NCBI GenBank assembly: GCA_026129095.1
Contig: JAHCIT010000004.1
Location: 1 to 64,000, forward strand
Length of the DNA: 64,000 nucleotides
From: Deltaproteobacteria bacterium
Lineage (GTDB): Bacteria > JAGRBM01 > JAHCIT01
Direction: 5' to 3'
Shown here: in pieces, positions 1-64,000 of the stretch
How the letters are laid out: each line of letters opens with the position of its first letter
Position numbering within the stretch: position 1 is the first letter of the stretch
The notes under the pieces: generated by a model
The model's database searches: none
The model's input: the letters and a program-made list of their open reading frames with translations, nothing else
Told to the model about the DNA's origin: nothing
Translations under genes and position numbers: made by a program

Positions 1-39
1 TAAGGGGCGCGGGGTGAGGCTTCCCGGCCCAAACGAAAA

Positions 40-80
40 CCCCTCTCCAGTTCCTGGAGAGGGGTCAGGGGTGAGGCGTT
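40..80. repeat. Dispersed palindromic repeat, CCCCTCTCC/GGAGAGGGG family
   Basis: An 11-bp perfect inverted repeat with a 3-nt loop (arms 40-50 and 54-64), followed by TCAGGGGTGAGGC. It lies just beyond the stop codon of the leftward lipoprotein gene. The same element with nearly identical flanks follows the paralogous gene at 1067-1107, so gene and repeat were duplicated together. There is no T-run, so use as a terminator is only a guess. Confidence 0.8.
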
Positions 81-95
81 GAGGCAGTTAAGGCG

Positions 96-932
96 TCAGT
101 CGTAGTCGCCGTTGAGGCAGTAGGAGGTGTCCGCCTCCAGCATGCCCGTGAAGTCGCTGCTGGTCAGGCCGACGTTGTAAAGACCGAAGAAGGTCGTGTC
201 GCCCTCCGAGAAGTTCACATATCCGGTCTCGGTGAAATCGAGCTCGATATCGTCGCCGTCATAATCGCCCTCGACGTAGCCCAGGGCGGACCCGCCGCAG
301 GTTTCAGCCGCGCAGCCCACGGTGAACACGCCCTCGGTAATGCCGGCGAATTCGTCACTCAGGAGCGCGCCGAAGAAACCGCCGTCCGCGCCGCCGACCA
401 GCATCACGAAGCCTTCTGTGTCGTGGGTGACGACCGAGACGGATTCGCTGAACGCGAACTCGCCGCAGGCAACGCCGATCTCGCCGTCACGCGGTTCCGC
501 CAGGAGGCCGATCCCTTCCACGATGCCATCGCCGGTATCACCGCCGAAGACGAATGCCACCGAACCGTCCTCCCGCTGGACGCCCGCGCCGGTCACGTTG
601 TTCTCGAAGTCGAGGTCGAGGCCGTCGCCCGACGCCTGGCCGGTCACGGCAAAGCTCTCGAACCCCTCCGGCAGGGATGCCGAAGCCGTAAAAGCACCGG
701 CGTCGTACATCTCGCCGCTGCCGGTCACCGAACCGTTTTCGGCCAGCGTGAGCGTCAGGTAAATGAAGATCGGCGTGTCGCCGTCAACGTTTCCGACCGC
801 CGCGCCCTGGTAGTCGCCCGGTGTCAGCGAGAACCCGCCGCTGCTGCCGCAGGCGGCAAGGCTTAAGGTCGTGATGGCGGCGAGCGCGAGGGTTGCCCCT
901 TTGATGGTTGCCCTGATGGTGGTGAGGTTCAT
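96..932 (-). CDS. Secreted lipoprotein, paralogue of the next gene
   Basis: Unrecognised lipoprotein of 278 residues. I chose the ATG at 932, not an upstream ATG at 1004, because it is preceded by AAGGAG at normal spacing and begins directly with a signal peptide (MNLTTIRATIKG, then a hydrophobic run) ending in the lipobox LAAC, with GSSGG after the cysteine. The mature part is acidic and rich in Gly, Asp and Thr, with short motifs such as LTPGDYQG and ENGSVTGSGEMYD that suggest beta-strand repeats. It is paralogous to the gene at 1123-1968: similar signal peptide, PGDY after the lipobox, a central CGEF/CGYF motif and a similar 3' end. It probably sits in the outer membrane or on the surface; function unknown. 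Confidence 0.75.
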   Translation of the reverse strand: MNLTTIRATIKGATLALAAITTLSLAACGSSGGFSLTPGDYQGAAVGNVDGDTPIFIYLTLTLAENGSVTGSGEMYDAGAFTASASLPEGFESFAVTGQASGDGLDLDFENNVTGAGVQREDGSVAFVFGGDTGDGIVEGIGLLAEPRDGEIGVACGEFAFSESVSVVTHDTEGFVMLVGGADGGFFGALLSDEFAGITEGVFTVGCAAETCGGSALGYVEGDYDGDDIELDFTETGYVNFSEGDTTFFGLYNVGLTSSDFTGMLEADTSYCLNGDYD

Positions 933-1066
933 GAGATACTCCTTGTAACGTGCTGAATAGATTGTGTTTCTGGCGATCCGGGCGGCACCCGCCGGACGAA
1001 CCACCGGGCAGCTTTCCGTATGCTCTTGGAATGATATGTTCCGGGAATCAAGGGCCCAAAAGAAAA

Positions 1067-1107
1067 CCCCTCTCCAGTTCCTGGAGAGGGGTCAGGGGTG
1101 AGGCTTT
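1067..1107. repeat. Dispersed palindromic repeat, second copy
   Basis: Same inverted repeat as at 40-80 (arms 1067-1077 and 1081-1091), again followed by TCAGGGGTGAGGC. It lies between the stop of the downstream paralogue at 1123 and the start region of the gene ending at 932. The flanks match the first copy well beyond the stem. Confidence 0.8.
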
Positions 1108-1122
1108 CAGGCAGTTAAGCCA

Positions 1123-1968
1123 TCAGTCCCAGTCGTAGCAGTCCTCGGAATCACCGTAGAAGTAGCCGGCGTCGCCGCTGGTGAATCCGGCGTTCACTTC
1201 GAAGTAGTTGCCGTCGAGTCCGCCGTTGTTGATCACGGCGCTGGCCGAAACGTCTTCGCCGTCGAACCGGCCCGTCAGCGTTCCCTCGCCCTCGCCGTCA
1301 TCCATGTCCATCGTGCCGGTGAAGACACCGAAGTCGCCGTCCTCCCAGTCATAGAAGATGCCGATGAGGTCGCTGTCCCGCGCCAGGACCACGATGTCGC
1401 CTTGCGCGAGGTAGTTTTCATCCTCGTCGTTGACGCTGAAATAGCCGCAGGCCAGCCCCAGTTCCTCGCCGTCCACGACGACGCCGCCCGTGTAGCCGAG
1501 CGTTTCGGAACCTTCGTCATCGGTGCCGATGATCTCCCCCGTCAGGATGCCGTCCGGCGTGATCGTGCCCTCGATCGTCACTTCCGGGTAGTCCATTCCC
1601 ACATCCACGGTCGCCGTGAACGAGGTGCCTTCGACTGTTCCCTCCACGTCATACACGTCATCGATATATTCATTGTCGTCGGGAAGGCCTCCCGGATTGT
1701 AATAGGCGATATAGTCCATGAGGGTGCCGGTGATCGTGCCGTCCTCCTCCACCGTGAGTTCCAGAAGGCCATACCGGTCGCTGTCGCTGCCGAGATAGGC
1801 CGGGCTGATGCTCAGGGGCAGACCGGGCACTTCATAAATTGCCCCCGCCACGTAGTCACCGGGCAAGAAGGTGGCGTCCGGCGCGTTGCTGTCGCTGCAC
1901 GCGGCAAGGCCAAGTGTCGTGATGGCGGCGAGCGCAGCGCCCGCCTGTTTGATTGGGTTGAGGTTCAT
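1123..1968 (-). CDS. Secreted lipoprotein, paralogue of the preceding gene
   Basis: Protein of 281 residues starting MNLNPIKQAG, with a hydrophobic stretch and the lipobox LAAC followed by SDSNAPD. The mature chain is strongly acidic (many Asp, Glu, Gly and Thr). It has repeated EDGTITGTL- and DGEDVSAS-like segments, consistent with an all-beta, possibly calcium-binding surface protein; that is inference. It shares layout with the 96-932 gene (PGDY near the mature N-terminus, ENGSVTG/EDGTITG, CGEF/CGYF). Each gene has its own upstream gap and its own palindrome after the stop, which suggests a tandem duplication of a whole transcription unit. Confidence 0.75.
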   Translation of the reverse strand: MNLNPIKQAGAALAAITTLGLAACSDSNAPDATFLPGDYVAGAIYEVPGLPLSISPAYLGSDSDRYGLLELTVEEDGTITGTLMDYIAYYNPGGLPDDNEYIDDVYDVEGTVEGTSFTATVDVGMDYPEVTIEGTITPDGILTGEIIGTDDEGSETLGYTGGVVVDGEELGLACGYFSVNDEDENYLAQGDIVVLARDSDLIGIFYDWEDGDFGVFTGTMDMDDGEGEGTLTGRFDGEDVSASAVINNGGLDGNYFEVNAGFTSGDAGYFYGDSEDCYDWD

Positions 1969-2077
1969 TGGTTTTCCCTTTCGTTTGCCCGGCGCGCCGG
2001 GGGTTCAGATCATTTGCGCGACATCCTAGAGCAGTGCTTCGCACAGGTGCAACAGAAAAACACACCGCCATTAGAGG

Positions 2078-2345
2078 CCTCACCCCCTGCCCCCTCTCCG
2101 GGAACCGGAGAGGGGGAGACCACTCCCCCTTGATCCCCCTCTCCGTAGTCACGGAGAGGACCTCCCCTTGATCCCCCTCTCCGTAGTCACGGGGGGTGCT
2201 GTGAGGGGCGGGGGTGAGTTTTCTGTTCCCGCCCTTCAGGGGGCGCGGGGTGGGCTTCCTGCTCCCTGCCTCACCCCCTTAAATCCCCTCTCCGGGAACC
2301 GGAGAGGAAAACTCGGTCCCCCTCTCCGTATTGCGGAGAGGGGGC
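2078..2345. repeat. Cluster of palindromic repeats in a 400-bp gene-free gap
   Basis: The stretch 1969-2368 holds no credible gene. It contains at least five copies of the CCCTCTCCG...CGGAGAGGG palindrome, near 2091-2117, 2134-2160, 2172-2198, 2287-2309 and 2319-2345. Loops vary (GGAA, TAGTCA, TATTG) and CCTTGATCCCCCTCTCC-type linkers join them. Long apparent reading frames here are translations of the repeats. Spacing is irregular and there are no uniform spacers, so this is not a CRISPR array. Confidence 0.8.
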
Positions 2346-2368
2346 AAAGCTTCACTGCCGTGGCCTTG

Positions 2369-3118
2369 CTACTGACCGGCCGGGGGCGTTTCGCCGCCGC
2401 CGGTCCCGGTGCCCTCGCCGGCCTTGCGTTCCTGGATCCGCTGCTCGATCAGCGGTTCGATCACGTCGGCCTGCTTGTGGAGCATCTTGCGCATCTCCAT
2501 GCGCCGCTCGCGGCGGACGTCCTCGGGGAGGTTCTTCACCTCCTCGATCCGCTGGACCGGCTCGGCCAGCGGGTTGGCAAACTCGGTATCGGGCGGCGCC
2601 TCGTTGTTGATGGCGGTGATCTTCCCGCGCGGGGCGCCGCCGCTGGTGATGTCGGTGACGATGAAATCAACCAGGTACGGCGTCCCCTTGGTCATGCCGT
2701 CAATGACGGGGAGGAACCTGTCGTCGAAGGTGAGGAAGGCGATCTGGTAGCTGCCGTCCACGGCCATCATGATTACCCAGTCGGGCTGGGCGCGGGTGTG
2801 GAAACGGAGCATGATCTGGGCGAGCTTGCCGATGGCTTCCGGTTTCCCTGTCTTATAGATCTGCGGGACGCGGGTGAAGGTGACTTCCGGGCCGGGGCCG
2901 TCCAGGGCCGCCTTGCGGGCGGCGTCGGCCGCTCCGGCATCGGACGGCGCGGCGTCGGCGCTGGCCGGAGCGTCGGCGGCCGGTTTCTGCGTGTCGGCCT
3001 TCCGGCAGCCGGTGAGCAGCCCCCCGGAAAGCCCCGCCGCGAGGAATACACCGGCCAGAAAAAGTGCCGCCTGCCTGCGCATGTCCGTCATATGCATCCG
3101 TCCCGTTCCGTCGAACAT
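2369..3118 (-). CDS. Lipoprotein with Ala-rich linker, function unknown
   Basis: A 249-residue frame from the ATG at 3118; in-frame ATGs at residues 8, 10 and 13 are alternatives, and residue 13 (MRRQAALFLAG) begins the cleanest signal peptide. Lipobox LTGC is followed by a low-complexity Ala/Asp/Pro linker of about 40 residues, then a globular part of about 170 residues. The C-terminal third is charged and helical (NLPEDVRRERRMEMRKML) and ends in a disordered Gly-rich tail. No family recognised. It is transcribed away from the propeller cluster and its 3' side abuts the repeat-filled gap. Confidence 0.7.
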   Translation of the reverse strand: MFDGTGRMHMTDMRRQAALFLAGVFLAAGLSGGLLTGCRKADTQKPAADAPASADAAPSDAGAADAARKAALDGPGPEVTFTRVPQIYKTGKPEAIGKLAQIMLRFHTRAQPDWVIMMAVDGSYQIAFLTFDDRFLPVIDGMTKGTPYLVDFIVTDITSGGAPRGKITAINNEAPPDTEFANPLAEPVQRIEEVKNLPEDVRRERRMEMRKMLHKQADVIEPLIEQRIQERKAGEGTGTGGGETPPAGQ

Positions 3119-3261
3119 CTATATTAAAGGTAGCAACACCCTGACTGATAGGTGCCCCCGCCGCCCGCTCCAAGTCAACCACCCCGCCGGAAAACGATGC
3201 AAATAAAGCGGGGTTAATGGCGAAGGGCTGGCAGCATTCAAATTAAACCGTTCTCTGGCTA

Positions 3262-3290
3262 TTGCCGGTTTTCTTAGACCCCCTTAATAT
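3262..3290 (+). promoter_or_regulatory. Probable sigma70-type promoter for propeller lipoprotein 1
   Basis: TTGCCG (3262-3267), 17-bp spacer, TAATAT (3285-3290), about 45 bp before the gene start. The same hexamers and the same 17-bp spacing occur at 4250-4278 before paralogue 2 in otherwise diverged sequence, which supports function. Inference from motif and conservation only. Confidence 0.55.
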
Positions 3291-3334
3291 AAGCCGCAAA
3301 TTCGCCCGAAGGGCCAGATTCAAGGAGCAGAAAA

Positions 3335-4141
3335 ATGATGAACCGTTTTCTCACGGCGGCCTGCGCCGCCACGATGGTATTCGCCGCCGGATGCGGCAGC
3401 AGCGGGGGACCCAACTACCGCCTGTTTGCCGCTGATGGCAGCTACGGCAGCTCAGGTTTCCTTTACGCGATCGATCCGGACGCCGGTGAAATCAAGGTGG
3501 TCGGCGGCTTGGCTGACAGTTCCGGCGACACCCTTTACTCGCTGACCGGGCTGGTGTTCGGCAGTGACGGGGTGCTTTACGGTTCCACCAGTGACGACGC
3601 CCCTGTACAGGACAATGTGTTCGTCTCGATAGACACCCAGACTGCTGAAGTGACGGAAATCGACATCGAAAGCGATGATGACGAATGCTTCGACGCCGTC
3701 GGAGATCTCGAAATCGTCGACGGGACCATTTACGGTGTGTCGGATGACGGCGCCGGCGACACGGGCTGCTTCCTGACGGTTACGACCGATGGCACGGTCG
3801 AGATGGTCACTGACGGTTTCGGATGGGCGGGCGGCCTTGCCTACGATGCCGCTGCCGACGCGCTTTACCACCTGACCGAAGGCGGCAGCACCCTGGACAC
3901 GGTGGACCTGGAGAGCGGCGAACTCGACGAAGGCATCGACGTGGATGATCCGGTCGATGATTACGACGGAATGGCATACAGCTACGTGAAGGCCATGGCG
4001 ATGGTGGACGGACGTCTGCTGGCTATCATGGGAACGTATTATGACAATTCCGTGCTTGTGGAGATCGACACCGATTCGGGCAACGTAACCGTGCTGACGC
4101 CGGTTCCCGACTCGATGGATGCGCTGGCGGCGATCCGCTGA
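3335..4141 (+). CDS. Beta-propeller-like lipoprotein, tandem paralogue 1
   Basis: A 268-residue lipoprotein. The signal peptide MMNRFLTAACAATMVFAAGC ends in the lipobox FAAGC and is followed by GSSGG. The mature protein repeats units of about 40-50 residues with patterns like GFLYAIDPDAGE, TLYSLTGLVFGSDG, GTIYGVSDD, LYHLTEGG and RLLAIMG. This is the cadence of YncE/PQQ-like propeller blades. A Shine-Dalgarno AAGGAG precedes the ATG at 3335. The first 85 bp (3324-3408) are identical to 4313-4397 in the next paralogue. It probably lies at the outer membrane or surface; ligand unknown. A strong terminator follows at 4160-4214. Confidence 0.8.
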   Translation: MMNRFLTAACAATMVFAAGCGSSGGPNYRLFAADGSYGSSGFLYAIDPDAGEIKVVGGLADSSGDTLYSLTGLVFGSDGVLYGSTSDDAPVQDNVFVSIDTQTAEVTEIDIESDDDECFDAVGDLEIVDGTIYGVSDDGAGDTGCFLTVTTDGTVEMVTDGFGWAGGLAYDAAADALYHLTEGGSTLDTVDLESGELDEGIDVDDPVDDYDGMAYSYVKAMAMVDGRLLAIMGTYYDNSVLVEIDTDSGNVTVLTPVPDSMDALAAIR

Positions 4142-4159
4142 TCCGTTAACTGAACGATC

Positions 4160-4214
4160 AACACCCTCCCGGCCCCTTTCCCCTTTGATGGGGGAAGGGG
4201 CCGGAGTGTTTTTG
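4160..4214 (+). terminator. Rho-independent terminator after propeller paralogue 1
   Basis: A long GC-rich inverted repeat: AACACCCTCCCGGCCCC pairs imperfectly with GGGGCCGGAGTGTT across a TTTGAT loop, and is followed by T5. An almost identical copy follows the third paralogue at 6021-6075. Confidence 0.8.
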
Positions 4215-4249
4215 GGGAACACCGGTTTCAAAAAACCGTTCTCCGGCTA

Positions 4250-4278
4250 TTGCCGGTTTTGTTATTGTTCTTTAATAT
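4250..4278 (+). promoter_or_regulatory. Probable sigma70-type promoter for propeller paralogues 2 and 3
   Basis: TTGCCG (4250-4255), 17-bp spacer, TAATAT (4273-4278), matching the promoter before paralogue 1. No separate promoter is visible in the 41-bp gap before paralogue 3, so genes 2 and 3 are probably co-transcribed. Confidence 0.55.
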
Positions 4279-4323
4279 CGAACCCACATTCCCCCGAAGG
4301 GGCCAGTTTCAGGGAGCAGAAAA

Positions 4324-5145
4324 ATGATGAACCGTTTTCTCACGGCGGCCTGCGCCGCCACGATGGTATTCGCCGCCGGATGCGGCAGCAGCGGGGGCGG
4401 GGCCCGTGCGGACATCTACCTCATTGACGGCACGGCCGGAGCCCAAGGGTTCATCTACAGCGTGGACCTTTCCACCGACCCCATCACCGTGGCGATCGCC
4501 GGGCAGGTGACGAGCGACGACGGCGACGTGCTGCCGATGACGGGGCTCGCCATCGGGCCCGGCGGCGTGGTGATCGGAACGACGTCTGCCGATGCCGACA
4601 GCAATGACCTGCTCGTCACGATTGACCTGGATACCGGCGCCGCCGAAGAGATTGACTACAGCGGTGACACGGACTGCATCTATGGCGTGAACGACCTCGC
4701 CTTCGCCGGCGACACACTCTACGGGGTCACCGGCGAGGACAATACGAACTGCATCATCACCATTGACGAGGACGGCGAGGTCACCGAGACCGACACCTTC
4801 GCCTCGTACGGCGGGGCACTGGCCTACGACGCGGCGGGCGATATCCTCCATTTCCTGGACTTCCCGGAAGGCCTCGAAGACGCCACGCTGAACACCATTG
4901 ACCTCGACGACGGCTCGATCGTGGACGGCGACGATATTACCGGCGGCGACGACCTGTATGACGACTACCCGCAACTGAATAGCGCCTACGTCAAGGGCAT
5001 GGCGTTCGCGGGCGGCCGGCTGCTCGCGATCACCGGCAGCGACTACGGCGTCTCGCTTCTGATCGAGATCGATCCCGAGGACGGCACGTTCGAAGTCCTG
5101 GGTATTGTGCCCATTGCCGCCGACGCCATCGCGGCGGCCAACTGA
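4324..5145 (+). CDS. Beta-propeller-like lipoprotein, tandem paralogue 2
   Basis: A 273-residue lipoprotein with the same signal peptide as paralogue 1 (identical at nucleotide level) and lipobox FAAGC. The mature chain begins GSSGGGARADIYLIDG and continues with repeats such as GFIYSVDLSTDP, LPMTGLAIGPGG, NDLAFAGDTLYGV and LAYDAAGDILHFL, again blade-like. It is much closer to paralogue 3 than to paralogue 1; the stretch encoding GFIYSVDLSTDPITV is essentially identical in 2 and 3. Acidic, with many Asp residues in turns. Surface or periplasmic; function unknown. Confidence 0.8.
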   Translation: MMNRFLTAACAATMVFAAGCGSSGGGARADIYLIDGTAGAQGFIYSVDLSTDPITVAIAGQVTSDDGDVLPMTGLAIGPGGVVIGTTSADADSNDLLVTIDLDTGAAEEIDYSGDTDCIYGVNDLAFAGDTLYGVTGEDNTNCIITIDEDGEVTETDTFASYGGALAYDAAGDILHFLDFPEGLEDATLNTIDLDDGSIVDGDDITGGDDLYDDYPQLNSAYVKGMAFAGGRLLAITGSDYGVSLLIEIDPEDGTFEVLGIVPIAADAIAAAN

Positions 5146-5186
5146 ACCGGTGCGAAGACATGACCATTTTTCAAGGAGCAACTGAC

Positions 5187-6002
5187 ATGAAACGGATTCT
5201 GATCGCGGCGATCGCCGCCACGATAACGACAATCACCGGATGCGGCAGCAGCGGCGGGGGAGCGGGCAATGCGGACCTGTACCTCATTGATGGCGCGTCC
5301 GGGACCCAGGGGTTCATCTACAGCGTGGACCTTTCCACCGACCCCATCACCGTGGAGATCACCGGCCAGGTGACCAGTGACGACGGCGACGTGCTGCCGA
5401 TGACGGGGCTCGCCTTCGGGCCCGGCGGCGTGGTTGCCGGGACGACGTCGGCCGCCGAGGAGGCCGATGACCTGGGCGACCTGCTGGTGGAGATTGACCT
5501 CGCCACCGGCGACGCCGAAGCGATCGACTGGAGCGGCGACACCGACTGCATCGATGGCGTGAACGACCTCGCTTTCGCGGGCGACACCCTCTACGCGGTG
5601 TCGGGTGGCGCCACGTGCATCATGACCATAGACGAGGACGGCGAGGTCGCCGAGACCGACACGAGTAATTACGGGGCGCTGGCCTACGACGCGGCGGGCG
5701 AGACCCTCTACTATTTCAACAGTTATGACATTGATGGTGCCTCGCTGGACACCATTGATCTGGACGACGGGTCCATCGTGACAGGCGACGTGGAGGTGGA
5801 CGCCGGCGACCCGCTAGGCGACTATCCGGATATAGAATACTCCTACATCAAGGGCGCGACATTCGTGGGCAGCAGGCTGATCGCGCTCGTCGGCTACTAT
5901 TACGGAACGAGCGTTCTGGTCGAGGTTGATCCCGAAGACGGCACAATCGTGGTTCTGGGCATTGTGCCCCCCAACGCCGACGCCATCGCCGCGGCCAACT
6001 GA
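5187..6002 (+). CDS. Beta-propeller-like lipoprotein, tandem paralogue 3
   Basis: A 271-residue lipoprotein. I place the start at ATG 5187 (MKRILIAAIAATITTITGC), not 5160, because AAGGAG sits just before it and the signal peptide begins there. Lipobox ITGC is followed by GSSGGGAGN. Blade-like repeats match paralogue 2 closely (YLIDGASGTQGFIYSVDL, LPMTGLAFGPGG, NDLAFAGDTLYAV), while the signal peptide differs, so only the mature domain is recently shared. The gap to paralogue 2 is 41 bp, so it is probably in the same transcript, ending at the terminator at 6021-6075. Confidence 0.8.
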   Translation: MKRILIAAIAATITTITGCGSSGGGAGNADLYLIDGASGTQGFIYSVDLSTDPITVEITGQVTSDDGDVLPMTGLAFGPGGVVAGTTSAAEEADDLGDLLVEIDLATGDAEAIDWSGDTDCIDGVNDLAFAGDTLYAVSGGATCIMTIDEDGEVAETDTSNYGALAYDAAGETLYYFNSYDIDGASLDTIDLDDGSIVTGDVEVDAGDPLGDYPDIEYSYIKGATFVGSRLIALVGYYYGTSVLVEVDPEDGTIVVLGIVPPNADAIAAAN

Positions 6003-6020
6003 TCCGTTAACTGAACGATC

Positions 6021-6075
6021 AACACCCTCCCGGCCCCTTTCCCCTTTGATGGGGGAAGGGGCCGGAGTGTTTTTG
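6021..6075 (+). terminator. Rho-independent terminator after propeller paralogue 3
   Basis: Same stem-loop and T5 as at 4160-4214. Identity extends about 20 bp upstream, through the stop codon region (TGATCCGTTAACTGAACGATC). The unit gene plus terminator was therefore duplicated. Confidence 0.8.
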
Positions 6076-6115
6076 GGAAACGCCCCCAAATTAACTCGGC
6101 GCGTCATTTTTCTTC

Positions 6116-6143
6116 TTGACAGTAAAACGTCGGTGTATATATT
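6116..6143 (+). promoter_or_regulatory. Strong sigma70-like promoter for the phasin-like gene
   Basis: A perfect TTGACA (6116-6121), 16-bp spacer and TATATT (6138-6143) in an AT-rich island after the terminator. It is about 90 bp upstream of the gene at 6234. One of the best consensus promoters in the window, implying high expression of the small helical protein. Confidence 0.7.
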
Positions 6144-6233
6144 GTCATACAAGGATGACGCGATGCGTCTCCCCGTATCTGTATAACAGGATTTCAGTTC
6201 CCATAACACAACCAAAACACAGGAGAATCAGCC

Positions 6234-6527
6234 ATGCCACAGTTCAATCTCGACAGCATCCGCGAAGCCGCCAACTACCTCACCAGCGACGAATTCCGCA
6301 CGAAGCTCGAAACCCAGGTCCGCGAGGCGGCCCGGCTCGCCAATGACACCGCCCAGCAGGGCCTTGAGGCGGCCCGCAAGGTGAGCGAGACGGCCATCAC
6401 CGAGGCGCAGAAGGTCCAGCGCGAGGTGGCCGGCAAGGTGCAGACGTTCACCCGGCAGGTCACTGACCAGGCCCGCGAAACGGTCGAAAAGCTCCGCAGC
6501 CACACCGATACCGGCGCGCAGGCCTGA
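6234..6527 (+). CDS. Small amphipathic helical protein, phasin-like
   Basis: A 97-residue protein starting MPQFNLDSIREAANYLTS. It is almost entirely predicted amphipathic helix, with heptad-like Ala, Val, Thr and Gln spacing (REAARLANDTAQQGLEAARK and similar). This resembles phasins and apolipoprotein-like coats that bind polyhydroxyalkanoate granules or membranes. No signal peptide. AGGAGA lies 7 nt before the ATG, and a strong promoter sits upstream. Assignment is by composition only; no PHA synthase gene is in the window. A stress or structural coiled-coil protein is an alternative. Confidence 0.6.
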   Translation: MPQFNLDSIREAANYLTSDEFRTKLETQVREAARLANDTAQQGLEAARKVSETAITEAQKVQREVAGKVQTFTRQVTDQARETVEKLRSHTDTGAQA

Positions 6528-6541
6528 TCGAAGGGCCCCGG

Positions 6542-6606
6542 CCTCACCCCTACTTCCCCTCCCCCTCTCCGGTTCCCGGAGAGGGGGATTTAAGGGGGTG
6601 AGGCGG
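6542..6606. repeat. Dispersed palindromic repeat, compound form
   Basis: Inner stem CCCCCTCTCCGG/CCGGAGAGGGGG (6561-6587) nested in an outer CCTCACCCC ... GGGGGTGAGG stem. This shows the fullest form of the repeat family; other copies look like parts of it. Confidence 0.8.
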
Positions 6607-6735
6607 TTTCTTTCCCCTACTTGAAACCCGCCGCCCATACGGACTAGGTAGGGCCCGGTGCTGCCGGTCTGGGGTCCAGGCGGCGGGACCATCCCGCAGG
6701 GTAAAGACGCGGAACAAAAGCGGAAAAGGAAACAT

Positions 6736-7116
6736 ATGAGCGCCAAGCACGAAGAGGCGAAGAAGATCAAGAACTACCAGGCGGCCATCGGGAAGCAGCT
6801 CGAAAAGGCCCGCAAGAAGTTTGCCGACTTGGCCAAGAAGGCCGGTCTCGACCACTGGCCGAAGCTGGAAGACCTGCCCAAGGTGGGCGCGGTAAGCACC
6901 AAGATATCGGCCGAGCAGGCCAAGAGTATCCGTGAACCCGCCAAGCGCCGGGCCAAGGTCCGCAAGGCGGCGCTCGCCAATCCCGAGGTCCGCAAGGCCC
7001 GCAAGGAGCTGAAGCGCGCCCAGCGGGCAACGACCCGGACCCGGAAGCTGCTGGCCACCCGCACGAAGAAGGCCGAGGCGGCCCCGGCGGCGGCCGAGGC
7101 GCCCGCCGCCTCCTAA
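6736..7116 (+). CDS. Small lysine/alanine-rich basic protein, histone H1-like
   Basis: A 126-residue protein from ATG 6736, preceded by AAGGA; an in-frame ATG at 6658 would add unstructured sequence. It is very rich in Lys, Arg and Ala (KKIKNYQAAIGKQLEKARKK, EPAKRRAKVRKAALANPEVR) and ends in an Ala/Pro/Glu tail. This composition is seen in bacterial H1-like or nucleoid-associated proteins. A short central motif, GLDHWPKLEDLPKVGAVSTK, looks more ordered. No signal peptide or membrane segment. DNA or RNA binding is inferred from charge only. Confidence 0.6.
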   Translation: MSAKHEEAKKIKNYQAAIGKQLEKARKKFADLAKKAGLDHWPKLEDLPKVGAVSTKISAEQAKSIREPAKRRAKVRKAALANPEVRKARKELKRAQRATTRTRKLLATRTKKAEAAPAAAEAPAAS

Positions 7117-7179
7117 CGGTCCCCTTAAGGGAGGCGCGGCCCCCTTCACAGGCGGGGCCGGGCGGCAACCGGCTCCGGC

Positions 7180-9720
7180 ATGCTCACCCGATTCAACTTC
7201 ATCGCGCGGTGGATCGCCGAATTCCTGTTCGGCGCGATGGACCTGAGCGACAAGCTCCAGGACCGCGTCTGGTCGCTCCGCAAGGAGGGAACGGTCGTCT
7301 TCGTCCAGCGCCGCCGGAGCTGGGTCGATACGGTCGTCTTCAACTACCTGTTCCTGAAGGCGAAGCTCCCGTTGATCCGGTTCGTGGGCGGCGAGATCGA
7401 CCTTTTGCTGGTGGGGCCGGTCCGCGAGATCATCAGGGCGTTTTTCCGCGCCATCGGGCTTGCCCGGCCGCTCCCCGCGCAGAAGCCCTACCTTGACCGC
7501 CTCGGCGAGGAACTGGCCGCCGGGCGCGAGTCGCTCGTCTTTCTCGCCAAGGGGCGGAGCATCGTCAAGGATTTCTTCTCCGGCAACGACCCGTTCCCGC
7601 TGCTGGTGAAACTGGCCCGGACCTCCGACCGGCCTGTCTACCTCCTTCCGCAGTACATCATCTGGGACCAGACGCCCGGCCACAGCCGCGCCACCGTCAC
7701 CGAACGGGTGCTGGGGGCCGAGGATGACGAGTCGGTCGTCCGCCGGGCGATCGCCTGGATCAAGATGCTCCGCTACGCCAAGGCCGACTGCGGCACGCCG
7801 ATCGACGTGCGGGCGTTCATCAGGCTCCAGGACGAGGGTCTGAGCGACCGGGAGATCGTCCACCGGCTGAAGCTGGAGCTGCTGATGGAGTTCGAGCGCG
7901 AGCGGCGGGTCTATTCGGGCCCCAGGCTCAAGCAGCGGCCGGACATGAAGGCTGATATCCTGCGCGACGAGTGGTTCGTGGGGCGGCTGCTGGAGCTGGC
8001 CGAGCGGACAAACCAGAACCGCGACATGCTGCTCTACAAGGCCAACCGGATGCTCGACAAGATGGCCTCCGACTACAGCCACCTGAGCACCCGTGCGCTC
8101 AACTTCGTGCTGACGCAGGCCTGGAAGCGGATGTGGGACGGCATCGAGATGGACCCGGCGCAGCTCGAAACCCTGCGCCAGGCGATGCGGGAGGGGCCGG
8201 TGCTGCTGATGCCGAACCACTCGTCGCATGCCGACTACCTGCTCATGTCCACCCAGCTTTACGCCCACGACATCATCCCGCCCCACATCGCCGCCGGGGA
8301 CAACCTCTCGTTCTGGCCGCTGGGGGCGATCTTCCGGGGATCGGGGGCGTTCTTCATGCGCCGCTCGTTCCGGGGCGACGACCTCTACAAGCTCGTCTTC
8401 GACGCCTACATCCGTTTCCTCCTGCGCGAGGGATACCTCGTCGAGTTCTTCATCGAGGGCGGGCGCTCCCGCTCGGGCAAGATGCTCGGCCCCAAGTACG
8501 GACTGCTTTCGACGATGATCGACCACTACTTCACCGGCGACTGCCCGAACCTCTCCATCCTGCCGGTCGGCGTCGATTACGACCGGGTGTTCGAGGAAAA
8601 CTCGTTCAAGAAGGAACTGGAAGGCGGGGCCAAGCAGAAGGAATCGGTATTCGCGCTCCTCAAGATCGTCCGGTTCTTCGGCGAGAAGCGGGGCCGCGTC
8701 TACGTGAAGTTCGGCGAGCTGCTGCGCCTGCGCGACTGGACGGCCGACCGGAACCAGACGATGGACGATGCCGACAACCGCAAGACCTTCACGGCCGATC
8801 TCGCCGCCGAGGTCGTCACCCGCATCCAGCGCGAGCGAACCGCCTCGCCCACGGCGCTTGTCTGCGCCGCCCTGCTCCCCGACCCCGGCGTGGCGATCGA
8901 CCCGATCCTGTTCCAGAAGCGGGTGGAACTGCTGCTCGCCGCCGTGAAGCGGATCGGCATGCGTCTACCCTCCTCGCTTGCCGGGGCGCAGACGGACGCC
9001 CTCCGCACGCTGCATGACCGGCTGCACGACCTTGCCCACTCGAAGGTGGTGAGGATTGACGAGAATACCGGCCACATCACCTTCGAGCGGCCCGCGACGC
9101 TCGTCCTCGACTACTACCGCAACACTGTCGTGAACCTGCTCTCGGAGCTGTCGCTCACCGCGCTGGCCCTGCTGGCGGGCGGCACGGAACCCGCCGGGGC
9201 GGCCGGGATCGAGCGGCGCACGGAGTTTGCCGATACGCTGCTCGCCGGGCAGTTCATCCGGCCGGTCCGCGTCTCCGGCGAGGAGCGGCTGAAGATGCTC
9301 GCCGACCTCGGAGCCGCGACGCTCGCCAACGGGGCGGCCCCGCTCACGGCCTGCCCCGCCGACACCGAATCGCTCCGGCTCATCGCCTCGCTCGTCCGGC
9401 CGAACATCGAAACCGCCTGGCTCGTCCTGGATTCGCTGCCGCTTCTGGACGGCACGCCCCTGAAGAAGTCCGACTTCGCCAAACAGGTCGTGAAGCGGTC
9501 GGCCGACTCCCTGAAGAACGGCGACATCCGGACGGTGGAGTCCATTTCCCGCGCCCGTATTGACGAGGCGATCGGCTCGCTCACGCATCTCAAAGTGATC
9601 GAGCCCGGCGCCGAGCGGGACGAAATCCGCTCCGGCCCCACCGGCAAGCGGCACCCGCTCATCACCGGGGCCCGCGACCTGCTCGACCGGACGGCGCTCG
9701 CCGCCGGAAAACCGCAGTAG
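7180..9720 (+). CDS. plsB: Glycerol-3-phosphate acyltransferase, PlsB family
   Basis: An 846-residue protein close in size to E. coli PlsB (about 807). It would acylate sn-glycerol 3-phosphate at position 1, the first step of membrane phospholipid synthesis, at the inner membrane. The acyltransferase blocks are visible: H347-X4-D352 in NHSSHADYL, GAFFMRRSF near 388, FIEGGRSRSGK near 425 (glycerol-phosphate binding) and ILPVGVDYD near 461. The N-terminal 300 residues and the long C-terminal helical part also follow PlsB architecture. ATG 7180 has only a weak ribosome site. glpK lies elsewhere in the window, so both glycerol-phosphate supply and use are represented. Confidence 0.9.
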   Translation: MLTRFNFIARWIAEFLFGAMDLSDKLQDRVWSLRKEGTVVFVQRRRSWVDTVVFNYLFLKAKLPLIRFVGGEIDLLLVGPVREIIRAFFRAIGLARPLPAQKPYLDRLGEELAAGRESLVFLAKGRSIVKDFFSGNDPFPLLVKLARTSDRPVYLLPQYIIWDQTPGHSRATVTERVLGAEDDESVVRRAIAWIKMLRYAKADCGTPIDVRAFIRLQDEGLSDREIVHRLKLELLMEFERERRVYSGPRLKQRPDMKADILRDEWFVGRLLELAERTNQNRDMLLYKANRMLDKMASDYSHLSTRALNFVLTQAWKRMWDGIEMDPAQLETLRQAMREGPVLLMPNHSSHADYLLMSTQLYAHDIIPPHIAAGDNLSFWPLGAIFRGSGAFFMRRSFRGDDLYKLVFDAYIRFLLREGYLVEFFIEGGRSRSGKMLGPKYGLLSTMIDHYFTGDCPNLSILPVGVDYDRVFEENSFKKELEGGAKQKESVFALLKIVRFFGEKRGRVYVKFGELLRLRDWTADRNQTMDDADNRKTFTADLAAEVVTRIQRERTASPTALVCAALLPDPGVAIDPILFQKRVELLLAAVKRIGMRLPSSLAGAQTDALRTLHDRLHDLAHSKVVRIDENTGHITFERPATLVLDYYRNTVVNLLSELSLTALALLAGGTEPAGAAGIERRTEFADTLLAGQFIRPVRVSGEERLKMLADLGAATLANGAAPLTACPADTESLRLIASLVRPNIETAWLVLDSLPLLDGTPLKKSDFAKQVVKRSADSLKNGDIRTVESISRARIDEAIGSLTHLKVIEPGAERDEIRSGPTGKRHPLITGARDLLDRTALAAGKPQ

Positions 9721-9729
9721 CGTTTTTTC

Positions 9730-11421
9730 CTATTCGACCTGGGCGGCCTTTGACGGATCGGACGGGGATTCGTCCGTTTCCTTCGTTCCATCGGCCGGCT
9801 GGCCGAGGCCGAGCTGGGCGGTGAGCTTGTCGATCTGGGAGTCGAGGAGCTTGAGGTCCTTCTCGATGGCCGGCTGGACGGCCGTGCCAGGGTAGTCGGC
9901 GAGAAGCTGGTTGAGCTGTTTCTGCACGGCAAGAAGCGCCAGCCGCCGGGCGGCGGCGTCCTTGATCCTGAGGGCGCGCACCACGGCGTCGGCGGCCTGC
10001 TCGCGCTGGCGCTGGACCACGCCGTCAATGGCGGCGGGAAGCAGCTCCAGCGCCCTGCGGTTTTCGGTGGGCGAGCCCGACAGTTCGCGGAGCAGGTAGA
10101 CCGCTTCCGGGAACTTGCCCTCGCGGACGGCGAGCTCGGCTGCAAGAAGTTTCTGCCGGTCCAGCTCGGCCCGCTCGGCCGACGCCTTTCCCTTCTGGGC
10201 CTCCATCGTGCTGAGGGAGGCGGAGATCATCGGCTGGAGATCGGTTTCGGGGAAACGGTTCCGGAGCTCGCCGATCCTCCCGCGCACCGTGTCCAGTTCC
10301 GTCCGGCCGTGGAAGTAGCCGTCCTGGAGCGCCGACAGCTCGCGGCCGAGGAGGTCCAGCCGCCGCTGGCGGAAGCCTTCCATGATCTGCTGCGCGCGCT
10401 CGCGCAGGGCCGGGTCGCGGGCCTCGCCCATCACGTCGGCCACGAGGCCGTGCGCGGCCGAGTAGTCGGTGCCGTAGGCGAAGATCGCCTCGGCCTGGAT
10501 GAGCTTCGCCCGCCAGCGGGCATTCTCGTCCCGGTCGCGCCGCTCCAGCGCGGCGATGCGGTCCCGCGTCTGGGGGCCCAGCGGCTCCAGCGACTTCAGC
10601 CGTTCCATCACCGCCTGGTAGTACTGGCGCGCACGGTCGAGCTCGCCCACGGCGGCCAGATACCCGGCCAGCTCGCCCGTGAGCGTGGGGAGATCGTCGA
10701 ACTGCTGCGACGAGAGAAAACCCTCGAGATAGTGCGCCGCCCGCGCCGGATCGCCCGACCTTGCGGCCGCCCGCGCCACTGCGGGCACCACGTCCAGCGG
10801 CATCTCCTCCGGCGGAAGCTCGCTCACCGCCGTATCCCAGGCGGCGAGAATCTTCCCGTCGTCGCCCGACTGGACCGCCTGGAGCAGTTCCTGCCGGACC
10901 GACCCGCCGGTGCGGGCCGGGATCTGCCCCTCGCCGATCTCCCCGGCCTCGCCGGACGCGAGCCGGGCGGCGCGCAGCTTGGCGAGCCTCGTCATGGCTC
11001 CGATAAGCTGTTCCCAGCGGGCGCGGTCGCCCGCTTCGGTGCGGATCGTGTGGCGGTCGAGGCCGCTGGCCGCCTCGGCGAGGGCGACGAGCGCCTCCAG
11101 TTCCCCGGTGCGGGCCTGCTTCTGCGCGTCGGAAAGGGTGCGAGACTTGCGCGTCTCGTCGAGAAGCTTTTTCAGCGGGGCCGGGTCGGGGAGCTGGATA
11201 TCCACCTGCAGCGATTCGGGCGTCGCCGATTCGCCATAAGGGTTCACGTAGCCCTGCGCCGCCGCGCCGCCACCGGCCGCGCCCTCTTCCACCGGTGCGG
11301 GGGGCGGCGGCCCGCCGGGCAGCGTGACTCCGGCGCACCCGGATAGAACGGCGGCCAGCAGGGAAAGCCCGCTTCCGGCGGCCCGGAAACGGCGGATGAT
11401 CTCGGCCTGAAACTGCGGCAT
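9730..11421 (-). CDS. Large helical lipoprotein, function unknown
   Basis: A 563-residue lipoprotein from ATG 11421 (MPQFQAEIIRRFRAAG), chosen because GAGGTG precedes it and the hydrophobic segment leads to the lipobox LSGC; upstream in-frame ATG 11499 adds no signal. After a Pro/Gly-rich linker the chain is almost all helix, rich in Ala, Arg, Glu and Leu. It has TPR-like pairs such as DPARAAHYLEGFLSSQ and GELDRARQYYQAVMERL, followed by coiled-coil segments. It converges on plsB with a 9-bp gap. It probably acts as a periplasmic or outer-membrane assembly scaffold. No specific family recognised. Confidence 0.75.
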   Translation of the reverse strand: MPQFQAEIIRRFRAAGSGLSLLAAVLSGCAGVTLPGGPPPPAPVEEGAAGGGAAAQGYVNPYGESATPESLQVDIQLPDPAPLKKLLDETRKSRTLSDAQKQARTGELEALVALAEAASGLDRHTIRTEAGDRARWEQLIGAMTRLAKLRAARLASGEAGEIGEGQIPARTGGSVRQELLQAVQSGDDGKILAAWDTAVSELPPEEMPLDVVPAVARAAARSGDPARAAHYLEGFLSSQQFDDLPTLTGELAGYLAAVGELDRARQYYQAVMERLKSLEPLGPQTRDRIAALERRDRDENARWRAKLIQAEAIFAYGTDYSAAHGLVADVMGEARDPALRERAQQIMEGFRQRRLDLLGRELSALQDGYFHGRTELDTVRGRIGELRNRFPETDLQPMISASLSTMEAQKGKASAERAELDRQKLLAAELAVREGKFPEAVYLLRELSGSPTENRRALELLPAAIDGVVQRQREQAADAVVRALRIKDAAARRLALLAVQKQLNQLLADYPGTAVQPAIEKDLKLLDSQIDKLTAQLGLGQPADGTKETDESPSDPSKAAQVE

Positions 11422-11645
11422 CGTCGGCACCTCGTCCAAAAGCACCTGCTCCCCTGAATCCCGATGGTGACAGGCCCCTGTATACACGCCCGGAGCCACG
11501 GCCGTAAACCGGCGGCCGGGGGAGTACCAGAGGGGCCGCCACAGGTCAGTTGACAGTGGCGGCGTGAATCACCTAACTAGTGCAAATCTGTAGGTTTCCA
11601 CGGAATCGCAGAACCATCTAGAGGGAAGGTTATAGTTACGCCCAT

Positions 11646-12305
11646 ATGAGTGCCCAGGACGACGCCCTGTTCCAACGATTCGGAAAGGTTTTCCCCGCCG
11701 GCACGACCATCTTCGAGGAAGGCGCCGAGGGGCGCGAGATGTTCGTGATCCAGGACGGCAAGGTCCGCATCTCCAAGAAGGTGCGCGACGTGGAGAAGGT
11801 GCTGGCCGACATCGGCCCCGGCGCGTTCTTCGGCGAGATGTCGATCCTCCTCAACAAGCCGCGCTCGGCGAAGGCAGTGGTGCTGACCGATTCGAAGCTG
11901 CTGGTGATCGAGCCCAAGACGTTCGAGGCGATGCTCAAGGGCAACGCCGAAATCGCCATCCGGCTCATCAAGATCCTCGCCGACCGGCTCCAGGAGGCCG
12001 ACGAGCAGATCGAGAACCTGCTGCTGCGCGACGACTCCAGCCGCGTGGTCCACTTCCTCACCCGGCAGGCGGACAAGAAGGGCAAGCCCGTCGAGGGCGG
12101 CGGCCGCTTCATCGCCGGCAACAAGGATCTGATCTCCGCCCAGACCGGCACCGACCCCCGGCACATCAACGACGTGCTGGACAAGCTGGTGAAGGGCAAC
12201 CTGCTGAAAATCCAGCCCGACGGATTTGTCGTCGCCGAGACGGAAAAGCTCCGGAAGTTCCTGGAGTACCTCGCGCTCAAGGAGCAGTTCGGGGAGTTTT
12301 CCTGA
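11646..12305 (+). CDS. Cyclic-nucleotide-binding regulator, Crp/Fnr type
   Basis: A 219-residue protein. Residues 10-120 form a cNMP-binding beta-barrel with the phosphate-binding cassette GAFFGEMSILLNKPRSA, where Arg-Ser contacts cyclic phosphate in Crp. A dimerisation helix follows, then a C-terminal winged-helix region (DLISAQTGTDPRHINDVLDK) with a looser helix-turn-helix than Crp. Fnr-type cysteines are absent, so an iron-sulfur oxygen sensor is unlikely. The next gene encodes a putative cyclic-nucleotide phosphodiesterase 49 bp downstream, so ligand binding and ligand removal are paired. Targets cannot be told from the window. Confidence 0.85.
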   Translation: MSAQDDALFQRFGKVFPAGTTIFEEGAEGREMFVIQDGKVRISKKVRDVEKVLADIGPGAFFGEMSILLNKPRSAKAVVLTDSKLLVIEPKTFEAMLKGNAEIAIRLIKILADRLQEADEQIENLLLRDDSSRVVHFLTRQADKKGKPVEGGGRFIAGNKDLISAQTGTDPRHINDVLDKLVKGNLLKIQPDGFVVAETEKLRKFLEYLALKEQFGEFS

Positions 12306-12354
12306 TACCCCGCAGCGGGGGCGGCTGTCAGGAAAGGCGGAAACCGGGTTTCCC

Positions 12355-13125
12355 ATGCGTGTGAAGATCTGCGGATGCTCCGGCGGCGAGACACCGGAAA
12401 CCTCCCTGACGGGGTTTGTGATCGACGACACCCTGGCGCTGGACGCCGGTTCGCTGTGCAAGGCCCTCACGCTCGAAGAACAGTGCGCCCTCGACAACGT
12501 GCTCATCACGCACACGCACCTGGACCACATCAAGGACCTGGCGTTCCTCGCCGACAACATCATCGGGATCAAGAAGACGCCGCTCCACATCTGGGGAGCC
12601 GAGCCGGTCATCCGGGTGCTGCGCGAACACTTCATGAACGACCGGATCTGGCCGGACTTCACGAAGATCCCCACGGCCGACAACCCCACGCTCGTCTACC
12701 ACCAGATCGAGCCGGAAAAGCCGTTCGAGGTGGCCGGTTACAAGGTGCTGGCCGTGCCGACGAAGCACCCCGTTCCGAATACCGGCTACATCGTCTCCAA
12801 CGCCACGGGCGCGTTCTGCTTCACCGGGGACACCGGCGTCACCGAACGTATCTGGGAAGTGCTCAACCAGACGCCGAAGGTGCTGGGCCTCATCACGGAA
12901 GTGAGTTTCCCGAACATGATGACCGACCTGGCGAACCTGAGCGGCCACCTGACGCCGAAGATGCTGTTTGAGCAGATGGGGCGGCTCAAGAACCGCAACT
13001 ACACGGTCTACCTGTCGCACAACAAGCCCAATTTCCGCGAACTGCTCCACAAGGAAGTGGCCGAGACGGGGCTCCAGGACTACTACTTCCTTACCCGCGG
13101 CGAGCTGCTCGACCTCGCTCCCTGA
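12355..13125 (+). CDS. Class II cyclic-nucleotide phosphodiesterase-like metallo-hydrolase
   Basis: A 256-residue protein of the metallo-beta-lactamase fold. The metal motif THTHLDHI (H53, H55, D57, H58) matches the HxHxDH signature. The 'HTHLDH' form is typical of class II 3',5'-cyclic nucleotide phosphodiesterases (PDEase_II). Later metal ligands are likely in TKHPVPNTG, CFTGDTG and LSHNKPN. ATG 12355 fits the domain start. Placement directly after a cNMP-binding regulator suggests it hydrolyses the same nucleotide (cAMP or cGMP). A general beta-lactamase-fold hydrolase is the alternative. Confidence 0.75.
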   Translation: MRVKICGCSGGETPETSLTGFVIDDTLALDAGSLCKALTLEEQCALDNVLITHTHLDHIKDLAFLADNIIGIKKTPLHIWGAEPVIRVLREHFMNDRIWPDFTKIPTADNPTLVYHQIEPEKPFEVAGYKVLAVPTKHPVPNTGYIVSNATGAFCFTGDTGVTERIWEVLNQTPKVLGLITEVSFPNMMTDLANLSGHLTPKMLFEQMGRLKNRNYTVYLSHNKPNFRELLHKEVAETGLQDYYFLTRGELLDLAP

Positions 13126-13150
13126 AACCCGCCCCCGCAAGAAACCCACC

Positions 13151-14482
13151 TTGACCCTGCCCAGGGAAATCCGCTCCGCCGCCGACTTCGGCAGCCTTGA
13201 GGCCGGGCAGACGATCCGTCTTGGCCTGGAGCGGATGCGCCGCCTCTGCGAAAAACTGGACCATCCCGAACGGGCGTTCCGCGCCGTCCACGTGGCCGGG
13301 ACCAACGGCAAGGGCTCGATCTGCGCGGCGATCCATGCGGTGCTCGCCGGGGCGGGCGCGGAGCCGGGACTCTACACCTCGCCGCATCTGGTGAGCCCGC
13401 TGGAGCGTGTGCGGATAGGGCGGCGTGACTGGACCGAAACGGAACTCGTCTCGTCCGTCAACGAGGCGCTTTCGGCCGTTCACGGCGACACGGCCCTGTC
13501 GGCCGAGCCGCCCACGGTGTTTGAACTCGTTACGGCGGCGGCCTTTCTCGCGCTCGCCCGCGCCGGCGTGAAGCTGGCCGTGATCGAGGTGGGGCTCGGC
13601 GGCCGTCTCGATTCGACCACGGTCTGCCACCCGGAAGTGTGCGTCATCAGTTCCATCGGGCTCGACCACCAGCAGTATCTGGGGCCGGACATCCTCAGCA
13701 TCGGGCGAGAGAAGGCGGGGATCATCCGGGAAAAGGCGCCGGTGGTCACGTCCGCCGTGCAGCCGGAAATCCAGCGGCTCATCCACGACACGGCGATGGA
13801 GCGGCTCTCGCCCTGCTATCTGGGCGGCCGCCACTTCGACTACGTTTCGGCCGGACGGGAAGGCGGCAGCGAGGCGCGGTTCGACTACCTCGGCATCAAC
13901 ACCCGCTGGCCGGACCTTCCGCTGCCGCTGCCGGGCGCGCACCAGTTCCAGAACATGGCCGCCGCCTGCGCGGCACTGGAACTGCTCGCCGCCCGCGGCG
14001 TGGCGGGCCTTGCGCCGGAGACGGTGCGCTCCGGACTTGCCTCCGTGCGCTGGCCGGGGCGGCTGGAGCATGTCTCCACCTCGCCCGACCTGTGGCTCGA
14101 TGGCGCGCACAACCCGGACGCCGCCCGCGTCCTGGCGAAGTTTCTCGAAACGGCCGCCGCGGGCCGCCGCCTCCACTTCATCGTGGGCTTCCGGGCGGAC
14201 AAGCAGCAGCGGGAGTTCCTGGAGATCATCGCCCCGCTGGCCCACCGGATCACCGCGACCGGCGCCCCGGGGCTCATGCCGGCGGACGAGGCGGGCCGGA
14301 TCGCGGCGGCCGTTCACCGGAACACGGTCGTCGAGCCGGAACTTGCGAAAATCCTCGCCCAGCTTCACTGGCGGAAAGACGCCACCGAAACGGCCGTCGT
14401 CACGGGATCGCTCTATCTGGTGGGCGCGGCGAAGGCGTGGCTCGACCTCAACATGCCCGGCCAGCGTTCACCGGCCGCCTGA
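13151..14482 (+). CDS. folC: Folylpolyglutamate/dihydrofolate synthase
   Basis: About 443 residues from a TTG at 13151. No ATG fits, and homologues start roughly 40 residues before the P-loop. It adds glutamate to dihydropteroate or folates using ATP in the cytoplasm. Evidence: P-loop HVAGTNGKGS, then YTSPHLVSPLERVRIG, the ATP/Mg motif EVGLGGRLDSTTVCHPEVC, GLDHQQYLG with EKAGIIREKAP, and LWLDGAHNPDAARVL near the Mur-ligase-like C-terminal domain. Length is normal for FolC. The start is 25 bp after the phosphodiesterase gene, so co-transcription is likely. Confidence 0.88.
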   Translation: MTLPREIRSAADFGSLEAGQTIRLGLERMRRLCEKLDHPERAFRAVHVAGTNGKGSICAAIHAVLAGAGAEPGLYTSPHLVSPLERVRIGRRDWTETELVSSVNEALSAVHGDTALSAEPPTVFELVTAAAFLALARAGVKLAVIEVGLGGRLDSTTVCHPEVCVISSIGLDHQQYLGPDILSIGREKAGIIREKAPVVTSAVQPEIQRLIHDTAMERLSPCYLGGRHFDYVSAGREGGSEARFDYLGINTRWPDLPLPLPGAHQFQNMAAACAALELLAARGVAGLAPETVRSGLASVRWPGRLEHVSTSPDLWLDGAHNPDAARVLAKFLETAAAGRRLHFIVGFRADKQQREFLEIIAPLAHRITATGAPGLMPADEAGRIAAAVHRNTVVEPELAKILAQLHWRKDATETAVVTGSLYLVGAAKAWLDLNMPGQRSPAA

Positions 14483-14506
14483 ACGGCTGGTTCGGGGCCG
14501 GAACCG

Positions 14507-15199
14507 TCAGGGCTGTTCCGCTTCGCCGGGCGGATTGGCGGCAGGCTGCCGGGCGGGCTCCTGCTGGTCATCCGGCACCCAGAGGCGGTCGCGGCGGAAG
14601 TACAGCTCCAGCGCGAGCTGCGTGAACGATTCGAAGACGCCCTCGCCCACTTCCTCCTGCCTGACGATGATCGCCTGGTCATCGGGGCCGATGACATGGA
14701 ACACCGGGGAGCGGACGAACATCTCCTTGGTCACCTTCCGCATGTTCTGGCGGTCGGCCCAGGTGCGGTAGGCGTCATCCCACGCGATCTCGCGCACTCC
14801 GAAGGCGTTCACCTCGCGGATCCCGGCGTCGTCCACACGCCAGTAGTGGGAAAAGTGGCTGATCGTCCGGTTGTAGAACACCAGCGAGCCCGCGAGCACG
14901 ATCATCGCCCACAGGGCGACGCGGCCGGGTTTCGGCAGGTTTTCCTGGGTGACGGAGCGGTAAGCCAGCGGGAACAGGAATCCCACGGCGGCCAGAACCC
15001 CGTACCAGATGGCGTCCACGAGGAAACTGAGCGGCGCGACCGAGATGATCCCCACGCCGGCCGCCGGGCTCTCGAACCGGTAGTAGGTCGTGCATCCGGC
15101 CGCCCCGGAAAGGACAGCCAGAACGGCGAGGCGGCGGGCAAAACCGCTGGCGAGACAGGTGAAACGGCGGCTATTGGGGGCGGCTCCGGGGCAAAACAT
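14507..15199 (-). CDS. Membrane-associated lipoprotein, unknown
   Basis: About 230 residues from ATG 15199, which has GGAGAG upstream; ATG 15232 is the longer alternative. A signal segment ends in GAAGC followed by TTYYRFESP, and two further hydrophobic stretches (FLVDAIWYGVLAAVGFLFPL and VALWAMIVLAGSLVFY) form a hairpin. The C-terminal part is soluble (FGVREIAWDDAYRTWADR). No family recognised. It converges on folC with a 24-bp gap. Confidence 0.65.
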   Translation of the reverse strand: MFCPGAAPNSRRFTCLASGFARRLAVLAVLSGAAGCTTYYRFESPAAGVGIISVAPLSFLVDAIWYGVLAAVGFLFPLAYRSVTQENLPKPGRVALWAMIVLAGSLVFYNRTISHFSHYWRVDDAGIREVNAFGVREIAWDDAYRTWADRQNMRKVTKEMFVRSPVFHVIGPDDQAIIVRQEEVGEGVFESFTQLALELYFRRDRLWVPDDQQEPARQPAANPPGEAEQP

Positions 15200-15396
15200 C
15201 GGATCGGCTCTCTCCGTGGCATGTACGGCCATTCCCGCCAGGTCACGGGATTTGCAGAAACGGCTCTGTGTGATAGATTAACCGTTGCAGAGACAGAATC
15301 AAAAAACGTTAGTTATTATGATGACTTACAAGCCAAGGATGCGCCGCCCCTGACCGGGCGCCGCTGTCCCGGCCAGTGGCCGGGGCATGGGCGACC

Positions 15397-17274
15397 ATGA
15401 GCCTGCTCGGAAACCTGGAAGACCTCGGTCTGGGAGACATCCTCCAGATCGTCAGCCTCTCGAAAAAGAGCGGCGTGCTGCTGCTCACGGCGCGCAACCG
15501 CAGCGGGCAGGTCATGTTCAAGGAGGGGCGGGTCGTCTGCGCCACGGTCAGCACGATCGCCGGGGATCTGACCGAACTGCTGGTCCGGTCCGGCGGGGTG
15601 CCCGAGGCCACCGCGAAGGACGCCCGGCAGGTCTGGGACGACCTCAACCACACCCAGCCCCTCCGGCAGGTTCTCCAGAAAACCTACAAGGTCAGCCCCG
15701 CGCTCATTGACGACGCGATCCGCGAGCACATCCAGTCGGTCACGACGGAGCTGTTCACCTGGACCGACGGCGAGTTCAACTTCGACCTGCTCGACGTGGA
15801 CGACGTCATCTCGCGCCTCCCCCCGGCGCAGCGCGAGCTGGTCGTGACCGAGGGGATCAGCCCGCAGTTCCTGGCGATGGAGGCGGCCCGCCTGATGGAC
15901 GAGAGCGCCGGCGGGACGACCGGCCCCGCGGGCGCGGCCGCCGCACCGGAGCTTGGCCGGGTGATTCCGATGAAGCGCCCGGCCGTTCCGCCCGTTCCGG
16001 TCACGCCGTCCCGGCCCACCCCGCCTGCTCCCGCCCCGGCCGCTCCGGCCGCATCTTCCACTCCGGCTGCGCCCCCCGCGAAGGTGGCCCTGCCGCCGCT
16101 CCGCAGCCATGTGCCGGTGATCGTCGCGGACGACGACAAGCTGACGCTGAATGCGCTGGCCGCCTCGCTGCGCCTGCGCGGCTTCGAGACGCACCCGGCC
16201 GATTCGGTCGAGGGGGCACGGACGCTGGTCAACGAGTTCGAATCGCGGGGCCAGTTCTACATCGTGCTGGCCGACCTGCTGATGCCGCGCAGCGACGGCG
16301 CGGGAATCCTGGGCGGCATCGAGCTGCTGGAGTTCGTCCGCGCCCAGCCGGTTCCGAGGCCCGCCGTGCTGTTTTCCGACTACGAGAACGCCAGCGCCCA
16401 GCAGAAGGCGGTGGAACTGGGCGCCAGCGAGTTCCTGCACAAGCCGCGCAAGGCGGAGATCACCAGGGGGGCGCAGTCGGATGCGATCGTGAAGTTCGTT
16501 GCGGTGCTGGAGCCCCGGCTCGCCCGGTGGATCGAGGAGGAAACCGGCCAGCCGCTTCCGCCGCTGGCCGCCGCGCCGGAACCGGCCCCGCCACCCGCAC
16601 AGCCGCCTGCACAGCCAGCCGTGCCGCCGTCCGTGCCGGCGAAGGCCCCCGCGTCGCCGGACTCGCTGCGGGACATCGGCGGCGAGATCGCCGAGGAGAT
16701 CGGCGCCGAGTTCAAGCCGGCCCAGAAGGCGTCAAGCGCCGGGCTCTCCATGCTCCGCCAGATGAGCCAGGAACTGAACAACCCGGAATCGAACATCGAG
16801 ATCACGCTGCTCATCCTGCGGTTCGCCGCCGAGCTCATGTCGCGGGCGGTGATCTTCCTCGTGACCGACCGGGACATCCGGGGCCTCGGCCAGTTCGGGC
16901 TGGAGGTTCCGGGCGTCAACGCCACGCGCATGGTCCGCTCGACGCTGATCCCGCTGAAGGAGCCGGGCGCGCTGGCCGAGGTGGCGCAGTCGAAGACGAC
17001 CTACAAGGGTCCGCTCCAGCCGGGCAAGTGGAACGACTACCTCGTCCGGCAGTTCGGCGGGTTTCCGGTGCCAGAGGCATTCATCTCCCCGATCGTGAGC
17101 CGGAACCGGTGCGTCGCCCTGCTCTACGGCGACAATGCCCCCGAAGAGCTGCCCACCGGCGAGACCGAGGCACTCGAAATCTTCCTCGTGCAGGCGGGGA
17201 TGGCGATGGACCGCGCCGTGCTGGAGCGCAAGCTCGGCGAGCTGGCCCGCGCCGTGCCCCGGAGCAAGGGATAG
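15397..17274 (+). CDS. PATAN (DUF4388) - receiver - GAF-like signalling protein
   Basis: A 625-residue cytoplasmic protein and first gene of the chemosensory operon. Residues 1-160 are a DUF4388/PATAN domain (MSLLGNLEDLGLGDILQIVS is a typical opening). A Pro/Ala linker leads to a receiver domain at about 238-355 with acidic pocket DDD at 245-247, phospho-acceptor D293 and conserved Lys in FLHKP. A second Pro-rich linker leads to a GAF-like domain at about 450-620. ATG 15397 is chosen because PATAN domains begin there. PATAN-receiver proteins are output or adaptor proteins in gliding and pilus control in other bacteria, a role possible here. Confidence 0.8.
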   Translation: MSLLGNLEDLGLGDILQIVSLSKKSGVLLLTARNRSGQVMFKEGRVVCATVSTIAGDLTELLVRSGGVPEATAKDARQVWDDLNHTQPLRQVLQKTYKVSPALIDDAIREHIQSVTTELFTWTDGEFNFDLLDVDDVISRLPPAQRELVVTEGISPQFLAMEAARLMDESAGGTTGPAGAAAAPELGRVIPMKRPAVPPVPVTPSRPTPPAPAPAAPAASSTPAAPPAKVALPPLRSHVPVIVADDDKLTLNALAASLRLRGFETHPADSVEGARTLVNEFESRGQFYIVLADLLMPRSDGAGILGGIELLEFVRAQPVPRPAVLFSDYENASAQQKAVELGASEFLHKPRKAEITRGAQSDAIVKFVAVLEPRLARWIEEETGQPLPPLAAAPEPAPPPAQPPAQPAVPPSVPAKAPASPDSLRDIGGEIAEEIGAEFKPAQKASSAGLSMLRQMSQELNNPESNIEITLLILRFAAELMSRAVIFLVTDRDIRGLGQFGLEVPGVNATRMVRSTLIPLKEPGALAEVAQSKTTYKGPLQPGKWNDYLVRQFGGFPVPEAFISPIVSRNRCVALLYGDNAPEELPTGETEALEIFLVQAGMAMDRAVLERKLGELARAVPRSKG

Positions 17275-17278
17275 CGCC

Positions 17279-17656
17279 ATGCCCATTGCCCGCATCCTGC
17301 TCGCCGAGGACTCCCCCACCACACGGTCCATGGTCGTGTCGGCGCTGGAACTGATCGGCGATATCGAGGTGGTGCCCACCTCCAGCGGGTTCGAGGCCCT
17401 GAAGACGCTGCCGCGCTTCAAGTTCGATCTCATCATCACCGACGTGAACATGCCCGACATCAACGGCCTCGAACTGGTGTCGTTCGTCAAGCACAACCCG
17501 ATGTACCGGCACATCCCGGTCATCATCATCACCAGCGAGACCGGCGAGAAGGACGAGGCCCGCGGACGCGCCCTCGGCGCCGCCGAGTACGTCCACAAGC
17601 CGCTGAACCCGGACACCCTCCAGCAGGTGATCCGGCGCTACATCAGGGTGGACTGA
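17279..17656 (+). CDS. CheY-like response regulator
   Basis: A 125-residue single receiver domain. The acidic pair is E10/D11, phospho-acceptor D55 in LIITDVNMPD, switch residue T85 and K107 in YVHKP are all present. It starts 5 bp after the PATAN gene and ends 5 bp before cheA. It would accept phosphate from the CheA encoded next and act on a motor or adaptor. One of two stand-alone CheY proteins in the operon (the other is at 30173). Confidence 0.88.
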   Translation: MPIARILLAEDSPTTRSMVVSALELIGDIEVVPTSSGFEALKTLPRFKFDLIITDVNMPDINGLELVSFVKHNPMYRHIPVIIITSETGEKDEARGRALGAAEYVHKPLNPDTLQQVIRRYIRVD

Positions 17657-17661
17657 AGACC

Positions 17662-19689
17662 ATGGCGAAACTGTCGCAGGAGTTCGTCTCGGAGGCCGAG
17701 GAGATCCTCGACGAGCTGAACCGCGAGCTGTTCCGCCTGGACGGCATGGCGTCGGGCGAGGCGTTCAACCCCGAATGCGTGAACTCGATCTTCCGGGGCG
17801 CGCACTCGCTCAAGGGGCTCGCCGGCATGTTCGGCTTCTCCGAGCTCCAGGAGTTCGCCCACCATCTCGAAACCCTGCTGGACAGCCTCCGGCTGGGGCG
17901 CGTCGCCCTGTCGAAGGCGCTGGTGGACGCCCTGTTCCGGGGCGCGGCCCTGATGAAATCCCTCGTCGAGGCGCGGGCGGCCGAGAACGCCCTGCCCGAC
18001 ACGGCGGGGCTGCTGGCCGAGGTGGGCCGTGTCCTGAACGCGAAACCGGAGCAGGCGCAGGTGTCTCCGGCCGAGCAGGCGGGCATTGACCCGGCCTTCA
18101 CCTCCACGCTGTCGGAATACGAGGAGCACCGGCTGAACGAGAACCTCCGGACGGGGAACTTCGTCCACAAGGTGACGGCGGTGTTCGAGCTGGCGACCTT
18201 CGACACCGCGCTCGGCGATCTGATCGAGGCGGCCAAGACAAAGGGCGAGATCATCACGACGCTTCCCTCCGGGGCGGCCTCCACCGCCGACCAGATCGCC
18301 TTCGACGTGCTCGTGGGAACGAAGATCAGCCGCGACGAGCTGGCGACGCTGGTGGCGAAGATACCGGGCGCGGAAGTGACGACGCTGGGCGGCGGCGCGG
18401 CGAAGCCCGCGGCTCCGGCCGCCGGAGCGGGCGCTGGAGCACCGGCTGCCACGCCTGCCACCGACGACCGGGCCACGGCCCGCAGCACCGCCCAGACCGT
18501 GCGCGTCCACATCGGCAAGCTCGACTACCTGATGAATATCGTGGGCGACCTGGTGATCCAGCGGTCGGAACTTCAGCGCATCTCAGACCGGCTGAAGCGG
18601 GAGGTCGAGGCGGGCCAGCTCGCCATTGATTTCGACAAGGCGATCCGCAACTTCACGCGGCGGGTGAACGAACTCCAGACCGGCGTGATGAACACGCGGC
18701 TCGTGCCGATCGGCTCGGTGTTCGAGCGGCTGGCGACGGTGATCCGCCAGACGTCCCGCTCGCTCGGCAAGGACGTGCGGATCGAGATGTCCGGCGTCGA
18801 GACGGAACTGGACAAGCTGATCGTCGAGGAGCTGTCCGACCCGCTCATGCACATCGTCCGCAACGCCATTGACCACGGGATCGAGCTTCCGGCCGAGCGC
18901 GAGGCCGCCGGCAAGCCGCCGCAGGGCACGATCCGCCTGAACGCCTACCCGGAGGGCAACAAGGTCATCGTGCAGATCACTGACGACGGCAAGGGCATAG
19001 ACGCCGACCGCGTGCACCAGAAAGCGCTGGACCTGGGGCTCGTGGACCCCAACCAGCAGCTCACGAACGCCGAGAAGCTCGACCTCGTGTTCCTGCCGGG
19101 GCTTTCCACCAAGACCGAGGTGAGCGACCTCTCCGGCCGGGGCGTCGGCATGGACGTGGTGAAGAACAACATCGCCGGGCTGTCGGGCGTCATCCAGATC
19201 GATTCAAAGCCGGGCAAGGGAACGACCTTCTCGCTCACGCTGCCGATCACGCTCGCCATCATCAAGGCGCTGCTCGTGGAGTCCAGGGGACACACCTACG
19301 CCGTGCCGATCTACAGCGTGATCGAGTGCGTGCGCGTGCCCGCCGGCCGGGTGACGACGATCGAGCGGCGGGCGGTGTTTGAGCTGCGCGAGCGCAGCGT
19401 CCCGCTCATTGATCTCGGCAGCTACTTCCGGCACGAGGGCGAGCCGGCCACCGGGCCCTACGACTACGTGATCGTGGTGGGACTCGCCGAGCAGCGGCTC
19501 GGCATCCGGGTGGACACGCTCGCCGGGCAGCAGGACGTGGTGATCAAGCCGCTCGGCGACCTGCTGAAGAAGGCGCCGGGCATTGCCGGGGCGGCGGAGC
19601 TGGGCGGCCAGACGACCGTGCTCGTGCTGGACATAGGCCGGATACTCTCGGACGTGATGACGGGCGGGCACGGAGAGCGGGCCGCCTGA
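17662..19689 (+). CDS. cheA: Chemotaxis histidine kinase CheA
   Basis: A 675-residue soluble kinase. The N-terminal Hpt domain has phosphorylatable His48 in FRGAHSLKG. A middle P2-like region (about 150-255) precedes an Ala/Pro linker. Dimerisation begins at KLDYLMNIVGDLVIQRSELQ, and the HATPase domain shows the N-box LMHIVRNAIDHG, G1 DDGKGID and G2 GRGVGMDVV. The C-terminal CheW-like domain ends the chain. It phosphorylates the receivers encoded around it, under control of the MCP at 22057 through the CheW proteins. All catalytic boxes are intact. Confidence 0.93.
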   Translation: MAKLSQEFVSEAEEILDELNRELFRLDGMASGEAFNPECVNSIFRGAHSLKGLAGMFGFSELQEFAHHLETLLDSLRLGRVALSKALVDALFRGAALMKSLVEARAAENALPDTAGLLAEVGRVLNAKPEQAQVSPAEQAGIDPAFTSTLSEYEEHRLNENLRTGNFVHKVTAVFELATFDTALGDLIEAAKTKGEIITTLPSGAASTADQIAFDVLVGTKISRDELATLVAKIPGAEVTTLGGGAAKPAAPAAGAGAGAPAATPATDDRATARSTAQTVRVHIGKLDYLMNIVGDLVIQRSELQRISDRLKREVEAGQLAIDFDKAIRNFTRRVNELQTGVMNTRLVPIGSVFERLATVIRQTSRSLGKDVRIEMSGVETELDKLIVEELSDPLMHIVRNAIDHGIELPAEREAAGKPPQGTIRLNAYPEGNKVIVQITDDGKGIDADRVHQKALDLGLVDPNQQLTNAEKLDLVFLPGLSTKTEVSDLSGRGVGMDVVKNNIAGLSGVIQIDSKPGKGTTFSLTLPITLAIIKALLVESRGHTYAVPIYSVIECVRVPAGRVTTIERRAVFELRERSVPLIDLGSYFRHEGEPATGPYDYVIVVGLAEQRLGIRVDTLAGQQDVVIKPLGDLLKKAPGIAGAAELGGQTTVLVLDIGRILSDVMTGGHGERAA

Positions 19690-19728
19690 CGGCGGGCCGC
19701 CACACGGAAGAAGGACGGAGGGCCGGAG

Positions 19729-20571
19729 TTGTACGAGGAGTTCTTCCAGTTCACGGCGCGGCCGTTTTCCAAGACGCCCGACCCCGGTTTTCTCTACGAG
19801 AGTCCGGGGCACGCCGAGGCGCTGGCGCGCCTCGAACTGGCCGTCGAGGACCGCGAGCTGGCGCTGCTGCTTGGCGACGTGGGCTCCGGCAAGACGACGC
19901 TCACCCGCGCCCTCATTGACCGGCTCGGCGAGACGGTGACGCCGGTGCTGCTCACCAACCCCAAGCTCACCCCCGTGCAGCTCCTTCGCATCTTCGGCGA
20001 GCGGCTCGGCCTCTCGCCGCTGCCCAAGAACCGCATGGAGCTCCAGGAGCGGCTCTCCGACCGGCTCTACCAGCTCCACGAGCAGGGAAAGCCGGTGGTG
20101 CTGGTGATTGACGAGGCGCAGCTCATCCCCGGCAAGGCGACCTTCGACGAGATCCGGCTCATCACGAACTTCCAGCTTGACGACACGAACCTGCTCACGG
20201 TGATCCTCGCCGGGCAGCCGGAACTGGCCGGGCGGCTGGCGCGGCCGGCCTATGAGGCGCTGGCCCAGCGGATCGGCCTCACCTGCCGGCTGGGGCCCCT
20301 CGACCGGGCCGAGACGGCCCGGTACGTGGCCCACCGGCTTCAGGTGGCCGGGGCGGCGAAAAACCCGTTCACCGAGGAAGCGCTGAACGCCCTGCACCGG
20401 TTCTCGGCTGGCGTCCCCCGGCTTCTGAACAGCATCGCCCACGGCGCGCTGATCGATGCCTTCTCCCGTGACGACACGGCGGTCGGCCCGCAGCACGTCG
20501 AGTCGGCCGCCCGCGAGCGGATCGAGACCCGCGGCCCCCGCGGCAGCTCCACCGGCGAGGTGCGCCACTGA
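19729..20571 (+). CDS. ExeA/GspA-like AAA ATPase
   Basis: A 280-residue AAA ATPase starting at TTG 19729 behind a GGAGGGCCGGAG ribosome site. It opens MYEEFFQFTARPFSKTPDPG, the hallmark of the ExeA/GspA family. Walker A is GDVGSGKT (49-56) and Walker B is VVLVIDEA (123-130). The sensor region is LDDTNLLTVILAGQPEL. Family members help assemble secretion or pilus machinery or act as transposition-type ATPases. Its place between cheA and cheW, with a 1-nt overlap to the next gene, suggests the chemosensory pathway controls an envelope machine such as type IV pili. Confidence 0.85.
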   Translation: MYEEFFQFTARPFSKTPDPGFLYESPGHAEALARLELAVEDRELALLLGDVGSGKTTLTRALIDRLGETVTPVLLTNPKLTPVQLLRIFGERLGLSPLPKNRMELQERLSDRLYQLHEQGKPVVLVIDEAQLIPGKATFDEIRLITNFQLDDTNLLTVILAGQPELAGRLARPAYEALAQRIGLTCRLGPLDRAETARYVAHRLQVAGAAKNPFTEEALNALHRFSAGVPRLLNSIAHGALIDAFSRDDTAVGPQHVESAARERIETRGPRGSSTGEVRH

Positions 20572-21554
20572 TGGACATCCTGAAGGCGCGGGCCAAGGCG
20601 AAGGCGAAACCGGCCGGCAAGCCGGAACAGCCGGAGACGGCGGCGGCGTCCGTCACGCCACCTGCCGCGCCACCTGCCGCGCCGGAAGCACCCGCGCCCG
20701 AAGCCGCCGCCAGGGGCAAGGCACCGAAGGCCAAACGGGCGGCGGCACCACCACCAGCGGAAGCCCCGGCAGCCGCCGGGCCGGAACCTGCCGTCACGGC
20801 GGCACCGGCACCCACGCCGCCTGCCAAACCGGCGAAGGCCGCCGCTCCGGCGGCCGAACCGGAAGAAGCGGGAATACCGGACTACCCCGCGCTGGACCTT
20901 CCCGATCTCGTGGAGCTGGAAGCGGATAGCGGCGGCGGGGAAGACGGCCAGAACTACGACGAGGAGGAACAGTTCCTCCATTCGTACGCGGCGCAGGCGA
21001 CGCGGGTGTCCGGGGCACGCAAATACCTCACCTTCGAGGTCGGACCGGAGCGGTATGGCCTGCTGCTCACCGACGTGCGCGAGACGATCAAGCTGTCTCA
21101 GATGACGCTCGTGCCGCGCTCGCCGCGATATCTGGCTGGCCTCATCTCGCTGCGCGGGACGATGGTTCCGGTGATTGATCTCCGGCACCGGCTGGGGCTC
21201 GATGCCGCGCCGCTCACCCGGCAAAGCCGCATCGTGGTTTGCGAGAGCGCCGGACACCCGGTGGGGTTCATCGTGGACCGTATCCACAAGGTCGTTGACA
21301 TGACCGACGCCGATCTCCAGTCGGCCCCGGCGAACCTCACGCCGGAAGAGCAGGAGGTGATCGAGGGGGTGGGACGGTTCCGGGCCCTGCTCGCGGCGAC
21401 CGCCCCCGGCCGCCCCGGCCGGGAGGCCGCGCAGCCCCGTGACAGCGACGCCGGCGGCGAGGAGGCCCAGGGCCCCGCCTGGCAGGTGGAGTTCTTCACG
21501 CTGCTCCGGGTCCCGGCGCTGGCACGGATCGAGTTCGGGGGGAGCGGCGCATGA
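20571..21554 (+). CDS. CheW-domain adaptor with long Ala/Pro-rich N-terminus
   Basis: A 327-residue protein. Residues 1-135 are low complexity (Ala, Pro, Lys), so the chain is far longer than classical CheW (about 160). The CheW domain spans about 143-285 (YLTFEVGPERYGLLLTDVRE, LAGLISLRGTMVPVIDLRHR, GFIVDRIHKVV). The C-terminal tail is unusual and Gly/Arg-rich before a short ordered end. The ATG overlaps the ATPase stop, and ATGA overlaps the next cheW. It probably links MCP and CheA, with the N-terminus as a tether or spacer. Confidence 0.85.
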   Translation: MDILKARAKAKAKPAGKPEQPETAAASVTPPAAPPAAPEAPAPEAAARGKAPKAKRAAAPPPAEAPAAAGPEPAVTAAPAPTPPAKPAKAAAPAAEPEEAGIPDYPALDLPDLVELEADSGGGEDGQNYDEEEQFLHSYAAQATRVSGARKYLTFEVGPERYGLLLTDVRETIKLSQMTLVPRSPRYLAGLISLRGTMVPVIDLRHRLGLDAAPLTRQSRIVVCESAGHPVGFIVDRIHKVVDMTDADLQSAPANLTPEEQEVIEGVGRFRALLAATAPGRPGREAAQPRDSDAGGEEAQGPAWQVEFFTLLRVPALARIEFGGSGA

Positions 21555-22060
21555 GGCCACCCCCCCAGCAGGCGGCCCGCTTCTCGGTGGGCGGAACGCA
21601 TTTCGGCCTGGACATCATGCAGATCAAGGAGATCATCGAGCCGCAGCCGGTGAAGCCCGTGCCGCGTGCGCCACGGTTTATAGATGGGGTTATCGAAGTG
21701 CGCGGCGCGGTGATCCCGGTGCTGGAACTTTCAAAGCGGTTCGGAACCTCCCCGGCTGCCGATCCGGCCGAAAAACGGTTTATCATCACCTCGCTGGCAG
21801 GTAAGCTGCTCGCGCTCGGAGCCGACTCCGTGACGGAGATCATCCGCATTGACCCGCAGGGGTGGCGGCCGGTTCCGTCGCTGCTCAGGCGGCCCGAAAC
21901 CCGGTGCATCACCGGCGTGGCCCGCTCCGGGCGCGACCTGGTGATGGTGCTGGACCTGGCGGGGCTCCTGCGGTCGGAAGACCCGCTGGACCTGGGCGGC
22001 ATGCAGGCGCTGGTGGACGAGGCGGGAACGCAGATGGAGAAGGAGGCGGGACACCCATGA
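21551..22060 (+). CDS. cheW: CheW-like adaptor protein
   Basis: A 169-residue protein of classical CheW length. Motifs are ARFSVGGTHFGLDIMQIKEI, the FIDGVIEVRGAVIPVLELSK core and the LLALGADSVTEII strand. It is one of two CheW proteins here. It overlaps the upstream and downstream genes by ATGA. It couples the MCP encoded next to CheA. Confidence 0.9.
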   Translation: MRPPPQQAARFSVGGTHFGLDIMQIKEIIEPQPVKPVPRAPRFIDGVIEVRGAVIPVLELSKRFGTSPAADPAEKRFIITSLAGKLLALGADSVTEIIRIDPQGWRPVPSLLRRPETRCITGVARSGRDLVMVLDLAGLLRSEDPLDLGGMQALVDEAGTQMEKEAGHP

Positions 22061-24255
22061 ACATGGCGACCTGGATGAGCCGCTTCGGTTCCCTCAAGCA
22101 GAGGGCGTTCGGGTTCGTGTTCATCGGGCTGGTCGTCTCGCTCGGCATCGGGGCCTACCTCTATCTCGACATCCGCTCCAACATGGACGACGTGAGGCAG
22201 AAGTTCCTCGAACTGATCGAGGAGAAGCTGGTGTCGAGCGCCGAGAACTCCTCGACCTACATGGTCAGCGTGATCGAGTTCGGCAGCGGCGCCGAGGAGC
22301 TGATCCGGCGGCTCAAGGCCGATTCCAAGGGGGCCGCCGACTTCGTGCTGCTGCTCCGGCCACCGGCCGGCGGCGGAAAGATCTCCGAAGTCATCGCGGC
22401 CGAAGGCGTGGAACCCTCGCCCGAACTGACGACCATCCGCGAGGAGTGGACCCGCACCGGCGGCAGCCGGGCCATCACGTTCAACCACGAGGCCGCCAGC
22501 GGCGAGCACTACCGCGTCGTCGTCGTGCCCTACCGGCCCGGCGCCGACCTGATGGGCTTCGATTCGCACAGGGCCGGTCCCTCCGAACCGCAGGGCTACC
22601 TGCTGCTCGGCATCCGCGAATCCTACATCCAGAACCGGCTCCAGGGCATCGTGCGGACGGAGGAGTCGCTGCTCACCGGCATCTCGCTGGGCGGCCTGTC
22701 GGTCCTGACGTTGCTGCTCATGTCGGCCTTCGGCCTGATGGTGCTGATCCTCACGCCGCTGGAGGAGATGCGGGAGTTCAGCGCCGCCATCGCCCAGGGC
22801 GACCTGACGCAGGCGCTGGACCCGGACCTCACCGACCGGCAGGACGAGATCGGCGACCTCGGCCGGACCTTCACCGAGATGACCGGCTCGCTCGCCACGA
22901 TGGTCCGGCACATCCAGGAGTCGTCCGAGTCGCTGCGCCAGTCGGCCCACAAGGTTTCCGAAAGCTCGCTTGCCGTCACCACGTCCAGCCACAGGCAGGA
23001 GACGCAGGTGGACAGCACCATCACCACCATCACCGAGATCACCCAGGCCGTGGGCGGAATATCCGAGAACGTCTCCGAGCTGGCCGGCGCCAGCGAGGAG
23101 GCCGCCACCTCGGCCCAGGAGTTGGGCCATGCCAGGGCGGAGATCGCCCGGAACGTGACGGTGCTCGCCGAATCGGGCGACGAGACCACCTCGTCCATCC
23201 AGCAGATGGCCACCTCCATCCAGCAGGTGAAGACGAGCATCGAGCGGCTGTCGGCCGCGGCCGACGAGACGGCCACCTCCGTCGTCGAGATGGACCAGTC
23301 GATCAAGCAGGTCGAACAGAATGCCCGCGCCACCGAGGCGCTTACTGACGAATCGGCCCGCACGGCCGCCACCGGCATGGAGGTCGTCCACAAGTCCATC
23401 GAGGGGATCACCCACATCCGCGAATCGTCGGTCCGGGCCGAGACGCTGATGACCGCCCTCAGCCGCCGCGTCGAGGAGATCGGCAAGATCATCACCGTCA
23501 TCGAGGAGATCGCCGAGCAGACGAACCTGCTCGCCCTGAACGCCACGATCATCGCCGCGCAGGCCGGCGAGCACGGAAAGTCGTTCGCCGTCGTGGCCGA
23601 CGAGATCAAGGACCTGGCCGAACGCACCACCGAATCGACCAAGGGCATCACCCAGCTCATCACCACAATCCAGAAGGAAGTGAAGCAGGCGGTCTCCGCC
23701 GTGGGCCAGGCGGGCCGGCTGGTGGAAGAAGGCGTGAAGCTCTCCCGCGATTCGGGAGAGGTGCTGGAGAAGATCAACCAGCGGGCCACCGACTCGATGA
23801 ACCAGGTGCGCGAGATCGCCCGCGCCACTGTGGAACAGGCCCGCGGGTCGGCGCAGATCAACCAGGCGATCGAGCAGATCACCTACATGCTCGAAGGCAT
23901 CCTGAACGCCACCCGCGAGCAGGCGGCGGGTTCCCAGAACATCATCCAGGCGGCCATCCGGGTGCGCGACACGACCGCCCAGGTACGCGACGCCACGGCC
24001 GAGCAGGAACGGGGCGCGCGGGAAATCGGCAACGCCATCGAGCGCATCAACCAGATGGCCAACCACATCCGCCGCTCGGTCGAGGAGCACCGGCTCGCCA
24101 CCGACAAGGTGCGCGAGGCGATCGGCAGCATCCGCGAGTCCACCGTGCTGAACATAGATGAATCCACCCGGCTCGAAGGCGTCGTCGCCTCGCTCAACGA
24201 GCAGAGCCAGTCGCTCCAGGAAGCCGTAGGAAGGTTCAGGGTCCAGGGCAAATGA
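22057..24255 (+). CDS. Methyl-accepting chemotaxis protein
   Basis: A 732-residue membrane receptor from ATG 22057 (AGGAGG upstream). TM1 is at about 17-37, a sensor region of about 165 residues follows, TM2 is at about 205-230, then HAMP at about 235-290 and a long coiled-coil signalling domain. The hairpin tip reads EIAEQTNLLALNATIIAAQA then GEHGKSFAVVADEIK, close to consensus. The sensor region matches no domain I can name, so the stimulus is unknown. No C-terminal CheR-tethering pentapeptide is seen (ends RFRVQGK). The stop is shared with the next gene by ATGA. Confidence 0.92.
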   Translation: MNMATWMSRFGSLKQRAFGFVFIGLVVSLGIGAYLYLDIRSNMDDVRQKFLELIEEKLVSSAENSSTYMVSVIEFGSGAEELIRRLKADSKGAADFVLLLRPPAGGGKISEVIAAEGVEPSPELTTIREEWTRTGGSRAITFNHEAASGEHYRVVVVPYRPGADLMGFDSHRAGPSEPQGYLLLGIRESYIQNRLQGIVRTEESLLTGISLGGLSVLTLLLMSAFGLMVLILTPLEEMREFSAAIAQGDLTQALDPDLTDRQDEIGDLGRTFTEMTGSLATMVRHIQESSESLRQSAHKVSESSLAVTTSSHRQETQVDSTITTITEITQAVGGISENVSELAGASEEAATSAQELGHARAEIARNVTVLAESGDETTSSIQQMATSIQQVKTSIERLSAAADETATSVVEMDQSIKQVEQNARATEALTDESARTAATGMEVVHKSIEGITHIRESSVRAETLMTALSRRVEEIGKIITVIEEIAEQTNLLALNATIIAAQAGEHGKSFAVVADEIKDLAERTTESTKGITQLITTIQKEVKQAVSAVGQAGRLVEEGVKLSRDSGEVLEKINQRATDSMNQVREIARATVEQARGSAQINQAIEQITYMLEGILNATREQAAGSQNIIQAAIRVRDTTAQVRDATAEQERGAREIGNAIERINQMANHIRRSVEEHRLATDKVREAIGSIRESTVLNIDESTRLEGVVASLNEQSQSLQEAVGRFRVQGK

Positions 24256-25202
24256 TCGTCAACTGTCCGAGCTGCAAGGCCCGCTACGACCTCTCCGGGC
24301 GCGGGCAGATACCCGACAGCGTGCGCCTCCGGTGCTCGGCCTGCCAGACCGTGTTCGTGGTGAGGCGGAAGGCTTCTGTGCCGCCCGCCCCGGCGTCCGC
24401 GCCCCGCCCGGCCGCCGCTCCCGGCGCCGGGCAGCCGGCGATCATCCTCGTGGCGCACGATTCGGACGAGGTCCGCAAGCTCCTGCGCGACATCATCGCC
24501 GCCGAGAAGCACCTCCAGGTGGTCGAGGCCGGGGACGGCCCCTCGGCCATCGGCATCCTCCGCAGCTCGCCCGTGCAGGTGATCGTCGCCGACGTCGCCC
24601 TGCCCGGCCTGCTGGGGTTCGAGATTTCCTCCCGCCTGCGGGCCGACGACATCCAGGGCAAGCCCCGGATCATCCTGCTCGCCTCGATCTACAACCACAC
24701 CCGCTACAAGCGGGCTCCGGCGCAGCTCTACGGGGCCGACGACTATCTGGAGAAGCACCACGTCCACGACATGCTGGTGCCGAAGATCAACAAGCTGCTC
24801 TACAACCTCCAGGTCCACGACGACGCCCGCCCCGCCGCCCCGGCCGACGCCATGCAGGCGGTGACGGAGGAGGCGCCGGTGCCCAGGCTCACCGAAATGC
24901 AGGAGAACATCCTCAAGAGCCCGGAGGAAAATCCCGTCGGCGACCCCGCCTCGCCGGCGGCGCACGAGCACGCCCGGCGGCTCGCCCGGATCATCGTGAG
25001 CGACATCGCCCTCTACAGCGAGGAGCTGCTCGCCGAGGGACTCCGCACCAGCAACATCAGGGATTTCCTGGAACGCCAGTTCACCGAGGCCCGCGAGCTA
25101 TACAACCAGCGCGTGCCGGAAGCCGTGCGCCGGCGGAGCGACTACCTGGAGGCCGCCATCCAGGAATACATCAGCCGGGTGGCCGGCGGGCGGACGGCGT
25201 AG
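24252..25202 (+). CDS. Zinc-ribbon (MJ0042-type) - receiver protein
   Basis: A 316-residue protein. The first 35 residues form an MJ0042-type zinc ribbon with cysteines 5, 8, 28 and 31 (CPSC...CSAC). A Pro/Ala linker is followed by a receiver domain at about 63-185, with D114 in VIVADVALPG as probable phospho-acceptor, though the acidic pair reads H69-D70. The C-terminal 100 residues are helical (EELLAEGLRTSNIRDFLERQ). It overlaps the MCP by ATGA. A second zinc-ribbon receiver occurs at 33848. Likely a phosphorylation-controlled adaptor. Confidence 0.8.
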   Translation: MIVNCPSCKARYDLSGRGQIPDSVRLRCSACQTVFVVRRKASVPPAPASAPRPAAAPGAGQPAIILVAHDSDEVRKLLRDIIAAEKHLQVVEAGDGPSAIGILRSSPVQVIVADVALPGLLGFEISSRLRADDIQGKPRIILLASIYNHTRYKRAPAQLYGADDYLEKHHVHDMLVPKINKLLYNLQVHDDARPAAPADAMQAVTEEAPVPRLTEMQENILKSPEENPVGDPASPAAHEHARRLARIIVSDIALYSEELLAEGLRTSNIRDFLERQFTEARELYNQRVPEAVRRRSDYLEAAIQEYISRVAGGRTA

Positions 25203-25237
25203 CGGACGGTTCCCGGCAGGGCCGGGAGGGGAACGGG

Positions 25238-27235
25238 ATGAGCGAAGCGGATTCCGCCATCGAGGCGAAGCTGGAGAACCTTGCCCGTTCGGGCGGCTCC
25301 CCGCGCTCGCTCGCCCTCATCATCGCGGGGCTGGCCGATCCCGAGTGGCGGGTCCGCAAGGCGGCCATCGAGGCCGGCTGCACCTACCCGGATGTCTCCG
25401 CGCTCATTCCCGAACTGATCTCCGCGCTCGCCGACCCGGAAAACGTGGGCCGCCGGAACGCCGCCGCCGAACTGCTGGCGGCCATGGGCGACCGGGCCGT
25501 GCCGGTGCTGATCCTCAAGCTGGAGGACATGGACCCCGACGTCCGCATCTTCGCCGCCAACGTGCTGGGGGATATCCGCGCCCCGGCCGCCATCCCGGCA
25601 CTCATCGCCCGCATCGGCGACCGGGACGAGAACGTCCGCATGGTCGCCGTCGAGCGGCTGGGGCTGTTCGACGACCCGGCCGTGGACCGGGTGCTGATCG
25701 GCCTGCTGGACAAGGACGACATCCCGCTGCGGTTCGCCGCGCTGGAAGCGCTTGCCGCCCATGACGCACGGATACCGGTGGAGGTGCTGGCACGGCTCGC
25801 GGGCCAGCTTGTGCTCCGCCCCGGCGTGTTCCGCGCCCTCCGCAGCGGACGCCAGCCGGAGGCCTGGGAGATCGTCGCCGGGGGCGTGCTGGACCAGGCC
25901 CGGTCGTCGAGGGAGATGGCGACGCTGGCCCTGAGCGAACTGGTGCAGAATTTTCCCGAACTGGTGCCGCGGGTGCTGGGGATGCTCCAGCCGAAGGCCA
26001 CGCCCGATTCGGTCACGCGGCTCGCACTGGCGGTATCGTCCGAGGACGTGACGCTCCGCCGCGCCACGGTGGACGTGCTCGGCCTGATGCCGAGCCCGGC
26101 GGCCGTGTCCCATCTCATCGCGCTGGCAGAGGACGACGACCTTTCGGACCTCGCCGCCATCGCCCTCGCCCGGCTGGCCCACCGGTTCGGACCGCTCATG
26201 CTGGAGACCTGGGACCAGGCCAACGACCGGGAACGCTCGCTCCTCGCCAAGGCGTTCGGCACGGCCCAGGTGGGGGCGGCCGCCGACCGGCTGATGGCGG
26301 CCCTCGATTCGGGATACGGACACCTCATCGCCAATGCGGCCCGCGCCCTGGGGGACCTGGGGGCCGTGGAGGCCGTCACCGACCTGGCGGTGCTGCTTGC
26401 CCACTCCTACCCGGACGTGCGGCTGGCGGCGGCGCTGGCCCTTCAGCGGATGGCGTCAGTGGACATGGACGCCGTCTCCCGCGCCGTGCTCCCCCACTCC
26501 GGGGCGGACGAGGCACGCACCCGCGCCGCGGCGGCGACCGCGCTCGCGGCCGCCGGAACGCCGGGGGCGAAGACGGCCCTCTACCGGCTGCTCAAGGACG
26601 CCGAGCCCTCCGTGCGGCAGGCGGCCGTCGAGGCCCTCAATCCCCACGCGCTCGACGGCGCGTTCGACTATATCGCCCCGCTGCTGGCCGACGAGTCGGC
26701 CGAGGTCCGGCGGACGGTGGTGGATGTGATCGGCAAGGTGCCGCACAGCCGGGTGGTGCAGGTGCTGGACGCCGCCCTGAATGACATCGACATCTGGGTC
26801 CAGGTGGGCGCGGTGCGTAGCCTGGGCATGCGGCCGGAAACCGGCGCCCTGGAACCGGTGATCCGGCTCCTCGGCCAGCCCGACCTCGCGCCGCCGCTCG
26901 TCGCCGAATCGCTAAGGGCGATCGAACGCCGCAACCCGGCCCTGCTGGCCGAGACGGCCCTGCCGCTGCTGACGAGCGCCGAGGTTGACGTGGTGCTGGC
27001 CGCACTGGAGGCGCTGGCCGCCGCCCCCCGCACCCCCGGCATCGGCGCCACACTCGAACGGCTGCTCCGTCACGACCACTGGGATGTCCGCAGCAAGGCG
27101 GCCCAGGTATACGCGCTGCACGCGGGCGAACAGGCGCGCCCGGCCCTGCTCGACCGGCTCCGCAGCGAAACCGACGCCCTCGTCCACCGGGCCATCCGGT
27201 TCGCGCTGGACCGCATCGCCCCCAAACGCCCATGA
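25238..27235 (+). CDS. HEAT-repeat protein of the chemosensory operon
   Basis: A 665-residue soluble solenoid. About 15-20 HEAT-like helical pairs run through the chain (EWRVRKAAIEAGCTYPDVSA, DPDVRIFAANVLGD, EPSVRQAAVEALNPH, HWDVRSKAAQVYALH). No catalytic motif. The ATG at 25238 follows GGGAGGGG; a longer frame upstream overlaps the previous gene and is a shadow. HEAT proteins act as protein-binding scaffolds. The position between the receiver and cheR, with ATGA coupling to cheR, implies a structural role in the chemosensory array or in localising its output. Confidence 0.85.
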   Translation: MSEADSAIEAKLENLARSGGSPRSLALIIAGLADPEWRVRKAAIEAGCTYPDVSALIPELISALADPENVGRRNAAAELLAAMGDRAVPVLILKLEDMDPDVRIFAANVLGDIRAPAAIPALIARIGDRDENVRMVAVERLGLFDDPAVDRVLIGLLDKDDIPLRFAALEALAAHDARIPVEVLARLAGQLVLRPGVFRALRSGRQPEAWEIVAGGVLDQARSSREMATLALSELVQNFPELVPRVLGMLQPKATPDSVTRLALAVSSEDVTLRRATVDVLGLMPSPAAVSHLIALAEDDDLSDLAAIALARLAHRFGPLMLETWDQANDRERSLLAKAFGTAQVGAAADRLMAALDSGYGHLIANAARALGDLGAVEAVTDLAVLLAHSYPDVRLAAALALQRMASVDMDAVSRAVLPHSGADEARTRAAAATALAAAGTPGAKTALYRLLKDAEPSVRQAAVEALNPHALDGAFDYIAPLLADESAEVRRTVVDVIGKVPHSRVVQVLDAALNDIDIWVQVGAVRSLGMRPETGALEPVIRLLGQPDLAPPLVAESLRAIERRNPALLAETALPLLTSAEVDVVLAALEALAAAPRTPGIGATLERLLRHDHWDVRSKAAQVYALHAGEQARPALLDRLRSETDALVHRAIRFALDRIAPKRP

Positions 27236-28101
27236 GCCCCCTCGACACCAGCCCGAAGATGTCGGACGAGGAGTTCCGCCTGATCAGGGACTTCCTCGTC
27301 GCCCGGGTGGGACTCTATTTCGACGAGCAGATGAAGTTCCTGCTGGAGCGGCGGCTCTACCGGCGGCTCGAACTCCGGCAGATGAAGGATTACCGGTCCT
27401 ATGCCCAGTTCCTGCGCTACGACCCCAAGGCAGCCGCCGAACTGGACGAGATGGTCGAGCTCCTGACGACCAACGAGACCTACTTCTTCCGCGAGGCCTA
27501 CCAGCTCGACGCCCTCACCGGGGAGGTGATCCCGGAGCTGGTGGAGCAGAAGAAACGGCGCGGCGAGCGGCGGCTCCGGCTCTGGAGCGCCGGGTGTTCC
27601 AGCGGGGAGGAGCCCTACACGCTGTCCATCCTGATGCTCGAACATCCCCTGCTAGCCGGATGGGAGACCGAGATCATCGGGACCGACATCAACCAGCGGG
27701 TGCTGGCGAAGGCGCGCACGGGCATTTACACGGAACATTCGCTCCGCGGCGTTCCGGAAGGACGCATGGACCGCTACATCGAGCGGTACCCGGACGGCCG
27801 GTTCCGCATCACCGACGAGGTTCGCCGCCCCGTCACCTTCGGCGCGGCAAACCTGCTCGACCGGTCGAAACTGGCGTTTCTGATGGATGTGGACGTGATC
27901 CTGTGCCGCAACGTGCTGATCTATTTCGATGCCGCCAGAAAGCGCGGCGTGATCGACCTGTTCCACGAGAAGCTCGTTCCCGGCGGCTTCCTCCTGCTCG
28001 GCCACTCCGAGTCGCTCCTGAACCTCTCCACCCGGTTCCAGCTCCGGCACCTGGCGACCGACATGGTGTACCAGCGGCCGCCGAAGGAGGCCGGAGCATG
28101 A
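27232..28101 (+). CDS. cheR: Chemoreceptor glutamate methyltransferase CheR
   Basis: A 289-residue protein of normal CheR length. It methylates receptor glutamates using S-adenosylmethionine for adaptation. The N-terminal helical domain (FRLIRDFLVARVGLYF) is followed by the SAM-binding domain: ELLTTNETYFFRE, LWSAGCSSGEEPYTLSI, EIIGTDINQRVLAKAR and DVILCRNVLIYFD. All expected motifs are present. It overlaps the HEAT gene and cheB by ATGA at both ends. Confidence 0.94.
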   Translation: MSPLDTSPKMSDEEFRLIRDFLVARVGLYFDEQMKFLLERRLYRRLELRQMKDYRSYAQFLRYDPKAAAELDEMVELLTTNETYFFREAYQLDALTGEVIPELVEQKKRRGERRLRLWSAGCSSGEEPYTLSILMLEHPLLAGWETEIIGTDINQRVLAKARTGIYTEHSLRGVPEGRMDRYIERYPDGRFRITDEVRRPVTFGAANLLDRSKLAFLMDVDVILCRNVLIYFDAARKRGVIDLFHEKLVPGGFLLLGHSESLLNLSTRFQLRHLATDMVYQRPPKEAGA

Positions 28102-29264
28102 GGGTACGCACTGCTTCCCCCGTCCGGTCCCTGCCCCGGAAGGTGCGGGTTCTGATCGTTGACGACTCCTCGTACAACCGCCAGCTCCTCACCGAGCACC
28201 TGTCGGCCCGCGAATCGCTGGAGGTCGTGGGCGCGGCCCGCAACGGCGAGGACGCCCTGAAGAAGGCGCTACAGCTCAAGCCCGACATCGTTACCCTGGA
28301 CCTCGAAATGCCGATCATGGACGGTTTCACGTTCCTCCGGATCGTGATGCAGTCGAACCCGGTTCCGGTGATCGTGGTGAGCAGCCGCAAGGAGGACCGC
28401 AGCGTCTTCCGCGCCCTGGAACTGGGCGCGGTTGATTTCATTGGCAAGCCGGAGGCGAAGAAGGCGTCATCGGTCACGTCCATCATCGACGAGCTGATCT
28501 ACAAGATCGAGAACATCGCCGAAGTGAGGATGGAGAAGGTCCGCTTCCCCGGCGCCGAGCTTCGTGTCCCGCGGCGCGTTCCGCCGGGAGTGGCCGTTCC
28601 GCGTTTCCCCGAACCGCCGCCCGTGCGCGTCCGGGCTCCGGCGGGCCGCGCCGAACGGACGGGACCGGTCGAACTGGTCGTCATCGGCGCCTCCACCGGC
28701 GGGCCCAGCGCCATCCAGCAGGTGCTCCAGAACTGGCCGCCCGAGATCACCGCGCCGGTCGTGATCGCCCAGCACATGCCCCCCGGTTTCACGCGCCATT
28801 TCGCCGAACGGCTCGGCCGGCTCACCGGCATGGACGTGGCTGAGGGGACGGACGGCGAAACGCTGCGGCCCGGCAGCTTCCGGGTGGCGCCGGGCGGATC
28901 GGACATCCTCGTCCACCGCGCCGGGGCAAGGGGCTACCGGACGGAGATCGCCGCTCCAGAGGGGAGCCAGGGGTTTGTGCCGAACGTGGACCGGCTGTTC
29001 CTCTCGGCTGCAAGGATTTGCGCCGGCGGGCGGGCGGCGGGCATCGTGCTGACCGGAATGGGGAACGACGGTGCGAAGGGGGCGGCGGCGCTCCACGACG
29101 CCGGTTCCCCGGTCATCGCCGAATCGGAAACGACGGCGGTGGTCTACGGCATGCCGCGGGAGGCCGCCCGGACCGGCAAGACCGACGCGGTGGTGCCGCT
29201 CGACCAGATACCGGCGGCGCTCAGGGCGCTGGCCATTCCCGGCAGGCCAAAGTCTTCGGAGTAG
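28098..29264 (+). CDS. cheB: Chemoreceptor methylesterase/deamidase CheB
   Basis: A 388-residue protein: receiver domain (1-125, phospho-acceptor D68 in VTLDLEMP), Pro/Arg-rich linker, then the methylesterase domain. The catalytic triad is visible as S199 in VVIGASTGGPSA, H226 in IAQHMPPG and D324 in TGMGNDGA. It removes methyl groups placed by CheR and is activated by CheA. Start at ATG 28098 overlaps the cheR stop. Confidence 0.94.
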   Translation: MRVRTASPVRSLPRKVRVLIVDDSSYNRQLLTEHLSARESLEVVGAARNGEDALKKALQLKPDIVTLDLEMPIMDGFTFLRIVMQSNPVPVIVVSSRKEDRSVFRALELGAVDFIGKPEAKKASSVTSIIDELIYKIENIAEVRMEKVRFPGAELRVPRRVPPGVAVPRFPEPPPVRVRAPAGRAERTGPVELVVIGASTGGPSAIQQVLQNWPPEITAPVVIAQHMPPGFTRHFAERLGRLTGMDVAEGTDGETLRPGSFRVAPGGSDILVHRAGARGYRTEIAAPEGSQGFVPNVDRLFLSAARICAGGRAAGIVLTGMGNDGAKGAAALHDAGSPVIAESETTAVVYGMPREAARTGKTDAVVPLDQIPAALRALAIPGRPKSSE

Positions 29265-29326
29265 TTGACGGAGTAGTTGACCGCGCCCCGGCCTTCAGGG
29301 CATAAACCCAGACGAAACACCACGTT

Positions 29327-30151
29327 ATGAGCAATCCGGACGACAGCCTATCGAAGCGGGAAGAGTTCCTGACGATGTTCAAGCGGAGCGCCGACTTCGC
29401 CCAGGAACTGCTGGGCGAGAACGAGCGGCTGCGCCTGCGTATCCTCGACCTGGAACAGTCCCGCACCCGGATCGGCGAGAGCGCCGAGCCCCTTTCCGCC
29501 GAGGCCCGGCAGCTCATGGACGAGATCCAGCGGCTCCGCAAGGAAAAGGAGGAGCTGGTCCAGCGGTTCAGGGAGATCGAGGCGGAGAACCAGGATTTCG
29601 CCAGCCGCTACGTGGATATCGAGGAGGAGAACAACAACCTCGCCAACCTCTATATCTCCAGCTACCAGCTCCACTCGACGCTCGACTTCAAGGAAGTCCT
29701 CCAGATCGTCCTCGAAATCGTCATCAACCTGATCGGCGCCGAGATGTTCGCCGTCTACCTGCTGGACGAGAAGACGAACCAGCTGGAGCCGGTGGCCAGC
29801 GAGGGGTGCGAGGTGACGAGCCTGAAGGCCGTTCCTTCCGGCCAGGGGACCATCGGACAGGTGGCGACCTCCCGGGAGAACTACTTCGTCAGGGAGATCC
29901 CGAAGGACCAGAAGCTCGACCCGGAAAACCCGATCGTCGTCATTCCGCTCACCATCAAGGACAAGCTGATCGGGGTGATAGCGATTTTCCGGCTGCTCCA
30001 GCAGAAAACCCATTTCGCCAACGTGGACTACGAGCTGTTCACCCTGCTGGCTGGCCATGCGGCCACGGCCATTTTCTCGTCGAAGCTCTATTCGGAGTCG
30101 GAGCGCAAGCTCAACACGATCCAGGGCTTCATCAACCTCCTCAGCAAGTAG
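29327..30151 (+). CDS. Coiled-coil GAF-domain protein
   Basis: A 274-residue cytoplasmic protein. Residues 15-105 form a coiled coil (EELLGENERLR-like heptads, ENNNLANLYISSYQLHSTLD). A GAF domain occupies about 110-255 (VLQIVLEIVINLIGAEMFAV, PSGQGTIGQVATSRENYF, VVIPLTIKDKLIGVIAIFRL). No catalytic output domain follows. It probably binds a small ligand or a partner and feeds the neighbouring CheA/CheY pathway. The 62-bp gap to cheB is one of the wider ones in the operon. Confidence 0.82.
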   Translation: MSNPDDSLSKREEFLTMFKRSADFAQELLGENERLRLRILDLEQSRTRIGESAEPLSAEARQLMDEIQRLRKEKEELVQRFREIEAENQDFASRYVDIEEENNNLANLYISSYQLHSTLDFKEVLQIVLEIVINLIGAEMFAVYLLDEKTNQLEPVASEGCEVTSLKAVPSGQGTIGQVATSRENYFVREIPKDQKLDPENPIVVIPLTIKDKLIGVIAIFRLLQQKTHFANVDYELFTLLAGHAATAIFSSKLYSESERKLNTIQGFINLLSK

Positions 30152-30172
30152 GGAAAGGAACCGGACCGGGAG

Positions 30173-30550
30173 ATGGAGAACTTCAGTGTGCTGGTGGTCG
30201 AGGACTCGCCGACCATGCGGCAACTCATCATCTTCGCGCTCAAGCGCATCCGCACCCTCGACATCATCGAGGCCGGTGACGGCGTGGACGCGCTGAAGAA
30301 AATGTCCGAGCGGAAGTTCGACCTGGTGCTCACCGACATCAACATGCCCGTCATGGACGGCATCAAGCTCATCACCCTGATCCGCAAGGATGCCACCCAC
30401 GGCAGCATACCGATCGTCGTGATCTCCACCGAGGGGGCTGCCGAGGACCGCCAGAAGGCGCTCACCCTGGGCGCGAACACCTACATCACCAAGCCGATCC
30501 AGGCCGCCCAGGTTCTCAGTACCGTCAAGGAACTGCTGAACATCCAGTAG
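30173..30550 (+). CDS. CheY-like response regulator, last gene of the operon
   Basis: A 125-residue receiver domain. Acidic pair E10/D11, phospho-acceptor D55 in LVLTDINMPV, switch residues S85/T86 and K107 in YITKP are all intact. It is closer to classical CheY than the one at 17279. Located 21 bp after the GAF protein, it ends the rightward operon. Confidence 0.9.
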   Translation: MENFSVLVVEDSPTMRQLIIFALKRIRTLDIIEAGDGVDALKKMSERKFDLVLTDINMPVMDGIKLITLIRKDATHGSIPIVVISTEGAAEDRQKALTLGANTYITKPIQAAQVLSTVKELLNIQ

Positions 30551-30632
30551 ACACCGGGCAGGCCGCGAAGCCCCGCGCCGTCAGGCCTGCGCCTTCAGTC
30601 CGGTTTTCAGTCCGGCCTGCCAGAACAGCCTG

Positions 30633-31907
30633 TCAGATTGACGGGTCGTTCCCGGCGATCTCCGGCGGCTTTCCGGGCGGCCCCTCGCCGGCCTCGGCCT
30701 CCTCGCCCGTGTCCATGAGGTATTTCGCGATCCAGTAGGGATAGATCACCTTCTGGACGAGGAAGATGCCGACGGCGATGTAGCCCGTGGCCCACAGGAG
30801 GTCGATCACGTAGTGGTGGTTCAGGTAAACGGCCGCGAACCACATGACCGCCGGATAGAGGAAAAAAAGCGACCGCTGCCAGACCTTCAGTTCCCTGAAG
30901 CCCCAGGCGCAGAAGATCGCGCAGGTGAGCGAGTGGCCCCCGTGGAGCGAGGGGACCGCGGCGAACCGGTTGGGGTTCAGCGTCCCCCAGACGAGCCCGA
31001 AGAAGTTGATGCCGAGCAGCTTGTCCAGCTTGGCGAGCCCCGCCGCCCCGCCGATGACGTGGTGCTCGATCTCCGGCTGGGCGAAGCCGTACTTGAGGAC
31101 GTACCAGGGCGGCGCGGCCGGCAGCAGCGCGTAGGTGACAAGGCCCATCAGGTTCAGGATCGCCAGCGTGTAGGTGAAGCGGAAGAACAGCTCCCGGTCC
31201 TTGCGCCAGCCCCAGAAGATGAACCCGACGATCCACGGCATGAAGAAGTGGACCGCGTAGGCCGTCCCGGTGAACACGTCGAGCACCTTCACCAGCAGCG
31301 TGCCGTCGTTGACGAGCTTCCACGCCTGCATGGCGAAGGGCGGGATGTCCCCCTGGAGGAACCCCTGCCACTGGCTCTGGTGGACGACGAGCCCCAGCTT
31401 GCACTCGATCATCGCCTCGGTGCTCTCGCAGCATTGGGGCGCGCTGGCATAGGCGCCGCACAGGTGGTCGTTCACCGGGCTGACCCGCTGGGCCGCCGCG
31501 GCGAGCGAGGGGGAGGCGGGGCCGGAAATCCAGCGGGTGATCCAGCCGACGGCCGCCCGCTCCCAGACGACCACTTCCTCGATGTTGATGCGGCGCATCT
31601 GGTCGGCGACGCCGCGCAGCATGTCGTAGCCCAGCCAGAACAGGAAATACGGCGTCCAGTCGCGCAGGAACAGCCGGGCCTTCGTCCGGCCGAGGGCCAG
31701 CGAGCCCATCATCACGATGGTGAGGATAAAGAGGACATGATCGGGCCGGAACGCCCGCAGCACGAAGCCGCCCGTCCAGAGCACGATGATCGCCACGATC
31801 CAGATCAGGACGATCTGTTTCAGCGTGAGTCTCTTGAAGTCGCGGAAGTAGTGAAGCAAGGGTCTTGATCCGTCCGGCCGGACGGAATAACCGGTTTCAG
31901 CCGCCAA
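30633..31907 (-). CDS. Aur1/PAP2-like membrane phosphotransferase
   Basis: A 424-residue polytopic membrane protein with about 8-10 hydrophobic segments. The PAP2-type signature is spread over PAAPPWY, FAAVPSLHGGHSLT (catalytic His) and LNHHYVIDLLW. This arrangement matches the Aur1/inositol-phosphorylceramide-synthase-like branch of PAP2 enzymes, which transfer phospho-head groups or remove phosphate from lipids. A family-typical lumenal cysteine cluster (ASAPQCCESTEAMIEC) is notable. It is 15 bp from glpK on the same strand. A lipid-phosphate phosphatase is the alternative. Confidence 0.78.
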   Translation of the reverse strand: MAAETGYSVRPDGSRPLLHYFRDFKRLTLKQIVLIWIVAIIVLWTGGFVLRAFRPDHVLFILTIVMMGSLALGRTKARLFLRDWTPYFLFWLGYDMLRGVADQMRRINIEEVVVWERAAVGWITRWISGPASPSLAAAAQRVSPVNDHLCGAYASAPQCCESTEAMIECKLGLVVHQSQWQGFLQGDIPPFAMQAWKLVNDGTLLVKVLDVFTGTAYAVHFFMPWIVGFIFWGWRKDRELFFRFTYTLAILNLMGLVTYALLPAAPPWYVLKYGFAQPEIEHHVIGGAAGLAKLDKLLGINFFGLVWGTLNPNRFAAVPSLHGGHSLTCAIFCAWGFRELKVWQRSLFFLYPAVMWFAAVYLNHHYVIDLLWATGYIAVGIFLVQKVIYPYWIAKYLMDTGEEAEAGEGPPGKPPEIAGNDPSI

Positions 31908-31922
31908 GAAAAGCCCGTGAAC

Positions 31923-33404
31923 TCACGCGCAGTCGCGCCAGCGGCGCCAGGCGGCGACGCGCTTCTTGCGCTCGGCCCCGCCGATCTCCGGCCTGAAGCG
32001 GGCCTCCTCGGACCAGACGGACTCGATCTGTCCGGTGTTCTTCCAGTAGCCCACGCCGAGCCCGCCGAGGAACGCCGCGCCGACAATGGTGGTTTCCGTC
32101 TGGTGGGGGCGCACGACGGCCTGGCCGAGGAAGTCGCTCTGAAACTGCATCAGGAGGTCGTTCTGCGACGCCCCGCCGTCAACGCGCAGTTCCCGGATCC
32201 GTTTCCCGCCGCTGTCGGCGGCCATCGCCTCCAGCAGGTCCACGATCTGGAAGGCGACACCCTCCAGCACGGCGCGGGCGAGGTGCGCCCGCGTGGTCCC
32301 CCGCGTGAGGCCGGCAAACAGGCCGCGGGCGTCGGGGTTCCAGACGGGCGCGCCAAGCCCGGTGAGCGCCGGGACGAACTGCACGCCCCCGGTGTCGGGC
32401 ACCTCGCGGGCGAGGGGTTCGATCTCCGTGGCCGAGCGGATGAGGCCGGGGCCGTCGCGGAGCCACTGGACGGCGGCTCCCGCGATGAAGGAGCTGCCTT
32501 CGAGGGCGAAGGTCCGCGTGCCGTGCAGGTCGAGGGCGACGGTGGTGAGAAGCTGGTTGCGCGACGGGACGGGCTTTTTACCCACGTTCATCAGCACGAA
32601 CGCCCCGGTGCCGTAGGTGCACTTGGCCATGCCGGGCGAAAAGCAGGCCTGCCCCACCAGGGCCGCCTGCTGGTCGCCGGCCGCGCCGCCGATGGGCGTC
32701 CCGTCGGGCAGGATGCCCACGTCGCGGGTCTTGCCCATGACGCCGGCGTTGGGGACGATCTCCGGCAGGATGGCCTCCGGCACGCCGAACACCTTGAGGA
32801 GATCCCGGTCCCAGGCGCCCGTGTGCAGGTTGTAGAGCAGCGTGCGCGAGGCGTTCGTGGCGTCGGTCACATGGGTGCGGCCGCCCGTCAGTTTGGCGAT
32901 GAGCCAGCTCTCGATGGTGCCGAAGGCTAGCTTGCCGTCACGGGCGCGCCGCCGGACCTGCGGATCGTTGTGGAACAGCCAGTGGAGCTTGGTCGCGCAG
33001 AAGTAGGGATCGAGGAGAAGGCCGGTCTTCCTGCGGATCGCCTTCTCGATGCCGCGCTTTTTCAGCCTGCGGCATTCGTCCGCCGTGCGGCGGTCCTGCC
33101 AGACGATCGCCCGGCCCACGGGTTCCAGCGTCGAGCGGTCCCAGAGCACGGTCGTTTCCCGCTGGTTGGTGATGCCGATGCCGGCCACCGAGAGCCCCTT
33201 CGAGCGGCAGGCCGACACCACCTGCTCGACCACCGACAGGGTGACGGCCCAGATCTCCGAGGCGTCGTGCTCGACCCAGCCCGGTTGCGGGTAGTGCTGG
33301 GTGAACTCGCGGTCGGCGTGGGCGATCACCTCCAGCTTCTCGTTCACGGCCATGGCGGCCGTGCCGGTCGTGCCCTGGTCGATGGCGAGAATCACTTCCG
33401 GCAT
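31923..33404 (-). CDS. glpK: Glycerol kinase
   Basis: A 493-residue protein, the usual length. It phosphorylates glycerol to sn-glycerol 3-phosphate, the substrate of PlsB. Evidence: AIDQGTTGTAAMAVNEK at the N-terminus, WVEHDASEIW, GITNQRETTVLWDRSTLEPV, AIVWQDRRT, DATNASRTLLYNLHTGAWD, GAAGDQQAALVGQ and TYGTGAFVLMNVG, then the second nucleotide-binding block LRVDGGASQNDLLMQFQSD. All motifs intact. No glpF or glpD is adjacent. Confidence 0.95.
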   Translation of the reverse strand: MPEVILAIDQGTTGTAAMAVNEKLEVIAHADREFTQHYPQPGWVEHDASEIWAVTLSVVEQVVSACRSKGLSVAGIGITNQRETTVLWDRSTLEPVGRAIVWQDRRTADECRRLKKRGIEKAIRRKTGLLLDPYFCATKLHWLFHNDPQVRRRARDGKLAFGTIESWLIAKLTGGRTHVTDATNASRTLLYNLHTGAWDRDLLKVFGVPEAILPEIVPNAGVMGKTRDVGILPDGTPIGGAAGDQQAALVGQACFSPGMAKCTYGTGAFVLMNVGKKPVPSRNQLLTTVALDLHGTRTFALEGSSFIAGAAVQWLRDGPGLIRSATEIEPLAREVPDTGGVQFVPALTGLGAPVWNPDARGLFAGLTRGTTRAHLARAVLEGVAFQIVDLLEAMAADSGGKRIRELRVDGGASQNDLLMQFQSDFLGQAVVRPHQTETTIVGAAFLGGLGVGYWKNTGQIESVWSEEARFRPEIGGAERKKRVAAWRRWRDCA

Positions 33405-33410
33405 GAGCCG

Positions 33411-33851
33411 TTACTCCCCGTCCCCTTCGTCGCCGCCGGGGGGCCCCTCCGGGTTCCCGAAAAACCCCTTCGAGGGCGCCGCGTCCGCATCGAGGTGCGG
33501 CACGTCGTCCGGCGTATGGACCCTGTTGATCCGGTTGAAGGGTATCTCCTTCGGACCGGACGCCATGCGGATGATGAGGGAGTGCTCGCCGAGGCCGCTG
33601 AGTATCCCCCGGTAGGAGATGCCGTTGGCCAGCACGATCACCTCGCGCTCCAGCAGCCGGGTGAGCGGCGGCCGGGAGCTGTCGGGCTCCTGGATGCGGC
33701 CGCTCACCCGCACGGGGCCGCCCTCGCCCTCCAGCGGCTTGTCCTCGCGGAGCGTGTCCCCGCCAGAGCTGCCCCCGTCCGGCGGCTTGCCGCCGCCGGA
33801 CTGACTGCCGGTCTGGCCGCCTTTCTTGCCGTCCGGTCCGCCGCCCGTCAC
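33411..33851 (-). CDS. Sm/LSm-like small-domain protein with Gly-rich tail
   Basis: A 146-residue protein. The first 60 residues are disordered (Gly, Ser, Lys, Pro). The central 55 residues (EREVIVLANGISYRGILSGL then GEHSLIIRMASGPKEI and PFNRINRVH) have the alternating pattern of an Sm/Hfq-type small beta-barrel. The C-terminal tail is Gly/Glu-rich. No further family match. It overlaps the zinc-ribbon receiver gene by ATGA, so the two are translationally coupled. RNA binding is possible but inferred; a PRC-barrel-like fold is an alternative. Confidence 0.6.
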   Translation of the reverse strand: MTGGGPDGKKGGQTGSQSGGGKPPDGGSSGGDTLREDKPLEGEGGPVRVSGRIQEPDSSRPPLTRLLEREVIVLANGISYRGILSGLGEHSLIIRMASGPKEIPFNRINRVHTPDDVPHLDADAAPSKGFFGNPEGPPGGDEGDGE

Positions 33852-34606
33852 TTCAGTTCCTCCCTGAGCAGGTCAACGATCCGGGACAGCCGGCTGCGGA
33901 GCGTCCGCTGGTCGGCGTCTCCCTTGCCGATGTACATCGACGGCCGGAACTTCTGGAGCGCGGCATCGAGCTTGGGATCACGCCTGCGCCCGGAGAAGAA
34001 CAGGATCATCGCCGGATCGTATTTCTTCTGCTTTTCCACCTGCCGGAGCGTCTGCGCGGCGACAAGGCCGTTCATCACCGGCATTTCCAGGTCCAGCACG
34101 ACAAGGCCGATGTCGCCCCCGGCCTCCTTGATCTGGACATAGCCCTGGATCAGTTCGCGGCCGTTCTCGAAGCAGATCACGTCGCGGGCAAAACCGCGGG
34201 AACGGAACACCTCCTCGATCTCCGCACGGATGGTGGTGGAGTCGTCGGCCACGACCACCGTTTCGAGGAACCCCACCTCCGCGCCGCGGGCTTTCGCCGC
34301 CCCGGCGGCCGGGGCCTCGACGAAGGCGCTTTCGAGTTCGGCCGGCAGATCGGTCTTTTTCGAGGGCACGTCGGAGAGGAGCCTTTCCCAGTCATCGGCG
34401 CTCAGGTCGTCACCGGTCCGGGACGCACCGGCGGCGGGCGGCTCCCGCCGCTCGCCCGGCTTCACGTCGGGCGCAATCGCCCGGTTGCACAGGGTGCAGT
34501 GGGTCAGCTCGTCGCCGCGCTCCAGCAGGACGACCACCTCCACGTCGGCGCCACAGTAAGGGCACCAGCGGGTCGGTATCCGCCACTTTTTACTGGTCTT
34601 CAGCAT
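33848..34606 (-). CDS. Zinc-ribbon - receiver protein
   Basis: A 252-residue protein. The N-terminus has paired cysteines C15/C18 and C37/C40 (CPYC...CTLC), a zinc ribbon. An acidic/Ala linker precedes a receiver domain at about 115-245, with the acidic pair D121/D122, phospho-acceptor D172 in VVLDLEMPVMNG and the conserved Lys region near MYIGKGD. It resembles the protein at 24252 in layout but not in close sequence. Partner kinase unknown; CheA at 17662 is a candidate. Confidence 0.78.
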   Translation of the reverse strand: MLKTSKKWRIPTRWCPYCGADVEVVVLLERGDELTHCTLCNRAIAPDVKPGERREPPAAGASRTGDDLSADDWERLLSDVPSKKTDLPAELESAFVEAPAAGAAKARGAEVGFLETVVVADDSTTIRAEIEEVFRSRGFARDVICFENGRELIQGYVQIKEAGGDIGLVVLDLEMPVMNGLVAAQTLRQVEKQKKYDPAMILFFSGRRRDPKLDAALQKFRPSMYIGKGDADQRTLRSRLSRIVDLLREELK

Positions 34607-34707
34607 GGGAAAAGTCGGGTTTCCTCGTTAATCCGGAACGCCGGAAGGCGGTATTGTCATCGCCAACCGCCGGTTGGGCAAGCCGGGCGGGCGGCAGAGA
34701 TATATTT

Positions 34708-34736
34708 TTGACACCTGCCCCTGCTGCCTATATATA
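34708..34736 (+). promoter_or_regulatory. Strong sigma70-like promoter for the DUF507-RND pair
   Basis: A perfect TTGACA (34708-34713), 17-bp spacer and TATATA (34731-34736) in an AT-rich window of an otherwise GC-rich divergent gap. It is about 85 bp before the DUF507 gene. Confidence 0.65.
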
Positions 34737-34820
34737 GGTTCTTCCGGGACGGTCGTTCCTGAGCTGCTGGCGAGGGCCGGCGTGGCCCGACCGACCGGGC
34801 CGCCGGGAGGACAGCGACCC

Positions 34821-35339
34821 ATGCGACTCTACCGATCCCGTATACCCGCCATCGCCACCAAGATCGTGGCCACCCTTGTCGCCGACGGCGACATCGAAAT
34901 CAACCGGTCCCGGCTCGACGAGGTCGAACTGGACATCAAGTCGGTGCTGGACGAATACCTGCGGCAGGAAAACATCCTGCTCAATGCCGTCCGCGACCAC
35001 ATGGAGAAGCACCACCTCCCCTACCAGGAGTTCGGCAAGATCAAGAAACAGCTTGCCGAGGAGACGAACTTCCCCACGGGCGACGACTCGTTCTTCTGGC
35101 TGGCGAACCAGATCATCGAATCGTTCATGATCAACGAGAGCGTCGAGGAGGTGTTCGCCGCCGACAACCTGCTCCGCCGCAAGATCATCCAGGTGTTCCG
35201 CGAGAACCTGGTAAACGACGACGACCTGGAGCGAGAGGCGCGCAACCGGATCAAGAACATCAGCGAGGATTCGCCCGAGTGGAACCTTGAGTTCCAGAAG
35301 GCCCTGAAACTGGTAAGGGAGCGGCGGGGGCTCAAGTAG
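34821..35339 (+). CDS. DUF507 family protein
   Basis: A 172-residue protein from ATG 34821, with GGGAGG upstream; the longer frame from 34674 runs through the promoter and is rejected. It opens MRLYRSRIPAIATKIVATLV and continues with DVEL-type acidic helices (EINRSRLDEVELDIKSVLDE, FFWLANQIIESFMINESVEE). This is the DUF507 signature: two roughly repeated helical halves. Conserved in deltaproteobacteria and some other phyla; function unknown. It is followed by the RND exporter 44 bp downstream. Confidence 0.88.
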   Translation: MRLYRSRIPAIATKIVATLVADGDIEINRSRLDEVELDIKSVLDEYLRQENILLNAVRDHMEKHHLPYQEFGKIKKQLAEETNFPTGDDSFFWLANQIIESFMINESVEEVFAADNLLRRKIIQVFRENLVNDDDLEREARNRIKNISEDSPEWNLEFQKALKLVRERRGLK

Positions 35340-35383
35340 CGCCTGCCCTTCGCTGACGAAGACAGGAGCGAGCAGCAGCCCGC

Positions 35384-38026
35384 ATGAGCCGAAAGTCCAA
35401 GGCACGTCCGGCGGCGCAGTCCGGCGGTTCCCAGCCCGGTCCGCCTCCCGGCACCGGCAACCCCCTCTCGGCCCGCCTGCGCGACGCCGTCGTCCGCTGG
35501 ACCCGCCTCACCGCCCGGAACCCCGTACAAACGCTTCTCGTCATCGCGGCGATCACCACCCTGTCGGCCGTGTTCGCCTACCGGCTCGTGACCAACGTGC
35601 GGACCGATTTCGCCTCGCTGCTGCCCGAGACCGACCGCTCGGTGCAGAACCTGAAAAAGCTCGGCGAGCGGTACGGCAGCGAGCGCGGGCTCCTCGTCGT
35701 CATCTACTGCGAGACGAAGAAGGATCCAGGCTGCTTCGAGGATTCCAAGCGGCTCGCCGGCGACATCGCCGGGAAGCTGAAGCCCCTGGAGGGCACCCTG
35801 ATCCGGCAGGTGGTCTACCAGAACACCGAGGACCACGAGTTCTACCGCAAGTACAAATACCTGTTCATGGACACCGAGGATCTCGCGGAGATCCAGGACC
35901 GGCTGGACATCAAGCTCCGGTTCGAGCGGGTGAAGAACTCTCCCGTCGCGGTGAAAGACCTGCTGGAAGACCCCGGCTTCGACCTGGCCGACATCGAGGA
36001 AAAGTACGGCGACCGGGAGAAGAAGCAGTCCATGTACACGGACGGCTACTTCACCAACGGCAATGGCGCGGTCCTGCCCGACGGCCGGGAACTCGGCCCC
36101 AACTCGGTCGTCGCGCTCCAGGTGACGGCCCTGGGGAGCGGGCTCGACTTCGGCGGCTCCGGCCGGCTGCTGAAGACCATCCAGGGGATCATTGACGGCC
36201 TCGCCCCCGCGAAGAACTACAACCCGCTGATGGAGGTGGGCCTCACCGGCTCCATCGCCCGGTCGAACTACGAGGTCACGGCCGTCGTCACCGACACCGT
36301 GCGCACGGCGGCGCTCACGATCCTGCTCTGCTTCGCCCTGATCCTGCTCTACTACCGGCGGTTCCGGCCGGTGGTGTTCATGACCGTCGCGGTGCTGGCG
36401 GCGATCTGCTGGACGTTCGCCGTGAGCTGGTTCCAGATCGGCTACCTGAACCAGCAGACGGCGTTCCTGGCCAGCATCATCATCGGCAACGGGATCAACT
36501 TCAGTCTGATCCTCATGGCGAGGTATTTCGAGGAACGCGAGCGCGGTCTTGTCCCCGAAGATGCCATTGTCAGCGCCGCCGAAAACACCTTCGAGGCGAC
36601 CCAGACGGCCGCGGCCGCCACGGCGGCCGCCTACGGCGTGCTCATCTTCACCTCGTTCAAGGGTTTCTCCCAGTTCGGCTTCATGGGCGGCCTCGGCATG
36701 GTGTTCTGCTGGCTCGCCTCCTACACGATCATCCCCGCCCTCATCACTCTCACCGAGCGGTGGCGGCCGATGGTCGCGCCGGGCCGGAGGCAGACAGACC
36801 ACGAGGGGCGGCTCGGCTCGGCCTGGATCGCGCAGGCCGTCGTGAAGGCCCCCCGCGCCATCATCGCCGCGTGCGGCGCCCTGACGGTCATCAGCATGTT
36901 CTTCGTCTGGATCTTCCTGAAGGATCCGTTCGAGTACAACTTCTCGAAGCTGAGGAGCCGCGACGACCCCAACGCGACCTACGTCCACTTCCGCCGCCTC
37001 ACCTGGGACATGAAGCTGGAGGGCGGCGGCGGCGGGTCGGTCTTTCTGGTGGACAGCGCCGAGGAGGCCGCCATGCTGGTGGAGGCGGCCAACGCCAGGC
37101 GGGACGAGCTGGAAGCGGCCGGCCCTCCGGGCTCGACCATCACCGGGGCCCACTCGATCTTCACGCAGCTTCCCGAAAACCAGGAGGAGAAGATCCGCAT
37201 CATCAGCGATATCCGCGAGATGGTCGAGCGGCAGCCGATGGGCTGGCTGTCGGAAAAGCACCGCAAGCGTCTGGACGAGTTCCGCGAGGCGTTCGACATC
37301 CGGCCCGTCACCATCGCCGACCTGCCGGAGAACATCCGCAAGCGGTTTACCGAGCGTGACGGCACCTTCGACAAGGTGGTGCTGATCCAGCCCAAGCCTG
37401 ACGTGTCGCTGTCGAACGGCCGGAACCTGCTCCGGTTCGCCTCGGAGATCGAGAGCTACACGCTGGAAAACGGCAAGACGGTCCATACCTCCGGCGACGC
37501 GATGCTGTTCGCCGACATGCTGGCCGCCATCAGCCGGGACGGGCCGGTCGCCACGGCGATGTGCCTCATGGGCGTCTTCGGCATCATCTTCGTCAGCTTC
37601 GGGGGCCTGAAGAAGACCGTCTTCATCCTCTTTTTCCTGCTCTACGGCATCCTGCTGCTGGTGGGCTGCATGGGAATCTGGGATCTCAAGATCAACTTCT
37701 TCAACTTCGTCGTCATCCCGATCACGATCGGGATCGGCGTGGACTACCACATCAACGTGTTCAAGCGGTACGCGCTGGAGGGCCCCGGCTCCATCGAGAA
37801 GACGCTCCACTCCACGGGCGGAGCGGTGCTGCTCTGCGCCGGGACGACGATCATCGGCTACGCGATGATGACGCTCTCGCTCAACCAGGCGATGCAGAAC
37901 TTCGGGTGGATCGCCATCATCGGCGAGATCACCTGCGTCACCTCCGCCCTGCTGTTCAAGCCGGCCGTGATCCTTCTGGAGGAGGAACGGGCCAGAAGGA
38001 CCGGCGGCGCGATGCTGGTGGAGTAG
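35384..38026 (+). CDS. RND-superfamily (MMPL-type) transporter
   Basis: An 880-residue inner-membrane protein with about 12 transmembrane segments in two halves. TM1 (TLLVIAAITTLSAVFAYRLV) leads to a large periplasmic domain, then TM2-6 (LTILLCFALILLYYRRFRP, FLASIIIGNGINFSLILMAR). The second half repeats this (GVFGIIFVSFGGLKKTVFIL, PITIGIGVDYHINVFKRYAL). Acidic and basic residues in TM4/TM10-like positions (GIGVDYH) fit proton coupling. MMPL/HpnN-type members move lipids or hydrophobic molecules. No membrane fusion protein or outer-membrane channel is adjacent. A long Ala/Gly/Pro N-terminus is present. Confidence 0.85.
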   Translation: MSRKSKARPAAQSGGSQPGPPPGTGNPLSARLRDAVVRWTRLTARNPVQTLLVIAAITTLSAVFAYRLVTNVRTDFASLLPETDRSVQNLKKLGERYGSERGLLVVIYCETKKDPGCFEDSKRLAGDIAGKLKPLEGTLIRQVVYQNTEDHEFYRKYKYLFMDTEDLAEIQDRLDIKLRFERVKNSPVAVKDLLEDPGFDLADIEEKYGDREKKQSMYTDGYFTNGNGAVLPDGRELGPNSVVALQVTALGSGLDFGGSGRLLKTIQGIIDGLAPAKNYNPLMEVGLTGSIARSNYEVTAVVTDTVRTAALTILLCFALILLYYRRFRPVVFMTVAVLAAICWTFAVSWFQIGYLNQQTAFLASIIIGNGINFSLILMARYFEERERGLVPEDAIVSAAENTFEATQTAAAATAAAYGVLIFTSFKGFSQFGFMGGLGMVFCWLASYTIIPALITLTERWRPMVAPGRRQTDHEGRLGSAWIAQAVVKAPRAIIAACGALTVISMFFVWIFLKDPFEYNFSKLRSRDDPNATYVHFRRLTWDMKLEGGGGGSVFLVDSAEEAAMLVEAANARRDELEAAGPPGSTITGAHSIFTQLPENQEEKIRIISDIREMVERQPMGWLSEKHRKRLDEFREAFDIRPVTIADLPENIRKRFTERDGTFDKVVLIQPKPDVSLSNGRNLLRFASEIESYTLENGKTVHTSGDAMLFADMLAAISRDGPVATAMCLMGVFGIIFVSFGGLKKTVFILFFLLYGILLLVGCMGIWDLKINFFNFVVIPITIGIGVDYHINVFKRYALEGPGSIEKTLHSTGGAVLLCAGTTIIGYAMMTLSLNQAMQNFGWIAIIGEITCVTSALLFKPAVILLEEERARRTGGAMLVE

Positions 38027-38044
38027 GGGGCGGCGCGGCCCCTC

Positions 38045-39388
38045 CTACCTGCTGACGAACACGGAGAGCTGCGCGCCGGGGCTGGAGACGAGCGACAGGT
38101 AGATGTCCCAGATCCCGTCGCCGTTCACATCCGAGGCGGCCACGTTCCAGGCGGGGCCGCTGGTCACCAGCGCCGCCGCCGGAGCGAACAAGCCCGTGGG
38201 AACCCCGTCCGCCCCCTGTCCCAGCATGATGATGGCGAAATCGCCGTTCCCCCCGATGGGGAAGACGAGGTCGGGAATGCCGTCGGTGTTGAAGTGCCCC
38301 GCGGCGATGAATGGCCCCGACCCGGAGGGCACGATCCCCGCCCGGCTGTCCGTCTCCGTCGGCACGGATGACCCGGGGCCCGGCCGGAAGGTTCCGTCGC
38401 CCCTGCCCAGCAGCGTGTGGACCGTGCAACCCGTGGCCGAATACTCGATGATGGCGAGGTCGTCGGCCCCGTCCCCGTTGAAATCCCCGGCCGCCGCCGA
38501 CCGGATCCCGGTGCCCGCGCCCCCGGTGGAGACGGTGCCGCCGGGCAGCGAGACCACCTCGTGCCGCGGGGCGGAGAACGTCCCGGCGAGGTTCCGCGGG
38601 AGACAACCCGGCGGGGGGACGGCGGCCCCGCATCCGAGCAGGACCGATACGCTGCCGTCGCCGTAGTTCACCGTCACCACGTCCGGCCTGCCGTCCCGGT
38701 TGAGGTCCAGCGGGGGCGGGTGGCCGGAAGCCGGGCCGAACCCTTCGGCAAGCAGGAACTGGGGTTTCAGCCCCACGCCGATGACCGGCTGGACGGGGTG
38801 CGGCTCGAACCGGCCGGAACCGGCCGCAACGAAATGGTGGACCTCGCCCAAACCGTACATGGCGACAAGGATCGCGCTGGCCGGGCGGCCGCCACCGATG
38901 ACGGCGACCGAGACGGGGCCGCTCTCCGGCGGGAAGCCAATCACCTGCCCGGTGCGGAAATGGCCCTCCCCGTCGTTCAGCATGACCGAGAGGGAACCGG
39001 GCGAATAGCCGACGACGGCGAAATCGAGCAAAGCGTCGCCGTCGAGGAACCCCGGCGCGGCGGACCGGACCAGGTTGACGCCCAGAGGGCCGCTGGACCG
39101 GAGGGTGAACGTGCCGTCGTGGATGCCGCCTCCGTCGCGGCCGTCGCCCTGGTGAAGCCACCAGGAGTTCGAGAGCGCATCCAGCACCACGATGTCGTCG
39201 AGTCCGTCCGCCCCTGAAAAGTCCCCGCGAATGAGCGTCGTGCCCTCGCCGCCCTCCATGGTCCGGTAGGCGGTTTCCCGGTCGAAGCGGGCGGCCGTCG
39301 CCGGATCGGCCCGCACTGCCGGAGCAGGCGCCACGAGGGCGGCGGCCAAACATCCGGCCAGCACCGGCCATAGCGGCTTCTGCTTCAC
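38045..39388 (-). CDS. Secreted FG-GAP/VCBS-repeat protein
   Basis: About 447 residues from a GTG at 39388, preceded by GAGGGAGAG and directly followed by a signal peptide (VKQKPLWPVLAGCLAAALVA...). ATG 39484 is a longer alternative. The mature chain carries about seven FG-GAP/VCBS units with calcium-loop consensus DxNxDGxxD: LNRDGRPDVVTVNY, DFNGDGADDLAIIEY, HFNTDGIPDLVFPI and DVNGDGIWDIYLSL. These form an integrin-alpha-like propeller on the cell surface or outside. Converges on the RND gene with an 18-bp gap. Confidence 0.85.
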   Translation of the reverse strand: MKQKPLWPVLAGCLAAALVAPAPAVRADPATAARFDRETAYRTMEGGEGTTLIRGDFSGADGLDDIVVLDALSNSWWLHQGDGRDGGGIHDGTFTLRSSGPLGVNLVRSAAPGFLDGDALLDFAVVGYSPGSLSVMLNDGEGHFRTGQVIGFPPESGPVSVAVIGGGRPASAILVAMYGLGEVHHFVAAGSGRFEPHPVQPVIGVGLKPQFLLAEGFGPASGHPPPLDLNRDGRPDVVTVNYGDGSVSVLLGCGAAVPPPGCLPRNLAGTFSAPRHEVVSLPGGTVSTGGAGTGIRSAAAGDFNGDGADDLAIIEYSATGCTVHTLLGRGDGTFRPGPGSSVPTETDSRAGIVPSGSGPFIAAGHFNTDGIPDLVFPIGGNGDFAIIMLGQGADGVPTGLFAPAAALVTSGPAWNVAASDVNGDGIWDIYLSLVSSPGAQLSVFVSR

Positions 39389-39600
39389 TCGCTCTCCCTC
39401 TGGCCGGGCAGCGGCCCGGACTGCCGACGGCGCACATCGCGCCTCTGTAATAATATTTGAGAATCCGTTATTCTGCCGTGACACGAGGCACGGATGGGGG
39501 CGAAGCGGACCGGAAACCAGTTCATGTTTATGCTTGATTAGGCCCTGCTTGCCGATATAAAAATGAGCGGGCTAGCGCGGCAGATGTGGGGTTGTTCCCA

Positions 39601-40071
39601 ATGCGACCAAGAGGTTTGATTTCGTGGAACCTTAGCGAACTCGCCCTCGCCCTGAAAATCGATGAAAAAGATGTGCGAGAATATTTTACTGACGGAAGGC
39701 GTATCTCCTTCCTGCTTGAAAGACGGCTCGCGGCAGAGGTCGGTGGGCAGCTTGCACCGTCTGAAGGAGCTGGGTTCGACTTGATTGACGCCCAAGGTCA
39801 CAAGTGGGAAGTGAGGAGTATTTCCAAGGGGGGAATTTATTTTTGTCCCAGCTACATGGTCGGCTCAGGACGAGCCTTCGTAGAAACCGGTTTCATTGAA
39901 AAGCTTGACCATATTGCCGGATTTTTGGTGTCCGATATCGAAGCTTTTCCGGACGTCCCATATTGGGAAATACCGCATTCAGCCGTGCGGCAGTGGTGGA
40001 ATCAAAATCAACTGGGTACAACAACAAAAGTAACCCGGGGCAAGGCATTAACGCTGATATCCGATTTGTAA
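39601..40071 (+). CDS. Putative restriction endonuclease of a small R-M island
   Basis: About 156 residues from ATG 39601; GTG 39586 is also possible and no strong ribosome site is seen. The sequence is clearly AT-richer than its neighbours. A segment GAGFDLIDAQGHKWEVRSIS could be a PD-(D/E)XK-type nuclease core (Asp, then Glu-X-Arg instead of Lys), but this is weak. No membrane segment. It lies 9 bp upstream of a DNA methyltransferase on the same strand. The pairing argues for endonuclease, but I do not recognise the family itself. Confidence 0.55.
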   Translation: MRPRGLISWNLSELALALKIDEKDVREYFTDGRRISFLLERRLAAEVGGQLAPSEGAGFDLIDAQGHKWEVRSISKGGIYFCPSYMVGSGRAFVETGFIEKLDHIAGFLVSDIEAFPDVPYWEIPHSAVRQWWNQNQLGTTTKVTRGKALTLISDL

Positions 40072-40080
40072 TTTATAACC

Positions 40081-41385
40081 ATGAAAGCACTTCAACACGA
40101 TTTTTTTGATACCCACAATTCCGGTCATGTGGACGCGCAGTTATCTCCAAACCTACTGAAAGACGAACTTTCACGTTTCAGCGAGTTTGGCAAACAGACA
40201 ATAGTCAATTCCAATAGCACCATTGTTAATGCTTCAAATAACGAAACATTTCATATCAGTTATTACATAAATGAATTCTGGACTGCAAAGCAACGTGCTG
40301 CTCATTCAATTCATGAGATCTCTTACCGCGCCTGTTTCAAACCGCAGTTACCGCGCTTTTTCATTGAGCGGCTGACCAGTCCAAAGGATATGGTTTATGA
40401 CCCGTTTATGGGGCGCGGGACCACCATAATCGAGGCCGCATTGCTGGGCAGAACCCCGGCAGGATGCGACGTAAACCCGCTAAGTCAGGTCATCGTGAGA
40501 CCAAGACTGGAACCGCCGGATATAAATGATATTGAGAAACGGTTACGCACCATAGATTTCGATTCGCCACAGGATATCCCTGACGATTTGCTTGTATTCT
40601 ATCATCCCCGAACATTGCAGCATATTTGTGCCCTTCGAAACTACTTGCTGCACAAGGCGGGGAATAAATCCCTGGATAAGGTGGACCGATGGATTCAGAT
40701 GGTTGCAATAAACAGATTAACCGGCCACTCCCGCGGTTTTTTTTCCGTATACACCATGCCGCCTAACCAGGCGGTTTCGGTTGAAACCCAGCGCAAGATC
40801 AATTCTCAACGAAACCAGTCCCCAGATGAGCGTAACATCAGTGCAATCATACTTAAAAAAACAAAGTCTCTGCAAAAGGATCTGACCAGAACTGATCTAG
40901 AGCGCCTCACCAGTGCATCATTACGATCGTTACTGTTAACCGGGCAATCCAGCAATACACCGGATATCCCATCGGAATCGGTTTCCCTAGTCGTGACATC
41001 CCCGCCTTTTCTGGATGTGGTTGATTATGCCGGAGATAACTGGTTGCGTTGCTGGTTTTTGGGAATTGATGCTCAATCGCTCGCAATCACCATGTCCAGG
41101 AAACTTGCTGACTGGATGAACAACATGACCGCCGTCCTGAAAGAAGTGTGTCGTGTCTTGAAGCCCGGCGGCTATGTCGCATTTGAAGTCGGCGAAGTAA
41201 GAGGCGGAAAAGTCCGCCTTGAAGAGGCAGTCGTGCCATGTGGCATATCTGCTGGACTGGGCCCGGTTCTGGTTCTCATTAATGACCAGAAATTTACCAA
41301 AACAGCGAATTGCTGGGGCGTGGACAACAATTCAAAGGGCACCAATACCAACCGGATCATAGTATTCCAGAAGCCCCCTACCTGA
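40081..41385 (+). CDS. DNA methyltransferase, N4-cytosine/N6-adenine class
   Basis: A 434-residue protein. SAM-binding motif I appears as YDPFMGRGTTIIEAALLGR near 105 and catalytic motif IV as VTSPPFLDVVDY near 303. The TSPP[FY] form favours N4-methylcytosine. About 190 residues lie between them, so the target-recognition part probably sits in the middle. LKPGGYVAFEVGEV is a later conserved strand. AT-rich compared with flanks, which suggests acquisition. Its last 8 bp overlap the 3' end of the convergent regulator at 41378. Modifies the recognition site of the preceding putative nuclease. Confidence 0.82.
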   Translation: MKALQHDFFDTHNSGHVDAQLSPNLLKDELSRFSEFGKQTIVNSNSTIVNASNNETFHISYYINEFWTAKQRAAHSIHEISYRACFKPQLPRFFIERLTSPKDMVYDPFMGRGTTIIEAALLGRTPAGCDVNPLSQVIVRPRLEPPDINDIEKRLRTIDFDSPQDIPDDLLVFYHPRTLQHICALRNYLLHKAGNKSLDKVDRWIQMVAINRLTGHSRGFFSVYTMPPNQAVSVETQRKINSQRNQSPDERNISAIILKKTKSLQKDLTRTDLERLTSASLRSLLLTGQSSNTPDIPSESVSLVVTSPPFLDVVDYAGDNWLRCWFLGIDAQSLAITMSRKLADWMNNMTAVLKEVCRVLKPGGYVAFEVGEVRGGKVRLEEAVVPCGISAGLGPVLVLINDQKFTKTANCWGVDNNSKGTNTNRIIVFQKPPT

Positions 41386-43300
41386 TCCCGTAGCGGGCGA
41401 TCTTCTTCATGAAGCCCTGGCGGGAGAAGCCGAGGAGTTCGGCGGCGCGGGTGCGGTTGCCGCCGGTGGCGAGCAGGGTTTCCTGGAGGATCTCGCGCTC
41501 GCGCTGCTCAAGGAGCGCCTTCAGCGTGCCGTTGCCCCGGTCGGCGTCGCCCTCCCCGCCCGGTCCGCCGTCCGTCACGCGCTCCGAGAGGTGCTCCGGC
41601 CCCACCTCGGTCCCGCCGTCCAGGTTGATGACGGCCCGCTGCATCTCGTTCTCCAGCTCGCGCACGTTGCCGGGCCAGCCGTAGGCCAGTATCGCCTGCC
41701 GGGCGGCTTCCGAGAGCACGGGCGCCGGGCGGCCGCCCTCGCGGGCGAGCTTGCGGAGAAAATGCGCGGCGAGCAGCGCGGCGTCCTCGCCCCGCTCCCG
41801 GAGCGGCGGCACGCGCACGGGGAAAACGCTCAGGCGGTAAAAAAGATCCTCGCGGAACCGGCCCGCCTTCACCTCCGTTTCGAGGTTCTTGTTCGACGCG
41901 CTCACGATCCGCACGTCCGCCTTGCGGGTTTCGGTGGCGCCCACCGGGCTGAACTCGCCTTCCTGCAACACCCGGAGCAGTTTCACCTGCATCGCGGCCG
42001 GCATGTCGCCCACCTCGTCCAGGAACAGCGTGCCTCCGTCGCAGATCTCGAACAGCCCCTTCTTGTCGTTCATGGCCCCGGTGAAAGCGCCCTTGACGTG
42101 GCCAAAGAGCTCGCTCTCCAGCAGCGTCTCGGCCAGCGCGGCGCAGTTGACGGCGCGGAACTCCCCCTGCGCGGCCCTGGGGCCGCCGTAGTGGATGGCG
42201 CGGGCGACCAGTTCCTTGCCGGTGCCCGTCTCGCCCTCGATGAGCACGGTCGTGTCGGTGCCGATCACCTTGCGGAGCTTCTCGAACACCGCCTGCATGG
42301 GGACAGAGCCTCCCACGATGTCCCCCAGCGAGCGGCCGAACTGCGAGCGCCAGTAGGTGTTCTCCTCGGCGAGCCTGTCGGCCTTCTTCCTCAGTTCCTC
42401 CACCAGTTCGAGGTTTTCCACCACCCGCGAGGTGACGCCGGAGATCACCAGGAGAAGGTCCAGGTCGCGCTCGTCGAACGCCCTCGCCTCGGTCTTGTTG
42501 TCGATCTGGATGATCGCCCGGAACTCGCCCTGGCTCATCACCGGGGCGCACAGGCAGGACAGTATCTTCGACGCCGCCACCGACCCGGCCGTGGGGAACC
42601 GGGCCGGCACGTCCTCGACCAGAAGGCATTCGCGGCGGGCGGCCATCTGCTCCAGCAGCGAGCGCGAGAGGATGAAGGGCTCCTGCGGCGCCGCGCCCGA
42701 CTGGGTGCGCGAGACGGCCGCCTCGAACCGCTTGCGGCGGTTCTTCACCAGGATCGTCACCCGCGAGGCCTTCTCGAAGGCGGCCACGGCGGCGTCGGCC
42801 ACCGCCTCCCAGGCTTCCTCCGGGCGGCGGACCTGTTCCAGCTTCCGCCACAGCCGGTAGACCTGCGCGAGGGCGGCCGTGTCGCGCCCGATCCGGCCGT
42901 CCACGGTGGCGCGGTCCTCGGCCTTGCGGACCGACAGCACCGTCCGGGTGTCGTCGCCGGGGTCCGCGCCGCCGGTCTCCGGCAGGAGGACCGATGCCCG
43001 GAACGACATGTCCGACTGGACGCCCCCCAGGGTCAGGATGTCGCCGGGGAGGATTTCGAGCCGTTCGGACCTGAACAGCCGGTCCCTGCCGTCCCGGGTG
43101 AGGACGGTCCCGTTGGTCGAATCGAGGTCCGAAAAGTAGAGCTTTTCGCCCGACCGGTAGAGCTGGCCGTGCTCGCCCGACACGTAGGGGTTGTCAATGG
43201 CGATGTCGCAGGAGGCCCGCCGCCCGAAGGTGACGGCCTCGCGGTCCATCTCGACCTGTTCGCCCTTGCGGGGGCCGGCGATGAATTCGATCCGGATCAT
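41378..43300 (-). CDS. FHA-GAF-sigma54 interaction-Fis transcription activator
   Basis: A 640-residue enhancer-binding protein. An FHA domain (1-95) has the phosphothreonine pocket GRRASCDIAIDNPYVSGEHG and STNG. A GAF domain (about 150-300) follows a linker. The sigma54-activating AAA+ domain (about 330-560) shows Walker A GETGTGKE (356-363), the GAFTGA loop and Walker B GGTLFLDEVGDM. A Fis-type HTH (GNRTRAAELLGFSRQGFMKK) ends it. It would activate sigma54 promoters in response to phospho-Ser/Thr partners, typical of myxobacterial regulators. Targets unknown. Confidence 0.93.
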   Translation of the reverse strand: MIRIEFIAGPRKGEQVEMDREAVTFGRRASCDIAIDNPYVSGEHGQLYRSGEKLYFSDLDSTNGTVLTRDGRDRLFRSERLEILPGDILTLGGVQSDMSFRASVLLPETGGADPGDDTRTVLSVRKAEDRATVDGRIGRDTAALAQVYRLWRKLEQVRRPEEAWEAVADAAVAAFEKASRVTILVKNRRKRFEAAVSRTQSGAAPQEPFILSRSLLEQMAARRECLLVEDVPARFPTAGSVAASKILSCLCAPVMSQGEFRAIIQIDNKTEARAFDERDLDLLLVISGVTSRVVENLELVEELRKKADRLAEENTYWRSQFGRSLGDIVGGSVPMQAVFEKLRKVIGTDTTVLIEGETGTGKELVARAIHYGGPRAAQGEFRAVNCAALAETLLESELFGHVKGAFTGAMNDKKGLFEICDGGTLFLDEVGDMPAAMQVKLLRVLQEGEFSPVGATETRKADVRIVSASNKNLETEVKAGRFREDLFYRLSVFPVRVPPLRERGEDAALLAAHFLRKLAREGGRPAPVLSEAARQAILAYGWPGNVRELENEMQRAVINLDGGTEVGPEHLSERVTDGGPGGEGDADRGNGTLKALLEQREREILQETLLATGGNRTRAAELLGFSRQGFMKKIARYGIR

Positions 43301-43512
43301 CTCTAAGGGGGTTATCCTACACGGGCATGGCCCGAAAAGGGTATTTTCGGCGTAACTGCCTGATATATTTATGTATTTTAAGTTTCAGCCGGTTCCCAAG
43401 CGAATAACCGTTGCCGCCCGCCCCCGCCTCCGTTAGGCTCTTGTGCTGCTTTGGGGAAAGAACAGCCTCTCCTTTATAACGCAACGCGACAGGCAGCAGG
43501 CAAACGAACCGT

Positions 43513-44376
43513 TTGAAACTCAAGAACCTCACCTACCCGCTTCTAAAGAAGGCCATAGACCTCTATGTGGCCCGGGCCTATCCGGCCAAGATCATCCCCG
43601 AACGGCTGCTGGGCATCCTCGAACTGAGGGGCCTCGAAAAAAAGAGCGGCTGGAAGGACGTGGTCCAGTGGCCCGAATGGGAACGGACCCCGCCCAAGGC
43701 CGGCCCGGCCGAGGTGACGCGGCTCCAGCTCCGGCTGGGGAATGCCTCCTATCCGCACATGAAGCTGTCGCTCGACCGGATTTCGGACACCGACGAGTTC
43801 ATCTGGAGCGTTGATACCCACGACCAGAAGGTGATCGAGCTGGGCGGCGGGACGGAGAAGTACAAGAAGCTCCAGGAGGAGAACCAGCGGTTCCGGCACG
43901 AAATCGAGGCCGACTGGACGGCCGCCGGGATCAGCACCCAGAAGAGTTACTGCGAGGAGATCACCGAGCAGACGCCGCCCCCGGCCCGGATCAGCGAGAA
44001 CGCCGCCCGCGCCCTCCTCATTGACGACGATGACGAGATCCTCTGCCTGGAGCGGGTGCTGCTGGAGCACGAGGGGTTCCGGGTCTTTACCGCGAAAAGC
44101 TCCGCGGAGGCGGTGCAGGTGTTCGAGCAGTCCAAACCGTTCGACATCTGCCTCGTGGACGTGATGATGCAGGACCGCACGGGCGTGGACCTGCTGAAGG
44201 AGCTCCGCACGCGCCACGGCCTCAACTGCCCGGTCGCCTTCATCACCGCCATGATCGACCCGCCCGTCAAGCCCGAACCGAACCTCGCCGTCATCAAGAA
44301 GCCCTTCGACTCCCGCGAACTCCTCAAGACCGTGCACGACCTCATGGAAGGCAGCAGGGACCAGCGCGCCGGATGA
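43513..44376 (+). CDS. Receiver-domain protein with novel N-terminal domain
   Basis: A 287-residue protein from TTG 43513 (MKLKNLTYPLLKKAIDLYVA). Residues 1-155 form a mixed helical/beta domain I do not recognise. A receiver domain at about 160-280 begins ALLIDDDDEILCLERVLLEH and includes DICLVDVMMQ as phospho-acceptor strand and VIKKPFDSRELL as the Lys site. It overlaps the alcohol dehydrogenase gene by ATGA. No adjacent kinase faces it, although a histidine kinase lies at 45563 on the opposite strand. Confidence 0.75.
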   Translation: MKLKNLTYPLLKKAIDLYVARAYPAKIIPERLLGILELRGLEKKSGWKDVVQWPEWERTPPKAGPAEVTRLQLRLGNASYPHMKLSLDRISDTDEFIWSVDTHDQKVIELGGGTEKYKKLQEENQRFRHEIEADWTAAGISTQKSYCEEITEQTPPPARISENAARALLIDDDDEILCLERVLLEHEGFRVFTAKSSAEAVQVFEQSKPFDICLVDVMMQDRTGVDLLKELRTRHGLNCPVAFITAMIDPPVKPEPNLAVIKKPFDSRELLKTVHDLMEGSRDQRAG

Positions 44377-45542
44377 GCGGCCCCCTCCTGGCAAGCGGCC
44401 AGGCCCGGTTCAGGACCTGGCTGCCGACGCGGATCTTCGGCGGCGCGGGCTCGGCCGGAAAGGCCGCCAGAATCGCCGCCGACACCGGCATCCGCAAGGC
44501 CATTCTCGTCTCCGACCGGGGCCTTGAGGCCGCCGCCCGGACACTCGCCGAAGCGCTCGGCCCCCTGCACGCCTGCACCTTCCTCGACGTGGAGCCCGAT
44601 ACCGGCGTCGAAATCATCGACCGGGCGACCGAGCTGGCGCGCCGCCACTCGGCCGATGGTGTCGTGAGCCTGGGCGGCGGGTCGGTCATGGACACGGCGA
44701 AAGGTGTCGCCGCGGCCCTGAAAACCGAAGGCTCCGTGCGGCCGCTCATCGGCACCGGGACGATGAAGGGAAAGACGGCCGCGCCGCACCTCGGCATTCC
44801 CACCACGGCCGGCGCCGGCAGCGAAGTGACCTGCGCGGCGGTGATCCGCGACGGCGCGGCCAAGCTCGTCTTCTGGGACGACGCCCTCTACCCCGCCGCC
44901 GCGATCCTGGACCCGCTGCTCACGCTGAAGCTCCCGGCCCGGCTCACCGCCGCCACCGGCATGGACGCCCTCACCCACGCGGTCGAGGCGGTCCATTCGC
45001 TCTCGTCGGGGCCGCTCACCGACGCGCTGGCGCTCCATGCGGTCTCGCTCATTTCGGGCAGCCTGCGCGAGGCGGTCCACCTGCCTGGGAACCCCGACGC
45101 CCGGATGTCGATGCTTGTCGCCTCGAATCTCGCCGGTCAGGCGATCTCGAACGCGTTTCTGGGGTCGGTCCATGCGCTCGCCCACAGCGTGGGCGCGCAC
45201 TGCCGCGTCCACCACGGCACGGCGAATGCTATCCTGCTTCCCCATGTGATGCGGATGAACCTGGAACTGAACCCGGAGTTCTGCGCCCCGCGCTATGCCG
45301 CCGTGGGCCGGGCGCTCGGCGTGCCGCACGGAAGCCCGGAGGAGCTTTCGCTCCGGGCGGTCCAGCGGATCGGGGCGCTGATCCGCGAGGTGGACCTGCC
45401 CTCACGCCTGCGCGACGTGAATGTGCCGCCGGGAAGCGGCGCCCTCCTGGCCGAGGGGGCGATGGCCGACATCTCCCACCGCACCAACCCCGTCCCCATG
45501 ACCCGCGAGCTGTTCGAGCAGCTTGCAGAACGGGCGTGGTGA
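44373..45542 (+). CDS. Iron-containing alcohol dehydrogenase
   Basis: A 389-residue protein of the Fe-ADH family. It reduces aldehydes or oxidises alcohols with NAD(P). The dinucleotide motif is VSLGGGSVMDTAKGVAA, the following block is GIPTTAGAGSEVTCAAVI, and metal ligands lie in ATGMDALTHAVEA and GSVHALAHSVGAHCRVHHG. Length and motifs are intact. Start overlaps the preceding receiver gene (ATGA), so expression is coupled. Physiological substrate unknown. Confidence 0.9.
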   Translation: MSGPLLASGQARFRTWLPTRIFGGAGSAGKAARIAADTGIRKAILVSDRGLEAAARTLAEALGPLHACTFLDVEPDTGVEIIDRATELARRHSADGVVSLGGGSVMDTAKGVAAALKTEGSVRPLIGTGTMKGKTAAPHLGIPTTAGAGSEVTCAAVIRDGAAKLVFWDDALYPAAAILDPLLTLKLPARLTAATGMDALTHAVEAVHSLSSGPLTDALALHAVSLISGSLREAVHLPGNPDARMSMLVASNLAGQAISNAFLGSVHALAHSVGAHCRVHHGTANAILLPHVMRMNLELNPEFCAPRYAAVGRALGVPHGSPEELSLRAVQRIGALIREVDLPSRLRDVNVPPGSGALLAEGAMADISHRTNPVPMTRELFEQLAERAW

Positions 45543-45562
45543 GCGGGGGGGGCTGATGACCC

Positions 45563-46591
45563 CTACCCCACCGGCAGGACGATCCTGAACACGGTGCCGC
45601 CTCCGGGCGGGCAGTCGGCGCTGATGGTTCCGCCGTGGAGCAGAACCGCCCGGCGGGTGATTGGCAGGCCGAGGCCGGTCCCGCGGCTCTTGGTCGTGAA
45701 GAACGGGTCGAAGATCCGCTCCCTCGCCTCCGGCGGAATGCCCGGCCCCGTGTCCCTGATGGTGATCTCCGCCGCCGCCCCGCTCCGGGCCACGCCGATG
45801 GCGATGGAACCCTGGCCCTTCATCGCCTGCGCCGCGTTGAGAAGGAGGTTCATGACCGCTTCCCTGAGGAGGTCGGGATCGGCGTTCAGCCGCACGTCGT
45901 CGCCGGAGACGCGGACACTCACCCCGCCGCAGGCGGGATCCCGGTCCAGCAGGGCGCCCGAATCATTGAGAAGGGGCAGCAGCCCGATGCGCCGGAAGCT
46001 GGGCGGCCGGGGACGGCCGTAGACCAGCAGGTGATTGACCGTATCGTTCAGGCTGGCGAGCCGGTCCATGATCTCGCCGATCACGGCCCGGTCCCGGCTG
46101 TCTTCCGGGAGGCGGCCGCCGATGATCTGTATCGCGCCGCCGATTCCGGCGAGCGGGTTCCGCACCTCGTGAGCGACGACCGTGACCATCTCGCCGAGGT
46201 GGGCGAGAGCCTTCTGCTCCACCAGCGACGCCTGGGCGTCCTCCAGCCGCTTCTGGAGCCGCCGGAAAAACCACAGCCCCGCCGCCGTTGCCCAGACCGC
46301 CGTCAGCGACATCATCCGGTTGAAAATGGCGAACTGGTCGAACTCGTGGCCGAGCGTGGGCTTGAGGAAATAGCCCAGGACCGCCAGCAGCGTGACCGCC
46401 ACTGTCACCGCGAACATGGCGGCCGTGCCCCCGGCCTGGAAGGCCAGCAATAGCGGGATGATATACAGCACCGGCACGGCCAGCCCCCGCGGCGTCAGGC
46501 AGTCGGTGGCGAAAATGGCCGCGGCGATGGCGATGGTGGCCGCCACCAGCACCCACCGGCGCGCACCGGGGCTGTTCAGGGATTCAGGCAT
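45563..46591 (-). CDS. Membrane sensor histidine kinase
   Basis: About 342 residues from ATG 46591; an upstream ATG pair near 46636 would extend it by 15. Residues 12-110 contain four hydrophobic segments with no large periplasmic loop, so sensing is membrane-embedded or cytosolic. HisKA: H141 in VVAHEVRNPLAGI. HATPase: N-box AVMNLLLNAAQAM, G1 DTGPGIPPEARERIF and GTGLGLPITRRA. It resembles NtrB/ZraS kinases. It lies 112 bp downstream of the Nod/NO-reductase-like gene on the same strand; a functional link is possible. No cognate regulator is adjacent. Confidence 0.85.
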   Translation of the reverse strand: MPESLNSPGARRWVLVAATIAIAAAIFATDCLTPRGLAVPVLYIIPLLLAFQAGGTAAMFAVTVAVTLLAVLGYFLKPTLGHEFDQFAIFNRMMSLTAVWATAAGLWFFRRLQKRLEDAQASLVEQKALAHLGEMVTVVAHEVRNPLAGIGGAIQIIGGRLPEDSRDRAVIGEIMDRLASLNDTVNHLLVYGRPRPPSFRRIGLLPLLNDSGALLDRDPACGGVSVRVSGDDVRLNADPDLLREAVMNLLLNAAQAMKGQGSIAIGVARSGAAAEITIRDTGPGIPPEARERIFDPFFTTKSRGTGLGLPITRRAVLLHGGTISADCPPGGGTVFRIVLPVG

Positions 46592-46703
46592 TTCAGGTCC
46601 GGTCCTGCGGAACCCTCCCGGCCCTTCGGCCATCATCCGGGAGATTTCAACGCAAAACCGTCTTGCTGGATATGACGAATGACAGGTACCCGGCGGGAAA
46701 GGG

Positions 46704-49094
46704 CTATTTCTCGATGGCCCGGAGGATCTCGTCCTCGTGGGCGGCCCACTCCTTGTCGTAGACCGCGCGCTCGTCCGCCCCCACATCCACCTCGCGGACC
46801 AGCCGCCCGGCCCTCGACAGGACGAACCAGACCATCGGAATGACACCCCCGAACAGGAACAGCGTTCCGCCGATCTTTCGCAAGTGAGCCAGGGTCTGCC
46901 ATACCATCCCGGTCACGAAGTCGTTGGTCCGGGCGTACCACAGGCCGTGCTCCACCACGGCCGCGAGCTGGTAGAGCCCAATGGGGAACAGGTTCAGCGT
47001 CATCATCAGCACGATTCCCAGCTGGAGCGACCAGAAGGACCGGTTGATGAGCTTCTCGTTCCACGAGGCCCTGGGAAACAGGTGCTGGCAGCAGAACAGC
47101 ATGCCCGCCAGCGCCACGTTCCCCTTCACGCCGAACATGGCGGCATGGGCGTGGTTTCCGGTGAGGTAGGTCGAGTGCTCGTAGTAGTTGATGATGGGCA
47201 GGTTGATGAGCGATCCGAACACGCCGGCCCCGATGATGTTCCAGAAGTTGACGGCGAGGATGAATCTCCACACGCCTTCCATCACGAACTTCTGCCTGCC
47301 GCCGGCATGGTTCGCTCCGGCGCGCACGATCTCGTTCCGCATCCGCCAGGCGTCCAGGGTGATGAGGAGCAGCGGCAGCACCTGCAGCGTCGAGAAGACA
47401 CTGCCCAGGGCGATGATTCCCGTCGGCTTGCCGATCCAGTAGAAATTGTGGGAGATGCCGACCGTCGCCGTGACGAGGAACATCATGACCGCCAGGAAGA
47501 TGACCCGTTCGGCCATGGCGCGGTTGATGAGCCCCATCTGGACGAGCATGTATCCGACGATGCAGGTGGTGAACACCTCGAAGGTGACCTCGACCCACAT
47601 GTGGACGGTCATCCAGCGCCAGTAGTCGGAGATGGCGAAGTTGGTCCTCGCCGTCGCCCCCAGCCCGAAAAATAGGAACAGGACCATGATCGCGCTGCCG
47701 TAAAAGAGCCAGGCGGGAACGGACCAGAGGTTCTGCTTCGAGATCCAGGGCCGGACGCCCCGGAAGATGATCACGATCCACAGGACAAAGGACACCAGCA
47801 TCAGGATGTGCCAGAACCGCCCCAGCTCCATGAACTCCCATCCCTGGCTCCCGAACCAGTAGGCCAGGGTGTCGTTCATCAGGCCCATCTGGCCCGCATA
47901 GATCCCGAAAAACGCGCCCGCGCCGACGGTCACGCAAAGGGCGAACAGGAGTTCGATCAGGAAACGCTGGCCTTTGGGCACTGGTGCGAGCTTGGGCAGG
48001 AAGAAGATCGTGTACCCGACCCAGCACATGAAGAACCAGTAGATCTGAAGGAGCGTGTGCCAGGACCGGACGACGTTGAAGGGGATGGAAAGCCCGAACA
48101 GGCTGACGACCGTCATGCCCGGACCGCCTTCGAGGAAATCCTCGGCGCTCAGGATGCCCGCCAGCACCTGGACCAGGAACAGGAGCATGGCGAAGGCGAA
48201 GAACTTGTACGTGGATCTCTGGGTGGGACGGACGAAGTCGTGGCCCTTCTCCAGCTCAACCGTGGTGAGCGTGCCGCCATTGGCCCCGTTGAACGGGTCG
48301 CCGGGGAGTTCCTTCATCTGGCCATAGATGTAGAGAACCAGCATGATCCCCAGGAACAGCGCGAGGATCGAGACGAAACTCCACAGGACCGTGGGCATGG
48401 TCGGGTGGTTGCCGGCATCCGGGTCGTAGGGCCAGTTGTGCGTGTAGCTGAAGTTCTCCCCCGGCCGGTCGGCCCCGGAGACCCACCCTCCCCAGAAGAA
48501 AAAGGCCGTCAGCGCCTGCAGGTCGTCCGGGCTGGAGATGTAGTTGGGAAAGGTGAACGCCTCGGAGTAGGAGGAGTCGGTGAACATCCGCGTGTAGTGC
48601 TTTTCCAGCTCCCGCAGCGCGAACACCTGGGCGTCGTTGATGCGGATCAGGTCTTCCTCCGGGGAATATCCGTTCTCGTGGATCTCCTGCTGCACCCTCA
48701 TCCTGATCGCGTTCCGGTCCGCACCGGTCAGCTCGCGCTCCCGGCTGATCTCGTCCTCGTAGTAGGTCCGCATCGCCAGCACCGTCCGGTGCAGCGCGTC
48801 GGCGGTGAAGTCGGGGCCCCGCTCCGCGCCGTCGCCCCAGAACGATCCCCACGACATCAGTCCGCGGAGATGGAATATCTCCTTCCCGCGATCGACCCTT
48901 TCGGCGGGAATCACCGTTTCCCCGGCGGGCGAGACGAAGTTGGCGATCGGCGGCGCCCCCTCGTAGGTCCACGATCCCAGGGCGACGAGCCCCACGATGC
49001 TGATTCCGGCCACGACCGCGAAATGGAGCCACCAGGTCTTCTTGTCCAGAAGCCACTTGGCGAACGTCCGGTTCCTGTTTCCAGCTCCACTCAT
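46704..49094 (-). CDS. nod: qNor-family protein with nitric oxide dismutase (Nod) signature
   Basis: A 796-residue heme-copper-oxidase-superfamily membrane protein of quinol NO-reductase architecture (TM1 near 22-42, long periplasmic domain, then about 13 TM segments). Family motifs are present: HLRGLMSWGSFWGDGAERG and the FeB motif H498-MWV-E502. But canonical HH (His559/His560 in Geobacillus qNor numbering) is H549-N550 here (GISHNFYWIG), canonical E581 is Q571 (SVFSTLQ), and quinol-site H328 is E318 (AEDFLEG for AHYGVEG). All map with a constant 10-residue offset. H560N, E581Q and loss of quinol residues are the changes reported for Methylomirabilis Nod, which converts 2 NO to N2 and O2. 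ATG 49094 follows AGAGG. Reductase function cannot be excluded. Confidence 0.85.
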   Translation of the reverse strand: MSGAGNRNRTFAKWLLDKKTWWLHFAVVAGISIVGLVALGSWTYEGAPPIANFVSPAGETVIPAERVDRGKEIFHLRGLMSWGSFWGDGAERGPDFTADALHRTVLAMRTYYEDEISRERELTGADRNAIRMRVQQEIHENGYSPEEDLIRINDAQVFALRELEKHYTRMFTDSSYSEAFTFPNYISSPDDLQALTAFFFWGGWVSGADRPGENFSYTHNWPYDPDAGNHPTMPTVLWSFVSILALFLGIMLVLYIYGQMKELPGDPFNGANGGTLTTVELEKGHDFVRPTQRSTYKFFAFAMLLFLVQVLAGILSAEDFLEGGPGMTVVSLFGLSIPFNVVRSWHTLLQIYWFFMCWVGYTIFFLPKLAPVPKGQRFLIELLFALCVTVGAGAFFGIYAGQMGLMNDTLAYWFGSQGWEFMELGRFWHILMLVSFVLWIVIIFRGVRPWISKQNLWSVPAWLFYGSAIMVLFLFFGLGATARTNFAISDYWRWMTVHMWVEVTFEVFTTCIVGYMLVQMGLINRAMAERVIFLAVMMFLVTATVGISHNFYWIGKPTGIIALGSVFSTLQVLPLLLITLDAWRMRNEIVRAGANHAGGRQKFVMEGVWRFILAVNFWNIIGAGVFGSLINLPIINYYEHSTYLTGNHAHAAMFGVKGNVALAGMLFCCQHLFPRASWNEKLINRSFWSLQLGIVLMMTLNLFPIGLYQLAAVVEHGLWYARTNDFVTGMVWQTLAHLRKIGGTLFLFGGVIPMVWFVLSRAGRLVREVDVGADERAVYDKEWAAHEDEILRAIEK

Positions 49095-49192
49095 GGCTGC
49101 AACCTCTAATCAAGACCCAAACGGGTGACTTTCAGAAACTACGCCCAGTGGAATGTACGGTAACAAGCAGCGGCAATGTCCATCAATCCGCC

Positions 49193-49225
49193 AAATGGCT
49201 CATTTGCCTGATGCAAATGCATCAG
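49193..49225. promoter_or_regulatory. Overlapping palindromes between nod and a methyltransferase
   Basis: CTGATGCA-AA-TGCATCAG (49208-49225) is a perfect 8-bp inverted repeat. CATTTGC-CTGAT-GCAAATG (49201-49219) is a second, overlapping 7-bp one, and AAATG-GCT-CATTT overlaps its left arm. The core GATGCA/TGCATC half-sites recall NO-responsive NsrR sites, but the spacing is shorter. It lies about 100 bp upstream of nod and about 50 bp upstream of the gene at 49277, so it could serve either. Operator function is inferred. Confidence 0.45.
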
Positions 49226-49276
49226 TACCCCCCATTTCCCTCCCCGCCCCCGGCGGGTGTACGCTTGAGGGCAGTC

Positions 49277-50089
49277 ATGGCCGGACCCGACACATCGCGC
49301 CCGCAGGGGGAGCCGAAACCCGAAACGGCCGGCACGCAGCCCCTGTTCTTCTCGACCGCGCTCGGCGAGAACTACCGCGAGTTCTGGTCGAACATGGCCA
49401 GCACGCCTGAGGGGGCGCGGCTCGCCGTGTCGGGCCACCCGTTCGGCCAGTATCCGGACGAGCGGCTGGTGGACTTGCAGGGGCTCCCGGTGGCGCGGCT
49501 CGTGAAGGAGTCGCTCGACCTGGACGGCACCCAGCGGCTCCTCGAAGTCGGCTGCGGCATCGGGCGGCTCGCCCGGCACCTCGCCCCGTGGGTGGAGGAG
49601 TACCACGGGGCGGACATCTCGCCGGCCATGTGCCTGAGGGCGTCACACCGGCTCTGGGGGGTGCGGAACGCCTTTTTTCACGAACTGCCGGAGCCGGACC
49701 TTGGCGTCTTCCCCGGCCAGTCGTTCGACGCCGTGATGTTCCAGCACGTGCTCATTCACCTGGACCCGCCCGACGCCGAGCACTACCTCGCCGAGGCGTA
49801 CCGGGTGCTCCGGCCCGGCGGAAAGCTCTACGCCCAGTTCTACAACCGGCGGCACCCGCAGGGGTTCGACGAGACGGTCCACGCCGTGGACCAGCGGCTC
49901 CGCGACGGCCGCGCCCAGCGGGGCCGCGTCTTCTGCCACACGAGCCACGAGGTGCGCGCCATCGTCGCGCAGGCGGGGTTCGAGATCGACCGGGAGAAAA
50001 GCCACCTGGAACCCTGGCGCCAGAACCGGCGGTGGTGGCCCGACAACGACTTCTTCTTCTGGTTGATTGCCGTGGGGACGAGGCGCTAA
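49277..50089 (+). CDS. SAM-dependent methyltransferase (class I)
   Basis: About 270 residues from ATG 49277, with TTGAGGG upstream; the longer frame from 49148 runs through the palindromes. The Rossmann motif I is LLEVGCGIGRLARHLAP, motif II EYHGADISPAMC, motif IV SFDAVMFQHVLIHLD and post-motif YRVLRPGGKLYAQFYNRR. Methyltransf_11/25-type. The N-terminal 70 residues (ENYREFWSNMASTPEGARLA) are typical of methyltransferases acting on small molecules or sugars. Substrate unknown. Divergent from nod. Confidence 0.82.
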   Translation: MAGPDTSRPQGEPKPETAGTQPLFFSTALGENYREFWSNMASTPEGARLAVSGHPFGQYPDERLVDLQGLPVARLVKESLDLDGTQRLLEVGCGIGRLARHLAPWVEEYHGADISPAMCLRASHRLWGVRNAFFHELPEPDLGVFPGQSFDAVMFQHVLIHLDPPDAEHYLAEAYRVLRPGGKLYAQFYNRRHPQGFDETVHAVDQRLRDGRAQRGRVFCHTSHEVRAIVAQAGFEIDREKSHLEPWRQNRRWWPDNDFFFWLIAVGTRR

Positions 50090-50101
50090 GAGCGCCCCGT
50101 C

Positions 50102-51097
50102 TTGTACGTGCCCAAGCACCATTACTTCGACGTGAGGGCCCCGGAGGCGGGGATGCGGCTGGACCGGCTGGTGCGGAAGCTCCTGCCGGACGAGACGCTC
50201 GGCAACATCCACCGGATGATCCGCAGCGGCATGGTGCAGGTGGGAAAAACACGGCGCGAGAACAGCTACCGCGTGAGCGAGGGCGAGGTGGTGGTGCTTC
50301 CGCAGCCGCCGAAACTGGTCCGCCCCAAGCCCCCGCCGCCCGAGACAAAAGAGTGGACCGCGCCCGCGCCCCAGGTGATCCGCGAGGCCCCCGGCTGGAT
50401 CGCGCTCCACAAGCCGGGCGGGCTCTCCGTTCAGGGCGGCACGGGACAGGGCCCCTGGAGCGTCGTCAACTGGCTGAAGGTGAAATACCCGGAGGCGGAG
50501 TTCGCCCCGGCGCCCGTCCACCGGCTCGACCTGGACACGACGGGGCTCCTCATCGCGGCGCGGACGCCGCAGGCGGCCCGGTGGTTCCAGCTTCACTTAA
50601 GCTCGCGCACGATGCGGAAATACTACCTCGCGCTGGTGGAAAGCCGCCCCCGGTTCGAGCACACGATGGTTGACGGGCCGCTCTACCGGGCGACCTCCGG
50701 ACGGATCAAGATGAGCGTGGATACCCGCGGCGTCACGGCGCTTACCGAGGTGTGGACGCTCTCCCGCGGGGAGCGCAGCTCGCTCGTCATGGCCTTTCCG
50801 CACACGGGCAGGACGCACCAGATCCGGGCGCACCTGGCGCACCTGGGCCACCCGATCCTGATGGACGAGCGGTACGGCTCGACGATGCGGCTGCCCGACG
50901 GCCTGAGGCCGTTCGAGCGGATCTACCTCCACGCCTGGCGGCTCGACTTTCCCGCCCCGCCCGGTTCGGAGGGCGAAGGCGAACGCATCCGGGTGGAGGC
51001 CCCGCCCGACGGCCTGTTCATGAAGGCGATCCGGGCGACCGGAAACCGCCTCACCCCAGCCCCCTCTCCACCTGAAGTGGAGAGGGGGAAGGAATGA
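50102..51097 (+). CDS. RluA-family pseudouridine synthase with S4 domain
   Basis: About 331 residues from TTG 50102. It isomerises uridine to pseudouridine in rRNA or tRNA. An S4 RNA-binding domain (about 15-65, RLDRLVRKLLPDETLGNIHR) precedes the catalytic domain. The motif VHRLDLDTTGLLIAAR contains the catalytic Asp of HRLDxxTSG, and the later motif HTGRTHQIRAHLAHLGHPIL is complete. RluC/RluD-like. The last 15 or so residues (NRLTPAPSPPEVERGKE) are translated from a dispersed palindromic repeat, so the natural C-terminus has been replaced or extended by the repeat. Confidence 0.9.
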   Translation: MYVPKHHYFDVRAPEAGMRLDRLVRKLLPDETLGNIHRMIRSGMVQVGKTRRENSYRVSEGEVVVLPQPPKLVRPKPPPPETKEWTAPAPQVIREAPGWIALHKPGGLSVQGGTGQGPWSVVNWLKVKYPEAEFAPAPVHRLDLDTTGLLIAARTPQAARWFQLHLSSRTMRKYYLALVESRPRFEHTMVDGPLYRATSGRIKMSVDTRGVTALTEVWTLSRGERSSLVMAFPHTGRTHQIRAHLAHLGHPILMDERYGSTMRLPDGLRPFERIYLHAWRLDFPAPPGSEGEGERIRVEAPPDGLFMKAIRATGNRLTPAPSPPEVERGKE

Positions 51098-51152
51098 GAA
51101 AGGGGAAAAGATGCCTTTCCTGTTCCCCTCTCCGGTTTTCTGGAGAGGGGTC
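51052..51152. repeat. Two dispersed palindromic repeats, one inside a gene end
   Basis: CCCCCTCTCCAC/GTGGAGAGGGGG (about 51059-51087) overlaps the end of the pseudouridine synthase gene. CCCCTCTCCGG/CTGGAGAGGGG-type (51125-51150) follows 40 bp later. Both belong to the family at 40, 1067, 2078, 6542, 53894 and 58018. Confidence 0.8.
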
Positions 51153-51167
51153 AGGCAAGGTCGTAAA

Positions 51168-51191
51168 ATTATTCGGATATATTCGAATAAT
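51168..51191. promoter_or_regulatory. AT-rich inverted repeat upstream of the PqqD-radical SAM operon
   Basis: ATTATTCG (51168-51175) and CGAATAAT (51184-51191) form a perfect 8-bp inverted repeat around GATATATT. It stands out in a GC-rich setting, about 110 bp before the PqqD-like gene, and an extra ATTCG follows. Operator or promoter element likely; regulator unknown. Confidence 0.5.
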
Positions 51192-51303
51192 CATTCGAGT
51201 ATGGTGAAATCTCTGGAATACTTCCTCGACTATACGTCACCCGCCGCAGGCGAATCCCGATTCCCCCTTCGCTCCCGCCGTTCATGTTCTACACTGGCGG
51301 GCC

Positions 51304-51573
51304 ATGACGGCCTACCAGCAGAACCGGGAGATCGCGTGGCGGGAGGTGGACGGGGAAGCGATCCTCGTGGACCCGCTGGCGCGCCAGCTCCGCGTGCTGA
51401 ACCCGGCGGGGACGTTCCTGTGGGCGCAGCTTGAGGCGCCCCGGACGGCGGAGGAACTCGCCGCGCTGCTCACGGCCGAGTTCGACGTGACGGCCGGGGA
51501 GGCCCGCCGCGACGTCGAGGGCTTCCTTGCCCACCTTCTCGGCAAGAAACTGGTCAGGGAGATCACCCGGTGA
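51304..51573 (+). CDS. PqqD-like peptide-binding protein (RRE)
   Basis: An 89-residue protein matching the PqqD family: EIAWREVDGEAILVDPLARQ, LRVLNPAGTFLWAQLEAPRT, then ELAALLTAEFDVTAGEARRD and FLAHLLGKKLV. PqqD-like RiPP recognition elements bind the leader of a precursor peptide and deliver it to a radical SAM enzyme. First gene of a tightly packed four-gene operon; its stop overlaps the next start (ATGA). It lacks any fused domain. Confidence 0.85.
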   Translation: MTAYQQNREIAWREVDGEAILVDPLARQLRVLNPAGTFLWAQLEAPRTAEELAALLTAEFDVTAGEARRDVEGFLAHLLGKKLVREITR

Positions 51574-52016
51574 AAAACGCCCAGCTCCAGCAGGCGGTGG
51601 GGGAAATCCTGCGCGAGGAGGTCGCCCGGCGCGGCAAGGTGAACTTCCGCGTGACGGGAAACTCGATGGCCCCGCTCCTGAAACCCGGCGACATCGTGAC
51701 CGTGCGGCGGGTGCGCCGCCGCTGGCGGCTCCTGCCGGGCGACATTCTCGTTCTCTCTGGCGACGGCCCCCTCGTCGTCCACCACTTCCTCTACTGGACG
51801 CTCAGGGACGGGCAGCCCCACTTGCGGACGGCCGGGCGGAACGGTAAGGCGCTGGACCGGCTCTGGCCCCGCGAGGCGGTGATCGGCCGGGTGGTGCTCC
51901 GCGAGCGCGGCAAGCTCTCCTTCCGGGGCCCCACGGCCCCGCTGTGGCTGGCCAGTTCCCTCTTTGCGGCGCTGGGCGGCGTGCTCACCGCCAGACTGGA
52001 GCGGCTGCTCAAGTGA
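51570..52016 (+). CDS. S24/S26-type signal peptidase-like protein
   Basis: A 148-residue protein. VTGNSMAPLLKPGDIVTVRR matches the active-site region of S24/S26 serine peptidases (catalytic Ser in SM, PxLxPGD). The partner Lys is not in a clearly recognisable box B. A C-terminal hydrophobic segment (LWLASSLFAALGGVLTARL) may anchor it. In this context it may trim a modified peptide, though proteins of this type in RiPP loci are poorly characterised. It overlaps both neighbours by 4 bp. Confidence 0.75.
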   Translation: MKNAQLQQAVGEILREEVARRGKVNFRVTGNSMAPLLKPGDIVTVRRVRRRWRLLPGDILVLSGDGPLVVHHFLYWTLRDGQPHLRTAGRNGKALDRLWPREAVIGRVVLRERGKLSFRGPTAPLWLASSLFAALGGVLTARLERLLK

Positions 52017-52846
52017 CCGATGCCCACGCGACAGGCACCGCCCGCCCCGCCCTGGCCGGACACCCGCTCGACATCGCCGCGCCGCCGAAACTCGCCGGGG
52101 CGGCGGCGCGGATCACCGGCCGGCCGGAGGGCGCCACGGGCCGCCCCTACCGGATGATGCTGCTGGAACGGCGGACGCTGAACTACAGCGACCCCTACAA
52201 GGTGACGGTCACGCGGCGCGAGCACGGTTTCTCGGCCGCGTCATCTGCGTTCCGGGCCGACATCGAGTTTCCGGGCCGCAACATCCGCATCGAGATCGCC
52301 CCGCCCCCTGCCGCCGGGAACCCGGCCAACGCGCTGGAAAACGCCCTGCGCCTGGTGACCCAGTGGCTCGCCTGGGAGCACCGGGGGCTCGTCGTCCACG
52401 CCTCTGCTTTTGTGCGGAACTCAGGCGGCGCGGTGGTGGCCGTGGGGCCGTCGGGCGCGGGGAAAAGCACGCTCGCCCGCCGGGCACTGGACAGCGGACG
52501 GCCGGTGCTGGGCGACGATCTCGTGATTCTCAGGATGGAAAAGGAAGGGCTCATGGTGGAGGGGACGCCGTTCTCCGGCTCCGACCCCCGGATTCCCTTT
52601 ACCGCCGGGCGGCACCCGGTGGCGATGCTCGTCACGCTGGAAAAGGGGGCAGGCACGGAACTGCTGCCCCAGGCCCCCGCCGAACGGCTCACGGCGCTGC
52701 TCGCCCAGGTGCAGGGGATCGCCGACCGTTCCAAAACGGAAACGGGCGCGCTCATGGATGCCCTCATACCTCTCCTCGGAACGCTGCCCGGCGGGACCCT
52801 CCGCTTTGCCCTCGACTCGGACCTCTGGCAAACTCTGGACAGCTAA
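52013..52846 (+). CDS. HprK-like kinase domain protein
   Basis: About 277 residues from GTG 52013, overlapping the previous stop (GTGA). The C-terminal half resembles HPr kinase/phosphorylase: Walker A VGPSGAGKST (around 145-152) and the acidic motif LGDDLVIL (around 167). The N-terminal 125 residues form a separate beta-rich domain (LNYSDPYKVTVTRREHGFS). Similar HprK-like proteins occur in PqqD-containing peptide loci and may phosphorylate or otherwise process the peptide. Real substrate unknown. Confidence 0.8.
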   Translation: MTDAHATGTARPALAGHPLDIAAPPKLAGAAARITGRPEGATGRPYRMMLLERRTLNYSDPYKVTVTRREHGFSAASSAFRADIEFPGRNIRIEIAPPPAAGNPANALENALRLVTQWLAWEHRGLVVHASAFVRNSGGAVVAVGPSGAGKSTLARRALDSGRPVLGDDLVILRMEKEGLMVEGTPFSGSDPRIPFTAGRHPVAMLVTLEKGAGTELLPQAPAERLTALLAQVQGIADRSKTETGALMDALIPLLGTLPGGTLRFALDSDLWQTLDS

Positions 52847-52852
52847 GAGGTC

Positions 52853-53863
52853 TTGCCCATTTCCACGTTCGACCAGATCCGCGAAAAGCTGGTCGCCACG
52901 AACCGGTTCGTGACGACCCAGCTCGAACTCACCTACCGCTGCAACTACGAATGCCTCCATTGCTACTGCGTGGACCAGCCCGCCCGCGAGGAGCTTTCGA
53001 CGGCGGAGTTCAAGGCGGTCATTGACGAGCTTTACGCGCTGGGCTGCATGAACATCACCTTCACCGGCGGCGAGGCGATCATCCGCAAGGATTTCTTCGA
53101 GCTCGCCCGCTACGCCCGCGACAGGCGGTTCGTGATCCGGCTCTTTTCCAACGGGCATCTTCTGGAGGGTGCGCGGCTCGAACAGCTCCTGGAGCTGAAG
53201 CCGATCTCCGTGGACATCTCGCTTTACGGCGGGAGCGACGAGACCTACGAGGCGGTGACGGGCGAGAAGAACCGCTTTGAGCGCGTCCGGCGGAACGTGG
53301 AAGCCCTCGTCGCCCGCGGCCAGCGGGTGATCGTCAAGATTCCGCTCATGCACGAGAGCTACCACGACATCGGCCGGATGATCGGCTGGTGCCGGGAGAT
53401 CGGCGTGCCGTACCTCACCGACGTCTGGATGACGCCCAAGGATGACGGCTCGGTGAAGCCCGCGCTGCACGCGCTCACCGACGACGAGATGACCGACTTC
53501 TTCCGGCGGTTCGGCACGAAGGCGAAGAAGCTCGTCCGCGAGGACGACAAGGCGATCTGCACGTCGGCCTGCTCCTCGCCGATTGTCTCGCCGCACGGGG
53601 ACGTGTTCGCCTGCACGCAGAACAAGGTGCCGGCCGGGAACGTGCGCGAGACGCCGCTCGGCGAGATCTGGCGCGGCGCCGGATGGATGCAGGAGATCCG
53701 CGAGGTGAAGTGGCACCGGTTCACCGAGTGCCGTACCTGCGAGTTCCAGGAGACCTGCTTCATCTGCCCGGCGATCAGCCTCTACGAGAACGGCCGCCTC
53801 GAAGGCCCCAACTCCCACGCCTGCCGCGTCGCCCGCATCCGCCACGAGCTGGGACAGGTGTAG
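52853..53863 (+). CDS. Radical SAM/SPASM peptide-maturase-like enzyme
   Basis: A 336-residue protein from TTG 52853. The radical SAM cluster motif is C30-NYE-C34-LH-C37. GCMNITFTGGEAI is the SAM-binding GGE motif. The C-terminal SPASM region carries cysteines in CTSACSSPIVSPHGDVFAC, then FTECRTCEFQETCFICPA, and a final HACRVAR. This PqqE/AnSME-like layout binds extra iron-sulfur clusters. With the upstream PqqD-like protein it probably modifies a peptide. No precursor ORF is evident within the operon. Last gene; the palindromic repeat at 53894 follows. Confidence 0.88.
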   Translation: MPISTFDQIREKLVATNRFVTTQLELTYRCNYECLHCYCVDQPAREELSTAEFKAVIDELYALGCMNITFTGGEAIIRKDFFELARYARDRRFVIRLFSNGHLLEGARLEQLLELKPISVDISLYGGSDETYEAVTGEKNRFERVRRNVEALVARGQRVIVKIPLMHESYHDIGRMIGWCREIGVPYLTDVWMTPKDDGSVKPALHALTDDEMTDFFRRFGTKAKKLVREDDKAICTSACSSPIVSPHGDVFACTQNKVPAGNVRETPLGEIWRGAGWMQEIREVKWHRFTECRTCEFQETCFICPAISLYENGRLEGPNSHACRVARIRHELGQV

Positions 53864-53893
53864 GGGGGACCTCTCCCCGGCCCTGGCGGGCCT

Positions 53894-53919
53894 CCCCCTC
53901 TCCGTATGACGGAGAGGGG
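53894..53919. repeat. Dispersed palindromic repeat
   Basis: CCCCCTCTCCG TATGA CGGAGAGGGG, about 30 bp after the radical SAM gene. The whole stretch 53864-54239 holds no intact gene: it has this repeat, a gene remnant (53944-54029) and a duplicated fragment (54030-54239). Confidence 0.8.
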
Positions 53920-53943
53920 AACAAGGGGAGTGGTCTATTCCCC

Positions 53944-54029
53944 CTACGCCACGAGGATCCCCATCAGTTCGTCTTTCGTCGTGGGGCCGTTCATCACGCG
54001 AATGGCCACACGGTCGATGGTTTTCGGGT
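53944..54029 (-). pseudogene. 3' remnant of an unidentified gene
   Basis: Reading leftward, an open frame ends ...HPKTIDRVAIRVMNGP then TTKDELMGILVA and a TAG at 53944-53946. The composition looks like a genuine protein C-terminus. It is cut off abruptly at 54030, where the 210-bp repeat begins, so the rest of the gene is missing. Family not recognised. Confidence 0.45.
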
Positions 54030-54239
54030 GGTGGCGGGGCAGTAAACAGCAGGCAGGCCGCAGGGAATACCGGCGGGTGCCTCAGCCGGCCGGCGAGCCG
54101 GTCGCCACCTGGTAGGGGAGCTGCCCGCCGGTGATCCGGTCGTGCTCGCGGCCCTGGGGCCGGTAGTAGGTGTTCCGGTGGTGGGCGAGATTCAGCGCGA
54201 GATACAGCAGCGGGTGGCGGCGGTTGTTCCAGAACCGGC
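54030..54239. repeat. 210-bp direct repeat, left copy
   Basis: About 98% identical (4 differences noted) to 55621-55830, 1591 bp away in the same orientation. It contains the last about 158 bp of the B12-binding radical SAM gene plus 52 bp beyond its stop. It ends exactly where RHS-coding sequence begins, so it marks a duplication/insertion boundary. Confidence 0.9.
54082..54239 (-). pseudogene. Truncated 3' end of the B12-binding radical SAM gene
   Basis: Reads as the C-terminus of the gene at 55673 (RFWNNRRHPLLYLALNLAHH through ...YQVATGSPAG and stop). It lacks the other about 400 residues. Produced by the duplication that flanks the RHS cassette. Confidence 0.85.
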
Positions 54240-54854
54240 CGCTGGCTCGCCAGGGACCCGATCCTGTTTGGCGGCGGCACGGCCAACCTGTACGAATACT
54301 GCGGAAACGATCCGGTAAATTGTACGGACCCGAGCGGGACTGTTCCCATTCTGGCCGTCGCGGTGGTGTGGGCGGGGGCGGAGCTGGCCCTGTCGGCATG
54401 GGATGCATACGAGACATATGCCACGCTGACCGACCCGGAGGCATCGGTATCGGAAAAGTCGCTCACGCTGGGGCTGTTCGCGGTTGGGGCCCTTCTTCCC
54501 GGTGGCGGCTGGACGGCGAGCGGGAAGAAGATCGTAAAGTCTTCTTCTAGAGTACTGGGCCGTGCCTTAGAAGCTGCTGGGCATTCTAGGCCTGCAAACT
54601 CTGCAGCACACCATATTGTTGCCGGTTCTGCCGCTGCTGCCGAACCAGCAAGACGAGTATTAAATAAACTGGGGATCGGAATAGATGACGCTACCAATGG
54701 TATATTCTTACCAATGCAACAACATGATATGCTGCACACAACTGAATACTACTCAGCCATAAACAAAGCTTTGCAGGGAGTATCGACACGCCAGCAAGCA
54801 ATGGACGTTCTTGAAGCTATTGCGCAGAAATTAAGGAATCAGAAATTTCCGTGA
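54240..54854 (+). pseudogene. 5'-truncated RHS tip with AHH nuclease toxin domain
   Basis: From 54240 the frame reads RWLARDPILFGGGTANLYEY then CGNDPVNCTDPSG, the RHS-repeat core end that precedes variable toxins. A hydrophobic linker follows. The C-terminal 90 residues carry NSAAHHIVAGSAAAAEPARR and IDDATNGIFLPMQQHDMLHT, matching the AHH HNH/EndoVII-fold nuclease domain. The frame enters from the duplicated radical SAM fragment with no RHS N-terminus; the first usable start is GTG 54363 after the core. It is an orphan toxin module. The toxin half is lower in GC. A probable immunity gene follows 16 bp later. Confidence 0.8.
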
Positions 54855-54870
54855 TGGATAAGGATGCAAT

Positions 54871-55347
54871 ATGGAAGATCCGAAAGTATTAGCAGATTTG
54901 TTTTCGAGGCTGGGTGCTAGGCATCCAGAAAGATGGGCCAAATCGCAGATTGAAGAGGGTATCCCTCAGCTTGCTAGGTATTTGTTCCTACGGCAGGCGT
55001 GGAAGCACGTGGTGGATCCCAATGGCGACTGGATTGCAGATTCAATTACAACGGAAAACCGTGACCTTCCTGGCGGTAATATAGGCCCTGCGCTTAATAG
55101 AATCGTGGCGCAGGGAGCGACACACGCTGATATCAACACCATAGTTCGTATCAAACAATGGGAATTGCTCTCCAGACTTTGTCACCTGATTGACGATCCA
55201 GACTTGGAAGAGGATGAAGTGAAAAGTATCGGATGGCGACTATTTTTGGTAAATGAAAATGATGAGCCGATCGAGATCATTCCAGGGCTTCATGAGTCTG
55301 TTCTAGAAGTTGAACCTACTGGTTATGAGATGCGGCCTGCTAAGTGA
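54871..55347 (+). CDS. Probable immunity protein of the AHH toxin
   Basis: A 158-residue acidic cytoplasmic protein (MEDPKVLADLFSRLGARHPE). No signal peptide, no membrane segment, and clearly lower GC than its neighbours. It starts 16 bp after the toxin stop with AAGG upstream. Immunity genes follow RHS toxins in this arrangement and protect the cell by binding the nuclease. I do not recognise the immunity family from sequence, so the role is inferred from position, size and acidity. Confidence 0.65.
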   Translation: MEDPKVLADLFSRLGARHPERWAKSQIEEGIPQLARYLFLRQAWKHVVDPNGDWIADSITTENRDLPGGNIGPALNRIVAQGATHADINTIVRIKQWELLSRLCHLIDDPDLEEDEVKSIGWRLFLVNENDEPIEIIPGLHESVLEVEPTGYEMRPAK

Positions 55348-55433
55348 CTTCCCGCGACACTGTGCGCCAGGACACCGGGCAGTCGCTGGCGGGACGCGGG
55401 GGCATGATCGGTGGCGCGCCACCGGTGTCGGCG

Positions 55434-55571
55434 CAGATCTGGACGTATGCCTACGACCTGAACGGCAACCGTGTGCTGGCCGGGGAGGCCACCCACTATG
55501 GCATCAATATCTGCACACGGCAGCACACCTACGACGGCAACGACCGGCTGGTGGCGGTGAGCCACACGGGG
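55434..55571 (+). pseudogene. RHS YD-repeat fragment
   Basis: The frame reads QIWTYAYDLNGNRVLAGEAT, GINICTRQHTYDGNDRLVAV, SHTG: YD-repeats of an RHS protein (YDxxGN). No start or complete domain. It lies after the immunity gene and ends at the right copy of the 210-bp repeat. Another piece of the broken RHS gene. Confidence 0.7.
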
Positions 55572-55620
55572 TGCCGGACCGAGCGGCGCCGGGGAGCCGC
55601 CTGTGGCAGCGGGCGGGGCT

Positions 55621-55830
55621 GGTGGCGGGGCAGTAAACAGCAGACAGGCCGCAGGGATTTCCGGCGGGTGCCTCAGCCGGCCGGCGAGCCGGTCGCCACC
55701 TGGTAGGGGAGCTGCCCGCCGGTGATCCGGTCATGCTCGCGGCCCTGGGGCCGGTAGTAGGTGTTCCGGTGGTGGGCGAGATTCAGCGCGAGATACAGCA
55801 GCGGGTGGCGGCGGTTGTTCCAGAACCGGC
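55621..55830. repeat. 210-bp direct repeat, right copy (original site)
   Basis: Matches 54030-54239. This copy is continuous with the intact radical SAM gene (55673-57025) and so is the parental sequence. The two copies bracket RHS toxin, immunity and YD fragments. Confidence 0.9.
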
Positions 55831-57025
55831 GGGCGATGCTGCCCAGCGAGAAGAACTCCCGCCGGAACTCCAGGTAACACCGCTCCAGTTCCTCGGTGGT
55901 CATGTTCGGATGCCTCCAGATGAGGCGCCCGCAGGTGTAGTGCTCGTAGTTGTAGTCGAGGATGTCGCCGTCCCTCTCCATCCGTGCGTGCGTCACGGTG
56001 CCGGGGAGCGGCGTCAGGATGCCGGGGTTCACCATGAACAGCCGGTTCCGCATGACGAAATCCATCGTGTCACGGAACGTCTGGGGCGTGTCCTTTTCCA
56101 GCCCGAAGATGAACGCGCCGAAGACGGCGATGCCCGCGTCGTTCAGCTTGCGGATGCCGGCATCGTAGCGGTCCACCTTGTTGAAGGTCTTGCGGTTGGC
56201 GTTGAGGTTCTCCTGGTTGACCGATTCAAAGCCCACGAACAGTGACGCGCAGCCGGAGCGGACGGCCAGCTTCAGCAGTTCGCCGTCCCGGCAGGCCAGC
56301 TCCAGCGAGGCCTGGCTCCCCCACTTGATCCGGAGCGGAATGAGCGCCTCGAACAGGCGGTAGGCGTATTCGTGGGAGAAGAAGATGTTGTCGTCAACGA
56401 AGAAGAACGCCTTCTTCGGATACCGGCGGATCTCCTCGACCACCTGCTCCACGGGCCGGGTCCGGTAGAGTTTTCCGTACATCTTCGTGACCGTGCAGAA
56501 ATCGCAGCCCATCGGGCAGCCGCGGGAACTCTGGATGACGCCCGCGTCGAAAGTGGTCCGGCCGCCGGGAAACAGGTCCTTGCGCGGGACCGGAACCTGG
56601 GACAGGTCCAGCGGCGCGGAGCCGGTGTAGTGCTTTCCGGAAAGGTTCCCGCCGGAAAAGTCGGCCATGATCTGCGGCCAGAGCCCCTCGACCTCTCCCT
56701 GCACGACGGCGTCGGCATGTTCCAGCGCCTCGGCCACCATGAACGACACATGCGCGCCGCCCAGGATCACCTTCGAACCCCGCCTGCGGAAATAGTCCGC
56801 CAGCCAGTACCCGCGGTTCGCCTGGCAGGTCATCATCGTGATTCCGACCAGATCCGGGGTCTGGTCGAGATCCAGCGGGGCGAACATCTCCTCGGCGATC
56901 TCGATCTCGGAGAAGTAGGGCTCCGCCAGCGCGGCGAGGATGGCGAGGCTGAGGTGATGGACCGACTTTCCGCTGACGCCGTGGACTTCCTGGCTAACCG
57001 GTGCGATCAGGAGAAGCTTGCTCAT
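55673..57025 (-). CDS. B12-binding-domain radical SAM protein
   Basis: A 450-residue protein. The N-terminal cobalamin-binding-like domain (about 1-130) includes VGITMMTCQANRGYWLADYF and KVILGGAHVSFMVAEALEH. The radical SAM core has C170-PMG-C174-DF-C177, then FFFVDDNIFFS and GCASLFVGFESVNQENLN. The C-terminal part (DGDILDYNYEHYTCGRLIWR) resembles DUF4070 methylases. Such enzymes methylate unactivated carbons, including some hopanoids, but the substrate here cannot be assigned. Its 3' end was duplicated at 54030. Confidence 0.88.
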   Translation of the reverse strand: MSKLLLIAPVSQEVHGVSGKSVHHLSLAILAALAEPYFSEIEIAEEMFAPLDLDQTPDLVGITMMTCQANRGYWLADYFRRRGSKVILGGAHVSFMVAEALEHADAVVQGEVEGLWPQIMADFSGGNLSGKHYTGSAPLDLSQVPVPRKDLFPGGRTTFDAGVIQSSRGCPMGCDFCTVTKMYGKLYRTRPVEQVVEEIRRYPKKAFFFVDDNIFFSHEYAYRLFEALIPLRIKWGSQASLELACRDGELLKLAVRSGCASLFVGFESVNQENLNANRKTFNKVDRYDAGIRKLNDAGIAVFGAFIFGLEKDTPQTFRDTMDFVMRNRLFMVNPGILTPLPGTVTHARMERDGDILDYNYEHYTCGRLIWRHPNMTTEELERCYLEFRREFFSLGSIARRFWNNRRHPLLYLALNLAHHRNTYYRPQGREHDRITGGQLPYQVATGSPAG

Positions 57026-57140
57026 GTGGACACGGCCCTTCGGCTCCGGCTGGTTCCGCCGGGAAAGGCCAACTGTCGCAGGGGGTTACCTGCCCCGATA
57101 TGACAGGTGTCATCCCGGGACTGAATGAAACGGCGCCCCC

Positions 57141-57341
57141 CTACTCCGGATCGAGGGCGGTGAGGGCGGCGTATTTCTCCTCCAGCCAGCGCTTGAGGTC
57201 GAGCTCGTTGAAGATGCGCGTGCCGCCTTCCATGCGGTAGGGGATCATCCCCGATTCGATCCACAGATGGACCGTCTCCACCGGGATGCCCAGCACGGCG
57301 GCCAGTTCCTCGGGCGTGATGTTGCGTCCGGTGGTCTGCAT
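57141..57341 (-). CDS. Excisionase/MerR-type small HTH protein
   Basis: A 66-residue DNA-binding protein from ATG 57341 (AGGGAGA upstream). The helix-turn-helix is ITPEELAAVLGIPVETVHLW and the wing is SGMIPYRMEGGTRIFNELDL. This is the AlpA/excisionase-type MerR-like fold (HTH_17). Such proteins regulate mobile elements or small regulons; no integrase is adjacent. Divergent from the J-domain gene. Confidence 0.8.
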   Translation of the reverse strand: MQTTGRNITPEELAAVLGIPVETVHLWIESGMIPYRMEGGTRIFNELDLKRWLEEKYAALTALDPE

Positions 57342-57454
57342 CGGGTGTGTCTCCCTCGCACGGCCTATTACGGCCGCTCGCTTCCGCCCCCGGCCTTGAA
57401 GTATATAGGGATGGGGAGCGGGCGCAACGGAAAACGGCGCGGGATATTTTTCTG

Positions 57455-58009
57455 ATGGCACGTGAGGCACAGGCGGCCCGAAGGCCGCGAGGACTTTTCG
57501 GCAATCTCCGGCGGATCGGGCGCACCCTGTCGGACCCGGCCCTGTCGCCGGCCGAGCGGGCCGAGCGGGCGCTCCGGCAGATCGCCCCCGGCGAATACGA
57601 ACGGGCCCGTCGCCGCCTCAAGACCTTCGAGGAACTGGCCCGCACGGAGTATTCCCGCATCCGCCTCGACCCCAGTTCGCCGGACCAGGAGGTCGAGGCG
57701 TTCATCGCGCTCGTCCGGGCGTCGGTCAAGACCTTCCAGAAGGAGCCGCCCCGCACCCGCGTGGGCCGCCGCATGGTGGACTGGGTTTCGAAGAACCTCG
57801 GCCAGATGGAGCACGCGCTGCTGCCCTCGCGGCAGGAGGCGTTCATCCTGCTCGGCATCGAGCACACCGACGATGTGGAGACGATCAAGCTGAGGTTCCG
57901 GGCGCTCGCCCGCGAGGCCCATCCCGACAAGCCCGGCGGCAGCCATGACCGGATGCAGAAGCTGAACGAGGCCTACAAAACGGTGCTGAGGATCAAGGGC
58001 GAGGGATAA
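57455..58009 (+). CDS. J-domain (DnaJ-like) protein
   Basis: About 184 residues from ATG 57455; GTG 57347 is an alternative with a weaker case. The C-terminal 65 residues form a J domain: FILLGIEHTDDVETIKLRFR with the HPDK motif in REAHPDKPGG and NEAYKTVLR. The N-terminal 110 residues are basic and helical, and the region resembles no known domain. It would stimulate an Hsp70 (DnaK) on a specific client. No signal peptide. Confidence 0.82.
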   Translation: MAREAQAARRPRGLFGNLRRIGRTLSDPALSPAERAERALRQIAPGEYERARRRLKTFEELARTEYSRIRLDPSSPDQEVEAFIALVRASVKTFQKEPPRTRVGRRMVDWVSKNLGQMEHALLPSRQEAFILLGIEHTDDVETIKLRFRALAREAHPDKPGGSHDRMQKLNEAYKTVLRIKGEG

Positions 58010-58017
58010 GGAAGGAA

Positions 58018-58112
58018 GCCTCACCCCGCGCCTCATCGGCGCGGCCCTCTCCAGAAACTGGAGAGGGCAAAACCCGGTTCCCCCTCTCCGTGACTACGGA
58101 GAGGGGGTTAGG
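58018..58112. repeat. Two dispersed palindromic repeats
   Basis: CCCTCTCCAG AAA CTGGAGAGGG (58045-58067) and CCCCTCTCCG TGACTA CGGAGAGGGG (58080-58106), preceded by CCTCACCCC. They lie between the convergent J-domain and ilvN genes. Confidence 0.8.
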
Positions 58113-58141
58113 GGGTGTGGTTTCCTTTATAGGGTGCGGGC

Positions 58142-58681
58142 TTATCCCGCTTCGGCAAGGTGCGCGTCGCCGCCCGCCGGGCGGCGGCGGATTTCGGTGG
58201 AGGAGCCCGCGCCGCGGCTCACGGCCACCTTGCCGGTGCGGACGAGCTCGCGGATGCCGAAGGGCTTCAGCAGGTTCATCACGGCGTTGATCTTCTCCTC
58301 GACGCCGGTGAACTCGAAGGTGTACGACGACGGCGAGACATCCACCACCTTGCCGCGGAAGATGTCGCAGATACGCAGGACTTCCGCCCGGCCGTCGCCC
58401 TCGGCGTGGACCTTGACGAGCGCCATCTCGCGCTCGACGTGCTCAAGGCCGGTGAGGTCCACCACCTTGATCACGTTGATCAGCTTGTTGAGCTGCTTGG
58501 TGATCTGCTCGATGATCTTCTCTTCGCCGCTCGTGACGATGGTCATGCGCGAGACGGTGGGGTCCAGCGTCTCGGCCACCGTGAGGCTCTCGATGTTGTA
58601 GCCGCGGGCCGAAAAAAGCCCCGCCACCCGCGAGAGGACGCCAAACTCGTTCTGCACCAGTACTGCCAGTGTGTGTTTCAT
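58142..58681 (-). CDS. ilvN: Acetolactate synthase small (regulatory) subunit
   Basis: A 179-residue protein with N-terminal ACT domain [20 protein letters not shown] and [13 protein letters not shown]. Binds branched-chain amino acids and controls the catalytic subunit encoded upstream (41-bp gap, same strand). Motifs [14 protein letters not shown] and [11 protein letters not shown]-like [20 protein letters not shown] are typical of the ilvN/ilvH C-terminal domain. The last 15 residues ([18 protein letters not shown]) are an unusual tail. Confidence 0.93.
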
Positions 58682-58721
58682 CTCTTTTCTGCCTTCCTGC
58701 TTCCTTCACGCCTTCCCGACT

Positions 58722-60509
58722 TCAGGAGAGCGAGGCCGAGTTCGGGTCGTCCTTGACGTGCACCTTCAGCGCCTCGTCGGCAACGATCGGGTTGGCGATA
58801 CTCCCGCCGGCGGGGATCATCGGGAAAACGCTCTCCTTGGGGTCCACCCGGATGTCCACGAGGCAGGGCTTTGTCGTCGAGAGCGCCTCGTCGATCACGC
58901 CGGGCAGCTTCGACTTCTGCTCCACCCGGAAGCCCGCCGCGCCCATCGCGTCGGCCAGCTTCACCCAGTCGGGCTGGAGCGGGATGTGAACGGCCGTGTA
59001 GCGGTCGTCGTAGAACATCTCCTGCCACTGGCGGACCATGCCGAGGTAGATGTTGTTGATAATGAACACCTTGATGGGGAGCTTGTGCTCGGACGCGACG
59101 ATCAGTTCCTGGATGCACATCTGCACCGAGGCGTCGCCCACGATCGCGAGCACGAGATCCTTCGGCCGGGCGAACTGCGCGCCGATGGCGGCCGGCAGGC
59201 CGAACCCCATCGTGCCGAGCCCGCCGGAGGTCACCCAGCGGAACGGCCGGTCGAACTGGAAATACTGCGCCGCCCACATCTGGTGCTGGCCCACGTCGGT
59301 GGTGACGACGGGCGAGCGCGCCTTCGTCTTCCGGTGGATCTCCTGGATCGCCCACTGCGGCTTGATCACCTCGCCGGGGCTTCCCGGCGTCCAGTCCTGG
59401 TAGAACAGCGGGTGCTGCCGTTCCCACTCGGCGATCTGGGCGTGCCAGGGGGCGAGCGAGCGGCGGTATTTCGCAAGGTCGGGCTCCGGCGGCAGGTTGT
59501 CCAGCATCTTCTGGACCACCTTGCGGGCGTCGCCCACGATCGGCACGTCCACCTCGACGTTCTTGGAGATCGACGCCGGATCGATGTCCACATGGATCTT
59601 CTTCGCTCCCACGCAGAACTCGTCGAGCTTGCCCGTCACGCGGTCGTCGAACCGCGCACCGATGGCGACGAGCACGTCGCAGTTCGACATGGCGAGGTTC
59701 GCCCGGTAGGTGCCGTGCATCCCCAGCATGTCGAGCGACAGGGGATCGCTCATCGGGAACGAGCCCAGCCCCATCAGCGTCTGCGTCACCGGGATGCCGA
59801 GCCGGCGGGCGAGTCCGGTCACCTCGGCCGCGGCGTTCGACCAGATGCACCCGCCGCCCAGGTACAGCACCGGCCGCTTTGCCCCCAGGATGAGCGACAG
59901 GGCCTTTTTCACCTGCTTCAGGTGGCCCTCGGTCGAGGGGCGGTAGGAGGGGATGTCCACCCTGTCCGGCCAGGCGAACGCCGTCTTGTGGGCGGTGACG
60001 TCCTTGGGGATATCCACCAGCACCGGGCCCGGCCGGCCGCTCGTGGCGATATATTGCGCCTCGGCCATCACGCGGGCGAGGTCGCGCACGTCCTTCACGA
60101 GGAAGTTGTGCTTCGTGCAGGGGCGCGTGATCCCCACCACGTCCGCCTCCTGGAAGGCGTCGTTGCCGATGAGATGCGTCGGCACCTGGCCGGTGATGAT
60201 GACCATCGGAATCGAGTCCATGTAGGCCGTCGCGATGCCGGTGACGCCGTTCGTGGCCCCGGGACCGGAAGTGAGCAGCACGTAGCCCGGCTTCCCCGTG
60301 GCGCGGGCGTAGCCGTCGGCCATGTGGACCGCCCCCTGCTCGTGCCGGACGAGGATGTGCCGGATGCTGCCGTCCTTCTCGGCGAAGTGCAGCGCATCGT
60401 AAATGTGCAGCACCGCGCCGCCCGGATAGCCGAACAGGGTGTCCACTTTCAGTTTCTTGAGGGATTCGACGAAGATCTGCGCGCCCGTGAGTTCCACGGC
60501 GGACTCCAT
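58722..60509 (-). CDS. ilvB: Acetolactate synthase large subunit
   Basis: A 595-residue thiamine-diphosphate enzyme. It condenses pyruvate to acetolactate (valine/leucine) or with 2-oxobutyrate (isoleucine). Motifs: TLFGYPGGAVLHIYDALHF, the activating Glu in RHEQGAVHMADGYARATG, LTSGPGATNGVTGIATAYMD, GLGTMGFGLPAAIGAQFARP and the ThDP-Mg motif VGDASVQMCIQELIVASEHK with NNIYLGMVRQWQ. Followed by ilvN. The 240-bp upstream stretch shows no recognised leader or attenuator. Confidence 0.95.
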   Translation of the reverse strand: MESAVELTGAQIFVESLKKLKVDTLFGYPGGAVLHIYDALHFAEKDGSIRHILVRHEQGAVHMADGYARATGKPGYVLLTSGPGATNGVTGIATAYMDSIPMVIITGQVPTHLIGNDAFQEADVVGITRPCTKHNFLVKDVRDLARVMAEAQYIATSGRPGPVLVDIPKDVTAHKTAFAWPDRVDIPSYRPSTEGHLKQVKKALSLILGAKRPVLYLGGGCIWSNAAAEVTGLARRLGIPVTQTLMGLGSFPMSDPLSLDMLGMHGTYRANLAMSNCDVLVAIGARFDDRVTGKLDEFCVGAKKIHVDIDPASISKNVEVDVPIVGDARKVVQKMLDNLPPEPDLAKYRRSLAPWHAQIAEWERQHPLFYQDWTPGSPGEVIKPQWAIQEIHRKTKARSPVVTTDVGQHQMWAAQYFQFDRPFRWVTSGGLGTMGFGLPAAIGAQFARPKDLVLAIVGDASVQMCIQELIVASEHKLPIKVFIINNIYLGMVRQWQEMFYDDRYTAVHIPLQPDWVKLADAMGAAGFRVEQKSKLPGVIDEALSTTKPCLVDIRVDPKESVFPMIPAGGSIANPIVADEALKVHVKDDPNSASLS

Positions 60510-60751
60510 TCACTGCTCTCGCGCCGGGATCTGCCGGACGCGGGCGTCTGGATCAAACACCGGGAGGTACCCCGGCCGGCCCTTTGGCCTGCCGCCCCCC
60601 GCTTTCCGTTGCCCCCTTCTGGTGAGGGAGCCCCCGGCGCGGGTAGCTGTTGGCGGCAGGTGGCCGTATCGCCTGCGCCATTCGCCAGAGGCGAAAGGCG
60701 CGACCCCGACATGATGCAGAAACCCGCCGGGCCTGTCAAATCAGCAAGCGG

Positions 60752-61105
60752 TTATGGAAGACGAAGATCGAGAACGATGCGGAGGCCGTCGTCAACACGC
60801 CGGAGCGTGAACAGGTCCAGCATGCCCACGTATTCGAGCAAACCCGACTTATCCACGGTCATGATCTGCGAAACATTCACCACCGAATCCCGTGCAAGGC
60901 CGCTCGATTCCTTCGGGACGAGGACGTTCCCGGGTGCCTTGGCGAGTTCCAGATTGCCGGTCAGCGCCGCCACGATGACCGTTGAAATCCGGCTGTCGTT
61001 GAACCGGTTGGCCTGAATCGCCATGACCGGCCGCCGGTAGCCGGGTGCCGATCCCGCCGGGGCCGGCAGGTCGGCCCACCAGATACTCCCGCGCCGGATT
61101 ACCAC
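60752..61105 (-). CDS. MazF/PemK-type toxin endoribonuclease
   Basis: A 117-residue protein: VIRRGSIWWADLPAPAGSAP then GYRRPVMAIQANRFNDSRIS, the MazF/PemK fold with conserved Arg in RRP. It would cleave RNA in translation arrest. Start ATG 61105 overlaps the antitoxin stop by 7 bp. Further conserved block SVVNVSQIMTVDKSGL is intact. The pair is of MazEF type. Confidence 0.85.
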   Translation of the reverse strand: MVIRRGSIWWADLPAPAGSAPGYRRPVMAIQANRFNDSRISTVIVAALTGNLELAKAPGNVLVPKESSGLARDSVVNVSQIMTVDKSGLLEYVGMLDLFTLRRVDDGLRIVLDLRLP

Positions 61106-61335
61106 TTCTCGTCCGTCCGCGTCGCCCGCGCCTGCATTTCGACCAGCAGCGGGTCAAGAGCAGAGGACTCGCGGCTGTAGACCTCATTCAGCTTGCGTGT
61201 GATCTCGTCATCGCCGGGAGCAAGATAGTGCTCCAGTGCCCGCGTAATCAGCGCGCTCCGGCTGATCTTCCGGCGGCGGGCCTCCTTTTCGGCCTTCCTG
61301 AACAGTTCGTCGGGGATGGATACGGCAGTCTTCAT
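61099..61335 (-). CDS. Ribbon-helix-helix antitoxin of the MazF pair
   Basis: A 78-residue protein from ATG 61335 (MKTAVSIPDELFRKAEKEAR), a ribbon-helix-helix start. The C-terminal part (DEITRKLNEVYSRESSALDP) would bind the toxin. ATG 61362 gives 9 more residues but lies inside the promoter. Overlaps the toxin gene by 7 bp. A probable promoter sits directly on the start, so the mRNA may be leaderless. Confidence 0.8.
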   Translation of the reverse strand: MKTAVSIPDELFRKAEKEARRRKISRSALITRALEHYLAPGDDEITRKLNEVYSRESSALDPLLVEMQARATRTDEKW

Positions 61336-61397
61336 GGTATGACCAAGTATAACCATAGTCATACTGGAGTCAAACCGAGGGTATAACCAAGTATAAC
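61336..61397 (-). promoter_or_regulatory. Toxin-antitoxin promoter with duplicated operator repeats
   Basis: Leftward TTGACT (61373-61368), 16-bp spacer and TATACT (61351-61346) end 10 bp before the ATG. Two 18-bp direct repeats GGTAT[G/A]ACCAAGTATAAC lie at 61336-61353 and 61380-61397 (17/18 identical). GTATGAC (61337-61343) and GTCATAC (61358-61364) form an inverted repeat over the -10 region. Likely autoregulatory antitoxin sites. Confidence 0.6.
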
Positions 61398-61478
61398 TTC
61401 AATGGTACGGTAACGATATTCTCATCCGGTAACCCCGCCCCTGTGGTATCCTCTAGCGAAGGCGGCCAGAGGTGAAGC

Positions 61479-61682
61479 ATGAGGAAGCGGCGGCAGTTCA
61501 TTCGCAGCGCGTTGCCGCTCGGAGCCCGGTGGGTGGGCGCCGTCATTGCCTTCGGTCCGGCTGGAATTGTCGCCGCCGCCGATGACATCACGCTGGAGAT
61601 GGTGGCCGAAACGCTGCCGACCGCCCTCATCGGCGCGGCGCTCATGTTCCCGGCGCTCGGACTTCCGCTGGAGGGCGGGTAG
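61479..61682 (+). CDS. Small putative membrane or exported protein
   Basis: A 67-residue frame with GAGGTG upstream of ATG 61479. The N-terminus MRKRRQFIRSALPLG has an RRxFIR pattern reminiscent of a twin-arginine signal, followed by hydrophobic stretches (WVGAVIAFGPAGIVAAA; ALIGAALMFPALGLPL). Could be a two-helix membrane peptide. No homologue recognised; weak evidence. Confidence 0.4.
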   Translation: MRKRRQFIRSALPLGARWVGAVIAFGPAGIVAAADDITLEMVAETLPTALIGAALMFPALGLPLEGG

Positions 61683-61825
61683 GCGGCAGTTTCCCGCCCC
61701 GCCGCGTCCGGCTGCCCCATCTTCCCCCCCCCTTTCACCAAACCGCCGCTTTTTCCCCTGTCCAAGGGGGGCGGGGGGCGGTATACTGGCTCTTAAGAGA
61801 TATCCCACGAGGCGAGCGGTGCGGC

Positions 61826-62482
61826 ATGCAGGTCCGGGCCGGACGCCCCAGAGGAGAAGCGTTCAAGAGCGTGACGGCGATCCCCCTTCGCATCTACTCC
61901 GACTTCCTCTGCCCCTACTGCTATCTGGCCGAAAAGCAGCTTGAGCGTCTCGCCGGCGAATACCGCTTCGTCGTCCACTGGACCGGCTTCGAACTGCACC
62001 CGGAGATCCCCGCGGGCGGGGTGAAGGCGGGGCTGATCGGCCCGGACTCCCTGAGCCACGTCTGGGAGCGGGTGGAGAAGACCGCCGCCGAACTGGAGAT
62101 CCCGATCAAACCCCCTTCCCGTTTGCCAAACACGCACCTGGCGCTGGAGGCGGCCGTGGAACTCGGCCAGACGGAGACGGGAGCGCGGTTCCGCTCGCGG
62201 GTGTTCGACGCGTTCTTTCTGGAGGACCGCGACATCGGGGCGCAGCCGGTCCTGCTGGACCTGGCCGCCGGGGCGGGGGCCGACACGGCCCGCCTCCGGG
62301 AAGCCCTCGACGGGCGCGTCCACTTCGATACCGTCGAGAGCAACCGGGAGGCCGGATACGACGAGCTTGTGACCGGCGTCCCCACGATTCTGGCCGGGGG
62401 CCTGAGGTCGCTCGGCGTGCAGCCGCTGGATACCTACCGGGGGCTGTTCGACCACTATCTCCGCAAGGCGGCCGACGCCTGA
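61826..62482 (+). CDS. DsbA-family (FrnE-like) oxidoreductase
   Basis: About 218 residues from ATG 61826; GTG 61871 is an alternative start nearer the domain. The active site SDFLCPYCYLAEKQL (CPYC) heads a thioredoxin fold with helical insertion, typical of the cytosolic DsbA/FrnE branch (2-hydroxychromene-2-carboxylate isomerase-like). The cis-Pro loop is VTGVPTILAGG. No signal peptide. It may handle thiols or small-molecule isomerisation; substrate unknown. Followed 26 bp later by the PhoH gene. Confidence 0.85.
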   Translation: MQVRAGRPRGEAFKSVTAIPLRIYSDFLCPYCYLAEKQLERLAGEYRFVVHWTGFELHPEIPAGGVKAGLIGPDSLSHVWERVEKTAAELEIPIKPPSRLPNTHLALEAAVELGQTETGARFRSRVFDAFFLEDRDIGAQPVLLDLAAGAGADTARLREALDGRVHFDTVESNREAGYDELVTGVPTILAGGLRSLGVQPLDTYRGLFDHYLRKAADA

Positions 62483-62508
62483 ATGGATACTCCAGGGAGC
62501 CCACTTCA

Positions 62509-63945
62509 TTGATATTCTACGTACTCGACACCAACGTCCTGCTGTTCGACCCGCAAGCGATCGCCAAGTTCGGCTCCGAATACGTCGTCGTGCCGATCAC
62601 GGTGCTGGAGGAGCTGGACACCTTCAAGCGCGACCAGACGGAACTGGGGCGGAACGCCCGCATGGTGATGCGCTACCTGGACGCGCTCCGCTCCAAGGGG
62701 CTCATCAGCCACGGCGTCGAGCTCGAAGGGGGCGGGAAGCTGATCGTCGCCGTGGGGTTCGAGACGGATCTCCGCCTTCTCCCCGACGATCTCGACAGCC
62801 ACAAGGCCGACAACCGGATCCTTTCGGTCGCCCTCGCCATCCAGCAGGGAAACCTCTTTTCGCAGTTCACCGCCGACGGCCCCTCCATCCTGAGGACGAG
62901 CCGCCCGGATGTCTGCGTCGTCTCCCGCGATGTGAACCTCCGCATCAAGGCCGACGCCCTGGGCCTGAAGGCGAACGACTACCAGGTGGGCCCCACCCGG
63001 AACCTCGACGACCTCTACCGGCGCCTGAGGGAAATCCACGTGGAGCCGGAGACCATAGACCGGCTCTACCGCGAGGGGCAGATCCGCTACGAGCCGGAGG
63101 AAGGCGAGCCGCCGCTCGCCGTGAACGAGTGCGTCGCCCTCATTGACCGCTACGTGCCGAGCCACACGGCGCTGGCCCGCCAGCGGGAGAACGGCACCAG
63201 CGGGCTTTTCCTCGTCAAGCCGCCCAAGGAGTCGGTCTGGGGCGTGCGGCCCAGGAACCGCGAGCAGGTGTTCGCCATGGACCTGCTGCTCGACGACCGG
63301 GTATCGCTCGTCTCGCTCGTGGGGAAGGCCGGCACCGGCAAGACGCTGCTCGCCATCGCCTGCGCGCTCATGCGGACGGCCGACGACCACCGCTACCAGA
63401 AGCTCCTCGTCTCAAGGCCGATCTTCCCGCTGGGGCGCGACCTTGGCTACCTCCCCGGCGACGTGGACGAGAAGCTCAAGCCCTGGATGCAGCCCATCTT
63501 CGACAACGTGGAGTACCTGCTCGGCTCCGAGTCCGAGGGGTCATCGGGCAACGAGAGCGGCGGGGGCCGCCGCCGGGGCGGCGACTATGCCCGCGGCGGG
63601 CACAAGCGCCGCCGCTACCAGGACCTCATTGACCTCGGCATCCTGGAAATCGAGCCGCTCACCTACATCCGCGGCCGGACGATCCCGCACCAGTTCATGA
63701 TCGTGGACGAGGCGCAGAACCTCACGCCCCACGAGATCAAGACGATCCTCACCCGCGCCGGCGAGGGGACGAAGGTGGTCCTCACCGGCGACCCGCACCA
63801 GATCGACAACCCCTATGTCGATTCGATCTCCAACGGGCTTACCTACGTGATCGAGAAGTTCCGGGGCGAGGCCGTCGCCGGGCACATGGTCCTCACCCAC
63901 GGCGAGCGGAGCGAGCTGGCCGAGAAGTCGGCGAACCTGCTGTAG
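62509..63945 (+). CDS. PIN-PhoH fusion ATPase (PhoH2-like)
   Basis: A 478-residue protein from TTG 62509 (AGGGAG upstream). The N-terminal PIN domain (about 1-150) has acidic residues D7 in LDTNVL, E34/E35, D101 and D141, the usual RNase metal site. A PhoH ATPase follows with Walker A VGKAGTGKTL (272-279), FMIVDEAQNLTPHEIKTIL as Walker B and VVLTGDPHQIDNPYVD. This PhoH2-type fusion acts as an RNA helicase-nuclease. A Gly/Arg-rich insertion (near 345-365, GGGRRRGGDYARGG) is unusual and may bind RNA. Confidence 0.93.
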   Translation: MIFYVLDTNVLLFDPQAIAKFGSEYVVVPITVLEELDTFKRDQTELGRNARMVMRYLDALRSKGLISHGVELEGGGKLIVAVGFETDLRLLPDDLDSHKADNRILSVALAIQQGNLFSQFTADGPSILRTSRPDVCVVSRDVNLRIKADALGLKANDYQVGPTRNLDDLYRRLREIHVEPETIDRLYREGQIRYEPEEGEPPLAVNECVALIDRYVPSHTALARQRENGTSGLFLVKPPKESVWGVRPRNREQVFAMDLLLDDRVSLVSLVGKAGTGKTLLAIACALMRTADDHRYQKLLVSRPIFPLGRDLGYLPGDVDEKLKPWMQPIFDNVEYLLGSESEGSSGNESGGGRRRGGDYARGGHKRRRYQDLIDLGILEIEPLTYIRGRTIPHQFMIVDEAQNLTPHEIKTILTRAGEGTKVVLTGDPHQIDNPYVDSISNGLTYVIEKFRGEAVAGHMVLTHGERSELAEKSANLL

Positions 63946-63954
63946 GGAAGCCCC

Positions 63955-64000
63955 TCAGTCCGCAATCGCCTTGCGGAAGGCGGGGCGGCCCGTTTGCCGC
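63955..64000 (-). CDS. Possible 3' end of a leftward gene, cut by the window edge
   Basis: Reading leftward from the edge gives RQTGRPAFRKAIAD then TGA at 63955-63957. The tail is similar to that of glutathione S-transferases (RPAFxKAxAD), but too short to assign. Confirm only with flanking sequence. Confidence 0.35.
   Translation of the reverse strand, partial: RQTGRPAFRKAIAD

Follow-up and report, generated by a model that had tools for sequence, protein, structure and literature searches.

Does the gene at positions 46704-49094 of the window encode a quinol-dependent NO reductase (qNor), or a member of the putative NO dismutase (Nod) family, which would form N2 and O2 from NO? The window is the whole 64,000-nucleotide stretch analysed here, the beginning of contig C4 of a 3.67-Mb assembly that is 97% complete, with contamination given as 0.41%. 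Dark formation of O2 from NO has long remained an open question, since no Nod enzyme is available in purified form; as of 2026, none had been isolated and characterised (PMC13386854). The residue changes that set Nod apart were first described in 2012 (PMC3413370). The original prediction assigned the gene to Nod rather than qNor.

The gene product and its active site

The open reading frame is intact and full-length, starts with ATG and has AGAGG a short distance upstream. The features of the gene referred to below are as follows.

46704..49094, minus strand: nod-type gene, 796 aa, qNor-fold membrane protein (open reading frame, Pfam PF22085 and PF00115, AlphaFold model compared with 3ayf, tree)
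47382..47384, minus strand: codon of Q571, in place of qNor Glu581 (alignment with 3AYF)
47425..47445, plus strand: site of the general nod primer nod1706Rv2, two mismatches (no matches in 100 shuffles; primer from PMC6636425)
47445..47450, minus strand: codons of H549 and N550, FeB ligand His559 kept and His560 replaced by Asn (alignment with 3AYF and relatives)
47589..47603, minus strand: codons of H498 to E502 (HMWVE), FeB ligand His508 and Glu512 kept (alignment)
48141..48143, minus strand: codon of E318, in place of quinol-site His328 (alignment with 3AYF)
48430..48447, minus strand: site of the general nod primer nod684Fv2, one mismatch (primer from PMC6636425)

The product matches the Pfam families NorB_cytochrome_c-like (1e-46) and COX1 (9e-51) and none of the NCBIfam models. 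In a PDB sequence search qNors were the best hits, with 3AYF from Geobacillus at the top (1.6e-131). The AlphaFold model (mean pLDDT 78, pTM 0.83; low confidence in some loops, including 557-562 and 631-648) fits 3ayf with TMq 0.85 and TMt 0.90. The Pfam domains, the 3AYF match and the predicted fold point to a qNor-fold protein, in line with the original reading from its length and motifs.

Active-site residues were compared in a MAFFT alignment of nod relatives and 11 qNors (two PDB entries, seven plasmid-borne proteins and two from distant genomes), with 3AYF numbering for qNor positions. H498, E502, H549, N550, Q571 and E318 of the window protein align with His508, Glu512, His559, His560, Glu581 and His328, respectively, so that the three substitutions and the conserved FeB motif stand as first described. 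The offset of 10, claimed to be constant, holds at these six sites and fails elsewhere (H346 aligns with His355, H648 with His651). Every one of the 31 relatives whose sequence extends over the FeB site (30 of them full-length with 58–76% identity, one partial) combines HN at that site with Gln at position 581, whereas HH and Glu are found in 11 of 11 qNors; hence the pattern is not due to chance. The FeB ligands H498 and H549 and the heme ligands H346, H648 and H650 are retained, and no heme c motif (CxxCH) was found in the protein. The histidine of YTHNWP (H219), encoded within the nod684Fv2 site, is conserved in every relative and missing from each of the 11 qNors. Across the many phyla represented among the relatives, most residues of the catalytic core do not vary.

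H560N, E581Q and a lost quinol site are the marks of putative NODs (PMC3413370, PMC10286720). The last of these is less complete here than had been claimed. The column of Phe336 holds a non-aromatic residue in the window protein, but E322 aligns with Glu332, a position where close relatives have G, Q, S, A, K or V. Of the three quinol residues named in the literature, the alignment shows a clear loss for two (His328 and Phe336), not for all, which makes the quinol-site argument weaker than it was in the original prediction. The surrounding region (residues 318-327 of the window protein) reads EDFxxGGPG in the acidobacterial/myxococcotal-type subclade versus a shorter TDFVRP in the proteobacterial-type one.

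The qNors of Geobacillus (3AYF), Achromobacter (6QQ5) and Cupriavidus necator pHG1 share the domain layout and the fold with the window protein at approximately 31–36% identity. They differ from it in having HH at FeB, Glu at 581, intact His328 and Phe336, and Asp746, where the window protein has HN, Gln, Glu, a non-aromatic residue and G743, respectively.

Relatives, phylogeny and primer sites

Genome contigs were scanned for relatives with peptide words derived from the window, such as HNFYWIGK; the published reverse primer encodes FYWIAKP. Identity to the nod relatives is 55–77%, and to qNors at most 36%. The titles of the metagenome-assembled genomes (MAGs) carrying the relatives name Acidobacteria, Myxococcota or Deltaproteobacteria, Geobacter, Bacteriovoracaceae, and Alpha-, Beta- and Gammaproteobacteria. 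A tblastn search of plasmids yielded only qNor-like genes with less than 60% identity, some of which were taken as outgroups. The tree contains the 31 nod-type rows and the qNors, but no authenticated Nod of M. oxyfera, HdN1 or Muricauda. On it, all nod-type rows, the window gene among them, group in a single clade (support 100/100) on a long stem (1.3), apart from the qNors. The clade retains its 100/100 support after removal of the diagnostic columns.

Within it, the window gene belongs to a subclade of 13 rows (100/100) with mainly acidobacterial and myxococcotal titles, and its nearest nod genes come from MAGs of Acidobacteriota and Myxococcota. These genes (L006-L014, L035, L036) share about 71–77% identity with it as well as HN and Gln, but their hosts are of another lineage and their gene neighbours are not common to the window. 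One gammaproteobacterial copy lies inside the subclade and one acidobacterial copy outside it, which suggests lateral transfer of nod.

From nod684Fv2 to nod1706Rv2, the primer sites in the window cover exactly 1023 bp, the length given for DAMO_2437 with the general nod primers (PMC6636425). The core of the NC10-specific primer nod1012R, encoding DF[IV]GGGP, matches the sister genes L010 and L035 exactly; with three mismatches in the window, it is a weak match on its own. Compared by published features, the window protein resembles the putative Nod proteins of Ca. Methylomirabilis oxyfera (DAMO_2434/2437) and HdN1 in H560N, E581Q, a quinol site that is degraded in part, the other histidines kept, the lack of a heme c motif, the nod primer sites and the 1023-bp spacing.

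Taken together, the residues, the tree, the primer sites and the predicted fold leave little doubt that the window gene belongs to the putative Nod family, as originally proposed. Reports of nod genes already exist for soils, aquifers and lakes as well as for MAGs from several phyla (PMC10286720, PMC10264387, PMC12285268, PMC13386854), and the window gene is an additional member, from a rare lineage, of this already known family.

Two acidobacterial assemblies contain two nod copies each (L006 and L009 in MEKU01, L007 and L033 in MELF01), and M. oxyfera likewise has two. A Nod relative with 54% identity in the best segment is encoded on a putatively viral 231-kb contig from a viral collection (L109, IMGVR_UViG_3300035492_000331); a NOD-like gene has been reported in marine viruses (PMC8115048).

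Gene neighbourhood and nitrogen metabolism of the host

No conserved gene neighbourhood was found around the compared nod loci, and no dedicated O2-using catabolic system adjoins the gene. There is an overlap between the 3' end of nod and a histidine kinase gene taken at its longest frame; genes for a response regulator and a sigma54 activator are located nearby. The region directly upstream of nod contains no FNR-type sites. The gene is preceded by one candidate regulatory feature:

49208..49225, no strand assigned: perfect palindrome CTGATGCAAATGCATCAG, candidate operator, approximately 130 bp upstream of the nod start

The same TGATGC-N4-GCATCA pattern occurs without mismatch 178 bp upstream of the L009 nod gene, which comes from a different lineage, and in no other tested upstream region; it may serve as an operator. 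Elsewhere in the window (3335-5145), two tandem genes encode proteins that are nearly alike over their first 25 residues (MMNRFLTAACAATMVFAAGCGSSGG) and are likely a lipoprotein gene duplication.

The genome was also searched for nitrite reductase, nosZ and oxidases or oxygenases, as had been suggested with the original prediction: NirS and an aa3-type oxidase are present and NosZ was not found. The nirS gene is part of a norC-norB-norQ-norD-nirJ-nirF-nirS cluster (L068, G000:C12:36001-56000, positions 10375-19885), in which norC, norB, norQ, norD and nirJ are "-like" calls; its nor genes are those of the host's cNor. With NirS, the host should make NO. No Cu-type nitrite reductase (Cu-oxidase_3) was found in the genome, and the controls for this search worked. 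Another locus (L072, G000:C5:58001-72000, positions 3161-8209) encodes NXR-type alpha and beta subunits that are closest to the Kuenenia nitrite oxidoreductase 7b04 (1795 and 609 bits); a protein with a cytochrome c/EB_dh domain adjoins them. This enzyme could oxidise nitrite or reduce nitrate.

The NosZ domain families searched gave no match in the host genome. Since the control was positive (PF18764 in C. necator pHG1 and nine other genomes), the absence of NosZ is meaningful within the 97% completeness. The single same-order relative compared (G001) has NosZ and lacks nod; the remaining genomes have no more than the domain in common with the host. This sampling speaks neither for nor against the host being deltaproteobacterial-like, as originally described.

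Subunit I of the aa3-type oxidase on contig C7 scores 645 bits to CtaD, just below the curated 671. Five genes of the FA_desaturase family are present; as candidates for AlkB they were rejected by eye, given that they resemble lipid desaturases. A Phenol_Hydrox match was not accepted as a clear monooxygenase, being a 353-aa protein with only 34 bits to this family and 30 bits to AurF. No pmoA was found in the host genome in a search where no positive control gave a signal.

The host is like M. oxyfera, as reported for the latter, in that NosZ was not found. It is unlike M. oxyfera in having one nod copy instead of two, an NXR-type enzyme and cNor, and in that pmoA was not found, with the above qualification on the control.

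Proposed reaction and alternative explanations

The best explanation of these observations is that the protein would act as a dismutase of the Nod family (2 NO -> N2 + O2), to which we assign a probability of roughly 0.6. The protein would carry heme b, heme b3 and a nonheme metal in a qNor fold, with a His-His-Asn metal site in place of three histidines, Gln in place of Glu581 and a partly degraded quinol site. NO produced by NirS would bind at the heme b3/metal site and be disproportionated to N2 and O2, with no electron supply from quinol. The aa3-type oxidase and O2-dependent desaturases could then draw on this O2. Several points speak against dismutation: cNor in the same genome provides another sink for NO, no dedicated O2-using catabolic system was found beside the gene, Glu is kept at one quinol position (E322), the tree contains no authenticated Nod, and the literature holds some NOD-like proteins to be possible NO reductases and lists no characterised Nod enzyme (PMC8115048, PMC13386854). 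It had been proposed that the organism may make O2 from NO; the family assignment in this proposal is upheld, and the formation of O2 is a reasonable inference from the family.

A rather unlikely alternative is a divergent NO reductase with N2O as its product, which may serve to detoxify NO and receives electrons from a non-quinol donor or via the altered site. The qNor fold, the kept heme ligands and two FeB histidines, and the aligned quinol-site Glu would all agree with such an enzyme. PMC8115048 cites work suggesting that some NOD-like proteins remain NO reductases, and also the occurrence of NOD-like genes where N2O peaks and canonical norB is lacking; NO-response regulators occur near some nod genes, and detoxification has been suggested (PMC13386854). 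However, the protein has lost Glu581, which is implicated in catalysis, one FeB histidine and the quinol His328, the FeB and 581 changes are identical in every relative, and the genome already has cNor with norQ/norD-type genes.

It is less probable still that a qNor-derived protein has acquired another role, such as binding, sensing or scavenging of NO without turnover. The loss of several catalytic residues, the overlap with the histidine kinase frame and the nearby response-regulator and sigma54-activator genes would fit this explanation, but signalling genes are not consistently next to nod at other loci, and the invariance of most of the catalytic core over many phyla suggests an enzyme.

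That the substitutions are assembly artefacts, or that the contig is mis-binned and the genome context does not apply, is very improbable: the GC content of the sampled stretches (contigs C1, C2, C4, C5, C7 and C12 of G000) does vary from 0.54 to 0.70, but many assemblies made independently show these very residues, the contamination is given as 0.41%, and GyrA, whose gene is the sole match in the genome and lies approximately 18 kb away from nod on C4, is closest (65%) to the same-order relative, which argues against a foreign origin of C4.

If dismutation is accepted, the host might be, as a tentative picture, a self-oxygenating denitrifier in a barely sampled lineage. The NXR-type enzyme, NirS and Nod would convert nitrate or nitrite via NO to N2 and O2, and the O2 would be directed to the aa3 oxidase and desaturases, not to methane oxidation. 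The gene provides a candidate Nod in a rare lineage, from a genome that is almost complete and in which pmoA was not found. As NirS and cNor are present and NosZ was not found, no path from NO to N2 other than Nod is apparent in this host, and therefore formation of N2 by the host would be a clean test.
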